A stretch of DNA of 52,088 bases, taken from IMG/VR virus record IMGVR_UViG_3300017788_000034, positions 1-52,088 of that record; one strand, 5' to 3'. Positions within the stretch are counted from its first letter, which is position 1. Every line of letters starts with the position of its first letter. This DNA is from a virus. The position numbers were made by a program, and so were the translations under genes. Under the pieces are notes generated by a model. That model worked only from the letters and a program-made list of their open reading frames with translations, searched no databases and was not told the origin of the DNA. Shown one piece after another: positions 1 through 52,088 of the stretch.

Positions 1-369
1 ACATTTAAAGGGTTCGAACCCACACAAGAAGAAGAAACCTATTCGATGGTTACTGCCAATCGTTTCTGGTCTCAAATCTTTGGGATTGCTTTTAGCAATA
101 AGCGTTGGCTTCATTTCTTTATGCTTTTTGTTCCCGTTATGGGTCTTTGGACATCTTCTATTGGGATTATTGGTCTTGCCCTTAATCTACGCGCTTACGA
201 CTTCGTAAGTCAGGAAGTAAGGGCAGCAGAGGATCCAGAGTTCGAGACCTTCTACACGAAGAACATTCTTTTGAACGAAGGACTACGTGCTTGGATGGCA
301 CCTGTTGATCAACCACACGAGAACTTTGTATTCCCAGAGGAAGTCTTGCCCCGTGGCAACGCACTCTAA
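1..369 (+). CDS. psbD: Photosystem II D2 protein, C-terminal part (gene begins before the window)
   Basis: The reading frame is open from base 1 and ends at 369, giving the last 122 residues of D2, the reaction-centre subunit of photosystem II in the thylakoid membrane. Recognisable D2 stretches are [37 protein letters not shown] (including the helix with the His that helps bind the non-haem iron), [14 protein letters not shown] and the C-terminal [12 protein letters not shown]. Cyanophages use psbD to keep photosynthesis running while host D1/D2 are turned over. The copy looks intact to its stop and is followed by a GC-rich hairpin and a T-tailed terminator, so its transcription unit probably ends here. 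No psbA is visible in the window; it may lie upstream. Confidence 0.97.
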
Positions 370-379
370 GGGATGCTGT

Positions 380-403
380 GGGGCAGGATGCCCTGACTGC
401 CCC
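380..403 (+). promoter_or_regulatory. GC-rich hairpin just after psbD
   Basis: A perfect 7-bp stem, GGGGCAG (380-386) with CTGCCCC (397-403), encloses a 10-base loop, 11 bases after the psbD stop. It stands out in an AT-rich genome. No T-run follows, so it is not a classical terminator by itself. It may protect the 3' end of the psbD message or pause polymerase before the terminator at 423-450. The role is inferred. Confidence 0.5.
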
Positions 404-422
404 TTCCGACCTAAAACTAAAT

Positions 423-450
423 AAGGGAGTTCTCTGGACTCCTTTTTTTA
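423..450 (+). terminator. Rho-independent terminator after psbD
   Basis: GGAGT (426-430) pairs with ACTCC (438-442), extended by a G-T and two A-T pairs, and is followed by a run of seven T. The position 54 bases after the psbD stop and before speD fits termination of the psbD unit. Confidence 0.8.
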
Positions 451-454
451 TTGC

Positions 455-462
455 CATAAATA
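455..462 (+). promoter_or_regulatory. T4-type late promoter element (CATAAATA)
   Basis: CATAAATA fits the NATAAATA form of the T4 late promoter (TATAAATA). It lies right after the psbD terminator and 25 bases before the speD start, so it could start the speD operon late in infection. A single 8-base match in AT-rich DNA is modest evidence; the position supports it. Confidence 0.5.
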
Positions 463-486
463 TTCAACGATATTGGAATTACTTTG

Positions 487-837
487 ATGGTTAATGAAGT
501 GCTTGGGGTACATTGGATTGCTGATCTATGTGATTGTAATACAGATTTATTAAATGATTCTGTATTCATTAGCAAAGCACTTTCAGGAGCAGTTGAATAC
601 GCAAACGCTACCTTACTAGAGGAAGTAAAATATGAGTTTACTCCACAAGGAATTACTGCGGTGTGTCTATTAGCAGAAAGTCATATTAGTATTCATACAT
701 GGCCTGAAAAAAGTTATGCTGCTGTAGACATCTTTACATGTGGCGATCATACAGCACCAGAAAAAGCTTGCAATTATATGGCATCTGCGTTAGAATCGAG
801 ACAACCTAAAATGATACTAATACAACGAGGTATTTGA
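487..837 (+). CDS. speD: S-adenosylmethionine decarboxylase proenzyme (AdoMetDC, prokaryotic small type)
   Basis: 116 residues, the usual size for the bacterial/archaeal class. The enzyme decarboxylates S-adenosylmethionine to provide aminopropyl groups for spermidine. The proenzyme cleaves itself between Glu64 and Ser65 in LLAESHISIHTWPE, turning Ser65 into the pyruvoyl cofactor. His70 and Cys85 (in DIFTCGD) are spaced from Ser65 as the catalytic pair is in the Thermotoga enzyme. All key residues are present, so it is probably active. ATG 487 is preferred to a TTG three bases upstream. The stop overlaps the next start (TGATG), so it is co-translated with the glutaredoxin. speD is a recurring auxiliary gene in T4-like cyanophages. 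Confidence 0.93.
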   Translation: MVNEVLGVHWIADLCDCNTDLLNDSVFISKALSGAVEYANATLLEEVKYEFTPQGITAVCLLAESHISIHTWPEKSYAAVDIFTCGDHTAPEKACNYMASALESRQPKMILIQRGI

Positions 838-1088
838 TGGAAATTACTGCTTACACAATGCCTGGATGTTCTTCCTGTGGTATTTTAAAACAATTATTTG
901 AACGAGCATCTGTATCATACAAAGAAATTGTAGTTAAAAAAGATGTAACTCTTGAAGATTTTCAATCAATGTTTCCACAGATTCGTGGATTTCCTTTTGT
1001 AATTATAGATGGGGAAAATATTGGTGGGTTAGTTGACGTAGCTAAAATATTTGTAAATAAAGGACTTGTAAGTTCAAAGAAAAATTAA
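837..1088 (+). CDS. nrdC: Glutaredoxin
   Basis: 83 residues with the thioredoxin fold layout of small phage glutaredoxins: a short beta strand, the redox motif CSSC (Cys11-Cys14), and the cis-proline segment GFPFVIIDGENIGG. The likely role is reducing phage or host ribonucleotide reductase for dNTP synthesis, as for T4 NrdC, acting in the cytoplasm. The start at 837 overlaps the speD stop by one base; a TTG at 834 is an unlikely alternative. CSSC rather than CPYC is unusual among glutaredoxins, so redox potential and partner may differ. The symbol follows the T4 name by function and is not certain by descent. Confidence 0.85.
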   Translation: MEITAYTMPGCSSCGILKQLFERASVSYKEIVVKKDVTLEDFQSMFPQIRGFPFVIIDGENIGGLVDVAKIFVNKGLVSSKKN

Positions 1089-1090
1089 CA

Positions 1091-1456
1091 ATGGCATTAC
1101 TAGAAAATATCTATACCATATTAAATGAAGCAATTGACGATGCTTTTTTGCGCGAAAAATATAATTTAAAATTTTTTGAGTATTTGAAAGGAGAAAAAGT
1201 TAAACAAAATGAAATTAAAATATTAATTCAATCTCCACTATCAATTGCCATTAAAGATCAAATAGATGAATTAAATTTATATCTGGATGGGGGCAAAGAA
1301 GCAGAGTGTGTTAAAGAATCTTATGCTTGGATGGGTAAACCTAGAGCTCGTAAAATTAAAGATTATCTAGAAAATATTGTGGAGGATTCTATTCGATATG
1401 AGCAGTCAAAAAGAAGAGGACCAAAGAGAAAGTCTCAATCAGTTACAACTAAATAA
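1091..1456 (+). CDS. Conserved phage protein of unknown function
   Basis: 121 residues starting two bases after the glutaredoxin stop, so part of the same operon. I recognise no domain. It is mostly helical and charged, with a strongly basic tail (SKRRGPKRKS), which suggests nucleic-acid contact, but this is inference only. The C-terminal coding region is overlapped by the start of the next small gene in another frame. Confidence 0.75.
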   Translation: MALLENIYTILNEAIDDAFLREKYNLKFFEYLKGEKVKQNEIKILIQSPLSIAIKDQIDELNLYLDGGKEAECVKESYAWMGKPRARKIKDYLENIVEDSIRYEQSKRRGPKRKSQSVTTK

Positions 1457-1604
1457 AGGTATAGAATTTATGTTGCGTAGGAGGGTAGCGCAAACAGAAT
1501 CTAAACGTGGATTTAGATTGAATAAAACACTCAACCTCCTACGTAAGACATACCATTTTAATCTGGAGTTTTCTTGGGAGGTTGACAAATCAACCAAGGA
1601 GTAG
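1398..1604 (+). CDS. Small basic protein of unknown function
   Basis: 68 residues beginning MSSQKEEDQRESLNQLQLN, overlapping the previous gene by 59 bases in a different frame. ATG 1398 is chosen because GGAGG stands at 1381-1385; earlier starts lack such a site. It is rich in Lys/Arg with no known domain. The coding part holds an inverted repeat (1476-1484 with 1535-1543). It ends five bases before the next start, which supports a real, tightly packed gene, though the long overlap keeps confidence moderate. Confidence 0.55.
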   Translation: MSSQKEEDQRESLNQLQLNKGIEFMLRRRVAQTESKRGFRLNKTLNLLRKTYHFNLEFSWEVDKSTKE

Positions 1605-1608
1605 TAAA

Positions 1609-1851
1609 ATGGACTCAGCAACACCATACATCCTATTCTTCAGCGGAATAGGTATCGTCGGTTCATTTGTTATCGGTTTTATGCTGGGATGGTTCGGTAA
1701 CGATATCGTCTATTCGTTTCTAAACAAGAACAGGATCCAACCAATGCATCCTGAGATGTTTGATGAAAACGGTCAACTGATTCCAGACGAAATCGTAGCG
1801 GTTCGCTTTGAAAATTCTGAAGATTTTGAGGATTACAATGAAGAGGATTAA
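1609..1851 (+). CDS. Small single-span membrane protein
   Basis: 80 residues. Residues about 6-30 form one hydrophobic segment (YILFFSGIGIVGSFVIGF), followed by an acidic cytoplasmic-type tail ending in ENSEDFEDYNEED. AAGGAG at 1596-1601 sits well for ATG 1609. It abuts rnh with no gap, so the two are translated together. Small inner-membrane proteins near replication genes are common in T4-like phages; the function is unknown. Confidence 0.75.
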   Translation: MDSATPYILFFSGIGIVGSFVIGFMLGWFGNDIVYSFLNKNRIQPMHPEMFDENGQLIPDEIVAVRFENSEDFEDYNEED

Positions 1852-2742
1852 ATGATTTTAATTGATATGAATCAGATTATGATTAGTAATCTAATGATGC
1901 AACTGAAGGGCGATGCACTTAATGAAAACCTTGTTAGGCATATGGTCCTTACTGCTCTTAGAGCGTTTGAAAAACAATACTCTCCTAAGTATGGTGAGAT
2001 TGTTCTAGCCTATGACAGCAAGCACTACTGGCGTAAGGAAGCATTTCCTTTTTACAAACAAAATAGAAAGAAAGACCGAGAAGCATCTGACTTAGATTGG
2101 AATGCTATCTTTGAAGTTCTGAATAAGATACGCGACGAAATCAAAACCTATTTTCCATACAAGGTTGTTGAAGTATATGGCGCTGAGGCAGATGATGTTA
2201 TCAGCACTCTCACTACTTACCAAGCGTATCGTAACATCAAGCTGGAGAAAGAAGATAAAGAACCAGAAGAAGTTTTGATTCTTTCTGGTGACAAAGATTT
2301 TATTCAACTACAGAAGTATCCTTTCGTAAAGCAATACAATCCTATTCTAAAAAAAGAAATTAAGCATGACGACCCCAAATCATATGCCAAAGAACATATC
2401 CTTAAAGGAGATAAGTCAGATGGCATACCTAATTTCTTATCTGACGACGATACATTTGTGGTAGGTAAGAGACAGAAACCTATAAGTAAGAAAAACTTAG
2501 AAAGATGGGTCACTCTAAATCCGTGCGATTTCTGTCAAACTCCAGAGACAAAAGCAAATTATTTACGCAACAAAAATTTAATTGACTTGGAATGTATTCC
2601 TGAAAATTTAGGAGTGGAGATTATAAATTATTATAAATCACTAAATAATTCTGAAAGGAAAGTTCCACTTGAATACTTCAAGAAGTATCAACTTGTAAAG
2701 TTGATGGAAGAATTTGTATTTCGTAACACCAAACCTTTTTAA
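1852..2742 (+). CDS. rnh: Ribonuclease H / 5'-3' exonuclease of the T4 Rnh family
   Basis: 296 residues, close to T4 RNase H (305). This FEN-1-like nuclease removes RNA primers from lagging-strand fragments. Visible acidic metal-site motifs in order are LIDMNQ (residue 5), AYDSKHYWRK with FPFYKQNRK, GAEADDVIST, LSGDKDFIQLQ and GDKSDGIPNFLSDDD; the last is the helix-3-turn-helix region typical of the family. It belongs to the replication cluster with gp32 and gp33 downstream. All expected Asp clusters are present, so activity is likely. Confidence 0.93.
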   Translation: MILIDMNQIMISNLMMQLKGDALNENLVRHMVLTALRAFEKQYSPKYGEIVLAYDSKHYWRKEAFPFYKQNRKKDREASDLDWNAIFEVLNKIRDEIKTYFPYKVVEVYGAEADDVISTLTTYQAYRNIKLEKEDKEPEEVLILSGDKDFIQLQKYPFVKQYNPILKKEIKHDDPKSYAKEHILKGDKSDGIPNFLSDDDTFVVGKRQKPISKKNLERWVTLNPCDFCQTPETKANYLRNKNLIDLECIPENLGVEIINYYKSLNNSERKVPLEYFKKYQLVKLMEEFVFRNTKPF

Positions 2743-2747
2743 TTTAT

Positions 2748-3200
2748 ATGGCAACTGATACTTATAGACCTTTGATTTCCGAAGTACTTCGCAAGGTCAA
2801 CAACGCTAAAACAAAAGCAGAAAAAACTGAACTACTTCGCAAGTATAATAATCAAACTCTTCGTAGTTTGTTTATATGGAATTTTGATGAAAGCGTGATT
2901 TCTATGCTACCAGAAGGTACTGTTCCATTCACTCCTAACCCAGCTCCAGAAGGGACAAATCATATTCGTCTTGAGAACGAAGGCAAAAAACTATTTTACT
3001 TTGTGAAAGGTGGCGCTAATAATCTCAAGCAATCTAAGCGAGAGCAAATTTTTCTGGGAATGATTGAATCACTTCATCCAGATGAAGCAGAAGTTCTCTG
3101 CTTGGTTAAAGATAAAAATCTTCAGAAAAAATATACTCGTATTTCTCGCGCTTTGATTGAAGAAACTTTCCCCCAGATTCAATGGGGTAATCGTTCTTGA
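2748..3200 (+). CDS. DUF6433-type conserved T4-like phage protein
   Basis: 150 residues. The pattern fits a widespread T4-like phage family: an N-terminal helical part with AKTKAEKTELLRKYNN, a middle FYFVKGGANNLKQSKREQIF, and LESLHPDEAE-like ESLHPDEAEVLCLVKDKNLQKKY near the end. The function is unknown. It starts five bases after rnh and overlaps the next gene by four bases. The family assignment is from memory of the pattern. Confidence 0.75.
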   Translation: MATDTYRPLISEVLRKVNNAKTKAEKTELLRKYNNQTLRSLFIWNFDESVISMLPEGTVPFTPNPAPEGTNHIRLENEGKKLFYFVKGGANNLKQSKREQIFLGMIESLHPDEAEVLCLVKDKNLQKKYTRISRALIEETFPQIQWGNRS

Positions 3201-3466
3201 ATATCAAAATCCTACACCAAAATTGTGATCCAGCATTAGCAGAAGATAGAACTCTTCCTTATAACGCATATATTGTGAAGTATACTGATGACGAAGTATA
3301 TTGTTATGATATAGTAATCTCAAATAAACAAGTAGATATTTTTGATTACTATTGGGATAGATATAGAGAAGGACTTATCAAATTTAAGCAAACTGAAGGG
3401 CGGGTCAATCCAAAACTTTGGGCATCACATAAATCATCTGAAGAAAAGAAAAAGAGGAAAAGTTAA
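3197..3466 (+). CDS. Conserved phage protein, probable TTG start
   Basis: 89 residues beginning MNIKILHQNCDP with GRVNPKLW near the end. No ATG is available near the start of this frame. The TTG at 3197 overlaps the previous TGA (TTGA), a typical coupled arrangement, so TTG initiation is the best reading. The C-terminus is lysine-rich (EEKKKRKS). The stop overlaps the next ATG (TAATG). The function is unknown; tight coupling on both sides suggests co-expression with its neighbours. Confidence 0.75.
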   Translation: MNIKILHQNCDPALAEDRTLPYNAYIVKYTDDEVYCYDIVISNKQVDIFDYYWDRYREGLIKFKQTEGRVNPKLWASHKSSEEKKKRKS

Positions 3467-3858
3467 TGGCAATTGTACTTACAGATAGTGGTAAACAAAA
3501 AGCATTAGAGTATCTGGTTGGTAAAGATCCGACAACAGAATCTTTAATTCTAAAACTGTATAGTAATGACATCACTCCAGAGGATGATGATGTAGTAGAC
3601 CTTTATACTGAAGTAACTGGCAATGGATATACTGCGAAAGGATTAACTATAGCAAGTTGGTCTATTGCTGCTGGTTCAGCAGTTTACCCACAACAAACGT
3701 GGACTTTCACTGGAGCAGCTGGTGCCATTTATGGATACTATGTAGTGTTAGCAACCAGTGGAGATCTAATTTTTGCTGAAAGATTTTCTGGTGCTCCATA
3801 CACTGTTGCCAATAACGGAGACACTATTAAGGTAACACTAAACGTAACTCTTATTTAA
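3466..3858 (+). CDS. Small beta-rich virion-like protein
   Basis: 130 residues starting MAIVLTDSGKQKALEYLVG, then Gly/Thr/Ala-rich beta-strand sequence with aromatic pairs (TFTGAAGAIYGYYVV, LIFAERFSGAPYTV) and the end DTIKVTLNVTLI. This composition is typical of phage decoration or fibre-like virion proteins, and similar short proteins are annotated as structural in marine phages. It is odd that it lies among replication and nucleotide genes rather than in the structural blocks. No catalytic motif is seen. Confidence 0.65.
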   Translation: MAIVLTDSGKQKALEYLVGKDPTTESLILKLYSNDITPEDDDVVDLYTEVTGNGYTAKGLTIASWSIAAGSAVYPQQTWTFTGAAGAIYGYYVVLATSGDLIFAERFSGAPYTVANNGDTIKVTLNVTLI

Positions 3859-3859
3859 A

Positions 3860-4108
3860 ATGGAACCATTCAGACAGAACTGGGTAGTTAGATATTACCC
3901 TATGGGCAAACCACTTCAAGTACATACCTTTGCTGGGTTTAAAAAATCTGGTAAACCATCTTATAGCGAGAACGCAGAAAAGATTAGATTGTTTAGATTA
4001 TATAAAGAAGCATTCGAAGTAGCTAGAGAATTACTAGATACGGGAGAATACATGGCAGAGGTATGTAAAATTAGCGCAGGAAAAGAAGAACATTTTTATT
4101 TTAACTGA
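3860..4108 (+). CDS. Unknown protein
   Basis: 82 residues, starting one base after the preceding stop. It is rich in aromatic and basic residues (FRQNWVVRYYPMGKPLQVHTF near the start) with no known domain. Its spacing fits an operon gene. Nothing further can be said from sequence. Confidence 0.65.
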   Translation: MEPFRQNWVVRYYPMGKPLQVHTFAGFKKSGKPSYSENAEKIRLFRLYKEAFEVARELLDTGEYMAEVCKISAGKEEHFYFN

Positions 4109-4116
4109 GATTAATT

Positions 4117-4317
4117 ATGATGGAAGAAACTATTGACGTAACCGCACAGGAGGTGGTAGAATCACCAGAGGTAGAACCACAAACTCCTTTTATCAATCCA
4201 ACAATAAATGATAAGGAGTTTAGAAAGGTAATCAAACAATACAAGCGTTACCGTAAATCTATCTTTGCTGAAATTCGTCGTCTCGATGGTGCCCCCCAAT
4301 ATGACAACCCATTCTAA
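4117..4317 (+). CDS. Unknown small protein
   Basis: 66 residues (or 65 from the second ATG at 4120). It has an acidic, low-complexity N-terminal half and a basic helical C-terminal half (KVIKQYKRYRKSIFAEIRRL). Its last 17 bases overlap the thyX start, indicating translational coupling. The function is unknown. Confidence 0.65.
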   Translation: MMEETIDVTAQEVVESPEVEPQTPFINPTINDKEFRKVIKQYKRYRKSIFAEIRRLDGAPQYDNPF

Positions 4318-4945
4318 TGTTAAACTGATTTCTGTTACACCCGATGCAGAAAAGACAATGGCATATGTTGCTAGAGTGTCTAACCCTAGTAACCAAGATA
4401 ACGAAAACTACGCAGGGTTATTGCGTTATTGTATTAAGCATAATCATTGGTCTGTGTTTGAACAATCTCATATGACACTGGAGATTGAAACCTCTCGTGG
4501 TATCGCAGCTCAGATTTTGCGCCACCGTTCATTTACATTCCAAGAGTTTTCGCAACGCTATGCTGATACTAATCTGTTAACAGGAGATATTCCTGTACCA
4601 GAATTGCGTCGTCAAGATGATAAGAATCGTCAGAATTCTACTGATGATCTTGAAGGGTATCTAAAACTTGTTCTTGAGACAGAAATTCAAGAGCACTTCA
4701 TCCGTTCTAACAACCTCTACAAGCGTCTTCTAGAGGCGGGGGTAGCAAAGGAGTGTGCAAGGTTTGTGTTGCCGTTAGCAACCACCACACGTCTCTACAT
4801 GACTGGCTCGTGTAGGTCATGGATTCATTACATTGATCTTCGCTCAGCACATGGAACTCAAAAAGAACACATGGTCATTGCTGAGCAGTGTAGAGAAATC
4901 TTTAAGGAACAGTTTCCGAAGGTAGCAGAAGCACTAGAATGGTGA
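4301..4945 (+). CDS. thyX: Flavin-dependent thymidylate synthase
   Basis: 214 residues, a normal ThyX size. It makes dTMP from dUMP using methylene-tetrahydrofolate and FAD/NADPH. The ThyX signature RHRSFTFQEFSQRY (residues 74-87) is complete with Arg74, His75, Arg76, Ser84 and Arg86. Further family features are HWSVFEQSHMTLEIET and, toward the C-terminus, ARFVLPLATTTRLYMTGSCRSW. The start at 4301 (MTTHSNVKLISVTP) is preferred because the upstream extension to 4265 lies within the previous gene and looks non-homologous. With the glutaredoxin it supports DNA precursor supply during infection. Confidence 0.95.
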   Translation: MTTHSNVKLISVTPDAEKTMAYVARVSNPSNQDNENYAGLLRYCIKHNHWSVFEQSHMTLEIETSRGIAAQILRHRSFTFQEFSQRYADTNLLTGDIPVPELRRQDDKNRQNSTDDLEGYLKLVLETEIQEHFIRSNNLYKRLLEAGVAKECARFVLPLATTTRLYMTGSCRSWIHYIDLRSAHGTQKEHMVIAEQCREIFKEQFPKVAEALEW

Positions 4946-4951
4946 TATAAT
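4937..4951 (+). promoter_or_regulatory. Possible extended -10 promoter
   Basis: TGATATAAT (4943-4951) matches the extended -10 form TGnTATAAT and straddles the thyX stop, 21 bases before the next gene. There is no good -35 box 17 bases upstream. It would be read by host sigma-70 type RNA polymerase. A candidate only. Confidence 0.35.
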
Positions 4952-4972
4952 GGAAGTGATGATAGAATTCGT

Positions 4973-5524
4973 ATGAATATTTTCTATTTGAGTTACGACC
5001 CACGCACTTGTGCCGCCGAGCACTGCGATAAGCATGTAGTAAAAATGATTGTTGAGTATGCTCAACTCATGTCTACTGCTCATCGTGTGCTTGACGGCAT
5101 TCCTTATACTGCTAAAACAAATAAGAATCGTAACATCAAACGCTGGCGACTTAACAAACCACGCGAAGATATTCTATACAAAGCATGTCATGTCAATCAT
5201 CCATCTGCCGTGTGGGTGCGTCAATCAAATTCACATTATCGCTGGTTGTTTGATTTGTTTCAACATTGCTGTGTACAATATACTCAACGCTATGGTAAGT
5301 ATCATAGCACCGAGAGTTTGGTTAGTTACCTTTGGGTTCCACCATTTAATATTAAAGATGCTGGTTGGGTTGACCCCCCTCCAGCTATGCCAGATAAATA
5401 TAAAGTACCTGGAGATTCTATCCAGTCATACCGTAATTATTATATTGGAGACAAAGTTTCGTTTGCGAAATGGAAATCTCCTGCCACTGTTCCATCATGG
5501 TTTATTGAAGATGCCAACTTATAG
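4973..5524 (+). CDS. Conserved cyanophage protein of unknown function
   Basis: 183 residues opening MNIFYLSYDPRTCAAEHCDK, with HVVKMIVEYAQLMSTAHRVL after it; this opening is shared by a family common in marine phages. There are several His and Cys residues (AEHCDKHVV; HRVLDG; YKACHVNHPSAVW), so metal binding is possible. The C-terminal part has QSYRNYYIGDKVSFAKWKSP. I do not know a function. It overlaps the next gene by 14 bases. Confidence 0.8.
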   Translation: MNIFYLSYDPRTCAAEHCDKHVVKMIVEYAQLMSTAHRVLDGIPYTAKTNKNRNIKRWRLNKPREDILYKACHVNHPSAVWVRQSNSHYRWLFDLFQHCCVQYTQRYGKYHSTESLVSYLWVPPFNIKDAGWVDPPPAMPDKYKVPGDSIQSYRNYYIGDKVSFAKWKSPATVPSWFIEDANL

Positions 5525-5741
5525 ATTCAAAGATAACAATACAGGTGAAGAGTTTGAGAAATGGATGTATATGGCAGAGAGGGAACCATACCTCGCTGAA
5601 AATCCTCACATTACTCAGATGCCTACCATTCTACACGCAGTTTCTGAAATAGGAAATTGGCAGAATAAAACTGACAGCGATTGGAAACATATTATCAATC
5701 GTGCTGCTGATACTCCTGGTTCAACCGTCGAAAGATTATAA
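5511..5741 (+). CDS. Small FmdB-like-start protein lacking the zinc cysteines
   Basis: 76 residues starting MPTYRFKDNNTGEEFEKWMY, which resembles the opening of FmdB-type zinc ribbon proteins (MPTYxYxC...G..FE) but has no cysteine. Similar T4-like phage proteins are of unknown function. The start is set by the homology-like opening and by overlap with the end of the preceding gene; a much longer upstream extension in this frame is a shadow of that gene. It ends two bases before phoH. Confidence 0.7.
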   Translation: MPTYRFKDNNTGEEFEKWMYMAEREPYLAENPHITQMPTILHAVSEIGNWQNKTDSDWKHIINRAADTPGSTVERL

Positions 5742-5743
5742 TT

Positions 5744-6502
5744 ATGCCTGTAAGAAATCGTAAGTCAAAGAGTGTCGTTCCATCTGGAATGAGTATAAAA
5801 CAAATGAAGCGCAAGAAGCCATTAAATCTTGAATCTTTTGCTAAAGACATTGAACCTCTTACTGAATCCCAACGTAAGATGTTTGAAGCATGGGAAAATG
5901 ATAAGCATCTGTTTGCTTACGGTGCTGCTGGCACTGGTAAAACATTTGTAGCACTTTATCTTGCGCTTCGTGAAGTGTTAAATGAAAACACTCCATATGA
6001 AAAAATTTATATCGTTCGCTCACTCGTAGCGACACGCGAGATTGGTTTCCTTCCTGGTGACCATGAAGATAAGTCATCGCTCTATCAAATTCCTTATAAG
6101 AATATGGTAAAGTATATGTTTGAACTTCCTACTGAAGAAGAGTTTGAACTACTGTATGGCAATCTAAAAAACCAAGGAACCATCAGCTTCTGGTCTACAT
6201 CATTCTTACGTGGCACCACTATGGATAACTGCATCATTCTCGTGGATGAAATGCAGAACCTTAACTTCCACGAACTTGATTCAATCATCACTCGTGTTGG
6301 GCAAGATTGTAAGATCATGTTCTGCGGTGACGTTCAACAAACTGACTTGATTCGTACTAACGAACGTAATGGTATTCTTGACTTCCAAAAAATCATCAAC
6401 ACCATGGAAGAGTTTGAATCAATTGAGTTTGGCGTTCAAGATATTGTTCGCTCTGGTTTAGTTCGTAGTTATATTATTAGTAAAATTAATTTAGGATTCT
6501 AA
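5744..6502 (+). CDS. phoH: PhoH-like P-loop ATPase
   Basis: 252 residues. Walker A is GAAGTGKT (residues 60-67) and Walker B is IILVDEMQN (164-172), with the PhoH-typical IVRSLVATREIGFLPGD and FCGDVQQTDL segments. PhoH proteins are cytoplasmic ATPases with helicase-like cores, induced by phosphate stress in bacteria; the gene is nearly universal in T4-like cyanophages though its phage role is unclear. All nucleotide-binding motifs are intact. It abuts the exonuclease gene downstream with no gap. Confidence 0.95.
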   Translation: MPVRNRKSKSVVPSGMSIKQMKRKKPLNLESFAKDIEPLTESQRKMFEAWENDKHLFAYGAAGTGKTFVALYLALREVLNENTPYEKIYIVRSLVATREIGFLPGDHEDKSSLYQIPYKNMVKYMFELPTEEEFELLYGNLKNQGTISFWSTSFLRGTTMDNCIILVDEMQNLNFHELDSIITRVGQDCKIMFCGDVQQTDLIRTNERNGILDFQKIINTMEEFESIEFGVQDIVRSGLVRSYIISKINLGF

Positions 6503-7177
6503 ATGTTTATTCATTCTTCGTTATTCACTCCCATTGAACTTGAAGCTGTAATGGTAGATGGTCGTAGGCTTTATCCTACACCTACTGGTAAATATCATCC
6601 TTCTATCACTACAGTTCTTGGAGTGTGCCCGAAGAAGAAAGCATCTCTTGCTAAATGGAAACAGCGTGTAGGGCAGGAGAAAGCGCAAGCAATCTCTACT
6701 CGTGCTGCCACTAGGGGAACCAATTTTCATAGCATAGTTGAAAATTATCTGAATAACTGCTATAATGCTGAAGAACATAAGAGTTCTCCCCTCCCCCTCT
6801 TGATGTTTAAGAATGCTGTTCCAACACTCAACCGAATCAATAAGGTTTATTTACAAGAAGCAGCACTCTATTCCGATCACCTTGAAATCGCTGGGCGTGT
6901 AGATTGTATCGGTGAGTTTGATGGTATTCCATCTGTGATTGACTTCAAAACTTCATCTGAAGAAAAGAAGTTGGAATGGATTGAAGACTATCTCATTCAA
7001 GAAACCGCATATGGGTGTATGTTTTATGAACTATATAAGACACGCATCAAACAACTTGTCACTATCATTGCTTGTGAAGACGGCAATACCCAAGTGTTTA
7101 TTGAGAAACCCAAGAAAGAATATCTCGATAGATTAATCTACCTACGCTCACTGTACGAGGAAAAATATGGAGGATAA
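6503..7177 (+). CDS. PD-(D/E)XK exonuclease, MGME1/RecB-like
   Basis: 224 residues. The motifs are in the expected order: RGTNFHSIVE (residues 71-80, with His76), QEAALYS (Glu119), GRVDCIGEFDG (Asp134), IDFKTS (Asp147, Lys149) and YLIQETAYG (Gln166-Tyr170). This is the pattern of mitochondrial genome maintenance exonuclease 1-like single-strand nucleases. It is probably used in recombination or end processing in phage replication, next to phoH and gp33/gp32. All catalytic residues are present. The stop is overlapped by the gp33 start by 11 bases. Confidence 0.85.
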   Translation: MFIHSSLFTPIELEAVMVDGRRLYPTPTGKYHPSITTVLGVCPKKKASLAKWKQRVGQEKAQAISTRAATRGTNFHSIVENYLNNCYNAEEHKSSPLPLLMFKNAVPTLNRINKVYLQEAALYSDHLEIAGRVDCIGEFDGIPSVIDFKTSSEEKKLEWIEDYLIQETAYGCMFYELYKTRIKQLVTIIACEDGNTQVFIEKPKKEYLDRLIYLRSLYEEKYGG

Positions 7178-7421
7178 TGATAAACTACTTGAAGATAAAT
7201 TTATGACTACAGCAAGATTCTCTACTGAGGTGGAAGGTTTAGTAAAAGAAGATTCGATGAGTTATATTGATGCTATCATTCATTATTGCGGAGAAAACAA
7301 TATTGAAATTGAAACTGTTCCCAAACTGATATCAAAACCACTCAAAGAAAAATTGAGATATGAAGCACAGCAACTTAACTACATAAAAAAAACATCACGA
7401 GCAAAATTAACACTGATATGA
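7167..7421 (+). CDS. gp33: Late-promoter transcription coactivator gp33
   Basis: 84 residues, shorter than T4 gp33 (112), lacking most of the N-terminal arm. The core aligns by eye with T4 gp33: DSMSYIDAIIHYCGENNIEI (phage) against GMSYLEATTAFLEENSIPE (T4), then a PKLI..PLKEKLRYEAQQL segment matching T4 AKFIPSGIIEKIQSEA. gp33 bridges RNA polymerase and the gp45 sliding clamp for late transcription. The basic C-terminus (SRAKLTLI) sits where T4 carries the clamp-binding hydrophobic/acidic tail. Its presence supports reading the NATAAATA sites as late promoters. Confidence 0.85.
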   Translation: MEDNDKLLEDKFMTTARFSTEVEGLVKEDSMSYIDAIIHYCGENNIEIETVPKLISKPLKEKLRYEAQQLNYIKKTSRAKLTLI

Positions 7422-7765
7422 GCGACTTTTTTGATTCCGATATTGTAAGAGAAGAAGCGAAAGAAATGGAGCGTCTTCAAATGGAAGCCATGGAGCTGAC
7501 CCTTTCTGGTATAATGAATGGCGGAAAGAAAGAAGAGCAACTTAATTATATTCATACGGTGAGAAATCTTATTGAAAAACAACAGATCTTCTACACTCGT
7601 CTGAAACTATCAGACGATCCCAGAGCAGTTGATATGTGTGAGCAAATCGAGCAGGGTGCTAAGATGCTCTACGGTTGGTGGGATACTGCCGACGTGCTCT
7701 CTCTAATGCGGGAGATGCTCTCTAAGCTCGACTACTTCGAGCAAGAACTAGAGGCAGAGGGTTGA
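7418..7765 (+). CDS. DUF1825 family protein, shared with cyanobacteria
   Basis: 115 residues beginning MSDFFDSDIVREEAKEMERL, very like the FFDSEIVQEEA opening of cyanobacterial DUF1825 proteins, with the family middle region YFxR-type FYTRLKLSDDPRA and a helical C-terminus (LSLMREMLSKLDYFEQELEAE). The function is unknown in hosts and phages. It overlaps gp33 by four bases (ATGA). Its stop lies inside the -35 box of the gp32 promoter. Likely of cyanobacterial relationship. Confidence 0.75.
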   Translation: MSDFFDSDIVREEAKEMERLQMEAMELTLSGIMNGGKKEEQLNYIHTVRNLIEKQQIFYTRLKLSDDPRAVDMCEQIEQGAKMLYGWWDTADVLSLMREMLSKLDYFEQELEAEG

Positions 7766-7790
7766 CGCCGATCTCTGCCTGTGTTATAAT
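7762..7790 (+). promoter_or_regulatory. Sigma-70 type promoter for gp32
   Basis: TTGACG (7762-7767), a 17-base spacer and a consensus TATAAT (7785-7790). Transcription would start near 7797, leaving a leader of about 50 bases before the gp32 ATG at 7846. It would be read by host RNA polymerase, so gp32 can be made early and independently of the upstream operon. Confidence 0.85.
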
Positions 7791-7810
7791 GATTAAGTGA
7801 TAAGGCGTCA
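7763..7810 (+). promoter_or_regulatory. Inverted repeat flanking the gp32 promoter
   Basis: TGACGCC (7763-7769) and GGCGTCA (7804-7810) are perfect 7-base inverted copies, one in the -35 region and one in the start of the leader. They could be paired operator half sites, or in read-through RNA a stem closing 34 bases. Function is inferred. Confidence 0.4.
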
Positions 7811-7845
7811 CATAAACCAAATCTAAAATAATCCGAGGTAATCCT

Positions 7846-8754
7846 ATGTCTTTCGCTGATCTTAAGCGTAAATCTCAAAACTCCTTTGCTTCTCTGACAA
7901 AAGAACTTGAGAAAGCAAACTCTACTTCCACTGGCGATGATCGCTTCTGGAAGCCCAGTGTTGACGCCGCTGGCAACGGGTTCGCTGTTATTCGTTTCCT
8001 CCCCGCTCCTGACGGTGAGGAACTACCCTTTGTAAAACTCTATTCTCATGCCTTCCAAGGTGATGGTGGTTGGTATATCGAGAACTCTCTGACTACGCTC
8101 GGTCAGAAAGATCCTGTTGGCGAAGTAAACCGCCGCCTGTGGAATAGTGGTCGTGATGCTGATAAAGAAACTGCTCGTAAGCAGAAACGTAAACTGACTT
8201 ACTATGCTAACATCTATGTGGTGAGTGACAAAGCAAACCCTGAGAATGAAGGTAAAGTGTTCCTGTATAAGTTTGGTAAGAAGATCTTTGATAAGATCAC
8301 TGCCGCTATGCAACCTGAATTTGAAGATGAAACTCCCGTGAATCCTTTTGATCTGTGGGAAGGTGCTAACTTCAAACTAAAGATTACCAACGTTGCTGGT
8401 TACTGGAATTACGATAAGTCTGAGTTTGCTGCTCCCGCTGCTCTCAACGCAGATGACTCTGTGCTTGAGAAAATCTGGAAGCAATCCCATTCACTTCAAG
8501 CATTTACGTCTGCCGATAACTTCAAGTCATATGAAGAACTTGAAGACCGTCTGAACCTTGTGCTCGGCATCACCCAGACTCCTGCTAAAGCTCGCGCTGC
8601 TCAGGTTACTCGTGTGATGGATGAGGAAGAGGACGAAGAGTTCTCTGCTCCAGCTCCACGTACTGCTCCTGCTCGTGTAGCAGTCGCTGCTGGTGTAGAT
8701 GAGGATGAAGATGATGCTCTCAGTTACTTCGCTCGCCTTGCCGAAGAGGACTGA
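7846..8754 (+). CDS. gp32: Single-stranded DNA-binding protein gp32
   Basis: 302 residues (T4: 301). It coats ssDNA in replication, recombination and repair. In order: a short basic N-terminal cooperativity region (LKRKSQNSF), the OB-fold core with LTYYANIYVVSDKANPENEG, KVFLYKFGKKIFDKI, PFDLWEGANFKLKITNVAGY and YDKSEF, as in T4, then an acidic C-terminal tail (DEEEDEEF; DEDEDDALSYFARLAEED) for partner binding. The protein has no cysteine at all, so the T4 zinc site (His-Cys3) is missing; the corresponding segment reads GQKDPVGEVNRRLWNSG. GAGG at 7834-7837 serves as ribosome binding site. It ends before a strong terminator. Confidence 0.95.
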   Translation: MSFADLKRKSQNSFASLTKELEKANSTSTGDDRFWKPSVDAAGNGFAVIRFLPAPDGEELPFVKLYSHAFQGDGGWYIENSLTTLGQKDPVGEVNRRLWNSGRDADKETARKQKRKLTYYANIYVVSDKANPENEGKVFLYKFGKKIFDKITAAMQPEFEDETPVNPFDLWEGANFKLKITNVAGYWNYDKSEFAAPAALNADDSVLEKIWKQSHSLQAFTSADNFKSYEELEDRLNLVLGITQTPAKARAAQVTRVMDEEEDEEFSAPAPRTAPARVAVAAGVDEDEDDALSYFARLAEED

Positions 8755-8780
8755 AACCAAAATCCATAGTTAAAAACAAC

Positions 8781-8812
8781 ATGGGCGAGAAAAAAATCCG
8801 CCCATTTTTTTT
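8781..8812 (+). terminator. Terminator after gp32
   Basis: ATGGGCG (8781-8787) pairs perfectly with CGCCCAT (8799-8805), followed by eight T (8805-8812). It lies between the convergent gp32 and gp53 genes and so ends the replication unit. Confidence 0.92.
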
Positions 8813-8823
8813 GTTTAAAAAGT

Positions 8824-9477
8824 TTAAACCCCTGATTTTTTATTTTTTCTATCAATATAACTTTTAGACTCTCTATATTCCAACGCATCTTCAAATTGAG
8901 AAACAAATTTTGTTACAAATTCTGGACGTAAAATATAAATTTCTCTGCGAGAATCGTTTAATTTTTTCTCATACTCATAGTATGATACAGGAAACGAAAT
9001 TTGAGAACCATTTTTTATGAAGTAGCTCTTGGTACTGCGGTCATAGAATTTGTGAGTGGTTGATGCGAACACGGAGTCAACAAATAATCCTTCTTTAAGA
9101 ATAATTTCTCCTAGACTATTCTTTACAGTTAAAGTTTCGTAGTGATGGATTCCATCTGGCACGTCGTATTTGCTTTCTACAAATCTATACAAATCATTTT
9201 CTTTGATTGGCAAATCAAACAGCGGGTTGATAACATTATTAGTAATTAAGATTAACCAATCAAAATCTGTAGTGCCATAGAACTGTTGCGATAATAAATC
9301 AGGTCTATCAGAATCGGTCATCGTATACTTGTTAAAGTATAGTGCTGATTCTAGATTTGTTTTATCAATTTGATATCGCCTAAAGAAATTTTTAGTTAGT
9401 GTGTATTCTGTATCTGAGAAAGGAAATCTTAGTGGTTTTTTATCGTATTCGATATTTGGAATTTTAGAAAACAACAT
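8824..9477 (-). CDS. gp53: Baseplate wedge protein gp53
   Basis: 217 residues (T4 gp53: 196), beginning MLFSKIPNIEYD. The characteristic middle block RPDLLSQQFYGTTDFDWLILITNNVINPLFDLP corresponds to the T4 pattern RPEELANAIYG...YWVLLMCNDNYDP. gp53 joins wedges to the hub to complete the baseplate. It is the last gene of a minus-strand cluster; the gene order gp4-unknown-gp48-gp53 is characteristic of cyanomyoviruses. It ends 12 bases from the gp32 terminator. Confidence 0.88.
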   Translation of the reverse strand: MLFSKIPNIEYDKKPLRFPFSDTEYTLTKNFFRRYQIDKTNLESALYFNKYTMTDSDRPDLLSQQFYGTTDFDWLILITNNVINPLFDLPIKENDLYRFVESKYDVPDGIHHYETLTVKNSLGEIILKEGLFVDSVFASTTHKFYDRSTKSYFIKNGSQISFPVSYYEYEKKLNDSRREIYILRPEFVTKFVSQFEDALEYRESKSYIDRKNKKSGV

Positions 9478-9479
9478 TG

Positions 9480-10373
9480 TTAGAATCCTTTGTCTATATC
9501 TTCTGAATAAACCAGTTTTAGTTCTTGGAATTGTAATCCTAACGAGACTACTACTGGGGCTCCATTAGTGTAAGTAGCATACGCACCATCTGGAGTATAA
9601 TTAATAGAAACGTTACCTATACCACAGCATTTATATTGTGTTAGATAAGGATGATCGCCAGACTTGTGTTTAAATTTTACTTTGACAATGTTCGGAACAC
9701 CGATTAAATTTTGTGCTTTGTCTTTTCCTATAGGTAAAGAAGCTTTTTTAAATGTTGCACAAATATTTTTTATTATATCACTTTCTGCTTTACTTCTAGC
9801 TAGCATTTTAAAATTTAAATTAAAGTTTCTTAGTCCTTGACCTTGATACAACACTTCGGTATTTGGGTTTAATATTTCTCCTCTTGTGCTAGCTAGGATA
9901 TCGTTGGCAGTTACACTACCACCCATACCAGGAATCTTATTCATCGCTGCTGATACTAATGAAGCTCCCATATACGGCATCACTCCACCAATAGTGTCAT
10001 TAAGTTTGGTTCCAAATGCAGTTGCTGCCGCTGTCATTGCGCCTTTATCGCCAGCATTCATAACACCACCTGCTAATGATAATCCTAGACCTGCTAGTGG
10101 ACCAAATTCTCTACCTCCCCATGTCTGACTGTAAGAAGTTGATAAATCTTCTGGCATGTACATAACTATTATTGGTAACGAAGCAGGTTCTAATCCTTCG
10201 CCGTTTTCAAAAGCTCCATTATATGTATTTACATATCCCGTACCACCGCCAGCAGACGCTCCGCCCCCAGCACCTCCTTTGTATGGAGGTGCGTATTTAA
10301 AAAATTTAAATGATACATAATCAGCATTCGATTCGGCTAAATCTCCTGGATATTTTAATGGAGTAGTTGCCAT
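9480..10373 (-). CDS. gp48: Baseplate tail-tube cap protein gp48
   Basis: 297 residues. It has the tail-tube-like beta domain split by a Gly/Ala/Met-rich insert (about residues 90-155). Supporting segments are SLPIIVMYMPEDLSTSYSQT, NPNTEVLYQGQGLRNFNLNF, KMLARSKAESDIIKNICATF (a helix after the strand) and CCGIGNVSINYTPDG, which match the tube-cap family in cyanophages. gp48 sits on the hub and nucleates the tail tube with gp54. It overlaps its upstream neighbour by one base and is separated from gp53 by two. Confidence 0.78.
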   Translation of the reverse strand: MATTPLKYPGDLAESNADYVSFKFFKYAPPYKGGAGGGASAGGGTGYVNTYNGAFENGEGLEPASLPIIVMYMPEDLSTSYSQTWGGREFGPLAGLGLSLAGGVMNAGDKGAMTAAATAFGTKLNDTIGGVMPYMGASLVSAAMNKIPGMGGSVTANDILASTRGEILNPNTEVLYQGQGLRNFNLNFKMLARSKAESDIIKNICATFKKASLPIGKDKAQNLIGVPNIVKVKFKHKSGDHPYLTQYKCCGIGNVSINYTPDGAYATYTNGAPVVVSLGLQFQELKLVYSEDIDKGF

Positions 10374-11056
10374 TACTTTGATTCCTCGATGTCTGTGGGT
10401 TTACCATAACCTTTAATGATTCTCTTCGCTTTTATACGGTCACTATATTTTTCATTAGTTTTTTTCCACACGTCAGTAGATTTATATGGAATCATTCTAC
10501 CATTTCGTTCCGTAACAAATTTTTCTACTGGTAATGCTATAGCACTATCCCATTCAGCAGATGCTAAATCAAGTAGAAATCCATCTACATGGTCTGTTAT
10601 ATATTTATGGAAACAAGAGCGAGGTATGTCTATTTTACCTTCTTTTAATTTAGCAATCACAAGTGCTCGTCTTCTTGGCTCTATGTAATGTAAATTAGCA
10701 CCAAAGAAATGATCTGTGGTTGCTCTAATTACATAGACTAAAGGAAACGTATCATAATAAGGAATATTTTTTGAGATTGCTTTGTATTCAAAGAGAAATA
10801 ATTTTCCTTGTCTAGCAAATCTTCTTAGTCGATTTGTATCTTGTGATTCTTCCTCATCATTTCTATCTTTCTTTTCATCTCTCACAAGATGGTCTGGATG
10901 TTGTTTATATTCTAGTGCCATTGAACGTATGGTTTTTTTATACCACAACCACGTTTGTTCTTTTTCTCCAGCTTTTTCTTTCACTCTCTCAAAAATAGTT
11001 CTATAATTTTGTGGGGATTTTTCTTTTTTTACTTCTGGTTTAAATCCTTTTGCCAT
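10373..11056 (-). CDS. Conserved T4-like cyanophage protein, role unknown
   Basis: 227 residues. A basic, helical N-terminal 90 residues (YRTIFERVKEKAGEKEQTWLWY) precede a conserved-looking core: GKLFLFEYKAISKNIPYYD, TFPLVYVIRA, FFGANLHYIEPRRRALVIAK. The core has the look of a family found near gp48/gp4 in T4-like marine phages. Its place between head-completion gp4 and tube cap gp48 suggests a virion assembly part. I do not recognise a T4 counterpart. Confidence 0.75.
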   Translation of the reverse strand: MAKGFKPEVKKEKSPQNYRTIFERVKEKAGEKEQTWLWYKKTIRSMALEYKQHPDHLVRDEKKDRNDEEESQDTNRLRRFARQGKLFLFEYKAISKNIPYYDTFPLVYVIRATTDHFFGANLHYIEPRRRALVIAKLKEGKIDIPRSCFHKYITDHVDGFLLDLASAEWDSAIALPVEKFVTERNGRMIPYKSTDVWKKTNEKYSDRIKAKRIIKGYGKPTDIEESK

Positions 11057-11058
11057 AT

Positions 11059-11493
11059 TTAAACTCCCAGATGGTCTTCGGTAAGAATAAGAAATTCCAT
11101 TTGTCTATCCTCACACCATTCTTTTGCGGCTTCCCACTTAGCTTTATTTTTACAGAATGTTAGCGCCTTATCTTTCCACACTTTTGTTTGTTTTTTTACC
11201 TGTGGAGGGGCAATTGTTTGTTTCTTTGGTTTAATTTCAATCAAATATTTTTTAACTTCATTTGATTTCGTGGCAACTTTAATATAAAAATCAACGTAGT
11301 AACGATGAAATCTACCATCAATAGGTGAACGATATGGTATAACTATTTCTTCGCTGCCCCACTCAATTATATTTGAATTTTTATCACAGAACACCATAAA
11401 CTTTCGTTCCCATAAAGAACGATATACTATATTCATAGGGTTGCCCCTATATTTTTTGGCATTTATCGGGCGATAGAACCCAGAGTACGCCAT
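11059..11493 (-). CDS. gp4: Head completion protein gp4
   Basis: 144 residues (T4 gp4: 150). The match to T4 gp4 is plain: IVYRSLWERKFMVFCD against IQYRSSWERKVMHYFD, then WGSEEIVIPYRSPIDGRFHRYYVDF and YLIEIKPKKQT. The E..D..E.K pattern gives a TnsA/PD-(D/E)XK endonuclease-like fold, with LIEIKP as the E-x-K motif. gp4 acts at the head portal after DNA packaging. It is the first gene of the minus-strand cluster and starts in the divergent promoter region. Confidence 0.92.
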   Translation of the reverse strand: MAYSGFYRPINAKKYRGNPMNIVYRSLWERKFMVFCDKNSNIIEWGSEEIVIPYRSPIDGRFHRYYVDFYIKVATKSNEVKKYLIEIKPKKQTIAPPQVKKQTKVWKDKALTFCKNKAKWEAAKEWCEDRQMEFLILTEDHLGV

Positions 11494-11496
11494 AAA

Positions 11497-11504
11497 TATA
11501 AATA
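11497..11504 (+). promoter_or_regulatory. Late promoter TATAAATA for the plus-strand baseplate block
   Basis: A perfect TATAAATA lies 27 bases before the ATG at 11531; a second copy, CATAAATA, overlaps it at 11491-11498. This is the T4 late consensus at the head of the structural operon 11531-25109. Confidence 0.75.
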
Positions 11505-11510
11505 TAAAAC

Positions 11511-11518
11511 TACTTATA
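11511..11518 (-). promoter_or_regulatory. Candidate minus-strand late promoter (TATAAGTA)
   Basis: On the minus strand the sequence reads TATAAGTA, one mismatch from TATAAATA, 18 bases upstream of the gp4 start. Together with the plus-strand element it would form back-to-back late promoters. One mismatch in AT-rich DNA is weak evidence; the position is right. Confidence 0.45.
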
Positions 11519-11530
11519 GGTATTTAGAAG

Positions 11531-12259
11531 ATGTCTGACGGAAGAAAGATTGGAATGGAGGCTATTCGCAATCTTATAGCAAAATCTGGTGGTGTTGCTT
11601 CGTCTAATCTTTTCAAAGTTACCTTTCAAGAAGATCAACGAGGGGAATCAACTAAAGGCGGCAATGTTGTATTTGAAAAATTGAAAAAAGTTTTGCCAGG
11701 ATTTATACAGAGTGAACTAGAAGGTGATAATGCGGATGGTGGTCCAGCAAGATGGATATCTTTGATGTGTGATGAAGCTAATCTACCAGGAAGTCAGTTC
11801 GCTACTGGTCAAATAAATGGATTATATACTGGGTCTGGACAGTTTAAATATCCGCACACCAGAATGTTTAATGATTTGAGTTTATCTTGGGTGTGTGATG
11901 CTAATATGACACCATTAAAATTTTTAAATACTTGGATGGATTCCATATATGATGACGGAAAGGTAACAAAGCTTCAAGATAGTCCTTCAGATGTTGAATA
12001 TAGAGAAAGGAATAGATCAACTAGATTAACTTTTCCTGACGAGTATACTATGTCTTGTAGTATATTGAAAGCAGAAAGAAGTAGTTCATCTGAACTTGGG
12101 AGACCTTCTATACGATATTTTTTAGAGGGAGTATATCCATATGCTGTAGACAGCGTTCCTTTGTCCGCAGGAACAACACAATTAGTAAAATGCACTGCTA
12201 ATTTTTACTATGAAAGGTGGTATGAATACTACACAGACCAGTGGAATAAGATTAGATAA
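11531..12259 (+). CDS. Tail-tube-fold baseplate protein (gp54/gp19-like)
   Basis: 242 residues. The tube-fold pattern is visible: ISLMCDEANLPGSQFATGQ, FKYPHTRMFNDLSLSWVCD, then MTPLKFLNTWMDSIYDD, that is, E..LPG, a strand pair, and the F.D....D....K.F..W helix shared by T4 gp19, gp48 and gp54. Since gp48 is next door and gp26 follows, gp54, the baseplate-tail tube initiator, is the most likely counterpart; the major tube gp19 is less likely here. The C-terminus (ANFYYERWYEYYTDQW) is rich in aromatics. It is preceded by a strong late promoter. Confidence 0.65.
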   Translation: MSDGRKIGMEAIRNLIAKSGGVASSNLFKVTFQEDQRGESTKGGNVVFEKLKKVLPGFIQSELEGDNADGGPARWISLMCDEANLPGSQFATGQINGLYTGSGQFKYPHTRMFNDLSLSWVCDANMTPLKFLNTWMDSIYDDGKVTKLQDSPSDVEYRERNRSTRLTFPDEYTMSCSILKAERSSSSELGRPSIRYFLEGVYPYAVDSVPLSAGTTQLVKCTANFYYERWYEYYTDQWNKIR

Positions 12260-12263
12260 ATTA

Positions 12264-12271
12264 TCTAAATA
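12264..12271 (+). promoter_or_regulatory. Weak late-promoter-like element before gp26
   Basis: TCTAAATA differs from TATAAATA at one base and lies 36 bases before the gp26 ATG. The same variant occurs at 47701-47708 before another structural gene. A candidate only. Confidence 0.3.
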
Positions 12272-12306
12272 CAAATATCGAATTATATTTTTACTTGGAG
12301 TAAATT

Positions 12307-13023
12307 ATGTCATTACCAAAACCTCCTGTGCCAACATATGAATTGACCATTCCTTCTAATGGGAAAACAATTAAATACAGACCTTTCTTGGTAAAAGAAG
12401 AAAAGGTTTTGCTTATTGCGATGGAATCTCAAGATGAGAAAATGATTAAAGAATCAGTAATTGATATCTTGAAGAATTGTATTCTTACTAGAGGAATTAA
12501 AATCCAAGATCTTTCTATTTTTGATATCGAATATATTTTTCTACGCATTCGTTCGAAAGCAGTAGGAGAAAGAGTCGAAATGAATTTGATTTGTAAGGAT
12601 GATCAAGAAACTAAAGTTAGATATGAGATAGATTTAGAATCAATTGAAGTACAGTATCCAGAAGGACATGATAAAAAAATTATGTTGAGTGATACCAGCG
12701 GTATTATAATGAAGTATCCTGGGTTTGATCAATTTTTGAATACACAAATCCTTCAAAAAAATCCAACTACATCTGAGGTGTTTGATATTGTTATTGATTC
12801 CGTTCATCAAATTTTTGATGGCGAAGAGGTTTGGGAGCAAAGTACAACACCACGCAAAGAAATTGCCGAGTATGTTGAGGGATTGACTACTAAACAGTTT
12901 GAAAAAATACAACAATTTTTTCTTACGATGCCTAAACTTTCTCACACATTCTCTATTACCAATCCAAATACAGGTGTAGATTCAGAGTACGAAATTGAGG
13001 GCTTGGTAAATTTTTTCGGATAA
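12307..13023 (+). CDS. gp26: Baseplate hub subunit gp26 (T4 baseplate family)
   Basis: 238 residues. It fits the T4 gp26 family: N-terminal PTYELTIPSNGKTIKYRPFLVKEEKVLLIAM, then LKNCILTRGIKIQDLSIFDIEYIFLRIR and the C-terminal LTTKQFEKIQQFFLTMPKLSHTF. gp26 takes part in building the baseplate hub together with gp51. GGAG precedes the start (12297-12300). The last codons (AAT TTT TTC GGA TAA) contain a classical -1 slippery heptamer, so a fraction of ribosomes probably continues into the gp51-like frame; see the next entry. Confidence 0.88.
   Translation: MSLPKPPVPTYELTIPSNGKTIKYRPFLVKEEKVLLIAMESQDEKMIKESVIDILKNCILTRGIKIQDLSIFDIEYIFLRIRSKAVGERVEMNLICKDDQETKVRYEIDLESIEVQYPEGHDKKIMLSDTSGIIMKYPGFDQFLNTQILQKNPTTSEVFDIVIDSVHQIFDGEEVWEQSTTPRKEIAEYVEGLTTKQFEKIQQFFLTMPKLSHTFSITNPNTGVDSEYEIEGLVNFFG
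13011..13017 (+). promoter_or_regulatory. -1 ribosomal frameshift site T TTT TTC at the end of gp26
   Basis: The gp26 frame reads AAT TTT TTC GGA TAA; the heptamer T TTT TTC (13011-13017) is a standard X XXY YYZ site. A Shine-Dalgarno-like GAGGG (12997-13001) lies nine bases upstream, as in the dnaX arrangement. A weak 6-bp stem, AAGTTT (13022-13027) with AAACTT (13036-13041), lies four bases downstream. The -1 frame then stays open for 56 codons. Confidence 0.75.
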
Positions 13024-13187
13024 GTTTATTCCATGAAACTTTAGAAAATCATTACAAATCTAATTTTAATTTGATGTATCATCATAAATTTTCTTTATCT
13101 GAATTGGAAAATATGATGCCATGGGAAAGACAAGTATATATTATTATGCTTAATCAATACATTGAAGAACAGAAGAAGAATCAGTAA
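13011..13187 (+). CDS. gp51: gp51-like extension, probably made as a gp26-gp51 frameshift fusion
   Basis: In the -1 frame after the slippery site, 56 residues follow: RISLFHETLENHYKSNFNLM, then YHHKFSLSELENMMPWERQV and YIIMLNQYIEEQKKNQ. The HETLENHY and ELENMMPWER parts are what I associate with the gp51-type baseplate hub assembly family in T4-like cyanophages. The frame has a stop at 12996-12998 and then no ATG, GTG or TTG until 13071/13074, which would cut off the conserved first half. Translation by frameshift from gp26 is therefore the simplest reading. Its stop shares one base with the next ATG (TAATG). T4 encodes 26 and 51 as adjacent separate genes. Confidence 0.72.
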   Translation, partial: FFRISLFHETLENHYKSNFNLMYHHKFSLSELENMMPWERQVYIIMLNQYIEEQKKNQ

Positions 13188-16174
13188 TGAACCCAGCACC
13201 AGCACCAGAAGGAATACTAGACCCGCAACAACCTTATTGGCCTGCTGATAGAGTTGGTGAGGCAACTTGGTTGCGTCTGAAAGGAAAACTAACTGGTAGA
13301 AAAATTCCAGAGTTGAGTGGTGAGCAACACACATCCTATGTAAAGCTTAGTGATGCTGATGCTGATAGGTTAATTGAAAACCTTAAAAAATGGGGTAAGT
13401 ATCCTCAAGTAAATCAGAATGATAAGTATGGTGGTGCATATAATAATGAAGCATATCAAAAGTGGTTGGTAGAAGAGTTCCTTGAGAAACCTTTCCGCGA
13501 AGAAGTAGATAAGAAAATTGAAGAAGCACAGCAAGAATCAAGAATAAAAGAAATACGTGATAAGGCAAAAAAAGATAAAGAATCTGTTCCTTTGCCACCA
13601 ATTCAGGAAGAAAAAAAAGAACAAGATATTTTAGATAGTGATCAAGAAGCTATCGAAGAACAAGTAGAAAAAATTACAACAGAATTAGATTCTGTTGAGG
13701 AAGAAGAAAAGAAAGCAGAGACTCCAGAAACTCCAGAAACTCCAGAGACAACGGAAGAGAAGGAGGATTCTAATAAACTAGATTCAGATATACAAGCAAT
13801 TAGTGATTCTCTTGTCACTATTAAAGAATCATTAACAAATCAGATTTCTGATTTAGGTTCTATTGAAAGAGATAGTGTCAAATCTCTATCTGTTCTTGAA
13901 GAACTCAAACAATTATTTCAAGCACAAACAGATATTGTTAAGCGTGAGTTAGATAAATCAGAATCTAAGGAAAGAGAATCTTCGCTGGAAAAAAGTGAGG
14001 TAGTTTCTGGCAACGATCAAGCTACAAGCACCACTGGTGATAACAAAGCCGAAGGAATTATTCAAGGAGTAGATGGTCCTACCATTACAGTTAAAACTAC
14101 TGAGGGAGAATTTAAACAGGGACAAAAAATTTCTCAAGGTGGTGGTGGCGGTGGTTTATTTGATATGCTTAAGGGCATCGCTGGAAAATTTATGGGTCGT
14201 GGAAAGGGCGCTGGCGGCGGTGGTGCCCCTCTTAAAATGTCACGAGGTGGTATTGCTGTCGGTCCTACAAAATTAGCAGGCGGAGCACTTTCTCCTGGTG
14301 TATACGACAAACCAACGAGAGGAAATCTAGCACCAGGGCAAGCGGTTGTGCCATTGAATAGAAACATCGGAAAGAAAATGTTTCCAGACCATCTTAACCA
14401 AACCACAAAGTTACAACAACCACTTGCTGATGTAATGGCACAACCATTGAAAGCAATCGGATTATCTATTCTTACTGTTGCTGGCAATTTCTTAAGATTA
14501 CTTGGACCTCTTGCTGGATTTTTTACTCCGTATGTAAGTGGATTGGTGAAAGGATTTGCTGCTGTCTTAGGTGTGCCCGTTGCTATTATAAGTGCCTTAC
14601 TTGGCGGTCCTGCTTATGCTGCCATGGAAGACCAAGAAAAACAGCAGAATGTATTTTCTGGTGTGTGGGGTTCTTTAATGGAGAAATTTGGATTTGATTT
14701 TGGTGGAGAAGACGATCAAGATAAAAAGAAAAGGAAGAAAAAAGGAGATACACCGTCAACAACTCCTGGTGAATGGGGTCCACTTCTTGATTTAATTAAA
14801 AGCGTTGAAGCAAAAGCCCACAAATACGAAGCGGTAAATTATGGAAAGGGGTCAGGAGTTATTAAAGGAATAACTGACATGACCATAACAGAAGCATATA
14901 AAGCTTCTGAAAAATATAGAGCACAACACGGAGGTTCTGGTGCTGTTGGACAGTATCAATTTATGACCCCAACGAAACAGGCAAAAGATGCAGGATTAAA
15001 TCCAGACACTGATAAATTTAGTCCTGAAAATCAAGACAAAATGGCCGTAGATCTTATTGAAAATAAGAGAGGAGGAAAAGACTGGAAAGCAGGAAAACTA
15101 GATGACAATACTTTCATGAAAAATGTTGCTGCTGAGTGGAGAGGATTGCCAGCAGGTCCAGACGGCAAAACATATCAAGATCAATATGCATCTAGAAATG
15201 CTGCACATGCGACGTGGGACAAATACAAAGAAGCGATACAAAAAATTAAAGCAGAAGAGGGTGTTAAAATAATAACCAACGATACTTCATCAATGGGCAA
15301 GATGCTTGGATGGTCTGTTGTAAGTGGACCAAATTCTGGTTACGATGTTGGTTCTAATTTAGAAATGCACGGTGAAGAAGCATATTTACAATATGAAAAA
15401 GGATTTTCAATTCTTCCAATAGAAAATAATCAATTTAGTTTGAGTAAGAAACCAAAAGAAACTCTAACTAGATGGCAAGAACTATTGGGACCACCAGCTA
15501 TTACAACAGGACCTGGCCCTGGCGAAAAAAACCAATACAAAGCTGAAAGGGGAATTACTGCTGGGCAAAACAACAATGTATCTGGATTTTTAGGATTTTT
15601 GCAAAAAAAATTATTTGGACCTCGAAGTATTGATAGAAAACGACAAGGACGCGAACTAAGGAGTTTTAGAAATAGTAAAAGAAACTTTGGCAAAGACTAC
15701 AAACGACAAGAGTTAATGCTTTCTGCACGAGCAAAAGGAGGTAGTGGATTAGCAGACATTAGAGGCGCTCAAAGGGAAAAACCAGCACCACGCAATCCAG
15801 TTGCTAGAACTGGCGGAAGCTCAAAACCAGCTCCAGCAGAAAAGAAAGCACCATCTGAAACTGATTTAATGATGGAACAATATGAAGCACTTGTTGCTGC
15901 GGGCAAACACGGTGAAGCAAAAGAATTAGGTATGAAGATATGGAATAAAACTTGGAGAAAAACAGAAAAAGGAATAGAAAGAATCCCAACTACTCCTCTC
16001 ACTGCTACAGACGCACCAGCATCTAAACCACCACCACCCGCCACAGCGCCAGGAGGAGAGGCGCAAGAAATTATTGTTCCTATTCCTCAAGGTGGTGGAG
16101 TTCCTCCCGCACCCCAACCACAGCGCACTATGAAAGAAGAAATGGAATACCTTATGTTGAAAAATCTTTGTTGA
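13187..16174 (+). CDS. Tape-measure-like tail protein with an internal lysozyme-like domain
   Basis: 995 residues. Residues 1-80 are compact. About 95-265 form a long charged coiled-coil/low-complexity stretch with ETPETPETPETTE. A Gly-rich part follows, with SRGGIAVGPTKLAGG and APGQAVVPL (about 353-392), a signature common in phage tape-measure proteins. A hydrophobic region (about 430-485) could insert in a membrane. Residues about 530-690 look like a lysozyme/muramidase domain: LLDLIKSVEA with a candidate catalytic Glu, then GGSGAVGQYQFMTPTKQAKD. A basic, Pro-rich tail ends the protein. Position after gp26/gp51 fits the T4 gp29 slot. Likely functions are tail length control and local cell-wall opening. 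Confidence 0.7.
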   Translation: MNPAPAPEGILDPQQPYWPADRVGEATWLRLKGKLTGRKIPELSGEQHTSYVKLSDADADRLIENLKKWGKYPQVNQNDKYGGAYNNEAYQKWLVEEFLEKPFREEVDKKIEEAQQESRIKEIRDKAKKDKESVPLPPIQEEKKEQDILDSDQEAIEEQVEKITTELDSVEEEEKKAETPETPETPETTEEKEDSNKLDSDIQAISDSLVTIKESLTNQISDLGSIERDSVKSLSVLEELKQLFQAQTDIVKRELDKSESKERESSLEKSEVVSGNDQATSTTGDNKAEGIIQGVDGPTITVKTTEGEFKQGQKISQGGGGGGLFDMLKGIAGKFMGRGKGAGGGGAPLKMSRGGIAVGPTKLAGGALSPGVYDKPTRGNLAPGQAVVPLNRNIGKKMFPDHLNQTTKLQQPLADVMAQPLKAIGLSILTVAGNFLRLLGPLAGFFTPYVSGLVKGFAAVLGVPVAIISALLGGPAYAAMEDQEKQQNVFSGVWGSLMEKFGFDFGGEDDQDKKKRKKKGDTPSTTPGEWGPLLDLIKSVEAKAHKYEAVNYGKGSGVIKGITDMTITEAYKASEKYRAQHGGSGAVGQYQFMTPTKQAKDAGLNPDTDKFSPENQDKMAVDLIENKRGGKDWKAGKLDDNTFMKNVAAEWRGLPAGPDGKTYQDQYASRNAAHATWDKYKEAIQKIKAEEGVKIITNDTSSMGKMLGWSVVSGPNSGYDVGSNLEMHGEEAYLQYEKGFSILPIENNQFSLSKKPKETLTRWQELLGPPAITTGPGPGEKNQYKAERGITAGQNNNVSGFLGFLQKKLFGPRSIDRKRQGRELRSFRNSKRNFGKDYKRQELMLSARAKGGSGLADIRGAQREKPAPRNPVARTGGSSKPAPAEKKAPSETDLMMEQYEALVAAGKHGEAKELGMKIWNKTWRKTEKGIERIPTTPLTATDAPASKPPPPATAPGGEAQEIIVPIPQGGGVPPAPQPQRTMKEEMEYLMLKNLC

Positions 16175-16176
16175 CA

Positions 16177-16184
16177 AATAAATA
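16177..16184 (+). promoter_or_regulatory. Late promoter element (AATAAATA)
   Basis: AATAAATA fits NATAAATA and lies just after the stop of the previous gene, 21 bases before the ATG at 16205. An internal late promoter for the second half of the hub block is plausible. Confidence 0.5.
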
Positions 16185-16204
16185 TACATACGGGATAAAA
16201 TAAT

Positions 16205-19200
16205 ATGTCATCGGGAACAGTTAACGCGACATCCACATACTCACCAGGAAAGGGAATGTCTTTTGCTAAAGACATTGGATCTCGTGTGCTTGCCGCAGCT
16301 CAATCCGCAAAAAACGAGAAAAAATTACAAGAAAAGATTGAAGCAGAAGGCGGTGAGGTTCCAGAGAGTGCTAAAAAAGGATTGTTTGGTAGGGCACTTA
16401 AGCAGGAATTTGTTACAAATCCTATTAATGATTTAAAGAAAAGTTTTAATAAGAAATTATCTGGCGCTGCTAATGCAGTAGGGTTTTTTGGTAGCAAAGG
16501 TAGAGCACTAGAAGATAAGATGTTGGGGAAAAAAATCTCTATCAAGAAAGGAGGATTTGACAGGTCTGGATATAAAAGAGCTCAAGGTGATGACGATGAT
16601 AGTGGAGGAGTCGGCGGCGGTGGTGGTGCTGGCGGCGGTGGAGTTGCCACATTAGGTGCTCTAGTTTTAGATGTCCAAGCAATCGCCTCTGCTGTTTCAT
16701 CAATGCAGGGACTGATTAATACTCAAATGATTATCTCCTCTAAGATGTCAGATTCTTTGGGAGAAATTAAAACCATTTTAGGAGAACAAGTATCAATTCA
16801 ACAACAAAGAATTGAAAATGAAGAGAGAGCAGCGATGGAAGCATCGTTAGAAGCATCTCAGCAAGTATCTGGAACTAGTAAAGCAACATCAACACTTACT
16901 GAAGGTGGTGGATTACTTGGTATGCTTGGTGATTTACAATCTTTATTTGGCATACTCAAATCATTGCCAGCAATGTTCATGGGATTATTAAAAGGTATTT
17001 TGTCTAAGATTCCTGGTGGTAAATTTTTACTTGATAAATTTGGTGGTAATGCTGCTAAAAAAGCAGCGGGAGAAGTAGCAGAAACAGGAGCAAAAGGATT
17101 ACTAGGAAAAATTTTGAGACCCATTTTTAAACGCATACCTGTTATTGGTGGTTTGATAGATTTCGCTGTCAGTTTAGCACTAGGAGAACCAGTTGGTAGG
17201 GCGGCAGCAAAAGCAGCTGGTGCTATGCTTGGTGGCGCTCTAGGCGGTATTATCGGATCGGTTGTGCCAGGACCAGGAACTTTTGTTGGAGGTCTCCTAG
17301 GTGGCATAGCTGGCGACTGGGTAGGTAGTAGTTTATATGATGCTATTACTGGTGCTTTTGGCGCAAAATCAGAAGAGAAAATGGCATCAGGCGGAGTGAT
17401 GATCGGTGAGGCAGGTAAAGAAGCTGTTGTTGATTTAAATTCTGCCGAAGGTAAATCACAACTGGGTGGCGGCAGTTCTGCTGTGGATTCGGCTGGGCAA
17501 TCTTATTACGGTGCTATTGCTGGTAGCACTCTTGCTGTCACTAAAGAATTTATTGAGGGTATGGGTCCGATTGGTGCTGCTGTTGCCCCAGTTATACAGG
17601 ATGATATTGCTAAGTTGGGGCAAACATTTGAATTACCTGCTACAGCTATTAAGATGTCTGTGGGTGGAGCAGGATTACAACCAGTAGCAGGAGCAGAAAA
17701 GAAAGGTGAAAAATTCTTAGAAAAATTGGTGACAGGATCACTAGAAAAAATTGGCAAAAAGAAAGAAAAAGGTAAAACATCTGGCGGAGGTGGCGGCGGC
17801 GGCGATGGCACACCCCCTGGTACTGATCCACCTCCAGCGCCGCCAGCGCCGCCAGGTAATGTCAATCAACCAACTGGAGGTGGCAAATCTAACTTTACTT
17901 TTGGTGATAGTATCGCATCTGGGTTAGTTGGGAGGCAAGGCGCTAATGGACAGACAGTAATGGATGCATCTGGAATAAGTAAAGTTGGAGCAAGTCCAGC
18001 AGATGTGTTAGGTCAATTACAAGCTTTTGATCAGAGTAAACTTAAGGGGAAGACAGTTAGATTATCTTCTGGTATTACAAACAATCCATCTGACTTGAAG
18101 AGTGTAGAAGATCAAATAAAATATCTTGTTAGTGTGGGTGCTAAGGTTCAACTAGTTGGAGTTACTAATACACCGCCACAAAAAGGAACAACATACGGTC
18201 ATTTAGAAAAGTCTTTAGCTGGAATGAATGATAAATTATCAGCTCTAGCAGCTAAGTATGCCGATAAAGGAGTAATGTTCTTGGGTGGATTCAAACCAGG
18301 ATCCGATGGTATTCATCCAGCAAATGCATCTGAGTTAAATTCATCTTACAATGTTGATGTGCAGCCAGGCGGAAAAGTTGGCGCTGCTTCTGGTATTACT
18401 GTTACTTCCAATGGCAATGGTGGAAACAAAAGAATGGAACCAGGACAAACTTATGGTTTTGATAGTTTACATGCACATCATAGTGATGAAGGTAGAATGA
18501 GAGTTTATAAGGGGGTCGAAACTGGGGTGCCGAAAGATTATGGGATGGGAGTAGCACCACACTACATGCCATCTGGTCCAAATGGACAAATACCACTTCC
18601 TGTTGCTGGAAAAGTTTTAACTAGAGAGTGGGATAAACAAACTGGATATGGCAGAACTGTTATTGTTGAAACTAATTTAGGTAAAATGCAGTTTTCTCAT
18701 TTGAGTAAGTTTGGGAAGTTTGAAGTTGGCGATCAACTATCAGCTGGAACAATAATCGGTGTTCAAGGTGGGTCAGGTAGTACTGAAACTACTTACGCTG
18801 AGCATCTTCATTTAAATGCATCCAAGAAAGGTCATGAAGCATTCGTAAACTTTATTACATCTGGCAAACCAACAACAGGTGTTACTTCGGATGATACTGA
18901 TTCACCTGGAAATGAAGACGAAGGGAACAATCAATCCGAACCAGAAGATCCATTCACTGCGATGGAATCTGGATTGAAAGAAATGTTAGCGGGTGCCATG
19001 GTGATGGGAGGAAATCCCAAAGACAAAGCAGAATTTGACAAACTTCTAAAAGAAGCAAATGAATCAACTGCCGTTACTAACATGTTTAGTACAGGTAATG
19101 TAACCACTCCAACTACTGCACCTCCTTCACAAAATCAGCGAGGGCGCATAGCGACTGGTGCGTCCGCAACCCCAACCCCATCAGTTGTTCATGTTCCTGT

Positions 19201-19288
19201 TGGGTCCAGCTCTCCATCATCTTTAAGTGGAACAGCAAATCCAGGGGCAGGAACGCCTCACGCTTTAGTTCCATTGAGACCAGCATAA
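16205..19288 (+). CDS. Second tape-measure-like tail protein with SGNH-hydrolase-like and M23-like domains
   Basis: 1027 residues. It has a basic N-terminus, a Gly-rich linker (about 135-150), a helical coil (about 160-220), and hydrophobic Gly-rich segments at 240-275 and 320-385 (LGGIIGSVVPGPGTFVGGLL). The tape-measure signature GGVMIGEAGKEAVVDL lies at about 396-411. A Pro/Gly hinge follows, then an SGNH-like domain with GDSI (from 567) and the closing DGIHP (701-705; Asp701, His704). An M23 endopeptidase-like domain has HLSKFGKFEVGDQLSAGTII and the zinc motif HLHL (His867, His869). The first zinc motif (around HAHHSD, 756-761) is not the usual HxxxD. It probably digests cell wall or envelope polymers during infection. 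Confidence 0.7.
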   Translation: MSSGTVNATSTYSPGKGMSFAKDIGSRVLAAAQSAKNEKKLQEKIEAEGGEVPESAKKGLFGRALKQEFVTNPINDLKKSFNKKLSGAANAVGFFGSKGRALEDKMLGKKISIKKGGFDRSGYKRAQGDDDDSGGVGGGGGAGGGGVATLGALVLDVQAIASAVSSMQGLINTQMIISSKMSDSLGEIKTILGEQVSIQQQRIENEERAAMEASLEASQQVSGTSKATSTLTEGGGLLGMLGDLQSLFGILKSLPAMFMGLLKGILSKIPGGKFLLDKFGGNAAKKAAGEVAETGAKGLLGKILRPIFKRIPVIGGLIDFAVSLALGEPVGRAAAKAAGAMLGGALGGIIGSVVPGPGTFVGGLLGGIAGDWVGSSLYDAITGAFGAKSEEKMASGGVMIGEAGKEAVVDLNSAEGKSQLGGGSSAVDSAGQSYYGAIAGSTLAVTKEFIEGMGPIGAAVAPVIQDDIAKLGQTFELPATAIKMSVGGAGLQPVAGAEKKGEKFLEKLVTGSLEKIGKKKEKGKTSGGGGGGGDGTPPGTDPPPAPPAPPGNVNQPTGGGKSNFTFGDSIASGLVGRQGANGQTVMDASGISKVGASPADVLGQLQAFDQSKLKGKTVRLSSGITNNPSDLKSVEDQIKYLVSVGAKVQLVGVTNTPPQKGTTYGHLEKSLAGMNDKLSALAAKYADKGVMFLGGFKPGSDGIHPANASELNSSYNVDVQPGGKVGAASGITVTSNGNGGNKRMEPGQTYGFDSLHAHHSDEGRMRVYKGVETGVPKDYGMGVAPHYMPSGPNGQIPLPVAGKVLTREWDKQTGYGRTVIVETNLGKMQFSHLSKFGKFEVGDQLSAGTIIGVQGGSGSTETTYAEHLHLNASKKGHEAFVNFITSGKPTTGVTSDDTDSPGNEDEGNNQSEPEDPFTAMESGLKEMLAGAMVMGGNPKDKAEFDKLLKEANESTAVTNMFSTGNVTTPTTAPPSQNQRGRIATGASATPTPSVVHVPVGSSSPSSLSGTANPGAGTPHALVPLRPA

Positions 19289-19292
19289 AATT

Positions 19293-20723
19293 ATGGCAAA
19301 CGAATCTGCTCCAAAAGAAAATTACTTTGATATAACTACAGACGTTGTACTCACTGATTTTAATAACAAAACATATACATTATCAGGAAGTAACGAACAA
19401 GTATCAATACAAAGTATTATCATTTATGAGTCATTAGAATCTCCATATCTAATTGGAGAAATGGTTATTGTTGATAATGGTATTAACTTAATTGGAACTA
19501 TACCAATTACTGGTATGGAAAAAATTACTTTTGGTATTAAAACTCCATATTTTACAGACACAGAATACAAGTATGAGTTTCGTATATGTGCGGTAAGAAA
19601 TAGAACTGCTGGTGGTAAGTTACAGGGATATACATTTGATTTAATTTCATACGAAGGTCTACAAAACGAGGCGCTAAGAGTTGCTAAAACATATTCAGAT
19701 TATGGACAAAAAATAGTAAAAGACATTTTAGATATTAATTTTAAAACTAAAAAGAAATTAAATGTTGAAGACTGTAAGTATAAAATGAAATTTGTTCCAA
19801 GAGGTCAAAGACCATTTGAATTAATTTATAGTATACTGAGTAAATGTATACCATTTTCTGCTTCACCTAGCAATAACAATACCTCGAAAAGTTCTTTACC
19901 AGCAGCAAATACAGGAGGAGCAACAGGAGCAACGGATGTAAATGTATCAGAAACTATATCAGGCAGTGCTGGGTATTTTTTCTGGGAATCTTATGATGGA
20001 TATAATTTCAAATCTATCGATGCTTTATGTGATGGTCCTGTAAAAGAAACATATATTTATCAGGTGGCTAAACTAGACAATGGTGCTGATTCTGGAAGAA
20101 TTATTCTTGAGTATAGTTACAGCAATGAGATTGATGTAATGAAAAAAATGCGTTGCGGAACCTATAGTTCTATGATGGTATTCTTCAATCCATCAACGGG
20201 ACAGTATGAAGAGTACATATTTGACATTGATAAATCATATAAAACCATGAAACATCTAGGAAAAGATGAAAAAATACCAGAAGGACCTAAGCAACTGTCT
20301 AAATATCCTACGAGGATAATGACACAATTTTTAGACCACGAGACATTTTATAATGGTTCCGACGTTGCCTCACCAGATCCAAAAGATAATTCTAAATCTG
20401 GATCTTCCTTTCCTGATTATAAAAAACATTACACCGCTCAGGCAGTAAGTAGATTACTACTTCTGGAAAATCAGCAACTATCACTGGTAACACATGGTAA
20501 TTTAAAATTGAGAGCAGGAGACAAAATTAGTATTTTACTTCCAAATTTTTCTGTAGATTCGCAAAGAAAAACTGAACGATATGACAAGCAACACAGTGGA
20601 AATTATCTAATCAAAGAAATATCTTATGAATTTTATCGTGAAAAAAATGGGCAAGAAAATTTTACGGTTAGTAATATGAGATTAGTTAGAGATTCATTTG
20701 GATCATTCACTTTAGATGTTTAA
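19293..20723 (+). CDS. Baseplate hub protein, gp27-like
   Basis: 476 residues (T4 gp27: 391). A beta-rich N-terminal half opens YFDITTDVVLTDFNNKTYTL, then SIQSIIIYESLESPYLIGEM and MVIVDNGINLIGTIPITGME, which is typical of hub proteins that form the tube-like trimer on which the spike sits. The segment FFWESYDGYNFKSIDALCDG is a further hub-type motif, and the C-terminal LKLRAGDKISILLPNF with HSGNYLIKEISYEF is the second barrel. Low-complexity Asn/Ser/Thr linkers lie around 190-225. It is directly upstream of CP12-like and gp5-like genes, the same order as T4 hub genes would suggest. Confidence 0.68.
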   Translation: MANESAPKENYFDITTDVVLTDFNNKTYTLSGSNEQVSIQSIIIYESLESPYLIGEMVIVDNGINLIGTIPITGMEKITFGIKTPYFTDTEYKYEFRICAVRNRTAGGKLQGYTFDLISYEGLQNEALRVAKTYSDYGQKIVKDILDINFKTKKKLNVEDCKYKMKFVPRGQRPFELIYSILSKCIPFSASPSNNNTSKSSLPAANTGGATGATDVNVSETISGSAGYFFWESYDGYNFKSIDALCDGPVKETYIYQVAKLDNGADSGRIILEYSYSNEIDVMKKMRCGTYSSMMVFFNPSTGQYEEYIFDIDKSYKTMKHLGKDEKIPEGPKQLSKYPTRIMTQFLDHETFYNGSDVASPDPKDNSKSGSSFPDYKKHYTAQAVSRLLLLENQQLSLVTHGNLKLRAGDKISILLPNFSVDSQRKTERYDKQHSGNYLIKEISYEFYREKNGQENFTVSNMRLVRDSFGSFTLDV

Positions 20724-20940
20724 GAAAATGAAAAACATACAAGATACTATCAACAATGATAAAAAAATATTAGACGACCCGCTAGTATCGGCACAATCTC
20801 GTCGTCATGCTGAAGAAGAACTAGGACAACTACAAAGATACCACGAAAGACACCCAGAAGAAGAGGAGACGCCATCACCGTTAGCATTATACTGTGATGA
20901 TAACCCCGACGCAATAGAATGTAAGATTTTTGACGTATGA
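20716..20940 (+). CDS. CP12-like small protein inside the baseplate operon
   Basis: 74 residues (70 from the second ATG at 20728). The C-terminus LALYCDDNPDAIECKIFDV closely matches the C-terminal GAPDH-binding loop of CP12 (xLEVYCDDNPxAxECRVYDD), including both cysteines. The middle (HAEEELGQLQRYHERHPEEE) resembles the CP12 AWDxVEELQ helix. The N-terminal Cys pair that binds PRK in full CP12 is absent. In cyanobacteria CP12 inhibits the Calvin enzymes GAPDH and PRK in the dark; cyanophage CP12 is thought to shift carbon toward the pentose phosphate pathway. It overlaps the hub gene by eight bases and the gp5-like gene by four, so it is expressed with structural genes. Confidence 0.72.
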   Translation: MFKKMKNIQDTINNDKKILDDPLVSAQSRRHAEEELGQLQRYHERHPEEEETPSPLALYCDDNPDAIECKIFDV

Positions 20941-23723
20941 TACAAGAATTCCTAGGGCGCTCTAATTTTGCTGGTCGTGACGGTTTCTACTGGTGGGTAG
21001 GTCAGATAGAAACACAGAAAGGCACGCAAGCAAAAGCAGATGACAGATACAAAGTCAGAATCGTAGGGCAGCATCTTAAAGACTGTAATGCTGTTGCCTA
21101 TGAAGATTTGCCTTGGGCTATTGTAATGATGCCCGCTACTGCTCCGAGAAGAGAGGGTGGTACAAGTTTTCAAAGCGTAGAATATAAATCTGGAGACTGG
21201 GTTATTGGTTTCTTCCTAGATGGTAGTGACGGACAACAACCAGTTATAATGGGATCTATCGGGCAGCAGTATAAAGCATCCGAAACTCATACAGGAAAAG
21301 AAAAACCTGCTTCAAACTGTCTGGCATTCACTACATTTTTAGATCCAGATGTAAATACAAACGCCGCTACTCCAGCAGCACAAGCAGAGGCAGTTAAATC
21401 TGGTGGTGTCGATGGAACTAATAATCCATCAGGAGCAAAACCAGATTTAAATCAACCACCAAACGTTTCTAATGAAGCAGCGTCTCAATTATTGTTAGGT
21501 ACTAAATGTTGTAACAGTGAAACGAATCCAGCTGGAGAATACTTCTGTGTTGAAGTAGCAGATGCTAAATGCGAAAGCGCAGAAAATGATAAATCAAAAT
21601 TTGAAAGTATTCTAACTGAATTATTTGGAAACATATCAAATAATGGAGGACAATTAGGTACTAGTCTTGTAGGCAAATACACTGGAAAACTATATGATTA
21701 TGTTGATATTGCTCAAGGATATGCCAATAAGTCAGTAAGGCTAGCAAGTTCTATGGTTGCTAGAGTTAAGGGAGAAATGTTTGCTTATATTAAACAGGGA
21801 GCAAAAGCAATTATTGATTTCTTATTAACTACTGAAGTTGTTGATCCTGAAGGAGCAGAAACTTTTGTTGGTCCATATGCTAATCCAGATGAAGCAGTTA
21901 AACCCGCAAAGAAAAGAGTAGGAAGACTCAGAGGATTGACTGCGTGGATTAACGAACAATTAAAAAATGTTAACTGTGTGATGGATGATTTAGATGAAAG
22001 ACTTAGAGAATTTATAGAAGGATTAATCTTTGGAGCACTTGACCAAGTTATCAATGCTGCTCAGTGTTTTATTGATGAGCTTATTGGAGACATTTTTGAT
22101 CAGATTGCTTCGTTTATAGAAGATGCTATCAATGCTATCCTTGGTCCTCTTCAAGCACTACTAGCTGTGATAGCAAGTCCTCTTAATATTCTTGGTGCTG
22201 CCATTCAACAAATTTTTGATATTCTTGGCATCACTTGTGGTGGATCTGATAGTAAGTGTTCAAGTGAAGAGCAACTTAAAAATTGTACTGGACCTTGTGG
22301 CAAAGAAAAAGATAAGAATTTCTTAGATGATTTGTTGGCAGCTATCGAAGATGGCAATCTCGACACAGGTACTGGTTCTTGTTCTGAATCTTTAACTTAC
22401 CCACCAGTTGATCCTACTGTCGTAACAATTGTAGGTGGCACTCCAAATCCAAAAACATTTACTGGAAGTAAACCAAAAACCATAGCACCACCAGATAAAG
22501 ATGATACAATAGATCCAGATATTTTTGGTGGCAATAATAAGAAGAAGACTGGCACACTTAAATCTCCCTCAAGTAAAGGGACTATAACTCCATCAAAAAT
22601 CACTCCAAAGACTTCAATACCTTTACCAATTAACACTTCATTTGTTAATCTTGCCAACAAAGGGTTGTTATTGATTCCCAATAAAGGAAGTTTAAAAACT
22701 AAATTATTTGGTGGTATGAATCCATCTGTTTCTGGTCTTGGAAATACATTTACAGCTTGTTTTGATAATAGTTTATTAAAAATAAAATTGAAAGGAAAAA
22801 CAACTACCTCATTCGAACCTATTATAAACGTAGTAGAACAACTAGATTACAGTTTATCTGTTGACAAGTTAGTTGTATTTGAAAAAGATACAATCACATT
22901 TACATTAGTTGCCAACGGTGCTCCTGTTGCTGATGGAACGGTGTTCAACTATGCTATGTTTGGAGATATAGATGTAGATGATTTTGTTGACAAGAAAACA
23001 ACAGGAACTATGAAAATGTTTGGTAATATTGCTACGACAAAAATTACGATTGCCGATGACGCACTTGATGAACCAGTAGAGCAGGTTACATTCAACGTAT
23101 TAGAAGCATCTAGAAGTGTTGCGTTTAGTATCGCTGCTTCTGATACAACTAAGAAAACACCAGAGCCTGATAGTCCAATCGAACCAGCATTTACTCCCCC
23201 AGTGTTAGGAAAGGTAGAAGTTTGTGGCGATGGTAGAATTATGGATGTTCCCATTGAATTTAGAGGAGATGCTTATCTTACTCCACCGATTGTAATAATT
23301 CGTGGTGCTGGATTTGGAGCATCAGCTAAAGCAGAACTAGATCGAGATGGATATCTTACGAAGATTAGAGTACAAAGATCTGGAACAGGATATGCTCCAA
23401 ACAGAGTCAAACAAAATTGTGTTATATCTAATTTTGTTATGGTAACTCCTGGGTCTGGATATTATAGAAAACCAATGGTTTATGTTGATGGAAGATCTAA
23501 CGTTGCTGAAGCAATTACAGATGATAACGGAATAATAATTGGAATTGACGTGATTGATAAAACAAAAACTTTTGATTGTACTCCACGAGTAGAAATCTTT
23601 GGAGGAAATGGTTTGGGTGCTAAAGCAATAGCAATTATGGAATGTAGAGATGAACCTTCATTCACTATATTCCAAACAGAACTAGCTCCTTCTGGTGTTG
23701 ACTCTGTTGTAGATTGTCCGTAG
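20937..23723 (+). CDS. gp5-like baseplate hub protein with N-terminal OB-fold and Calx-beta-like module
   Basis: 928 residues. Residues 1-120 match the T4 gp5 OB-fold: FYWWVGQIETQKGT, YKVRIVGQHL, YEDLPWAIVMMPATAP, VEYKSGDWVIGFFLDGSDGQ and PVIMGSIGQQY. No T4-lysozyme-type domain follows. Instead come helical segments with amphipathic repeats (about 330-430), a Cys-rich stretch (ITCGGSDSKCSSEEQLKNCT), a Lys/Thr/Pro linker, a Calx-beta-like module (about 638-735; YSLSVDKLVVFEKDTITFTL) and a C-terminal beta domain with two GxxLTKI...GTGY-type repeats. It is the hub ring around the spike. Overlap with the CP12-like gene is four bases. Confidence 0.75.
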   Translation: MIQEFLGRSNFAGRDGFYWWVGQIETQKGTQAKADDRYKVRIVGQHLKDCNAVAYEDLPWAIVMMPATAPRREGGTSFQSVEYKSGDWVIGFFLDGSDGQQPVIMGSIGQQYKASETHTGKEKPASNCLAFTTFLDPDVNTNAATPAAQAEAVKSGGVDGTNNPSGAKPDLNQPPNVSNEAASQLLLGTKCCNSETNPAGEYFCVEVADAKCESAENDKSKFESILTELFGNISNNGGQLGTSLVGKYTGKLYDYVDIAQGYANKSVRLASSMVARVKGEMFAYIKQGAKAIIDFLLTTEVVDPEGAETFVGPYANPDEAVKPAKKRVGRLRGLTAWINEQLKNVNCVMDDLDERLREFIEGLIFGALDQVINAAQCFIDELIGDIFDQIASFIEDAINAILGPLQALLAVIASPLNILGAAIQQIFDILGITCGGSDSKCSSEEQLKNCTGPCGKEKDKNFLDDLLAAIEDGNLDTGTGSCSESLTYPPVDPTVVTIVGGTPNPKTFTGSKPKTIAPPDKDDTIDPDIFGGNNKKKTGTLKSPSSKGTITPSKITPKTSIPLPINTSFVNLANKGLLLIPNKGSLKTKLFGGMNPSVSGLGNTFTACFDNSLLKIKLKGKTTTSFEPIINVVEQLDYSLSVDKLVVFEKDTITFTLVANGAPVADGTVFNYAMFGDIDVDDFVDKKTTGTMKMFGNIATTKITIADDALDEPVEQVTFNVLEASRSVAFSIAASDTTKKTPEPDSPIEPAFTPPVLGKVEVCGDGRIMDVPIEFRGDAYLTPPIVIIRGAGFGASAKAELDRDGYLTKIRVQRSGTGYAPNRVKQNCVISNFVMVTPGSGYYRKPMVYVDGRSNVAEAITDDNGIIIGIDVIDKTKTFDCTPRVEIFGGNGLGAKAIAIMECRDEPSFTIFQTELAPSGVDSVVDCP

Positions 23724-23735
23724 GAGATATAAAAA

Positions 23736-25109
23736 ATGGCAAGTAATAATTCAGCAGCAAATTATTTAAGCGCATCTGAAGCATATGGTAACTTTGAAGG
23801 AGCAAAACCATTTCCTGGAACGGAAAAACTATCAAAAGAAGTAGGACAAATTAATAGCTTAGGTGGGAGCACAGGGTTTACTGCTACTACAGATTTACAA
23901 AAGAAACAGGCAGAATCAACTGACGGTGGTTGTGGTACATCATTTACTACTGCTACTGATCCAAAAAATATTAGTGTAAAACATGAAATAAGTGGTAACT
24001 TTATAGAAGTAGCAACCGTCAATGATCAAGGAGACCCACAAAAGAAATGGATTGCTTCCAATGGCACCTCAATGACCTTTGCCGAAGATGGTAGTGTCAT
24101 ATATACTACCTCAAAAAGAGAAGGAGATCCAAATTCTGGTAGGTTTGATGTTTGCTCTCATGGTAGTACAAGATTTAAAATAGGTGAGGCTTTATTAATT
24201 GTAGTTGATAATAAAAATAAAGTTGTTGCTGCCAAAGACGGTGGCAAAGAAGGACCAGCAATGTCTATTACTGTGTATGGAAATATAGATGTGAGTTCGG
24301 TTAGTGGTGATATAAATGTAAAAGGAAAAAATATTAATTTAAACGCGGAAAATGAACTGAAATTAAATGCTGGGTCAAAAATATCATTACTATCAGGTAA
24401 AGGTAAAGGTCAAAACGAATCAAAAGAAACTACAAAAGGAAAAGAAGAAGCTAAATCTGAGTATGGTGGAGTAGTTGAAGTTAAAGCAGGTGATTTTACA
24501 GTTGGTGCATTAACGACCAGAAAATCTTCATCAATGGATTATAAAATAATTGAAGCGGAAGGAGCAGTTTTAAGTACAAACCAGTTGGCAAACTATGGTA
24601 TTCAATCTCCAGGATCATTTACTTTAGATGTGGGGGGAGACTTCCACGAGAAAATTGGTGGATTAAAAAGAACTGATATTTCTGCTACAGCAAACCCAGC
24701 AACAACAATTTTTCCTGGTCAACTAGATGGGTGGATTACTAATATTGGTGAAGTAACTGGAAATGCGTTCTTCCTGGACGCCGCTGGCGGTGGTATTAAT
24801 ATGTATACTAGGTCAGGAGATGTTATACTTCAAACTGAGTCTGGTGGATTCATTGTTGATTCTAAAACAGCTGGTGGCGTTGCTGGTGTTGACATTGATA
24901 AAAAGGGTGCGGATGGAAAACCTTTAGGATTAACGCCAGGAGTTTATCTCAGAGGATATAAGAAAAGTGTGTACATAGGAACCGATTCAGGGTCCGATAT
25001 CAGTATTGCTCTAGGTGCAGCAACAGCAGTAAAGACAGTTACAAATGGTATAAAAATATCAACAGCAAAATTAGAAATTAAAAATACTACTGGAATTTAT
25101 TTAAATTAG
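23736..25109 (+). CDS. Baseplate central spike protein, gp5 C-terminal/VgrG-like beta-helix
   Basis: 457 residues. It has short repetitive beta strands typical of triple-stranded spike helices: VYGNIDVSSVSGDINVKGKN and INLNAENELKLNAGSKISLL (about 190-225), later SPGSFTLDVGGDFHEKIGG and SGDVILQTESGGFIV, ending KISTAKLEIKNTTGIYLN. This repeated G-x-I-x-V/L pattern corresponds to the C-terminal part of T4 gp5 and of VgrG. The spike pierces the outer membrane when the tail contracts. It is a separate gene here, directly after the OB-fold gene. No tip Zn/Fe protein (PAAR) is visible next to it. Confidence 0.75.
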   Translation: MASNNSAANYLSASEAYGNFEGAKPFPGTEKLSKEVGQINSLGGSTGFTATTDLQKKQAESTDGGCGTSFTTATDPKNISVKHEISGNFIEVATVNDQGDPQKKWIASNGTSMTFAEDGSVIYTTSKREGDPNSGRFDVCSHGSTRFKIGEALLIVVDNKNKVVAAKDGGKEGPAMSITVYGNIDVSSVSGDINVKGKNINLNAENELKLNAGSKISLLSGKGKGQNESKETTKGKEEAKSEYGGVVEVKAGDFTVGALTTRKSSSMDYKIIEAEGAVLSTNQLANYGIQSPGSFTLDVGGDFHEKIGGLKRTDISATANPATTIFPGQLDGWITNIGEVTGNAFFLDAAGGGINMYTRSGDVILQTESGGFIVDSKTAGGVAGVDIDKKGADGKPLGLTPGVYLRGYKKSVYIGTDSGSDISIALGAATAVKTVTNGIKISTAKLEIKNTTGIYLN

Positions 25110-25139
25110 TAGTGATTTCAAAATGGACCTTCGATTACC

Positions 25140-25189
25140 AAAAAGGTCGAAAAAAAATCTCGGGTAATTTTTGCTAAAAAAACCTTTTT
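25140..25189 (+). repeat. Inverted repeat in the gap after the spike gene
   Basis: AAAAAGGT (25140-25147) and ACCTTTTT (25182-25189) are perfect inverted copies with a 34-base loop. It could be a weak terminator or a transcript 3' end for the hub operon; the long loop makes this uncertain. The rest of the gap 25110-25225 shows a lone TATAAT at 25204-25209 without a -35 box. Confidence 0.35.
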
Positions 25190-25225
25190 GAAAATTATAT
25201 AGATATAATAGAGTTATTTGAAATT

Positions 25226-25894
25226 ATGCATCATTTAATGATAGAAGATTTTCTTGATTTTTGGACATTACAGAAGATTAAAGAAAATTTAAATAGTGCT
25301 GAAGATGTTGATTGGCAAGATGGCAGAAAAACTAATTTAGATCACGAAGGCAAAATTAATTTTAGGTTATTTGAAAAAACTAAAATATTTGAAAATATTG
25401 CTAATCTTGTTGATATAACTATAAAAAATGATAATAATTTTAGATCTTACACATTAGTAAAATATCTTTTTAGTCCCCAAGTTACTAAAACAGTGCCTGG
25501 TGGAAAATATGAAAAACATTTAGATGTATTGTATAGACCAGATCCTTCTAATATATCTAACGTGCTGAGAAGCGATCTTTCATTTACTTTATTTTTAAAT
25601 GATCCTGAAGAATATGAAGGTGGAGATTTAGTGATTGAAGATATTGGAAAATTTAAATTAAGATCTGGATCAATTATAGTATATCCTTCAAATAAAATTC
25701 ATGAAGTAACTGAAGTCACTTCTGGTGAAAGATATGTTTTTGTTGGGTGGATAGAAAGCATAATCAAAAATAACACCCATCGTAATATATTATATTCTTA
25801 TGATAAATTATTAGAAGATATAGAATTTTCGACAGAAAAGAAAATAAAATTAGAAGAATTGCGTACTAATTTATTACGAGAATTTGTAGATTGA
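25226..25894 (+). CDS. 2-oxoglutarate/Fe(II) oxygenase, PKHD-type hydroxylase-like
   Basis: 222 residues. The double-stranded beta-helix motifs are present: YEKHLDVLYRPDP (iron ligands His and Asp of HxD), RSDLSFTLFLNDPEEYEGGDLVI, SGSIIVYPSNKIHEVTEVTS (distal His) and GERYVFVGWIES with the Arg that binds 2-oxoglutarate. This layout is that of PiuC-type PKHD hydroxylases, which occur often in cyanophages; the substrate is unknown, perhaps a protein of the virion or host. It lies between the spike gene and the tRNA cluster with no clear promoter of its own. The catalytic residues are complete. Confidence 0.85.
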   Translation: MHHLMIEDFLDFWTLQKIKENLNSAEDVDWQDGRKTNLDHEGKINFRLFEKTKIFENIANLVDITIKNDNNFRSYTLVKYLFSPQVTKTVPGGKYEKHLDVLYRPDPSNISNVLRSDLSFTLFLNDPEEYEGGDLVIEDIGKFKLRSGSIIVYPSNKIHEVTEVTSGERYVFVGWIESIIKNNTHRNILYSYDKLLEDIEFSTEKKIKLEELRTNLLREFVD

Positions 25895-25919
25895 CAGGTC
25901 AGCAAAAAACCTGTATAAT
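25891..25919 (+). promoter_or_regulatory. Consensus sigma-70 type promoter for the tRNA/cpeT unit
   Basis: TTGACA (25891-25896), a 17-base spacer and TATAAT (25914-25919): both boxes are perfect. The spacer region carries an inverted repeat, ACAGGT (25894-25899) and ACCTGT (25909-25914), overlapping both boxes, which may be an operator. It would start host-polymerase transcription near 25926, ahead of the small gene at 25943, the two tRNAs and cpeT. Confidence 0.9.
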
Positions 25920-25942
25920 AGCAATGTAGTGGCTTCAGACTT

Positions 25943-26125
25943 ATGGTTAATTCAACCGAACAAGTTCTTGACAAAATAACGGTAGACCTCTATAATAAGA
26001 AGGTAGTTGTAGGGGGGTCTGAAGGTTCTAGAGTTGTGTTCAAATGTTCGTCAGTTACAGAACTGATTAATCTGATGAACGAGTGTAAAAGGTTGCTTAA
26101 AACTGACAGCGTTATCGTAAGATAA
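25943..26125 (+). CDS. Small unknown protein
   Basis: 60 residues beginning MVNSTEQVLDKITVDLYNKK, with a predicted strand-helix ending SVTELINLMNECKRLLKTDS. It lies about 20 bases behind a perfect host-type promoter, so it is likely a strongly expressed early gene. No family is recognised and no clear ribosome binding site is seen before ATG 25943. Confidence 0.7.
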   Translation: MVNSTEQVLDKITVDLYNKKVVVGGSEGSRVVFKCSSVTELINLMNECKRLLKTDSVIVR

Positions 26126-26132
26126 CTTTTAT

Positions 26133-26215
26133 GGGAGCATGGTGGAATCGGTAGACACACCAGACTTAAAATCTGTTGGGCAGTGCCCGTGGGAGTTCAA
26201 GTCTCCCTGCTCCTA
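26133..26215 (+). tRNA. tRNA-Leu (anticodon UAA)
   Basis: The full cloverleaf can be drawn: acceptor GGGAGCA (26133-26139) with TGCTCCT (26208-26214), one G-U at the end; D-loop with GGTAGAC; anticodon stem CAGA/TCTG with loop CTTAAAA, giving anticodon UAA; a long class II variable arm (GGGCAGTGCCC); T-arm GGGAG TTCAAGT CTCCC. No CCA is encoded. It would read UUA, a frequent codon in this AT-rich phage. Confidence 0.95.
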
Positions 26216-26247
26216 TTTTCCCACTAAATAATTTGTAGTGGGAAAAT
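26215..26247 (+). promoter_or_regulatory. 12-bp perfect hairpin between tRNA-Leu and the next start codon
   Basis: ATTTTCCCACTA (26215-26226) and TAGTGGGAAAAT (26236-26247) pair perfectly around a 9-base loop. It starts at the tRNA discriminator base and ends one base before ATG 26249. The only Shine-Dalgarno-like bases (GTGGGA) are in its 3' arm. No T-run follows, so it is not a normal terminator. It may aid tRNA 3' processing or hold down translation of the next gene. Confidence 0.75.
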
Positions 26248-26248
26248 A

Positions 26249-26515
26249 ATGGAATACATACTCACGCAAGAATATGTCTTTTATATGGGACAAGTTGTTC
26301 GTATGTATTTTATTAATGGTCTTCCGTATACGTTTGATGAATTACCTCATATAATTCAAGATCACCCATCTATTCAAACTGAAGCTCTTAGTCATCAAGA
26401 TTTTGACGATGAAGATTTATATAGATATTCAAACTATCTTATAATGGAAGAATTACATCCTTTGCTATTTGATGTTAATTTAAAAAATCCAGAGTTGTTA
26501 CCTAAAGATGATTGA
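26249..26515 (+). CDS. Unknown acidic protein, start region in a hairpin
   Basis: 88 residues beginning MEYILTQEYVFYMGQVVRMY and rich in acidic and aromatic residues; no domain is recognised. ATG 26249 directly follows the hairpin at 26215-26247, whose 3' arm holds the ribosome binding bases, so translation may depend on opening the stem. It overlaps cpeT by eight bases, which suggests coupling of both. Confidence 0.7.
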   Translation: MEYILTQEYVFYMGQVVRMYFINGLPYTFDELPHIIQDHPSIQTEALSHQDFDDEDLYRYSNYLIMEELHPLLFDVNLKNPELLPKDD

Positions 26516-26993
26516 CGAATTTTGTGAATACTTTGAAGGAATATTTGACAACAAAATACAAGCAATGCATAATCCGAGACATTTTGCTATGATTGAGTTA
26601 GTCCATACTCTTTATGGTAAACATAAATTTCGTTGTATTCAACGTTTTTATGTTGATAAACGACAGTATCGTAATACGGTACTTTCTGTTTATGAACAAG
26701 ATTCTAAAATCCTTGTAAAAAACTTTAAGGAGAAAAATCCAGAAACTGGAGAATTGACATATTTAAAAGGATGTGATACAATATTCGAGAAAATAGGTGA
26801 AGAATTTCACGGCAAAAACCTTTGTAAAACCTGTTATGTTACTTGGTCTGGAAAAGAAACCTATCTTCAAACTCAAAGTGTCCTCGGAAAAAATTACTAT
26901 AACGTAATTGATAAGGGATATGATGTAAATACTGACGAACATATATGGGGTTCCTTTAACGGGGAATTTCAGTTTGTCAAATCGCCTGAGTAG
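26508..26993 (+). CDS. cpeT: CpeT-like phycobiliprotein chromophore lyase
   Basis: 161 residues, slightly shorter than host CpeT (about 200). Family features: FCEYFEGIFDNKIQAMHNPR at the start, then FxHIRLV-type FAMIELVH, RNTVLSVYEQDSKILVKNF, LKGCDTIFEK, CKTCYVTWSGKETYLQTQSV and the ending GYDVNTDEHIWGSFNGEFQF. CpeT/CpcT lyases attach bilins to phycobiliprotein cysteines; the gene is known in marine cyanophages and likely supports light harvesting during infection. Its last 10 bases, with the stop, lie inside tRNA-Thr (26984-27057), an unusual overlap. Confidence 0.92.
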   Translation: MIDEFCEYFEGIFDNKIQAMHNPRHFAMIELVHTLYGKHKFRCIQRFYVDKRQYRNTVLSVYEQDSKILVKNFKEKNPETGELTYLKGCDTIFEKIGEEFHGKNLCKTCYVTWSGKETYLQTQSVLGKNYYNVIDKGYDVNTDEHIWGSFNGEFQFVKSPE

Positions 26994-27057
26994 CTCAGCT
27001 GGATAGAGCAACGGTTTTGTAAACCGTAGGTCGTCGGTTCAAGTCCGACCTTGGGCT
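26984..27057 (+). tRNA. tRNA-Thr (anticodon UGU)
   Basis: Cloverleaf: acceptor GCCTGAG with CTTGGGC (several G-U pairs), D-arm with AGCTCAGCTGGATAGAGC, anticodon stem ACGGT/ACCGT with loop TTTGTAA giving UGU, short variable loop AGGTC, T-arm GTCGG TTCAAGT CCGAC. No CCA is encoded. It would read ACA. The 5' end overlaps the stop of cpeT, so cutting out the tRNA removes the end of the cpeT message. Confidence 0.92.
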
Positions 27058-27080
27058 TCCGTGTGAAGGAAGAAGCAACT

Positions 27081-27104
27081 AACCTGGGTCCCCCAGGTTT
27101 TTTT
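27081..27104 (+). terminator. Terminator after the tRNA/cpeT unit
   Basis: AACCTGGG (27081-27088) pairs with CCCAGGTT (27092-27099) around a 3-base loop, followed by a T-run (27098-27104). It ends the host-promoter unit right before a late promoter, so early and late units are insulated. Confidence 0.92.
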
Positions 27105-27105
27105 G

Positions 27106-27113
27106 TATAAATA
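27106..27113 (+). promoter_or_regulatory. Late promoter TATAAATA for the giant structural gene
   Basis: A perfect T4 late consensus, placed two bases after the terminator T-run and 38 bases before ATG 27152. It most likely drives the fibre/collar block 27152-49086. Confidence 0.85.
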
Positions 27114-27151
27114 AGGTAAGAAGAAATCTCCATACTACGGGTTACTGAAGG

Positions 27152-30100
27152 ATGCCATTAACAAGGTTAGATAATCTATTATCAAGTAAGACTGGTAAGT
27201 ACATTTATGTTTCTCCTGATGACTTTAACGCAAGTGACGCATTAGATAACAGAGGTAATAGTCAATTACGTCCTTTTGTCTCTATTCAACGTGCTTTCTT
27301 AGAAGTAGCACGTTTTTCGTATGTTCCTGGAGTTAATAATGACAGGTTTGACCAGTTTACGATTATGCTGGCGCCTGGTACTCACTATATTGATAATCGT
27401 CCTGGTGACACGGATACATCAAATGTTCCCATATTCAATTATGATGCGGTAACAGATACTTGGAATGACCCCGCTATTTTTGACTTAGGAAATCCTAATA
27501 ATATTCTGTATCGTTTTAACGGGCGTGATGGTGGTTGCACCATTCCTAGAGGTACATCTCTTGTAGGTACAGACCTTCGTAGAACACAACTTCGTGCTCT
27601 TTATGTACCAGATCCAGCTGATGTTGATGTTCCTCGTACATCACTATTCAATGTAACTGGTGGTTGTTATTTTTGGCAGTTTACTATTCTTGATGCTAAT
27701 CCAGAAAATGGACCACTGAACGGACTAGCATATAGTCAACCTGGGTCTACACAAAAGTCAATACCACTGTATTCCCACCACAAGATGACAAACTTTGTCT
27801 ATGCGGACAAAGAAGATTTGAGTTTACTTTATAGAAAAATTTCAAAATGCTTCAGTAAGTATCAAGAAGCTATTGATGATGTTTACACTGATGAAGTTGG
27901 TAGAATTCAGGATACTTGGTCTTCTACACAATCATATATCGTAAATAATAATGTAGTCTTTGGCGGTGAAGCATATAAGGCACTCGCTAACTCTACAAAC
28001 AAAAGACCAGACTTAGAAGATACATTTTGGGAACGTCTGAACACAATTTCGCGTGAATTTGACTTCAGAATTCAAGAAAACCGAATTGTCGGACCTCTTG
28101 CTGATACCGTTCAATTAGATGAATTTATTGTATCAGAACCTTCAGCTGGATTGCTGGATGTTACAGTAAGAACAAAAATTAATCATGGATTTTTTCCAGG
28201 TCAATATGTTGCTATTGACAACACTGGATTAAATCGTAATTTGGAGGGTGTATTCCAAGTTTACAGTATTAGCACTACAAATCCTAAGGAATTTAAGTAT
28301 CGTATTGTAACTACTGCGAGTGCTGTTGGGCTAGTTCCTGGAGCATCTATTACTCCTAATTCTGCCGCTACTGTATTGGCAGAGATAGACAGCGTTGAAT
28401 CAGCATCACCTTACGTTTTCAACGTTTCTATTCGTTCTGTGTGGGGTATTTGTGGTATTTGGGCGGATGGAAGAAAAGCCACTGGTTTCAAATCAATGGT
28501 TATCGCTCAGTATACGGGTGTTTCGCTACAAAAAGATGACCGTGCGTTCATTCGCTACGATGAATTTAGTAACACTTGGAATCAAGCACCACTAACTGAT
28601 GCGTTTGCTACAACTCCTTATCACATTAAGGGTGACGCATATTGGAAAGATGATTGGAGAAACTTCCACGTTCGTGCTTCGGATGACTCCTTCATTCAAA
28701 ACGTTTCGATCTTTGCTGTAGGTTTTGCCGATCACTTCCTGCTTGAGTCTGGTGGTGACATGTCCATCACCAACTCCAACTCGAACTTTGGTAATACTTC
28801 GATGCATTCGAAGGGATTCAAAGGATTTGCGTTTAACCAAGATAAAGGTGGATATATTACTGATATTATTCCACCAAAAATTCTTGATGAAAGTGTCCAA
28901 CCAATTAAAACAAGTTATTATCCAATTGATGTTCAGTTATCCAAACCATCAACGAATAATAACAGACTTTATATAACTGGAGATAAGGCAAATAATTTCC
29001 TATCTCGTCCCGCCGCAAGTATCAATGGATATAGATTAGGTGCTAGAACATATATTAATGATGATAAGAGTGAAAAGATTTATGTTAATACTACCGCTGA
29101 TCAAACATCTGGCGAAACTGGTTCTACTACAAAATCTGCTGTAGTTTATCCACAAGGATTTAAAATTTGGTCAGCAGCACTTGATACATTAAGTCCTGCT
29201 AATTTAGGTATTGGTGATTTTAACCAAGATGGTACGCCAAATACTGCTGCTGATACTCTCTTATTCAATCTTCGTCAAGATGCTGCTAATTTAATTGATG
29301 CTAATAAAGTCTTTATTCAAGCAGAAGCATTTGGATACATTCTTGAAAAATATCCATACCTTCAAACTATTCCATACGTTAATCCTAACATCACGTTTGA
29401 AACTGGTCGTTTTAGAGATGCTCGCAACTTAATTTTAGCTAATCGTCAAGAAATTATTGACTTTTCTTACAATCAAATGTTGACTGCTTTCCCAACATTT
29501 GTTCCACCTAGCGTAGATAAGTGTAAGAGAGATATTGGAATTATTGTTGATGCTGTTGCCGCTGACTTATATGATGGCGGTAACGCTCATGTGGTTGAAG
29601 CAACCGAATCATATTTTGATGCAAATGGAAATCCAATTGTTGATGGAGTTGTTGGTGAAGTAACTCAGACCATATATGCTTTTAATCGTGCCAGAGACTT
29701 GGCTAAAAAAGCAATTTCCAATTTACTTGGAAATACTTCTCTTGTTCCAGTGGTTTCTTTGACATCTAGTGGAACCACTATTACGGTTACAACATCTTCT
29801 GCACATAATCTAAAAATTGGTCAGGAAATTAATATTGGTGGCGCCACCCAAAGTGAGTACAACGTATATAAAACTGTAGTTTTGTCGTCTGGTCTTACTC
29901 CAACACAATTCCAATATAAGGTATCTGTTGCCCCATCTGTAACTGTCGCAACTGGTGCTTTCTACGTTTCTAAAATTACTATTGACCCAGAAAACACCAT
30001 TAATCCAGCTGGTAGATATAAAGATGCTGCTAGACTTGTTACTGCCAATAGAAGGGAAATCGTTGATCGTGCAGCAGCTGAAATTGCTATTCAGCATCCA

Positions 30101-33100
30101 GATTTCTTCTATCCTGGCGATCCACAAACAACCGCAACATCACGTTTTAAAGATGGTTATAGATTAATTCAACAGAATCGCCGTCAAATTGTTGATCGTG
30201 CCGCTGCCGAAATCGCCATTCAGTTCCCTGATTTCTCCTATCCTGGTGATCCAATAACAACTGCTGTATCTAGATATAAAGATTCCTTTAGACTCATTCA
30301 ACAAAATAGACAAGAAATTGTTGATCGTGCTGCTGCTCAAATTGCAGTCGAACATCCAGATTTCTCCTATCCTGGCGATCCAGTAACAACTGCTGTATCT
30401 AGATTTAAAGATGCTTATCGTCTAATCCAACTAAACAGAACAGCAATTATTGATACTGCGTATGCTGCTATTGCTACGGCATTTCCAACTTTCGTCATCA
30501 ACGCAACAAATACAGATAAGTGTAAGAGAGATATTGGTATCTTCGTCGATTCTATATCTCTAGACATCGCTCAAGCTGGAGGAAATGTATATACTCGTAA
30601 ATTTGTTCTTTCATATTTTAATAACAACACTCCTATTACTAATGGTCTTGTAGGTGAAGAGGCACAATCAAATGCTGCCTTTAATGCGGCTTGTGAAGAA
30701 ATGAAAAAAGCAGTCACAAACCAATTAGCAATTAAAGATCTAACTATCACTTCTGGTGCTGCTACCTTTGGTGGCAGTGGTGGCACTATCGCCAATAACA
30801 GCCCAAATGCTTGTGATGATGTTCGTTCTGCACTTGATAGTTTAACACTTATCGTAACGACTCGCATTGCTGCTGGTAATATAACTGGTCTTCCTGCTGA
30901 ATCAATATCAACTACTGTTCCTGCTGGAGAAGCTAAGTGTAAAAGAGATGTTGGTATCTTCGTTGATGCTTTATCTTTGGATATTTCTAATGGTGGTGGT
31001 AATGTATACAGTCGTCAATTTGTTCTTCAATATTTCAATAACGGTACTCCTATCAGTAATGGATTAGTAAATGAAGAAGCACAATCTGTAACTGCTTTCA
31101 ACAAAGCAAGAGATGAGATGAACAGAGCGATTACTAACCAGTTGTTCGCTAAAGATCTTTCAATTACTGCAGACCCAACACCTGGATCTGGATCTGTATC
31201 GAATACAAATTCCACCTCCTGTGCTAACGTTCAAGCAGCTATCACTAGCCTGGCATTACTTGTTACTGCTCGTGTTACCGCTGGTAACATAACTGGTCTT
31301 CCTGCTGAAACAGTATCAACTACTATTCCTGATGGAGAGGCAAAATGTAAGAGAGATATTGGTATCTTTGTTGATGCGGTTTCACTTGATATCGCACAGG
31401 GCGGTGGCAATGTATACAGTCGTCAATTTGTTCTTCAGTATTTCAATAACGGTACTCCTATTAGTAATGGATTAGTAAATGAAGAAGCACAATCTGTAGC
31501 TGCTTTTGACATGGCTCGTGACATGATGAAGTTAGCAATTACTAATCAGTTGTTTGCTAAAGATCTCACTGTCACTTCTGGTCCTACTAGTGCTGGTGGA
31601 ACTGGCGGCAATGTGAGCAATAATAGTCTTACTGCTTGTTCAGATGTTCAAACTGCCATTACAAACCTAACAGCAATTATTACCGCAAGAGTTACTGCTG
31701 GTAACATAACTGGTCTTCCCGCCGAGACAGTATCGACTACTGTTCCTGCTGGAGAAGTTAAGTGTAAGAGAGATATTGGAATCATTGTGGATGCTGTACA
31801 GCAAGATCTTTTCTGGGCTGGAAATGAATTCACCATTGCCGCAATTCGTGAATACTTTACCAGTAATAATGTTTTATTAACAAATGGTCTTGTTGATGAA
31901 ATTAATCAATCTATAACTGCTTTCAACGCTGCTGGAAACATGGTTAAGAAAGCAATCAATAATCAGTTGTTTACTAAGAATTTAGCACTATCTTCTGGTC
32001 CTGCTATCTTTGGGAGCGGCGGCGCTGTTGTTCCTAATAACAGCCCAACTGCTTGTGCTGACGTACAAGCGACAGTTGATACTCTATTTGGACTTGTGAG
32101 CACAACTCTTACTGCAGGTACGCTCTCATCTCTACCCGCAATCAATAATGGAAAATGGGATTGTGCTAACGTAAGAACCGCAATCGACACACTATTCTTA
32201 ATTCTCACAACTGCTTTAAATACTAATAGTATTGCTGCTCTTCCACCCTCTAATCCTGGTCCTTGGAGTACTGTTAGTGAATCAAGCAAGTGCCGTAGAG
32301 ATATTGGATATATTGTTGAGTCTATTACCGCTGACCTTCGTTTGGGTGGTAATGAAAATACAATTAATGCTGCTGAAGCATATTTCACTGGAACTGGTCA
32401 ACAAACTTTATCTGGTACACTTGCTTCAACTGGTGTTATCACTGGATTAACTAGCACTGCTAATTTACTAGTTGGTATGGCAGTATCTAAAACTTCTGGT
32501 GCTGGTTCATTTGGTGTTAACCCAACAATTGTTTCGATTGATGGAGTAACACAAATTACCGTCACTCAAACTTCAGGAACAGTAACTCCTGGTGCTATTT
32601 CTTTCATTGCTAACCAACTTGATTACATTGAAAAAGAAAGAGTTGAAACTCTTGAATCTTACGATTATGTAAGAAACTTAGCAATTTCTGCTATGAGAAA
32701 TCATAATACCTATGTAAGTGGTAATGCTACTGGTAACTCAGCAATTATTACTGTACCTAGTACTAATGGTCTTATTATTGGAATGTCAGTTCGCAGTGTA
32801 ACTACTATTCCAACTAATACTGGTTCTCTCAACACATTAACAACAAATTACAATGATGAATTAGAAGAAATTAAAAATGGTCGTGTAGTTCCTAAAGCGA
32901 CAAATTATACTACTGCCATTCCTTCAAATGCTTACATCATGAAAATTGGTGATGGAAATAACGGGTTGAACGCAAATCAAATTCAACTTGGAACAAAAGG
33001 TTCTAAATTTGATTCTGGTGTACTTGTAACTGCTAGTTCTTCTTTGGGAACAAATACGCCTACTAAGTTCTTCTTCCAATTAGAAACTGGTATTTGGGCT

Positions 33101-36100
33101 AATGCTATCAAACCATCAGTCGATCTTCAAGTACTTCAAGATTATGATTATGCCGCAACATATGGAGAATGCTCTTCAGTAGTTGAAAATATTAATACAT
33201 TCTTTACTACTTTTAGTACCGTTATTAATAATGGTATTGGTAGCATTGCCAGGAAAACTTCTGAACTTAGCACAGGAACATTTGCCCAGAGAGCAACAAT
33301 CTTTACTTTAACTGATACTTCTTCTGGTGCTTCTCCTACAAACCCTCACCACCTAGAGACGGGAACGCCTGTAAGACTTGTTCCTCGTGCTAAGGACGGT
33401 GTTACGGTAGATAAGCGTTTTATCAGACTTCCTAGAGGATTTGACACAAATACTGTGTATTATATTATTGCTCCTGGTAGAAAGACAGATCCATACGATT
33501 ATTCTAATACTACTAGATTTGATGGAACTACTGTTGGTTCTTACCAAAGTGTTATGCTTGCTAGTAGCGCAGAAAACGCTGCTACTGGTATATACATCTA
33601 TTCCTCAGAAACAGAAAGTATTGATGAAAATGTAACAATTGATGTTTATCAATATGTTCTTGATGTTAAGTATGACCTTAACCAATACACCACTTCAAGA
33701 GGTGATGGAACTACATTGGTAACAGAAGAACCACATGTTTTTGACCTTCCAAACTCTTCTTGGAATATAAATGATAATCAAAAATATCAAGCAATCTTCT
33801 TCAAACCAATTGGAAATGGTACTTTGCCAACTGGTATTTCCTCCGCTAGAGAATACTATGCTCGTTATGTAAATAAACCAAATTTACCTGTTAACCGTCA
33901 GTTTGAAGTTTATGATACTCTAACTCAGGCTGTCCAAGGTGCTACTCCACTTACCTTCCCTGTTTTCACTGGTTCTTTCTATACTTTCTCAAACAAAAAG
34001 AGGTCTCCTCTTAGATTTGCTCCAGAAGCAGGTGCCTCTCTTTCTTTTGATGAAACAAAGCTTTATGTAAATAATAAATCAATATTTGCGGTTAATGACT
34101 ATGTTAGGGTAGCAGATGAATTTTTCTTTGTTACTGGTATTTCGACTACAGGTTCAGACCATCTTATTGTAACAAGATCAGTACTTGGATCATTCCCAGT
34201 TAGTCATTCGGTAGGAGCGGTTGTAAATAAGTGGAATTATAATAATACTTCAACTACTACTACTCTTGCTGAGACAGTAGATTTAGTAGAAACTATTTTT
34301 GACTTTACTTCTGTTTCAGGATTTGCGATTGGCGATTTTGTAAGATTAACTAATAATGTAACTACGTTGAATGAAGTAATTAAAATTACTAAGATTGAAG
34401 GTACTCAAGTTATAGCAGCTAGAGCACAATTAGGAACTGTAGTACAAGCACAATCAGGAACAATAACTGCTACTCGTCTATCTCTTACTGCTGCTTCTCC
34501 TGCTGTTACTACAACTCTTTCTGAAGGATATCCAAGACTTTTATCAGCAGCAGAAAGTGGTAATTATGCTGGTGGTACTTGGTATATCGGTACTGACTCT
34601 ACCAGACCTAACACCATTCTTGAAAGAATGCGTAAAGAAGACTTTTCTACTAAAGATAAAACTCCAGACACTTGGTTTGAAAGAATTGAAGACAGCAGAA
34701 CAAAAGAAGATCGTGTTTATAGATTACGTTATGTTATTCCTAATTATCTTAAGTCAGTTCGAGATCCTTTAAATGGATTTATTATTAAAGCTAGAAATGA
34801 CCAAACCAGAAGACTGTTACCACAAAAAATTCTAGTAAAACCAACTGCTAGTGGGTCAGATATTGCTGAACTTAGTATTCCCAACCAAGGAGCTGCGGTT
34901 ACAGGAAAATCTCCAAATAGAGAATATTTAGGATATACCACAGCAGAACACGGACCAAACTTTATAAGCCTTTATGATCCATATAATCCAGAGACTCTAT
35001 CTCAAATTGATGAGACACCTAAGTATAGAAAAAAGGTTACCACTGATTCTAAAGTAACTTTTTATGTTGAATCTGCCAGAAGAGTTTTATCAAAGGGTAG
35101 AGAATACTTACAATTAACGGTATTCAATATCGGTATTGAAGAGCAAGGATATAAAGAAAAACTGTTCACTACTGTCAGAATTGACGCACCACAAGGAGGA
35201 ACAGGACAATTTGTTTCTAATATCGCCAACCTAGCAAATACAGATACATCTAATATTATTACCTGGGATGGCGCATGTAAAGGTAAAGCACGAGTTCACG
35301 CTTACTTTGATTACGAGAATCAACATTATCTAATTCTTAAAGATATTACTGGAGTATCAAAATTAGAATTTGATTATAATGGAGCTTCAACAGTATTCAC
35401 ACAAGGTACTGTTTCTGCTACTCTACTTTCTCCACCAAATGAAGGACGTTCTGATATTAAGAATTACCTCTACGCAGTAGAAGGGTCAAATGCCTATACT
35501 ATGACTCCTGGAGATACTTTCCAAGCAGAAAATGGTAACTATACAATTGCTAGTGTAGAAGATACGGAAGATTTTGAAGATACTTTCTATATTTTTGATA
35601 TCAATGAAGTTCGCAGAAGAATTCCTGGTCAGCAAGACGGAGTTTATTATCTAACTTGTCTACGTGGCGATATTAGACCATTCCCAACTGGTGCTGGTGT
35701 TGGTTTAAACTTTAGAGATATGAAATTCTCTCAACCAGTATCAAAACTTTATCCTGAATTCTATAAGAATGACCCAGAATGGTATAAGCAACTTGATTCT
35801 GCTGCTGTAGACTCACCAGAAACTATATCTGCTGCGGATAACTACGTCCACGGATTAGTTACTGTTAACGATTCTAAAGCTAGTGTAACTAGAGAAGGTA
35901 TACTAGACCTTGTTAAAGATAAAGGTTCTAAGAGATATAACTTCACGGGAACAACTGAAATTAAAGCTTTACCTGGCGGTGCCTCTGCTGGTTCTGAAGC
36001 AAGAAGAATTCCTATTTGTGGTAATTCACCATATCCAACTGAAAAACGAATATACGTAGAACTTCGTAGACCATCTATTGCTCGTTCAGGTAACCACACG

Positions 36101-39100
36101 TTTGAATATCTTGGATTCGGTCCTGGTAACTACTCAACTGGTTTCCCATCCAGACAGGAAGTTGTTCTTTCTGATATTCAAGATTTCTATGCTCAGGCTA
36201 AGAGACAGAATGGTGGTATCGTATTCTATACTGGTCTAAACTCCAATGGTGACTTGTATATTGGTAACCGCAAGATTAATGCTATCACTGGCGAAGAAAC
36301 ATTCCTAGAATCAGCATTACTTGTTGAGTCTTCTGATCAAGGAGATTCGATTGGAAACTTTGTAACTACTTTCGATGGTCCAGTTACATTCAATGATGTT
36401 GTTTCTTTCCTTGCTCCTCTTCAAAAAGGACCACTTCAATTTACAGCTCCAATTTTTATGGATGTAGGCACAATTGTTCCTACAACTGGATTTAATGCTC
36501 CCCCCGCTATTCAAATCAAATCTAATATTGCTACCGAGGATGATTCTACTCTTAGAATCAATCCATCGACTACCAGACCAACTGGTGATATTATCATTAC
36601 TGATAATAGATTACAGGTTGCGGTTATTGATTTTAATACTAGAGGATTACAAGATTACTCAATTCGTACCGCTCTTAATCAAATAACACCAGACCAACTC
36701 AATATATTTGGACAACTTAGCGGAGGAATAAGTTCACAAGTTATCAACTTTGGTAGTAAGTATCCATTGAAAACTGGTGATATTCTTCTAAGAGGAGAAC
36801 AAGTTGGACTTAGTGGTTCTATTGCTTGGGTTTATGGTAATAATTTTGAAACCGTAGCAAATGCCTACAAGTATAAACTACAAGGTTTTGGTGCTGGTAA
36901 TCCCAAAATAAGGGTTCTATGGGCAGCGGTTTCTGGCACAAGTACCAATTATACAAACACCCAAGTAGGAATTAAATCTGCAAACTATCAAGTTAAGATT
37001 ACTGGCACGATTCAAAATTCTGCTAATTCTGGATTAACTTCTAGAATTTTAGGTGCTTGGAGTATTATACCGTCTACTTTCAGTGAAAACAATGATTTTG
37101 TAGATCTTCAGCTGAATGATTATGTAGATGTAGGTCAGTATGATTTTTCTGCTGCTACCGAACCATCTGTAGTTATTTCTATATCTAACGTTGCTTGGAA
37201 GGAAGTTGGTGTAATTGGTGCAGAGTCTATTAGAACTAAGACTGATGACATTGGTGATTATCGAGTAGGTATTAACACTGTTGCTCGTACCGCTCACACA
37301 GCATTTAAAAATGGATTTATTGAGAGTGGTGCTACTGACCCAAGAGCTAATTTTGATGTTGTTGGAACAGCATTCATTAGTGGCAAAACATTAGCAACTT
37401 CACCAAATAATTATATTGCTAATTCAACTCTTGCTGCTAGAACATTCATCAATCAAGACAACGCTTTGTTGGTTGGTGGAGACAGTGCTACTCCAAATAA
37501 TGCTGCTGTATTCAGACTATCTACTACCAATAGTGGTAGAGTAGGTATTAATACAACTAACGATCAACTAAATGGCACTGCCAATAATGGTTGGTATGCC
37601 GTTGCGTTTGCTGTAATTGGCAATGTGGCATTTAGTGGAAACCTAAGAGTTCAAACTGACCTTGCTGTAAATGGTGGGGACATCACAACCAGTGTTACTA
37701 CTACTGATTTTAACTTCTTAAATCAAAGCACATTTGCTGGTAGTATCACTGACAATGCTGGTGTTATTACAACCACTGGATTAAATATTGCTAATTATGC
37801 CGCTTCTATTAATATTGGTACTAATAGAACATCTGGTCAATATATTAATATTGCTAATGTTTCTGACAATGTTAATGTAAGAATTGCGAATAATCCTAGT
37901 ACTACTATTAGCAATGTTTCTAAAGTTAATATTGGTGGTGCTTTTAGTAATAACGAATCTCAGAGTTATGTTTCGTTTGATTCTAAATTAACTAGAGTTG
38001 GTGGTGACTTAGCTCTTAGTTATTTGAGAGGTCCTGGGTCACTTGTAAGAATTACCGTTCCTTCTGGAGCGATTCTGGAGGCATTTAATGATGCAACTAC
38101 GTTAACTCTTGCTGGTAATGCTTCCACGATTGCTTTTGGTGGTCAGGGTGGAACTACAAAGATTAGAAACTCTCTTATTGTAGATGCATCACTTGTATCA
38201 AATGGCAACTTCACTATGAATGGTGGATTGTCTTCGTTTGATTTTAATGGTGTTCGTGGGCAAATGGGAACTACTCCACTTGCGGTAACTGGCACAAGTA
38301 CTCCACCTTTAGATAAAACAATTGATCTTGTTACAATTATCAATAGTATTCCTGGAATTACGGATTATTATGTTAATCAAATTGATACTGCTGGTAGTGG
38401 TGATTGGGGTGGCATTTCCTATCAGGTGGCAATTACTAATATTCTTGGAGCACCTCCTAATAATTTACCAGCATTAACTGGAAATCAGTTCTATTTACCA
38501 CTACAAACTGCTCCAACATATAATGAAGGTGATTATCTATTAATTGATACCCCTGTTATTACAGGACTTGCTCAACATCCAGAAATTGTTAGAATCCCTA
38601 CGGGAGGATTGGTTAGAACGGGTACTTATCCATACTATATTATTGTAGAAAGACAACCATTAGGAACGTTTGCTCCAATAAGATCAGATCATCCAGATAA
38701 TCCAACATATCAAACAAAAGTTAGAAAGATAAATGTTGCCTTTGATGCTACTTGGACAACAAATAATTTAACTGCTAGCACTGGAACTTCTCTTATTCAG
38801 TTAGCTGAATTTGGTGGAAGTTTGGGAATTGGTGATTACGTTATTCAACAAAGAAGACCACCATTTAATGCTGTTGCTGTTAATGGTAGTAATCAATTAC
38901 AGTCGGTAGTATCTAACTCTTATACATTAGCAGTTGGACAGAAAGTTTCTTCTCAAACTGGTGGAATTACAATTCCAGATGGAACTACAATTACTGCGAT
39001 TAGTGGTTCAACAATTACTTTATCAAATACAGTTACTGGAAATGGTTCTGCTGTATTTAATATTGATATTGGAGAAATCATTAAAATTGCTACATCAGTA

Positions 39101-41050
39101 AACTCAACAACTAGAAAATTATCTATTAACAATGGTGCTACTCCTGCGTTAACAACTTTTGAAGTTAATACAGTAAATGGTGATACTACTATAGGCAATC
39201 CAAATATTGAAAATAGTGGCAATTTATCAATCTATGGCAACATTTCTCTAGTTGGGGGATGTGGTAATGGTTCTACAACTAGCGACAGAAAACTTACGTT
39301 TAGAAATGATTTATTTGAAACTGTAAGTATTAATACATGTAATGGTAATGCTACGTTTGGTAGTCCAAATGCCGAAGTATTTGTGATTGGTGGATTCTTT
39401 AATACTACTAAGCAAGCTCACAGTACAACTGCTGCTGTACATGCTTACTCTACAGCTCCAGAGACCAGACAAGGCGGTGGTCCGTTAACTACAATTCAAA
39501 ATGCGGTTCTTCCAGGTAACTTACATACTGGCGGTACAACACAACCAACTTGGGATATTCCAGTTAACAGTATTGTTGGATTTAGCGTGGGTGATCTCGT
39601 TCTTATTGTCAATTCAAGTTTAGTTATTTCTCCTGCGAGCGTAACTAAAGGTGAAATTATTAGGATTACTGGAACACCATATACCAGTGGTGGGGTTGGA
39701 TTCTTGCCAACAATTTATAATTCAACTTTCCCTGCGGGACAATATCCTACAGGAGGTAGAGGACAAGAAACAACTATACCAAATACTTGGGCTTCTGGTG
39801 ATATAGTTGTTAAGATTGAGAAAGATCACAGAACCACTACACTGGGTGCATCAATCCCAGCAACTGGAAGAACAGTAGTTGAATTACCAAACACAAATAC
39901 TAATAAAATTAGAATTAAATTAGTAAACGGTGATCTAATTTCACCGAAGTTAGATGACCAATACTTAATCCGAATTGGTACTGAATTCTTCCTACCTGAT
40001 AGCAAATCTGGTGCGGTTGATTCTTTCTATGGCGTAAGAACTCCAAAATCATTTAGAGATCCTGCTACTATTAGCACTGAATATCCCCAAGGTAAATTAA
40101 TTAACTTCTTTGGTGGAGGAGAGGTAACTCTACATGATAATTTAAATCTGGTAAGTGGGAACTTACGAATGTTCGGTAGTGATGGAAATACTGTAATTCT
40201 TAGTATTGGTAATGATGACGGACACTCTGGTGACCCATCTCAACTTGACCCTGATCTAGCCAAGGACAACAAAACTCTTCCTGCTGGCACAACTGGTTTC
40301 TATTTGAAAGGTCCTGCTGCAGTTCACGGTGACTTCAAAGTAGTAAAAGATTCTTGTAAAGAAAATGGAGTTTGTGAAAAAATTCTCCAATTTGAAGTTC
40401 AAAATACAAATGGTGCAACAACCGTTGGTGATAAATTATATGTTAGAGGACAAGTAAAAGTACAGGCAGATTCTGGTACTCCTATATTACATATTGATAA
40501 TTTAGGTGCTGCTGGTACAGCACTTACGGGTCCTAGAGACTTTATTATGTACCAAGATGGGTCTGTTGATGCTTTTGGTATTAAGCAATACTTTACAGCA
40601 AATGGTGGCAGAAGATGGACTTATCTTCCATTCTCTCTCACTGGAAACGGGCAAACTCAAGGAAATCCATTACAACCAAATAATAATTACTTACTCAATC
40701 CACCTACCACTGGTAATATGATTGTATATCTTCCAACAAATGCTTTGACTGGAGATATTATTAGATTTATTGATATTACGGGAAATCTTCAATATAATTC
40801 TAGTTTTATAATTAGGGCTCTCAAAATTAATGGAGTCGCTACTGGAATTCAAGGAGATTTCAGTGGCACCAAAGCAAATCAAGGATCTGCGGCTCCATTA
40901 GCAACTGCTTGGGATAGTGGAGAGATGATAGTTCAAACAAGGAACGCATCTTTTGGTCTGCTATTTGTTGGTGATACTGATGCTACAGGTGATCCAAATG
41001 GATTAGAAATTCCTTCTAACTTACGTGGTTGGTTCTTAGTGGAGCTCTAA
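27152..41050 (+). CDS. Giant virion/tail-fibre-like protein (4,632 residues)
   Basis: A single uninterrupted frame of 13.9 kb. The N-terminal part (about 1-240) has beta-helix features such as IPRGTSLVGTDLRRTQLRAL. A carbohydrate-binding-like module follows at about 254-297 (DTWSSTQSYIVNNNVVFGGE, then YKAL...FWERL). Residues about 750-1750 hold two repeat families (see repeat entries). After about 3350, thin beta repeats typical of trimeric fibres follow (RVGINTT, ASINIGTNRTSGQYINIANV, GDLALSYLRG). The C-terminus (YLPFSLTGNGQTQ, LTGDIIRFIDITG) is a compact beta domain. Long structural proteins of this kind are typical of cyanomyoviruses; host attachment is the likely role. No catalytic motif is seen. 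Near-identical internal DNA repeats suggest ongoing recombination. Confidence 0.75.
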   Translation: MPLTRLDNLLSSKTGKYIYVSPDDFNASDALDNRGNSQLRPFVSIQRAFLEVARFSYVPGVNNDRFDQFTIMLAPGTHYIDNRPGDTDTSNVPIFNYDAVTDTWNDPAIFDLGNPNNILYRFNGRDGGCTIPRGTSLVGTDLRRTQLRALYVPDPADVDVPRTSLFNVTGGCYFWQFTILDANPENGPLNGLAYSQPGSTQKSIPLYSHHKMTNFVYADKEDLSLLYRKISKCFSKYQEAIDDVYTDEVGRIQDTWSSTQSYIVNNNVVFGGEAYKALANSTNKRPDLEDTFWERLNTISREFDFRIQENRIVGPLADTVQLDEFIVSEPSAGLLDVTVRTKINHGFFPGQYVAIDNTGLNRNLEGVFQVYSISTTNPKEFKYRIVTTASAVGLVPGASITPNSAATVLAEIDSVESASPYVFNVSIRSVWGICGIWADGRKATGFKSMVIAQYTGVSLQKDDRAFIRYDEFSNTWNQAPLTDAFATTPYHIKGDAYWKDDWRNFHVRASDDSFIQNVSIFAVGFADHFLLESGGDMSITNSNSNFGNTSMHSKGFKGFAFNQDKGGYITDIIPPKILDESVQPIKTSYYPIDVQLSKPSTNNNRLYITGDKANNFLSRPAASINGYRLGARTYINDDKSEKIYVNTTADQTSGETGSTTKSAVVYPQGFKIWSAALDTLSPANLGIGDFNQDGTPNTAADTLLFNLRQDAANLIDANKVFIQAEAFGYILEKYPYLQTIPYVNPNITFETGRFRDARNLILANRQEIIDFSYNQMLTAFPTFVPPSVDKCKRDIGIIVDAVAADLYDGGNAHVVEATESYFDANGNPIVDGVVGEVTQTIYAFNRARDLAKKAISNLLGNTSLVPVVSLTSSGTTITVTTSSAHNLKIGQEINIGGATQSEYNVYKTVVLSSGLTPTQFQYKVSVAPSVTVATGAFYVSKITIDPENTINPAGRYKDAARLVTANRREIVDRAAAEIAIQHPDFFYPGDPQTTATSRFKDGYRLIQQNRRQIVDRAAAEIAIQFPDFSYPGDPITTAVSRYKDSFRLIQQNRQEIVDRAAAQIAVEHPDFSYPGDPVTTAVSRFKDAYRLIQLNRTAIIDTAYAAIATAFPTFVINATNTDKCKRDIGIFVDSISLDIAQAGGNVYTRKFVLSYFNNNTPITNGLVGEEAQSNAAFNAACEEMKKAVTNQLAIKDLTITSGAATFGGSGGTIANNSPNACDDVRSALDSLTLIVTTRIAAGNITGLPAESISTTVPAGEAKCKRDVGIFVDALSLDISNGGGNVYSRQFVLQYFNNGTPISNGLVNEEAQSVTAFNKARDEMNRAITNQLFAKDLSITADPTPGSGSVSNTNSTSCANVQAAITSLALLVTARVTAGNITGLPAETVSTTIPDGEAKCKRDIGIFVDAVSLDIAQGGGNVYSRQFVLQYFNNGTPISNGLVNEEAQSVAAFDMARDMMKLAITNQLFAKDLTVTSGPTSAGGTGGNVSNNSLTACSDVQTAITNLTAIITARVTAGNITGLPAETVSTTVPAGEVKCKRDIGIIVDAVQQDLFWAGNEFTIAAIREYFTSNNVLLTNGLVDEINQSITAFNAAGNMVKKAINNQLFTKNLALSSGPAIFGSGGAVVPNNSPTACADVQATVDTLFGLVSTTLTAGTLSSLPAINNGKWDCANVRTAIDTLFLILTTALNTNSIAALPPSNPGPWSTVSESSKCRRDIGYIVESITADLRLGGNENTINAAEAYFTGTGQQTLSGTLASTGVITGLTSTANLLVGMAVSKTSGAGSFGVNPTIVSIDGVTQITVTQTSGTVTPGAISFIANQLDYIEKERVETLESYDYVRNLAISAMRNHNTYVSGNATGNSAIITVPSTNGLIIGMSVRSVTTIPTNTGSLNTLTTNYNDELEEIKNGRVVPKATNYTTAIPSNAYIMKIGDGNNGLNANQIQLGTKGSKFDSGVLVTASSSLGTNTPTKFFFQLETGIWANAIKPSVDLQVLQDYDYAATYGECSSVVENINTFFTTFSTVINNGIGSIARKTSELSTGTFAQRATIFTLTDTSSGASPTNPHHLETGTPVRLVPRAKDGVTVDKRFIRLPRGFDTNTVYYIIAPGRKTDPYDYSNTTRFDGTTVGSYQSVMLASSAENAATGIYIYSSETESIDENVTIDVYQYVLDVKYDLNQYTTSRGDGTTLVTEEPHVFDLPNSSWNINDNQKYQAIFFKPIGNGTLPTGISSAREYYARYVNKPNLPVNRQFEVYDTLTQAVQGATPLTFPVFTGSFYTFSNKKRSPLRFAPEAGASLSFDETKLYVNNKSIFAVNDYVRVADEFFFVTGISTTGSDHLIVTRSVLGSFPVSHSVGAVVNKWNYNNTSTTTTLAETVDLVETIFDFTSVSGFAIGDFVRLTNNVTTLNEVIKITKIEGTQVIAARAQLGTVVQAQSGTITATRLSLTAASPAVTTTLSEGYPRLLSAAESGNYAGGTWYIGTDSTRPNTILERMRKEDFSTKDKTPDTWFERIEDSRTKEDRVYRLRYVIPNYLKSVRDPLNGFIIKARNDQTRRLLPQKILVKPTASGSDIAELSIPNQGAAVTGKSPNREYLGYTTAEHGPNFISLYDPYNPETLSQIDETPKYRKKVTTDSKVTFYVESARRVLSKGREYLQLTVFNIGIEEQGYKEKLFTTVRIDAPQGGTGQFVSNIANLANTDTSNIITWDGACKGKARVHAYFDYENQHYLILKDITGVSKLEFDYNGASTVFTQGTVSATLLSPPNEGRSDIKNYLYAVEGSNAYTMTPGDTFQAENGNYTIASVEDTEDFEDTFYIFDINEVRRRIPGQQDGVYYLTCLRGDIRPFPTGAGVGLNFRDMKFSQPVSKLYPEFYKNDPEWYKQLDSAAVDSPETISAADNYVHGLVTVNDSKASVTREGILDLVKDKGSKRYNFTGTTEIKALPGGASAGSEARRIPICGNSPYPTEKRIYVELRRPSIARSGNHTFEYLGFGPGNYSTGFPSRQEVVLSDIQDFYAQAKRQNGGIVFYTGLNSNGDLYIGNRKINAITGEETFLESALLVESSDQGDSIGNFVTTFDGPVTFNDVVSFLAPLQKGPLQFTAPIFMDVGTIVPTTGFNAPPAIQIKSNIATEDDSTLRINPSTTRPTGDIIITDNRLQVAVIDFNTRGLQDYSIRTALNQITPDQLNIFGQLSGGISSQVINFGSKYPLKTGDILLRGEQVGLSGSIAWVYGNNFETVANAYKYKLQGFGAGNPKIRVLWAAVSGTSTNYTNTQVGIKSANYQVKITGTIQNSANSGLTSRILGAWSIIPSTFSENNDFVDLQLNDYVDVGQYDFSAATEPSVVISISNVAWKEVGVIGAESIRTKTDDIGDYRVGINTVARTAHTAFKNGFIESGATDPRANFDVVGTAFISGKTLATSPNNYIANSTLAARTFINQDNALLVGGDSATPNNAAVFRLSTTNSGRVGINTTNDQLNGTANNGWYAVAFAVIGNVAFSGNLRVQTDLAVNGGDITTSVTTTDFNFLNQSTFAGSITDNAGVITTTGLNIANYAASINIGTNRTSGQYINIANVSDNVNVRIANNPSTTISNVSKVNIGGAFSNNESQSYVSFDSKLTRVGGDLALSYLRGPGSLVRITVPSGAILEAFNDATTLTLAGNASTIAFGGQGGTTKIRNSLIVDASLVSNGNFTMNGGLSSFDFNGVRGQMGTTPLAVTGTSTPPLDKTIDLVTIINSIPGITDYYVNQIDTAGSGDWGGISYQVAITNILGAPPNNLPALTGNQFYLPLQTAPTYNEGDYLLIDTPVITGLAQHPEIVRIPTGGLVRTGTYPYYIIVERQPLGTFAPIRSDHPDNPTYQTKVRKINVAFDATWTTNNLTASTGTSLIQLAEFGGSLGIGDYVIQQRRPPFNAVAVNGSNQLQSVVSNSYTLAVGQKVSSQTGGITIPDGTTITAISGSTITLSNTVTGNGSAVFNIDIGEIIKIATSVNSTTRKLSINNGATPALTTFEVNTVNGDTTIGNPNIENSGNLSIYGNISLVGGCGNGSTTSDRKLTFRNDLFETVSINTCNGNATFGSPNAEVFVIGGFFNTTKQAHSTTAAVHAYSTAPETRQGGGPLTTIQNAVLPGNLHTGGTTQPTWDIPVNSIVGFSVGDLVLIVNSSLVISPASVTKGEIIRITGTPYTSGGVGFLPTIYNSTFPAGQYPTGGRGQETTIPNTWASGDIVVKIEKDHRTTTLGASIPATGRTVVELPNTNTNKIRIKLVNGDLISPKLDDQYLIRIGTEFFLPDSKSGAVDSFYGVRTPKSFRDPATISTEYPQGKLINFFGGGEVTLHDNLNLVSGNLRMFGSDGNTVILSIGNDDGHSGDPSQLDPDLAKDNKTLPAGTTGFYLKGPAAVHGDFKVVKDSCKENGVCEKILQFEVQNTNGATTVGDKLYVRGQVKVQADSGTPILHIDNLGAAGTALTGPRDFIMYQDGSVDAFGIKQYFTANGGRRWTYLPFSLTGNGQTQGNPLQPNNNYLLNPPTTGNMIVYLPTNALTGDIIRFIDITGNLQYNSSFIIRALKINGVATGIQGDFSGTKANQGSAAPLATAWDSGEMIVQTRNASFGLLFVGDTDATGDPNGLEIPSNLRGWFLVEL
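29516..32400 (+). repeat. Six CKRD modules in the giant protein
   Basis: Modules with KCKRDIGI-x-VDA, then a Gly-Gly-Asn turn, YF-x-NN-x-P-x-xNGLV-x-E-x2-QS-x-AFN, and a closing AITNQL start at 29516, 30515, 30932, 31340, 31757 and 32285. The spacing is 417, 408 and 417 bases for the middle ones, about 136-139 residues. Bases 31001-31097 and 31409-31505 are almost identical (three differences seen), a sign of recent duplication or gene conversion. Each module keeps one Cys in CKRD or CRRD. Confidence 0.9.
30014..30529 (+). repeat. Four tandem 43-residue repeats in the giant protein
   Basis: Units begin at 30014, 30143, 30272 and 30401, exactly 129 bases apart. The protein pattern is R-[FY]-KD-x3-RL-[IV]-x2-NRx2-I-[IV]-D-R-AAA-x-IA-[IV]-x2-PDF-x-YPGDP-x-TTA; the fourth unit is diverged after NRTAIIDTAYAAIA. 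A related earlier unit starts at 29408 (RFRDARNLILANRQEIIDF). They look like helix-turn segments stacked in a fibre. Confidence 0.9.
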
Positions 41051-41051
41051 G

Positions 41052-42665
41052 ATGGCAGTACGATACAATAGAGTAAAGCAAATGAAGTCCGTCAAAATTG
41101 GCACAATGATGGCGTGGACTGGGGATGGAATAGAGGGGAATTTGGTAACAGACTTGCCGAAAGGATGGATTCTTTGTGATGGCAGAAGTTACAATGCTAG
41201 TAAGTATCCTCTGTTAGCATCTATTATTGGTGATACTTATGGTGGCACAAATTTTGCAGGAACTTTTCCCGATTATACTGGCACGTTTAAAGTTCCTAAT
41301 TTATCATCAAGAATGCCTATTGATTTGGAACCAGCGATGTTAATTGATACAAAATATCAATATGGACAAAGTGATGCTAGTACTGTTGTTGGAAATTTAG
41401 TTAGTGGATATGGAGATACAACACCAGTTCCAACATTAATCTCTGCTAATGCCGATATTGTCTTTACTTTGTTGAATACTACAAATATGATTGGTAAAAT
41501 GACAAATATGACTATTACTGACCCAGATTTTGGTGCTACTGTTTATATGTTGCCTAGAAAATTAGGTATTGCTCATACACCATCACATGGGCATCCAGGA
41601 ACTTACGATAGAGCCACAGTTGAAGGTTCTGGACCTATGCTATTTGAATCTGCCAGAATGGAGTTATTAGGAACAGAATCAAGTGGTTGTGGGTGTCCAT
41701 CTGGTGGGCAACAAGCGAATAATATTCAGTGTCAATTACAAGATACAGCTAAAGTACCCACTTGGCAAAATGGAGCAGTGCCAATGACTTATTTTGCCGA
41801 CATTGATCGTGAGCATACTCTTCCAACAACTGATAAGTTTTTTAATTTTGTTCAAACTGGAAATACTAATCCAGGGACTTCTAAAAAAACAGTAACGGGT
41901 ACTCAGTATGGCAAAGATTGGCAACATGTTCCAGCATATACTTGGCCTACTGCCTTGAAAAATGAGTTTTTTGGATCTCAATTTAGCACGGGATTTCTTG
42001 AAGAACCAATGATTACTCACTCTCAAGCTGCTTGGTCTGGAATGTTTCCAAAACCAGGAATATATTCTAATAGAAGAAATTTCTTTGGGTTTGGTACTAA
42101 TGTTACTGGTTCTACTAACGTACCTGATGATCCAGAAGTGGTTCCCGCAGCAACATACACTGTCTCTCTACCACCAACTAATAACACATTTTCTTTACCA
42201 GCGGGATCTGATATTGGAACGCAATTTGATAAAATAAAACCATTTATGACTATTTCTGGAAATTTTATTCCAGAAGGTGCCCAGATATTAGGAATTGAAA
42301 GGAAAAGTGGCACTTCAACTAGTAATTATGTGTATGAAATTGAAATGTCGGAACAAACAACTAATACTTCAACCCAATCTGTAACTGTAACAATAAGACA
42401 CGGCACTTATCCTACTACTTTGAATACTCTTACAGCTGGTCAAGATCCAAATAGTAGTACATTTCAAGGGCATAGTCATGGCAGCTTTGATATAGCACAG
42501 GGAGTTGGTAGTTTAGTTGCACCAGCAACTCACCCTGTACAGGGTGAAACACTTGGAGTATCTTTAGGAAATGTGAATCCAGAAAATATTAATGATGCGC
42601 TAAATATTATTGCTGATACTCAAATGCCTTCAGTCAACTGTACTTTTATGATAAAAGCATACTAA
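41052..42665 (+). CDS. Tail-collar-domain fibre protein, first of three
   Basis: 537 residues. The N-terminal 110 residues form a phage tail collar domain as in T4 gp12: LPKGWILCDGRSYNASKYPL, IGDTYGG, GTFKVPNLSSRMP. The rest is beta-rich with metal-site-like HTPSHGHPGTYD and QGHSHGSFDIAQG, the HxH pattern by which gp12 binds zinc. The C-terminus PSVNCTFMIKAY resembles those of the two genes that follow. It is likely a short tail fibre or baseplate adhesin. It starts two bases after the giant gene and shares one base with the next start (TAATG). Confidence 0.8.
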   Translation: MAVRYNRVKQMKSVKIGTMMAWTGDGIEGNLVTDLPKGWILCDGRSYNASKYPLLASIIGDTYGGTNFAGTFPDYTGTFKVPNLSSRMPIDLEPAMLIDTKYQYGQSDASTVVGNLVSGYGDTTPVPTLISANADIVFTLLNTTNMIGKMTNMTITDPDFGATVYMLPRKLGIAHTPSHGHPGTYDRATVEGSGPMLFESARMELLGTESSGCGCPSGGQQANNIQCQLQDTAKVPTWQNGAVPMTYFADIDREHTLPTTDKFFNFVQTGNTNPGTSKKTVTGTQYGKDWQHVPAYTWPTALKNEFFGSQFSTGFLEEPMITHSQAAWSGMFPKPGIYSNRRNFFGFGTNVTGSTNVPDDPEVVPAATYTVSLPPTNNTFSLPAGSDIGTQFDKIKPFMTISGNFIPEGAQILGIERKSGTSTSNYVYEIEMSEQTTNTSTQSVTVTIRHGTYPTTLNTLTAGQDPNSSTFQGHSHGSFDIAQGVGSLVAPATHPVQGETLGVSLGNVNPENINDALNIIADTQMPSVNCTFMIKAY

Positions 42666-44149
42666 TGGCAAAATTCTACGGCGCCGAGAGAAGTAAAATA
42701 GGATCAACAACTGGCACTATTATTGCTTGGCCTGTTGAATTATCTAGTACTGATCCAACAAGTTCGGAAAACAAAATTATTTTACCAGCTGGATATTTGA
42801 AATGTGATGGAGCAAAATATAAATCTGCTGTTTATCCAGAATTAGCAGAAATTCTTGGAGTTGGTATTAATACTAAATTTGCTAGAAGAAATTTAAAGAA
42901 TGATATTATTGGCAGTATCGATGCAGATCAATTTGTTGTTCCTGATTTGGGATCGAAATTTATAAGACCAGTTCCTGGAGTTGAAGTTGGAAGATACAAC
43001 GCAATTAATACTGAAAACCAAGCAGGAATAGAAAAAAAAAGATCTGGAATGGGATTGGAAGCAACTTCCACTGTTGGTCCTGTAGTTAAAGTTTTGTATA
43101 CTGGCGCTTTTTCAATTCCTATTCAGCAAATTGCTTTAAAAGGAAAACCATCTTGGACTAGAGGCACTAATAATCTTGCTCTCACTGATAATGAAAGTGT
43201 AGAAGCTTCACAACTGCATCCACATATGCATTTTGCTACCACTACTAGATGTAGAATTAAGGCATCAAATATTGGTGTATCTGGAGCAGAAACTCCTCAA
43301 GGTGGAACATCATTTAAGACAGCATCTACTATTTCTGTGGAAAGTTGGCTTAATGCTACTAAAATTCCCAATTGTGGTAGTAACACAGCACCTGGAGCAA
43401 ATCAACCTACATGTTGGGCACAAGCAAGTTTTAATTGGTCATCAACCAGATTAGATCCTAAAGGCAAAGCTGTTGACCAGGAATCTGTTGGTGGTGGTTT
43501 TTTTGGTTGTACTGGAGAAAATACTTTTAATAATATTTGTTTTAGTGGTGGTACTAATTCTGAACTAAATTATAATTGTTTACTTGGACCAACGACCGCC
43601 GTGCCTAATGGACCAGTGACTTATAAGTTGTATAATGCTTGCGAATCTTTAGGTAATGGTCAACCAGCTAGTTATGATGACATCGTGAGTATTTTCCTTC
43701 TTAACTTGTTTTCATGTACTATAGAAGGTGTAAATATTCCACTTAATGATGGAGCGCAACAAGATGAATTTAATGGGGGATTTGGTCAAGTAGTCTTTAA
43801 TTATGTCGCTAATGGAAATGGAGTTCCTAATGATTGGAACAATCAAACTTTAGCTGATGTAGTTCCTCTTAATATGAATTCAGCATCAGTCACTTCTCAG
43901 TGTTTCCCTCAAGTAGGAAATCTTCTCACCGAAGTTGACGAACTACTACAAGAGGATGGAGATCCAACAATTCATAATCATAAAATTACTCTCATAAAAG
44001 GTGATCATAATTATAAAATACAAACCAATGCCTTTTCTCTATCTCCAGATAATTTAAATACACAATTAACAATTCAAACGGAGCAATCAGCATCTTTAGA
44101 CGCTGTAACTGGTCCTTACATTATTATAGAATATTTAATAAAGACATAA
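42665..44149 (+). CDS. Tail-collar-domain fibre protein, second of three
   Basis: 494 residues. The collar domain has LPAGYLKCDGAKYKSAVYPE, then LAEILGVG and DQFVVPDLGSKFIRPVPGVE. A middle region with ASQLHPHMHFATTTRCR again gives a His-x-His pair, and the end IHNHKITLIKGDHNYKI gives more His. The C-terminus is YIIIEYLIKT. The collar copy differs strongly from its neighbours, so the three are old duplicates. It is probably part of the baseplate fibre set. Confidence 0.78.
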   Translation: MAKFYGAERSKIGSTTGTIIAWPVELSSTDPTSSENKIILPAGYLKCDGAKYKSAVYPELAEILGVGINTKFARRNLKNDIIGSIDADQFVVPDLGSKFIRPVPGVEVGRYNAINTENQAGIEKKRSGMGLEATSTVGPVVKVLYTGAFSIPIQQIALKGKPSWTRGTNNLALTDNESVEASQLHPHMHFATTTRCRIKASNIGVSGAETPQGGTSFKTASTISVESWLNATKIPNCGSNTAPGANQPTCWAQASFNWSSTRLDPKGKAVDQESVGGGFFGCTGENTFNNICFSGGTNSELNYNCLLGPTTAVPNGPVTYKLYNACESLGNGQPASYDDIVSIFLLNLFSCTIEGVNIPLNDGAQQDEFNGGFGQVVFNYVANGNGVPNDWNNQTLADVVPLNMNSASVTSQCFPQVGNLLTEVDELLQEDGDPTIHNHKITLIKGDHNYKIQTNAFSLSPDNLNTQLTIQTEQSASLDAVTGPYIIIEYLIKT

Positions 44150-44153
44150 CATT

Positions 44154-47100
44154 ATGCCTAGTTATAGAAATAATAGAAAAACTTTTTATACAGAAAAAAC
44201 ATCAGATACTTTATCTGTTGGAACTATTGTTCAGGTTTTAAAATCTGATCAAAATTCTTTTGAGCATAATTTTGTTCCTACTAACGTTCCAAATAATGGT
44301 GGGTCTACAAAATATGAAGTTATGCCTGGAGACGCAAACGTAGAAAATAATCCAGAGTTTCAATATCCAGGATACTTATATTGTGATGGAACAGAATATA
44401 ATATTAATGAATATCCAGCATTATTTGCTGCGATTGGGAATCTTTATGGGGGAACTGCGGCAACTGGTGTTACACAAGATAACATATGGTCAATGTGGCC
44501 AGGAAGTTTGGGAACTTTTAAAGTTCCTGATTTCAAAGCAAAAAGATTAGTCGGTAATGGACCAGTTTATGGATTGGGAACTGCGTCTGTTGGAGAATCT
44601 GATCTTGGCGTTGGACCACAAACAATAGGTGGGAAATGGTATTTGGATGAAGCAGGACAAAAAAAACAATTCACTTTAGGAAACGTTACTACAACAGGTT
44701 ACGAATTAGTTACTGATACCATACCAGCAGATATTGTTGGAACTCAGACAGTTACGGTGAATCTAGAGGAAAAAAGATTAAATGGTCCTCCACAGCACAG
44801 TCATTTTCTCTTACACTCAGAAGCTTCCCAAGATGTCAGTCAACCAAGAAAAGGATCTGGTGATTTTTATATAAGAGGATACAAAAATACTAAAGGAAAA
44901 ATATCTAATTATTCGGCAATAGGCGGAATAGCTTTGACACATAGACATATTTTATCAAAGAAAGCATTTACTGATACTAGCATTGCTACATATGATACCT
45001 ATAATTTTGCTGGTGGTGATGCTGGTGCTGGAACCATAAAAGAAGAAGGATTTTATTTTGCTTCTGGTGGATTAGGTGCTGGAAATTTTGAAAATAAAAC
45101 AACAGTTGATCCACCTGTATTCAAAAAATTTACTGCAACTTCACTTATTGGCGGTAGATTAACTCAAATCCTGGGAACGCCCGAGTTTACTTTTACTCAG
45201 ACATTATACTCTAATCCAGGATCATATACTTTTAATATGCCAACTACTGGATGGGATGTTTTAACTTTATTCATAATTGGCGGTTCTGGTTCAGGATCAG
45301 TATCGAATAATGCTGGAAATAATGGTGGGGAATCTTTTGTAATGATTGGTACTGGAGGAAACCCATCAAACCTTCTAAATGCTGTATCTGGTGGTGGAAT
45401 CGGCGGCGGAGCAGCTAGCGGAAATAGTGGTGGTGGTGCTGGAGCTGCTGGCACTACTAGCTCTAGCGGCACCTTGATTTCGGGTGCCGCCCTTACCGCA
45501 TTATCACCTTCTACAGTTGCTACATCAAACGGAACAAATGCAACTGCAGGGCAAGGAGGTCAGGTTTATATAGCTTCAATTCCAGGTTGGACTCCTAGCG
45601 GAGGAGCATCATTGCCGTCTGGTTCTATTGTACATGGGCAAGGAGGACAATCTGCATCTGGTACTAGTAATATAAAAAAAGGATCCAATGGAGCTGGCAC
45701 CTTTACTTCTAGTCAACCTACTACAGGACCAACGACCTATACTTCAAATCAAAATGTACAAGTGACGTGGAGTCCATCTCAAGCAAAACTGAAATCAATG
45801 ACGTGGACTCTTCGTGGTGCTAGGGGAGGTAATGCTGCGGGTAGTGCTACTGGTGGACCAGGGCACATTCTTGGATTGTCTTATAAGGATTCCGCTCTTG
45901 TTTCTTTTGGTAATGGTACTTCATTTACTGTAACATGTGGAAAGATAGGATCAGTTCCAGCAGGCGGGTCTAATCCTACTGCACTAGGTTCTGGTGGCAA
46001 TGGTGGTCCTCCCTCTGGTGGTGGAACTAATGGCGCTGGTGGTGGTAGTGCTACTGTACTTTCATTAAATACTGAAATTATTGCTGGAGCAGGTGGTGGC
46101 GGTGGAGCTGGTGGGAAGGCAGGTGGTGGACCTGAAGGAAAAAATGGTAATTCAGCAAATGCAAGTATTGACGCAACCAGTGGTAATTTATTTGGCGGTG
46201 CTGGCAAGAATGGCGGAGCTGGTGGGTGTAATGGTGGTGGTGGCGGAGGCGGAGGCGGCGGAATCGATGCCAACGCTTCAGCTGCTGGCGGTGGTCCTGG
46301 AGGAGATGCTGGATCAAACAGCAGCCAGTCGGGTGCTGGAGCGCGTGGAATGAGTGGATATAAAACAACAAAATTCAATTCTCCCACCACAGATTCTACT
46401 ACACACACGGGTGAGGGTAGTGCCACTCTAACTTATCAGGTTGAAGCAAGTTTTTACGGTGCTGCTGGTGGTGGTGGCGGTCAGGCAAAGTTATTGACAG
46501 TTTCCATACCAAAAGAAGCCGCTGAAGCAGTTGGGCAATCTACTTTTTCTTCTCTTTCGGTAAAGGTTGGATTGGGTGGAAGTGGAGTGACTGCAGGTGG
46601 TGGAGCAAGTGCAGCTGGTGATAATGGTGAAGTATTAATTAAAACTGGTAAAATTACTAGCTATAGTGGCGGGCAGTCGATTATTTCCGTAGGAGATATT
46701 GTTAAATTAGCATCTGATGGAATACAATTATATAGTAGTGGTCTTGGAACGGGAACGACTGGAGGATTTAAACTACCAACCACGCAGGCGCCAACCATCG
46801 ACATGGAACCAATTAGTGGAGGAAATAATGCCACTGCTACCGCAACAGTTTCGAATGACGTTGTTAGTGGTGTTACATTAGTAACTGGTGGTAGTGGATA
46901 TACTGCTGGAGTTAATGTAAGATTTTTGGGTGGTGCTGGTTCTGGAACTAAAGCAACCACAACTAAAACTGCTACTGGAGTTATTAATTCATTAACTCTT
47001 ACTCCTGGGTCAAGTGAACCATATATTAGATATTTAAGATTTCAAGGACCCGAATTAGAGAGATTTATTATATTACAACCACAAAATTGTACTACAGTAA

Positions 47101-47705
47101 AAAGATTCACTGTTAAAGCTTGTAGAGGTAATAATGTAAATGGAGGCGAGAAACCAGATAATGGAGATGAATTAAAATTATATTTTAATACAGATGGTAG
47201 TAATACATTCCCATCTAGTGGTTATTTGGGTATACTTGTTCCAATTCCAACCGAAGCAGAAATAACATCTAATTATGATGGTAATGGTAGCGGTGCCCAA
47301 GCAACTAAATGGTATTCTTATTCTATATTATTACCAACGACTGCTCAAGTTGATGGAGTACAATTTAAAATTGTTCAGGAAAGAGCTGCGGCTAGCTCAG
47401 CAAATGATAACGGTGGCGATACAGACCACTTTGGCATTTGTGATTTTATTTACGAAAATAAAGCAACAACGAAATTAGAATTTGTTCCTACTGAAGGTAA
47501 AATATCTACTGCTGGAGACATGTTATCATTTACTGTTGATGGAGATCCAAAAGCTTTCCATACAAGTGGTATGGCAGCAAATGATGTAAAATTTACTTTA
47601 TCGTCTAGTGTTCCCTTGCTCCCATCGGCAACAATTGACCCAGATATAAACATTGTCTTGCTGGAACCATATTTTCTAGTCAAGCATTTGATAAAAGCAT
47701 TCTAA
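44154..47705 (+). CDS. Tail-collar-domain fibre protein with a polyglycine-rich region, third of three
   Basis: 1183 residues. The collar domain (about 60-135) has YPGYLYCDGTEYNINEYPAL, IGNLYGG, GTFKVPDFKAKRLVGNGP. His motif PPQHSHFLLHSE and LTHRHILSKK follow. Residues about 370-860 are very rich in Gly, Ala, Ser and Asn, with a run of nine Gly after CN, like the polyglycine sandwich domains of T-even adhesins that bind the receptor. A further beta domain and the C-terminus LEPYFLVKHLIKAF complete it. The Gly-rich part is a likely receptor-binding tip. Confidence 0.78.
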   Translation: MPSYRNNRKTFYTEKTSDTLSVGTIVQVLKSDQNSFEHNFVPTNVPNNGGSTKYEVMPGDANVENNPEFQYPGYLYCDGTEYNINEYPALFAAIGNLYGGTAATGVTQDNIWSMWPGSLGTFKVPDFKAKRLVGNGPVYGLGTASVGESDLGVGPQTIGGKWYLDEAGQKKQFTLGNVTTTGYELVTDTIPADIVGTQTVTVNLEEKRLNGPPQHSHFLLHSEASQDVSQPRKGSGDFYIRGYKNTKGKISNYSAIGGIALTHRHILSKKAFTDTSIATYDTYNFAGGDAGAGTIKEEGFYFASGGLGAGNFENKTTVDPPVFKKFTATSLIGGRLTQILGTPEFTFTQTLYSNPGSYTFNMPTTGWDVLTLFIIGGSGSGSVSNNAGNNGGESFVMIGTGGNPSNLLNAVSGGGIGGGAASGNSGGGAGAAGTTSSSGTLISGAALTALSPSTVATSNGTNATAGQGGQVYIASIPGWTPSGGASLPSGSIVHGQGGQSASGTSNIKKGSNGAGTFTSSQPTTGPTTYTSNQNVQVTWSPSQAKLKSMTWTLRGARGGNAAGSATGGPGHILGLSYKDSALVSFGNGTSFTVTCGKIGSVPAGGSNPTALGSGGNGGPPSGGGTNGAGGGSATVLSLNTEIIAGAGGGGGAGGKAGGGPEGKNGNSANASIDATSGNLFGGAGKNGGAGGCNGGGGGGGGGGIDANASAAGGGPGGDAGSNSSQSGAGARGMSGYKTTKFNSPTTDSTTHTGEGSATLTYQVEASFYGAAGGGGGQAKLLTVSIPKEAAEAVGQSTFSSLSVKVGLGGSGVTAGGGASAAGDNGEVLIKTGKITSYSGGQSIISVGDIVKLASDGIQLYSSGLGTGTTGGFKLPTTQAPTIDMEPISGGNNATATATVSNDVVSGVTLVTGGSGYTAGVNVRFLGGAGSGTKATTTKTATGVINSLTLTPGSSEPYIRYLRFQGPELERFIILQPQNCTTVKRFTVKACRGNNVNGGEKPDNGDELKLYFNTDGSNTFPSSGYLGILVPIPTEAEITSNYDGNGSGAQATKWYSYSILLPTTAQVDGVQFKIVQERAAASSANDNGGDTDHFGICDFIYENKATTKLEFVPTEGKISTAGDMLSFTVDGDPKAFHTSGMAANDVKFTLSSSVPLLPSATIDPDINIVLLEPYFLVKHLIKAF

Positions 47706-47708
47706 ATA
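47701..47708 (+). promoter_or_regulatory. Weak late-promoter-like element
   Basis: TCTAAATA overlaps the stop of the third collar gene and lies 24 bases before ATG 47733. It is the same one-mismatch variant as at 12264-12271. A candidate only. Confidence 0.3.
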
Positions 47709-47732
47709 CATAATACAGGAGCAGAATTAAAA

Positions 47733-48713
47733 ATGAGTATTGTAGTTAATTCGACATTACCCCAGCTAGTATTACAAGTAAATGTCTTACAAAAACAAGT
47801 ATTTTACAAGGGAATGTCGAAAGGTGTTCCTGAAGAATATTGGAAAAATACTATAATTCCTGCTTTGTATCCATTGTGGGATACAGAAAAAGATAGATTA
47901 GTAGTATTTACTTATTATAATAACAATACTTACCACGCTCAACGTAGAAAATTCATTAAAAATTTCAAAACAAATGAATTTGAATGGATTGATTATGAAA
48001 TGGAGCAGATGGATAATGATGAAGCTGCGAAAATTTATGAATTGTTCAGACAATCGTTTTATCTTGTAGATTCCTTAGAGAATGAAGAATTTCAAAATGA
48101 GTTAGCAAATGTATATGCGGAAGTTGCTAGTGTTACTTGGTTAACTATTAGATTGGCAAGAAATTTTCTATTATCTGAAACTGATTGGATATTTAATGAA
48201 GACAGTGAAGTAAGCGAAGAAGATAAGATCTTATGGAAAAAGTATAGAAAGGCTTTAAGAGATTTGCCATCTACTATAACCGACTATACTCCAACAAACG
48301 TTAAGTTTCCAATCAATCCAAAGATGTACAAACAACTGTATGCCGAGGCAAATCCAGGGATTGAATATTTGGAACGAGGGGATCAATTTATTGCTCTCGG
48401 TCAACATTATCTAACAACATTTAAAGAAAAAATGGTTAGATATCTTGTTGTGTGTGAAACTACTGAGCAAGCATATTTTGATTCATTTATGATCAAATTG
48501 AAAGAACAACCAGATAGAGGACGATTCCCAATTCCTCCTGCTTTTACTCAAGAGTCCGATTATTCCGCTCAGTTAGATGAGTTACTAGAATATGTAAAAT
48601 CAGAAGAAATAGTGATAAAAGACAATTACAAAGAAATAAAAAAACTTACTGAAGAAGCATTAAAGGAAGCAAAAGACGCACAACAATCTAATAAAGGTGA
48701 TAAAGATGCTTGA
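47733..48713 (+). CDS. Tail-fibre assembly-chaperone-like protein
   Basis: 326 residues. It is mostly helical. The segment ILWKKYRKALRDLPSTITDY followed by VKFPINP resembles the motif W..YRQALRD...P..WP of phage tail fibre assembly chaperones, although much of the rest is unlike them. A charged helical tail ends LKEAKDAQQSNKGDKDA. AGGAG (47718-47722) precedes the start. Position right after the fibre genes supports a role in folding or attaching them. It overlaps the next gene by eight bases. Confidence 0.5.
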   Translation: MSIVVNSTLPQLVLQVNVLQKQVFYKGMSKGVPEEYWKNTIIPALYPLWDTEKDRLVVFTYYNNNTYHAQRRKFIKNFKTNEFEWIDYEMEQMDNDEAAKIYELFRQSFYLVDSLENEEFQNELANVYAEVASVTWLTIRLARNFLLSETDWIFNEDSEVSEEDKILWKKYRKALRDLPSTITDYTPTNVKFPINPKMYKQLYAEANPGIEYLERGDQFIALGQHYLTTFKEKMVRYLVVCETTEQAYFDSFMIKLKEQPDRGRFPIPPAFTQESDYSAQLDELLEYVKSEEIVIKDNYKEIKKLTEEALKEAKDAQQSNKGDKDA

Positions 48714-49086
48714 AATCTATGAAGGGTTAAATACTTTAGATTTGTTGGCTCACTACGCATTGTGGCACAACAAGACATTAGTATATTTTGTAAATAAAAA
48801 GTTTGAATCATTGGATAAAGATAAGCAGCAAGAAATTCTTTCATACTATGAAGACTTTTTACCAGATGATATTTTAGAAAAAATAATCGCAGGCAATGAT
48901 CATACAGTAGTATTTTCAACATTAGATTCTGCTATGGTAAATGCTGCTTCGTGGTTTCCTGCCATCGATTATCTACCAGACGCCGATTATTACTGGCATA
49001 CTTATGTAATTGGTCCAGATGGGGAGTTTGAGTACGAAAATACTGTGTACAAACCAAAACCAGAGGAACCTGCCCTGGAGGCTTGA
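48706..49086 (+). CDS. Unknown protein at the end of the fibre block
   Basis: 126 residues beginning MLEIYEGLNTLDLLAHYALW, with Trp/Tyr-rich WFPAIDYLPDADYYWHTYVI and an acidic, Pro-rich end. ATG 48706 is chosen over a GTG at 48697 because AAAGG precedes it and it overlaps the previous stop. No domain is recognised. Its last codons overlap the -35 box of the promoter at 49083. Confidence 0.65.
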   Translation: MLEIYEGLNTLDLLAHYALWHNKTLVYFVNKKFESLDKDKQQEILSYYEDFLPDDILEKIIAGNDHTVVFSTLDSAMVNAASWFPAIDYLPDADYYWHTYVIGPDGEFEYENTVYKPKPEEPALEA

Positions 49087-49111
49087 CAGATTCTCGTTTT
49101 TCCTATATAGT
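49083..49111 (+). promoter_or_regulatory. Sigma-70 type promoter for the small-gene cluster
   Basis: TTGACA (49083-49088), 17-base spacer, TATAGT (49106-49111), one mismatch from consensus. Transcription would begin near 49118, 15 bases before the first small gene at 49133. It starts inside the end of the preceding structural gene. Confidence 0.8.
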
Positions 49112-49132
49112 GGTGGGACACGCAACAGACCA

Positions 49133-49258
49133 ATGACCACGCCTAATTGGCAGCACCACTCTAAAAAAGAATCAAAACGCACCCTGAAACCTCAGGCAGT
49201 GCGTCAAGCAAAAGCACGTTTGCAATCACTTAAGCGCCACTTAGAGGTTATTAAATGA
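49133..49258 (+). CDS. Very small basic protein
   Basis: 41 residues, MTTPNWQHHSKKESKRTLKP followed by a basic helix ending RLQSLKRHLEVIK. ATG 49133 lies about 15 bases after the expected transcription start, so the leader is very short. The stop overlaps the next start (ATGA). A small, highly basic, early-expressed phage protein may bind nucleic acid or a host factor; that is inference. Confidence 0.65.
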   Translation: MTTPNWQHHSKKESKRTLKPQAVRQAKARLQSLKRHLEVIK

Positions 49259-49458
49259 CTCATTACGATATACTAATGGATTCCATCATGGAGGAAATTT
49301 ATTATGTTTGGACTGAAGTATCTGATTGGAATAATGATGAAGATACTGTGCGAGAAACAGCACATCGTATTCTTCAACATGTAGAAGAATTTCAAGCTAA
49401 TCGTGTCTTATCAATTACAGACACATCTGTATATACACAATGGAGGGCATCTGACTGA
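49255..49458 (+). CDS. Unknown small acidic protein
   Basis: 67 residues starting MTHYDILMDSIMEEIYYVWT, acidic and helical. It is coupled at both ends by overlaps (ATGA upstream, one shared base downstream). No family is recognised. Confidence 0.65.
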   Translation: MTHYDILMDSIMEEIYYVWTEVSDWNNDEDTVRETAHRILQHVEEFQANRVLSITDTSVYTQWRASD

Positions 49459-49670
49459 TGGCATTAGCACAACAAGTAACAGATTCATTAGATGAAGCAA
49501 CATCAGCACTGCGTAACGCACTAGCATTTGCAGCACGACAAGAACGACCAGTGGTTTGCAATAGCATTTCTGAGATTATGTGTCGTATTGACCATCTTAA
49601 ATCATTTGATGGTATTTTAGACACACTCGATAAAATGCAAAACGACATTAGTAAAAATAATGATTTATAA
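49458..49670 (+). CDS. Unknown small helical protein
   Basis: 70 residues, MALAQQVTDSLDEATSALRN then LAFAARQERPVVCNSISEIM and a helical C-terminus. It shares one base with the previous stop (TGATG). No family is recognised. Confidence 0.65.
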   Translation: MALAQQVTDSLDEATSALRNALAFAARQERPVVCNSISEIMCRIDHLKSFDGILDTLDKMQNDISKNNDL

Positions 49671-49673
49671 AAG

Positions 49674-49880
49674 ATGGGGTTATTAAAAATCAATAAGTCA
49701 TCACTGTATGAAGTGCCAGTCAAAACAACTCCAGAGAATGTCAAAGAGGCAAATGAGGGGTTATTTAACTGCACGATGACACTTCCCGCCGCAGCTAAAC
49801 ATTGTGGTATGACACAAAAAGAGATGAAACTTACATTCTTTGAGTATCTAAAGTATCACCCACTAACATATGTATCATGA
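49674..49880 (+). CDS. Small protein with a helix-turn-helix-like segment
   Basis: 68 residues. LPAAAKHCGMTQKEMKLTFFEYL (residues about 37-59) has the spacing of a helix-turn-helix (AAAKHCGMTQKEMK), so DNA binding is possible but not shown. It overlaps the following oxygenase gene by four bases. Confidence 0.6.
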   Translation: MGLLKINKSSLYEVPVKTTPENVKEANEGLFNCTMTLPAAAKHCGMTQKEMKLTFFEYLKYHPLTYVS

Positions 49881-50533
49881 AAAAGGTAACTAATTTTATG
49901 TACGAACAGCCTCATTGCGTAAGTGATGAGAATTGTGATAGAATCATAGAATTATTTGAGGAATTAGAAGAGTATCATCATGCGGGTGTTACTACATTTG
50001 CATATGAATCGGCTAGCAAAAAGTCTACAGATTTATCAATATATTTAAACGGTTGTGACTGTCTTCAAAATGAAGAATTTAGACAATTAATGAATATTTT
50101 AGTAAATAATTTGGGCGAGGGAGTAAAGAAATACAAAGAAAAATACACACCTAATAATATAGGCGTAGACACTATCTGCAGGTGGGGGCTGGAAAATGTT
50201 TTTAACATTCAACGTTACTTGCCAACCGAAGGATATTATGGATGGCATACTGAAAATAGTGGACTGAATAATTGTCAGCGAGTGCTAGCTTGGATGATAT
50301 ATTTGAACGATGTTACTGATGGCGGCGGAACTGAATTTTTCTTTCAAAATAAAATAACAAAAGCAGAAAAAGGTAAACTTTTGATTTGGCCAACTGATTG
50401 GACGCACTATCATAGAGGACAAGTAAGCAATACGCAAACCAAATACATAGCAACTGGGTGGTTTTGTTTTATAGAAACCGACTCCCCGCTAAGCTTAACG
50501 CGCCTGGCTCAAGGCACAGAAGATTTTAGATAA
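49877..50533 (+). CDS. 2-oxoglutarate/Fe(II) oxygenase, prolyl-hydroxylase-like
   Basis: 218 residues. Motifs: FNIQRYLPTEGYYGWHTENS (iron ligands His and Glu in HTE in place of the common HxD), RVLAWMIYLNDVTDGGGTEF, KGKLLIWPTDWTHYHRGQVS (distal His) and a following KYIATGWFCF. This is the P4H branch, unlike the PKHD type at 25226. The substrate is unknown. HxE is allowed in the superfamily, so activity is possible. Confidence 0.85.
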   Translation: MKKVTNFMYEQPHCVSDENCDRIIELFEELEEYHHAGVTTFAYESASKKSTDLSIYLNGCDCLQNEEFRQLMNILVNNLGEGVKKYKEKYTPNNIGVDTICRWGLENVFNIQRYLPTEGYYGWHTENSGLNNCQRVLAWMIYLNDVTDGGGTEFFFQNKITKAEKGKLLIWPTDWTHYHRGQVSNTQTKYIATGWFCFIETDSPLSLTRLAQGTEDFR

Positions 50534-50538
50534 TCCAA

Positions 50539-51324
50539 ATGAATAGTATTTTTTCCTTACCGAAAGAAAGAACACCAATAAAGCCTATTGGTTACGTTTG
50601 GGTTCCTGATAAAGATGGTTACATTGTAAATAATTTCTTTACTTCTAATGTAACAGAACAAGCATCACATGCTATCAATTTTTTTGTTATGATGGCAATA
50701 AATTTTTTTGGCGATAAATTACATTCAATATACATTACTGGATCTACCGTAACAAATATTAATTACACTGTAACTGATACTATTAGAAGAAATAGAAATT
50801 TTGTTATTGTAGTAACAGAAGGAGCATGGAAATCAAAACAACAAAAATTTGTTACTGATCTAGTTAACAAATCTCAATTTCAATTTGAATCTCCTGTAAT
50901 TTATGAATCTGAGTTATATACCGTAGAAAATTTTCCTGAGTTTGAACAAGTTTTTTCGGCTTGTGTTTACGGACCTAATATTGCTACCAATAGATATCTT
51001 TTTGATAATATTGTCTTAGAAAAAAACAAACAATATCATGAAGACATCTATGATGCTCTTCGATACTATTCTGATCTTAAATCTTATAATTTTAAAACCC
51101 AAAAAACAATTACACAATACTTTTGTAAAAAAATACTTAGGTATGGTATGCTTAAAGCAGCAAATAATGTAAGAAAATATAGTAGAGATTTATACTACTG
51201 CTACAAATTTTACGAAGAGGCTTTCCCCGAACACCACAATGTGATGTATAATGTGCTAGACTTGTACTTGAATCCTGCTGAGTACCGTCCAAACGTTTTT
51301 AAAATTGCTATCGATTCATTATGA
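50539..51324 (+). CDS. Nucleotidyltransferase-like protein with degenerate active site
   Basis: 261 residues. LHSIYITGSTVTN (about 61-73) resembles the GS motif of the nucleotidyltransferase fold, and RNRNFVIVVTEGAW (about 84-97) sits where DxDxxV normally lies. The expected aspartates appear to be replaced by Asn/Arg, so it may be inactive. The C-terminal half is helical and rich in Tyr and Phe. The assignment rests on fold-level resemblance only. The stop overlaps the next ATG (ATGA). Confidence 0.5.
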   Translation: MNSIFSLPKERTPIKPIGYVWVPDKDGYIVNNFFTSNVTEQASHAINFFVMMAINFFGDKLHSIYITGSTVTNINYTVTDTIRRNRNFVIVVTEGAWKSKQQKFVTDLVNKSQFQFESPVIYESELYTVENFPEFEQVFSACVYGPNIATNRYLFDNIVLEKNKQYHEDIYDALRYYSDLKSYNFKTQKTITQYFCKKILRYGMLKAANNVRKYSRDLYYCYKFYEEAFPEHHNVMYNVLDLYLNPAEYRPNVFKIAIDSL

Positions 51325-51485
51325 AACCACAAACATTCAAACACATCTCTCGTGCGATTGATAAACACGGAGTTCATCATCTTGATGCTCTAGATGAATT
51401 TGGACGCCATTGGTATGCTACAATGCATCAGAAAGAAGAACCTTGGCTCACTTATGTTAAACACTGGGAATTGAGGACACACTGA
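51321..51485 (+). CDS. Very small unknown protein
   Basis: 54 residues, MKPQTFKHISRAIDKHGVHH, LDALDEFGRHWYATMHQKEE and PWLTYVKHWELRTH. It is rich in His and Trp. ATGA overlaps at both ends make it part of a coupled series. No family is recognised. Confidence 0.65.
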   Translation: MKPQTFKHISRAIDKHGVHHLDALDEFGRHWYATMHQKEEPWLTYVKHWELRTH

Positions 51486-51832
51486 TGACTGACGATATGC
51501 CCTGGGTCAATCTGACTCAAGAAGAAATCAATCAACTTCGTAAACAAAAACAACACCTCACAGAATATGGACAACAGAAACTACGCGAACGCATTACTGC
51601 CAACATGGATGGTGGTGTCGGTGGATCATGGAAGGTACACAAAATGAGTAGATTTGAAAAGAACCCAGACGAAATTGTGCTGGAAGATGTGAAGATGTTC
51701 CACTATGAAACGATGGAAGAAGGTCGTCATGTGTGGATTGGTATCTATCAAAATGATGGGTCAATCTACCACATGAATATTGGTGGCGACAATCTTAAAG
51801 TATACTTTAGTAATGAATCCTGTGACACATGA
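51485..51832 (+). CDS. Unknown protein
   Basis: 115 residues starting MTDDMPWVNLTQEEINQLRK. A helical N-terminal third is followed by a beta-rich part with HVWIGIYQNDGSIYHMNIGG. It is coupled to both neighbours by overlaps. No family is recognised. Confidence 0.7.
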   Translation: MTDDMPWVNLTQEEINQLRKQKQHLTEYGQQKLRERITANMDGGVGGSWKVHKMSRFEKNPDEIVLEDVKMFHYETMEEGRHVWIGIYQNDGSIYHMNIGGDNLKVYFSNESCDT

Positions 51833-51960
51833 CACACGAAGAAATGCTTGAAGTTGCCGCACAACGAGAAGCAGAAAACAAAGCATTGGAAGCACTTGAC
51901 AAACTTTATAAGGAGAATGATAAAGGTATGAAAAAACTTTCTGAAGAGGCACCAGAATGA
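51829..51960 (+). CDS. Very small charged helical protein
   Basis: 43 residues, MTHEEMLEVAAQREAENKAL then EALDKLYKENDKGMKKLSEE, predicted as a single helix or coiled coil. It overlaps its neighbours by four bases on both sides. The function is unknown. Confidence 0.6.
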   Translation: MTHEEMLEVAAQREAENKALEALDKLYKENDKGMKKLSEEAPE

Positions 51961-52088
51961 CCTACAAACTTGACGAAAACGCCAAAGCATTCTCCTATAT
52001 TAAAGAAGAGTTGTTTGATTGTATCACTCGCATTGTGGCACATCCACACACAGCAATCACTCAGCATGACAAAGCTCGTGCTATGGCA
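51957..52088 (+). CDS. Unknown protein, cut off by the window end
   Basis: The first 44 residues are seen, MTYKLDENAKAFSYIKEELF and DCITRIVAHPHTAITQHDKA. ATG 51957 overlaps the previous stop, continuing the coupled series. The 3' end lies outside the window and the family is not recognised. Confidence 0.55.
   Translation, partial: MTYKLDENAKAFSYIKEELFDCITRIVAHPHTAITQHDKARAMA

Follow-up and report, generated by a model that had tools for sequence, protein, structure and literature searches.

A putative programmed -1 frameshift joining gp26 to a gp51-like extension in a T4-like phage and its relatives

A programmed -1 frameshift near the end of the gp26-like gene very probably provides a T4-like phage with a short and a long tail assembly chaperone (TAC-N and TAC-NC). 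The gene was analysed in a viral DNA of 52,088 nucleotides (IMG/VR record IMGVR_UViG_3300017788_000034), which is referred to in its full length as the window. The shift is strongly supported by the comparison of sequences, since the slippery site is invariant, the spacing to a Shine-Dalgarno-like motif is fixed, the extension encoded in the -1 frame is conserved and many relatives lack a start codon for it. The site, its register, the selection acting on the extension and the homology to gp26 and gp51 of phage T4 were all borne out by this comparison.

The proposed shift site and its genetic neighbourhood

The gp26-like gene (TAC-N) extends on the plus strand from position 12307 to 13023 as an open reading frame encoding 238 amino acids. 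The deduced protein matched the Pfam family T4_baseplate (PF12322) with an E-value of 1.7e-66 and phrog_150, annotated as 'baseplate hub', with an E-value of 5.3e-72, and its C-terminus reads GLVNFFG-stop. The slippery heptamer T TTT TTC (13011..13017, plus strand) is located in the zero-frame phase within the last codons of the gene. It is preceded at a distance of nine nucleotides by the Shine-Dalgarno-like putative stimulator GAGGG (12997..13001, plus strand), which overlaps with the TGA codon that shuts the -1 frame ahead of the shift site (12996..12998, plus strand). The extension in the -1 frame (TAC-C; 13017..13187, plus strand) consists of 56 open codons (13017-13184) and a TAA stop codon at 13185-13187, and the predicted fusion of gp26 with the extension comprises 293 residues. 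The earliest ATG, GTG or TTG within the extension is a TTG at codon 19 (13071).

The first-pass annotation, which was made from the sequence alone, had described the heptamer in the last codons of gp26, the GAGGG nine bases upstream, a -1 frame that is shut at 12996 and then open for 56 codons past the slip, and the lack of a usable start codon before 13071; all of these elements were found again at the same positions, the heptamer being in the correct phase. The weak 6-bp stem that it had proposed downstream of the heptamer had to be abandoned, as the respective region of the window folds worse than shuffled sequences (z +1.45) and no consensus base pair was detected among 27 aligned relatives. 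The bare heptamer is common in the AT-rich window, where 43 copies were observed on both strands versus 28 expected, and the evidence for the site therefore consists in its conservation and not in the motif alone.

The window is the contig of a T4-like phage; homologues of gp32, PhoH, gp53, gp48 and gp2 adjoin gp26, and the gene order around gp26 is that of S-PM2 and P-SSM2. The extension is followed by a large gene (13187..16174, plus strand), the ATG of which overlaps with the stop codon of the extension (TAATG). This gene probably encodes the tape measure protein according to its position, size and composition rather than a direct family match; family matches in the relatives back this identity, and those in the window do so weakly. 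Two large tape-measure-like genes are present in succession in the window, the first (13187-16174) with a transglycosylase- or endolysin-like region and the second (16205-19288) with an M23-like peptidase region. Further downstream, a single open reading frame of 4632 amino acids (27152-41050) matches short tail fibre and tail fibre families. In most loci the stop codon of the extension overlaps or almost touches the start codon of the large gene that comes after it. Since only frameshifted ribosomes would arrive at this stop/start overlap (13185-13189 in the window, and likewise in most relatives), synthesis of the tape-measure-like protein may be coupled to the shift.

Constraint on the site and alternative explanations

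The conservation of the junction was determined in a close set of 81 loci, consisting of the window and 80 contigs with 46-74% identity that were collected by a gp26 protein search with peptides internal to gp26 and clear of the junction. The sequence TTTTTTC was present in the same phase at the gp26 junction of all 81 loci, which is the result of the comparison across T4-like cyanophages that the first-pass annotation had suggested as a check. In a tree comprising 79 distinct sequences, not a single third-base change was counted within the three codons of the heptamer, whereas the mean elsewhere in gp26 was 21.7 per codon and the lowest value of any other three-codon window was 21. The codon preceding the heptamer varies between AGT, TCT, AAT, GCT and GAT, with the final T always being kept, and the heptamer does not occur in phase at any other of the 18,905 codon positions within the 81 genes. 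Additionally, GAGGG, AGGGG, AAGGG or GAAGG was found 8-9 nucleotides upstream of the heptamer in 76 of the 81 loci. Within the extension, 367, 172 and 820 changes were counted at the first, second and third codon positions, respectively, and this distribution indicates that the extension is under purifying selection as a protein in the -1 frame.

These counts bear directly on two explanations that dispense with a ribosomal shift. Preservation of the heptamer merely through a pair of phenylalanines and codon bias is hardly credible: the pair is invariant among the 79 distinct sequences and TTT is the favoured phenylalanine codon, but the second codon is TTC in 79 of 79 cases and thus runs against the bias (25% TTC and 75% TTT elsewhere), and the other conserved phenylalanine columns display 2-20 third-base changes compared with none at the heptamer. 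Under this explanation the extension of the window would moreover go untranslated, yet protein-level selection acts on it. Transcriptional slippage on the T6 run, by which mRNAs encoding the fusion would be produced without a ribosomal shift, is likewise highly improbable, even though a run of six or seven T residues is found in nearly all loci. Runs of six bases are short for slippage by a bacterial polymerase, and both the fixed codon phase T TTT TTN and the spacing of the Shine-Dalgarno-like motif are needed by ribosomes only.

More credible than these two, but still very unlikely, is the assumption that the extension represents a separate small gene (gp51) that is started by translational coupling at the gp26 stop codon or immediately behind it, as is annotated in P-SSM2 and S-PM2 with starts 3 nucleotides past this stop codon. 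The extension contains an ATG among its first eight codons in 54 of the 81 loci (and a GTG or TTG in one more), and TGATG or TAATG occurs at the stop codon in Cr30, YB07, phi-Grn1 and PhiW-14. On the other hand, ATG, GTG and TTG are absent from the first eight codons in 26 of the 81 loci, namely the window and 25 relatives, and in all 81 loci they are also lacking from the part of the -1 frame that precedes the site. In 11 loci none of these codons appears before codon 17, and initiation from there on would lose residues that are conserved in 75-78 of 78 sequences, whereas in the window a separate gp51 would either forfeit the first residues of the extension or need the non-standard start codon ATA at codon 2. 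The Shine-Dalgarno-like motif, furthermore, is located about 24 nucleotides ahead of the ATG of the P-SSM2 type, which is too distant for initiation, and coupling leaves the frozen heptamer unexplained.

The extension in T4 and in distantly related phages

The extension of the window matched phrog_634, annotated as 'baseplate hub assembly catalyst' (gp51), with an E-value of 1.6e-22; a weaker match was obtained to the C-terminal end of phrog_150, the profile of which covers both gp26 and the extension. The window accordingly combines the two parts that characterise the T4 gp26/gp51 family, a PF12322 N-terminal part and the C-terminal extension of gp51. In T4 itself the gp26 and gp51 genes are separate and divergent. 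Residues 1-201 of T4 gp51 matched PF12322 with an E-value of 3.9e-52, a blastp comparison of T4 gp26 with T4 gp51 gave an E-value of 3e-6, and the cyanophage extension, used as a profile, matched residues 208-244 of T4 gp51 and had no match to T4 gp26. Judged from these three lines of similarity, T4 gp51 is a paralogue of gp26 with the extension fused in frame, and T4 does without a shift. The designation of the extension as gp51-like in the first-pass annotation thus holds for the C-terminal part of about 50 residues in T4 gp51, whereas the N-terminal 200 residues of that protein belong to the gp26 paralogue.

In a phage collection, 697 records were related to gp26 and 565 to the extension, and cyanophages displayed the same -1 register for gp26 and the extension among the matches listed. 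The -1 register together with a heptamer T TTT TTC, T TTT TTT or T TTT TTG was also present in Caulobacter phage Cr30, Stenotrophomonas phage YB07, Cronobacter phage S13, Vibrio phage phi-Grn1, Delftia phage PhiW-14, Aeromonas phage P19, Acinetobacter phage SH-Ab 15599, Sinorhizobium phage phiM12, Rhizobium phages RHph_N34 and P10VF, Pseudomonas phages pf16 and Astolliot, Methylophilales phage Melnitz-3, Synechococcus phages S-CREM2, B23, ACG-2014d and S-PRM1, Desulfovibrio phage 7757 and several further viral contigs; one record (L114) yielded no useful junction, the match ending early. The gp26 stop codon is located 0 to 3 codons past the heptamer while the register and the extension persist (L108 and L110, S-CREM2, Astolliot), and in L108 and L110, where the stop codon is shifted further downstream, the -1 frame remains open. 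In one record (L145:2501-3246) a T4-type gp51 gene changes frame halfway along its length; this case was set aside, as the change is located away from the shift site and probably reflects a sequencing error.

In the Ackermannviridae (L115-L132, Menlow) and in Vibrio phage K362 the -1 extension is conserved as well, but ATT TTC or CTT TTC takes the place of the heptamer, which was counted against the shift. The sequence following gp26 in these phages (L115-L132; L088; L090:3130-3350) corresponds to phrog_9633, annotated as 'unknown function'. The first-pass annotation had stated that relatives carrying gp51 in this position without a slippery site, or with a separate start codon, would speak against its proposal; the heptamer is present in 81 of the 81 close loci, the site is absent from the Ackermannviridae and K362, and an early ATG occurs in 54 of the 81. 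In Campylobacter phage CC_R7 and Vibrio phage Va1 the extension is joined in frame to the upstream part. It is possible, though tentative, that the shift is ancestral for the T4 superfamily in its entirety, comprising the Kyanoviridae, the KVP40-like and Emmerichvirinae members of the Straboviridae, and the rhizobial, Caulobacter and Desulfovibrio phages. In that case T4, some Campylobacter phages and Vibrio phage Va1 would have changed to in-frame genes, and the Ackermannviridae would have lost the heptamer while retaining the -1 extension, which they would have to reach by another route.

Proposed mechanism, chaperone role and annotation

For the phage of the window we infer that the shift takes place in cells, that it involves a minor part of the ribosomes, that the Shine-Dalgarno-like motif acts on it and that the products function as chaperones. 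Ribosomes translating gp26 would meet U UUU UUC two codons ahead of the gp26 stop codon, and most of them would continue and terminate, releasing the short chaperone of 238 amino acids. Pairing of GAGGG with the 16S rRNA tail would hold up a fraction of the ribosomes, which would then slip one base back with both Phe-tRNAs re-pairing (UUU to UUU and UUC to UUU) and read CGG, yielding the fusion of 293 amino acids. The short form would represent the TAC-N and the long form the TAC-NC of the T4-like phage; by analogy with gpG and gpGT of phage lambda, the N part may coat the tape measure protein and the C part may recruit tube subunits during tail assembly.

The suggestion of the first-pass annotation that gp26 and gp51 form the chaperone pair of the T4 group agrees with T4 genetics, with the position ahead of the tape-measure-like gene and with the paralogy of T4 gp26 and gp51. 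Both T4 proteins are classed as chaperones of hub assembly; the gp51 protein is required yet missing from the particle, and older work disagrees on the presence of gp26 in the T4 virion (PMC3004832). A sequence search of the PDB gave no real match for gp26 or gp51, whereas solved structures exist for the T4 tape measure protein gp29. When the AlphaFold model of gp26 (pLDDT 87) was compared with the folds in the PDB, the HK97 tail assembly chaperone gp13 (2ob9) ranked first, as a weak match (probability 0.72) with an E-value of 1.2 that is not significant and that covers 61 columns, about a quarter of gp26, with a TM-score of 0.43 on the target. A fold search of the PDB with a T4-type gp51 model (pLDDT 89) returned no match, tail assembly chaperones included, and a search of NCBIfam likewise gave no match. 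The fold comparison is only suggestive of a tail assembly chaperone.

Frameshifting is the means by which many long-tailed phages produce their two tail chaperones. The arrangement resembles gpE/gpE+E' of phage P2 and gpG/gpGT of phage lambda, in which the -1 shift occurs shortly before the short gene ends and leads into an extension ahead of the tape measure gene. The slippery heptamer of P2 is T TTT TTG, the same heptamer that was detected in Rhizobium phages RHph_N34 and P10VF. The likeness is one of arrangement; gp26 is larger (238 amino acids) and a member of PF12322. A similar arrangement is present in the locus of Pseudomonas phage Adele and the Vandenendeviridae, a phage group other than that of the window, where TAC-N ends in an invariant poly-T motif (GTTTTT) and the tape measure gene is preceded by a -1 extension that is likewise conserved (PMC12846349).

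In the PRFect paper (PMC10885494), T4-like phages that possess a short TAC gene together with a longer, fused one are credited to Vladimirov et al. 2022, and PMC12846349 cites the same work for poly-T slippery sites in T4-like TAC-N genes. To judge from these citations, the system of Vladimirov, Gautam and Davidson 2022 most likely concerns the same gp26/gp51 family genes; its title stresses the non-frameshift route, as in T4, whereas the window locus would use the shift. Chaperone frameshifting in the T4 group appears, from what is cited of that work, to be already in the literature, and the window adds a further, well-supported case. Our literature search found no description of a cyanophage gp26/gp51 shift, and the quantified constraint across cyanophages, the spread over distant groups and the exception of the Ackermannviridae were not found in the literature examined.

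With respect to genome annotations, the record of S-RSM4 (L094:3558-3692) places the start of gp51 at an internal methionine, by which conserved residues are cut off, and the record of ACG-2014d (L157) omits gp51. None of the inspected records with a frameshift-type junction joins the extension to gp26. That gp51 is missing or truncated in cyanophage annotations would be due to the fact that it is not a stand-alone gene.

With the proposed shift, the T4-like cyanophages would gain the two-chaperone logic of lambda, P2 and HK97. The long-puzzling gp26 and gp51 proteins of T4, hub assembly factors of which one is not in the virion, would become testable as a tail assembly chaperone pair, and a clean natural comparison of frameshifting and gene duplication as routes to such a pair would become available.

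Follow-up and report, generated by a model that had tools for sequence, protein, structure and literature searches.

A cp12 gene between two baseplate hub genes of a T4-like cyanophage and its predicted late timing

The stretch of DNA analysed here, a 52-kb virus record, is referred to as the window, and positions are those of the window unless another phage is named. Its left part carries genes for a gp32-like ssDNA-binding protein, PhoH and thymidylate synthase, followed by wedge, tube and hub genes, a lysin gene, further hub genes, tRNAs, CpeT, a very large ORF and tail-fibre genes. The very large ORF (27152-41050) encodes 4632 aa, with ATAAATA 45 nt upstream and the tail-fibre genes after it. 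Judged by the T4-like hub, gp32-like and tube genes and by CpeT, the window comes from a T4-like cyanophage. The features of the locus are the following.

16178..16184, + strand: ATAAATA, T4-type late promoter core, 27 nt before the gene at 16205
16205..19288, + strand: large lysin-like tail protein, first gene of the operon (phrog_12490, phrog_1047, phrog_7767)
19293..20723, + strand: gp27-like baseplate hub protein, T4-GC15 family (phrog_350, E=2.5e-95; AF2 model)
20716..20727, + strand: upstream in-frame ATG opening the longest ORF, unlikely to be used as start (unconserved, ACG in L007)
20728..20940, + strand: cp12 coding sequence (stop included), most likely 70 aa (PF02672, E=1.2e-10; start from relatives; AF2/Foldseek)
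20937..20940, + strand: ATGA overlap of the cp12 stop and the gp5 start (from the sequence)
20937..23723, + strand: gp5-like baseplate hub/tail lysozyme family protein (phrog_1922, E=5e-171; Gp5_OB)
23736..25109, + strand: hub/spike-like gene (phrog_4540, weak DUF2345)
25891..25996, + strand: two perfect TTGACA-N17-TATAAT promoters opening the next, early-type block (tRNA-Leu, CpeT-like)
26508..26993, + strand: CpeT-like gene, with the early-type promoters between cp12 and it (phrog_488, E=1.6e-32)

The longest ORF (20716-20940, + strand) has 74 codons and a product ending in LALYCDDNPDAIECKIFDV; a check of the letters and of the ORF found it as the original prediction had described it. The start of cp12 is most likely ATG 20728, 4 nt after the stop of the gp27-like gene, because the CP12 relatives begin with M[EK]NIQ and because the nearest relative, locus L007 (CP12 89–90% identical), has ACG at the position of ATG 20716 and ATG at that of ATG 20728. 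Overlaps had been proposed on both sides of the gene. Only the one with gp5, the 4-nt ATGA, is genuine; the upstream one is an artefact of the longest ORF, ATG 20716 being unconserved. Pairwise dN/dS is ∼0.16 between the cp12 genes of the window and L007, and its median is 0.15 in the tightly packed class of loci (cp12 13 nt or less after gp27), indicating that CP12 is under purifying selection. This value and the relatives found in 378 phage records exclude a chance ORF.

The proposed placement between gp27-like and gp5-like genes was confirmed. Foldseek matched the AF2 model of the upstream product (pLDDT 83) to T4 gp27 (1k28_D, 1wth_D) with E ∼1e-16, and the downstream product matches Gp5_OB and phrog_1922. 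Virions of S-SM1 contain orthologues of both neighbours, T4-GC15 and gp5 (PMC3037559).

Over residues 8–73, the cp12 product scored 42.4 bits with PF02672, for which the cut-off is 22.7 (E=1.2e-10), and it matched phrog_627 with 2e-21. The profile search suggested along with the original prediction thus gave a score far over the gathering score, and we conclude that the product is a true CP12, the known Calvin-cycle regulator of cyanophages. In hosts this small protein turns off carbon fixation, the family being known to bind and inhibit photosynthetic GAPDH (and PRK) depending on redox state. A profile of 30 phage CP12s aligned end to end with the solved CP12 of T. elongatus (6gfo, E=3e-9) and also matched other CP12 structures. 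The AF2 model of the window product (pLDDT 92) shows three helices and a C-terminal loop, and its top Foldseek matches are the GAPDH-bound CP12 chains 6gfo/6ghl, at modest E values of 0.04–0.08. In VIA-align, 6gfo reached a Z of 4.3, level with unrelated helical chains; the fold comparison therefore contributes little past Foldseek and the sequence.

As had been claimed, the C-terminus, LALYCDDNPDAIECKIFDV, holds a loop with a Cys pair. It has the form C-x3-P-x3-E-C and is accompanied by an acidic penultimate residue. The loop is kept in all 154 distinct phage CP12s (154/154), and the penultimate residue is D or E in 153/154. In Chlamydomonas, this acidic residue of CP12 contacts an arginine of the GAPDH cofactor site (PMC4436894). 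The last residue of the window CP12 is V rather than D or N, a point against the overall reading given below. With two Cys in all, the product lacks the N-terminal Cys pair, again in line with the original description; this pair, typical of the classical green-lineage form, was found neither in the window CP12 nor in the host collection (absent from 80/80 loci). The central AWD_VEE motif of the classical form is absent from the window CP12 as well, with RRHAEEEL in its place. Published CP12 classes permit the loss of AWD_VEE, and the CP12-C class needs no N-terminal Cys pair (PMC3906501). CP12s from Prochlorococcus and Synechococcus genomes also lack both features, whose absence from the phage protein was therefore inherited. 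That the N-terminal Cys pair was lost in the phages themselves is ruled out, since the CP12s of their picocyanobacterial hosts lack it too.

Compared with known proteins, the window CP12 has full-length homology to other cyanophage CP12s (T4-GC337/GC63, phrog_627; P-HM2, Syn9, Syn33, S-SZBM1), which have the same C-terminal loop and no N-terminal Cys pair. It resembles the picocyanobacterial host proteins (Synechococcus, Prochlorococcus; CP12-C type, PMC3906501) in length, in the missing N-terminal Cys pair and in the DP.LELYC..NP..ECR.YDD tail, but the central helix of the phage proteins has S..RRH, where the hosts lack RRH and have small indels. The two-disulfide CP12s (T. elongatus 6gfo, S. 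elongatus 3b1j, Arabidopsis 3qv1/6kez) share the C-terminal GAPDH loop and, in the predicted fold, the helical N-terminal part; unlike the window CP12, they carry both the N-terminal Cys pair and AWD_VEE.

A tblastn search found relatives of the window cp12 in 378 phage records, nearly all of them cyanophages, with one match per record; the gene is single-copy in the window too. Conservation in T4-like phages of non-photosynthetic hosts, named beforehand as an argument against a metabolic regulator, was not seen: non-cyanophage T4-like phages gave no match other than one in Pseudomonas with E ∼6. The gp27-like gene matches phages of Vibrio, Rhizobium, Pelagibacter and others, whereas cp12 does not. 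Genome-collection contigs labelled Euryarchaeota, Nonlabens or Rhodopirellula (L129, L130, L131, L138, L140, L207) encode phage-like CP12 as well; the RRH motif is present in those that were read, and the contigs probably belong to cyanophages and were binned with other genomes by mistake.

The order gp27-cp12-gp5 is widespread in Kyanoviridae and was found in no non-cyanophage record. In the first round of IMG/VR loci gp27 lies directly 5′ of cp12 in 23/23, and gp5 directly 3′ wherever the contig is long enough. Among named phages the order is seen in Syn9, Syn33, S-SZBM1, S-CREM1, S-T4, S-H38, S-WAM1, S-H9-1, S-SSM7, P-RSM1, S-SSM6b, S-8S56, S-MS29, DSL-LC02 and DSL-LC03, in some cases interrupted before gp5 by CpeT, tRNA or oxygenase genes. 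The window thus shares the order gp27-cp12-(cpeT)-gp5 with Syn9, Syn33 and many others, but its cp12 lies directly against gp5, whereas in many marine phages the two are separated by CpeT, tRNA or oxygenase genes. In the Synechococcus phages DSL-LC02 and DSL-LC03 from Dishui Lake a tail protein gene, a gene annotated CP12 in GenBank and gp5 abut as in the window; their CP12s are only ∼53–64% identical to that of the window, and extra lysin genes lie upstream. Other addresses are found in P-HM2 (by talC and psbA), P-SSM2, S-SRM01 and P-TIM68 (before wedge gp25). In P-TIM68 (4469-4728 of locus L038), GTAAATA stands at -32 of cp12, a late-type leader of the same kind at another structural address. 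The proposed comparison of gene position across cyanophages thus showed a recurrent hub address with four exceptions. Since Sullivan et al. (2010) had noted cp12 either near psbA or near gp5 (PMC3037559), the hub address was already known, and the tight packing of cp12 is a variant of it. The identity matrices of CP12 and gp27 correlate weakly (r=0.21), which does not show that the two have been inherited together for long.

The motif ATAAATA before the lysin-like gene places NTAAATA, at the distance that marks T4-type late genes, at the head of the window's operon. An operon-head motif lies at the same position in L007-L013, L016, L020 and L027-L029; in the window and its closest relatives it is 27–31 nt before the lysin gene. 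In Syn9, NTAAATA occurs ≤60 nt upstream of 15/39 structural genes and of 1/34 replication or metabolic genes (Fisher p=2e-4), the gene classes being our own, from the annotation, and covering a chosen subset of gene starts across the whole genome. It stands mostly at -22 to -46, and before cp12, gp17 of Syn9, CTAAATA is found at -33. Over distinct cp12 loci, NTAAATA lies at about -30 in 53/62 that have a leader after gp27 (shuffled sequences: mean 3.5, maximum 9), compared with 0/63 in the tight class. Where the sequence upstream of a tight locus is long enough, the motif mostly precedes gp27 or, as in the window, the lysin gene. S-PM2 has gp27 and gp5 without cp12, and TTAAATA in the 29-nt gap; this layout would fit an insertion of cp12 that separated gp5 from its putative late promoter.

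On the gp27 tree the tight and leader states switch ∼17 times, and 14 of the switches are forced by supported branches. Among 14 independent pairs across supported branches the motif went with the leader in ∼8, against it in 0 and made no difference in ∼6 (median p=0.008). NTAAATA is short, which calls for caution, and over the whole window CTAAATA and TATAAATA are not enriched; therefore only the position of the motif counts.

Early-type promoters follow cp12 and precede CpeT in the window. The two genes, which are neighbours in many phages, therefore apparently lie on opposite sides of a late/early boundary. A distance of 77 bp separates the two promoters at 25891-25996, which lie where an oxygenase gene ends and inside a small ORF (25943-26125). 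Elsewhere, ten loci (L003, L033, L035, L036, L041, L072, L089, L108, L116, L118) have a perfect or near-perfect TTGACA-N17-TATAAT after cp12. Its -35 box overlaps the cp12 stop, and the CpeT/oxygenase/tRNA block begins there, a compact late/early boundary.

Taken together, we consider it probable that the gene encodes a phage CP12 of the picocyanobacterial type, with the C-terminal Cys pair only, which would bind GAPDH, damp the Calvin cycle and be transcribed late from the hub operon. As an auxiliary metabolic gene sitting between two baseplate hub genes, cp12 would be transcribed from a late promoter within the late operon. It would be translated from a start nearly abutting gp27, its stop overlapping the gp5 start, and CP12 would be made alongside the hub proteins late in infection. 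The oxidised C-terminal loop and acidic tail would then occupy the cofactor site of host GAPDH, and the damped Calvin cycle would spare NADPH and ATP from the light reactions, presumably to the benefit of the phage. This mechanism, the most likely one, is in line with the model already published for phage CP12, the predicted timing being the new element. It also agrees with a comparison cited in PMC10665884, in which CO2 fixation was arrested faster by S-RSM4, which has cp12, than by S-PM2, which lacks it, though S-RSM4 carries zwf, gnd and talC besides cp12. Of the two options in the original prediction, the late-timed regulator is the one that the promoter layout of many phages supports. We infer from these motifs that cp12 at the hub address may be timed with the virus particles, apart from the other metabolic genes.

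An unlikely, though not negligible, alternative is that a promoter within gp27 or in the leader drives cp12 at the same time as the middle metabolic genes, the place of cp12 in the hub operon having no effect on timing. In P-HM2, RNA-seq classed cp12 as a highly expressed middle gene, as were all auxiliary metabolic genes of that phage (PMC5082946), and the window has a weak sigma70-like site (9 of 12) at 20508-20536. However, P-HM2 cp12 has another address, adjoining talC in the middle block, the strong TTGACA promoters of marine phages are 3′ and not 5′ of cp12, and the late motif is specific to position, as the leader and tight loci show. P-HM2 has ATAAATA 31 nt upstream of its middle-class cp12, and the motif alone is therefore no proof of late timing. 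In that leader (∼4960-5004 of L030), TTGACA directly overlaps ATAAATA, a possible double promoter.

The other option of the original prediction, in which the baseplate hub would have adopted the CP12 fold as a small component for structure or assembly, appears highly improbable. The close and conserved packing against hub genes on both sides, with overlapping starts and stops, would fit it, but the GAPDH-tail residues are invariant in phage CP12s, P-HM2, S-SRM01 and P-TIM68 carry cp12 off the hub, and S-PM2 has the hub genes without it. Virion proteomes, proposed as a check, speak against it as well: S-SZBM1 has the order gp27-cp12-...-gp5, and among its 30 virion proteins the gp27-like protein (_65) and gp5 (_61) were detected while CP12 (_64) is not named (PMC9146016), in a phage other than that of the window and for a small protein. 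The same list includes an 87-aa protein, and the absence of CP12 therefore need not be due to small size alone. From the virion list, the invariant tail and the copies off the hub, we conclude that a structural role is unlikely. It is also very doubtful that CP12 is made late in order to be packaged and delivered along with the DNA and to act as soon as the next infection begins. The late motif fits such packaging, and cyanophage virions have repeatedly yielded other metabolic proteins, namely cytidylyl/NMN transferases (PMC10665884, PMC9602691), but the S-SZBM1 virions gave no CP12, though a 70-aa protein may be missed.

Late transcription from the hub operon may extend beyond the window. We tentatively suggest that in most Synechococcus-type T4-like cyanophages cp12 is late, having repeatedly (at least 14 switches between two arrangements) come under a tail-hub late promoter, in contrast to the middle genes psbA, talC, zwf and gnd. 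If true, carbon fixation would therefore be shut in two steps, and the published timing, in which all auxiliary metabolic genes are middle, would fail for these phages. Phage CP12 is the main suspect in how cyanophages stop CO2 fixation with the light reactions kept running. Late expression at its common address would shift when the Calvin cycle is blocked during infection and would alter the purpose of the block, which would then provide energy for assembly and not nucleotides for replication.
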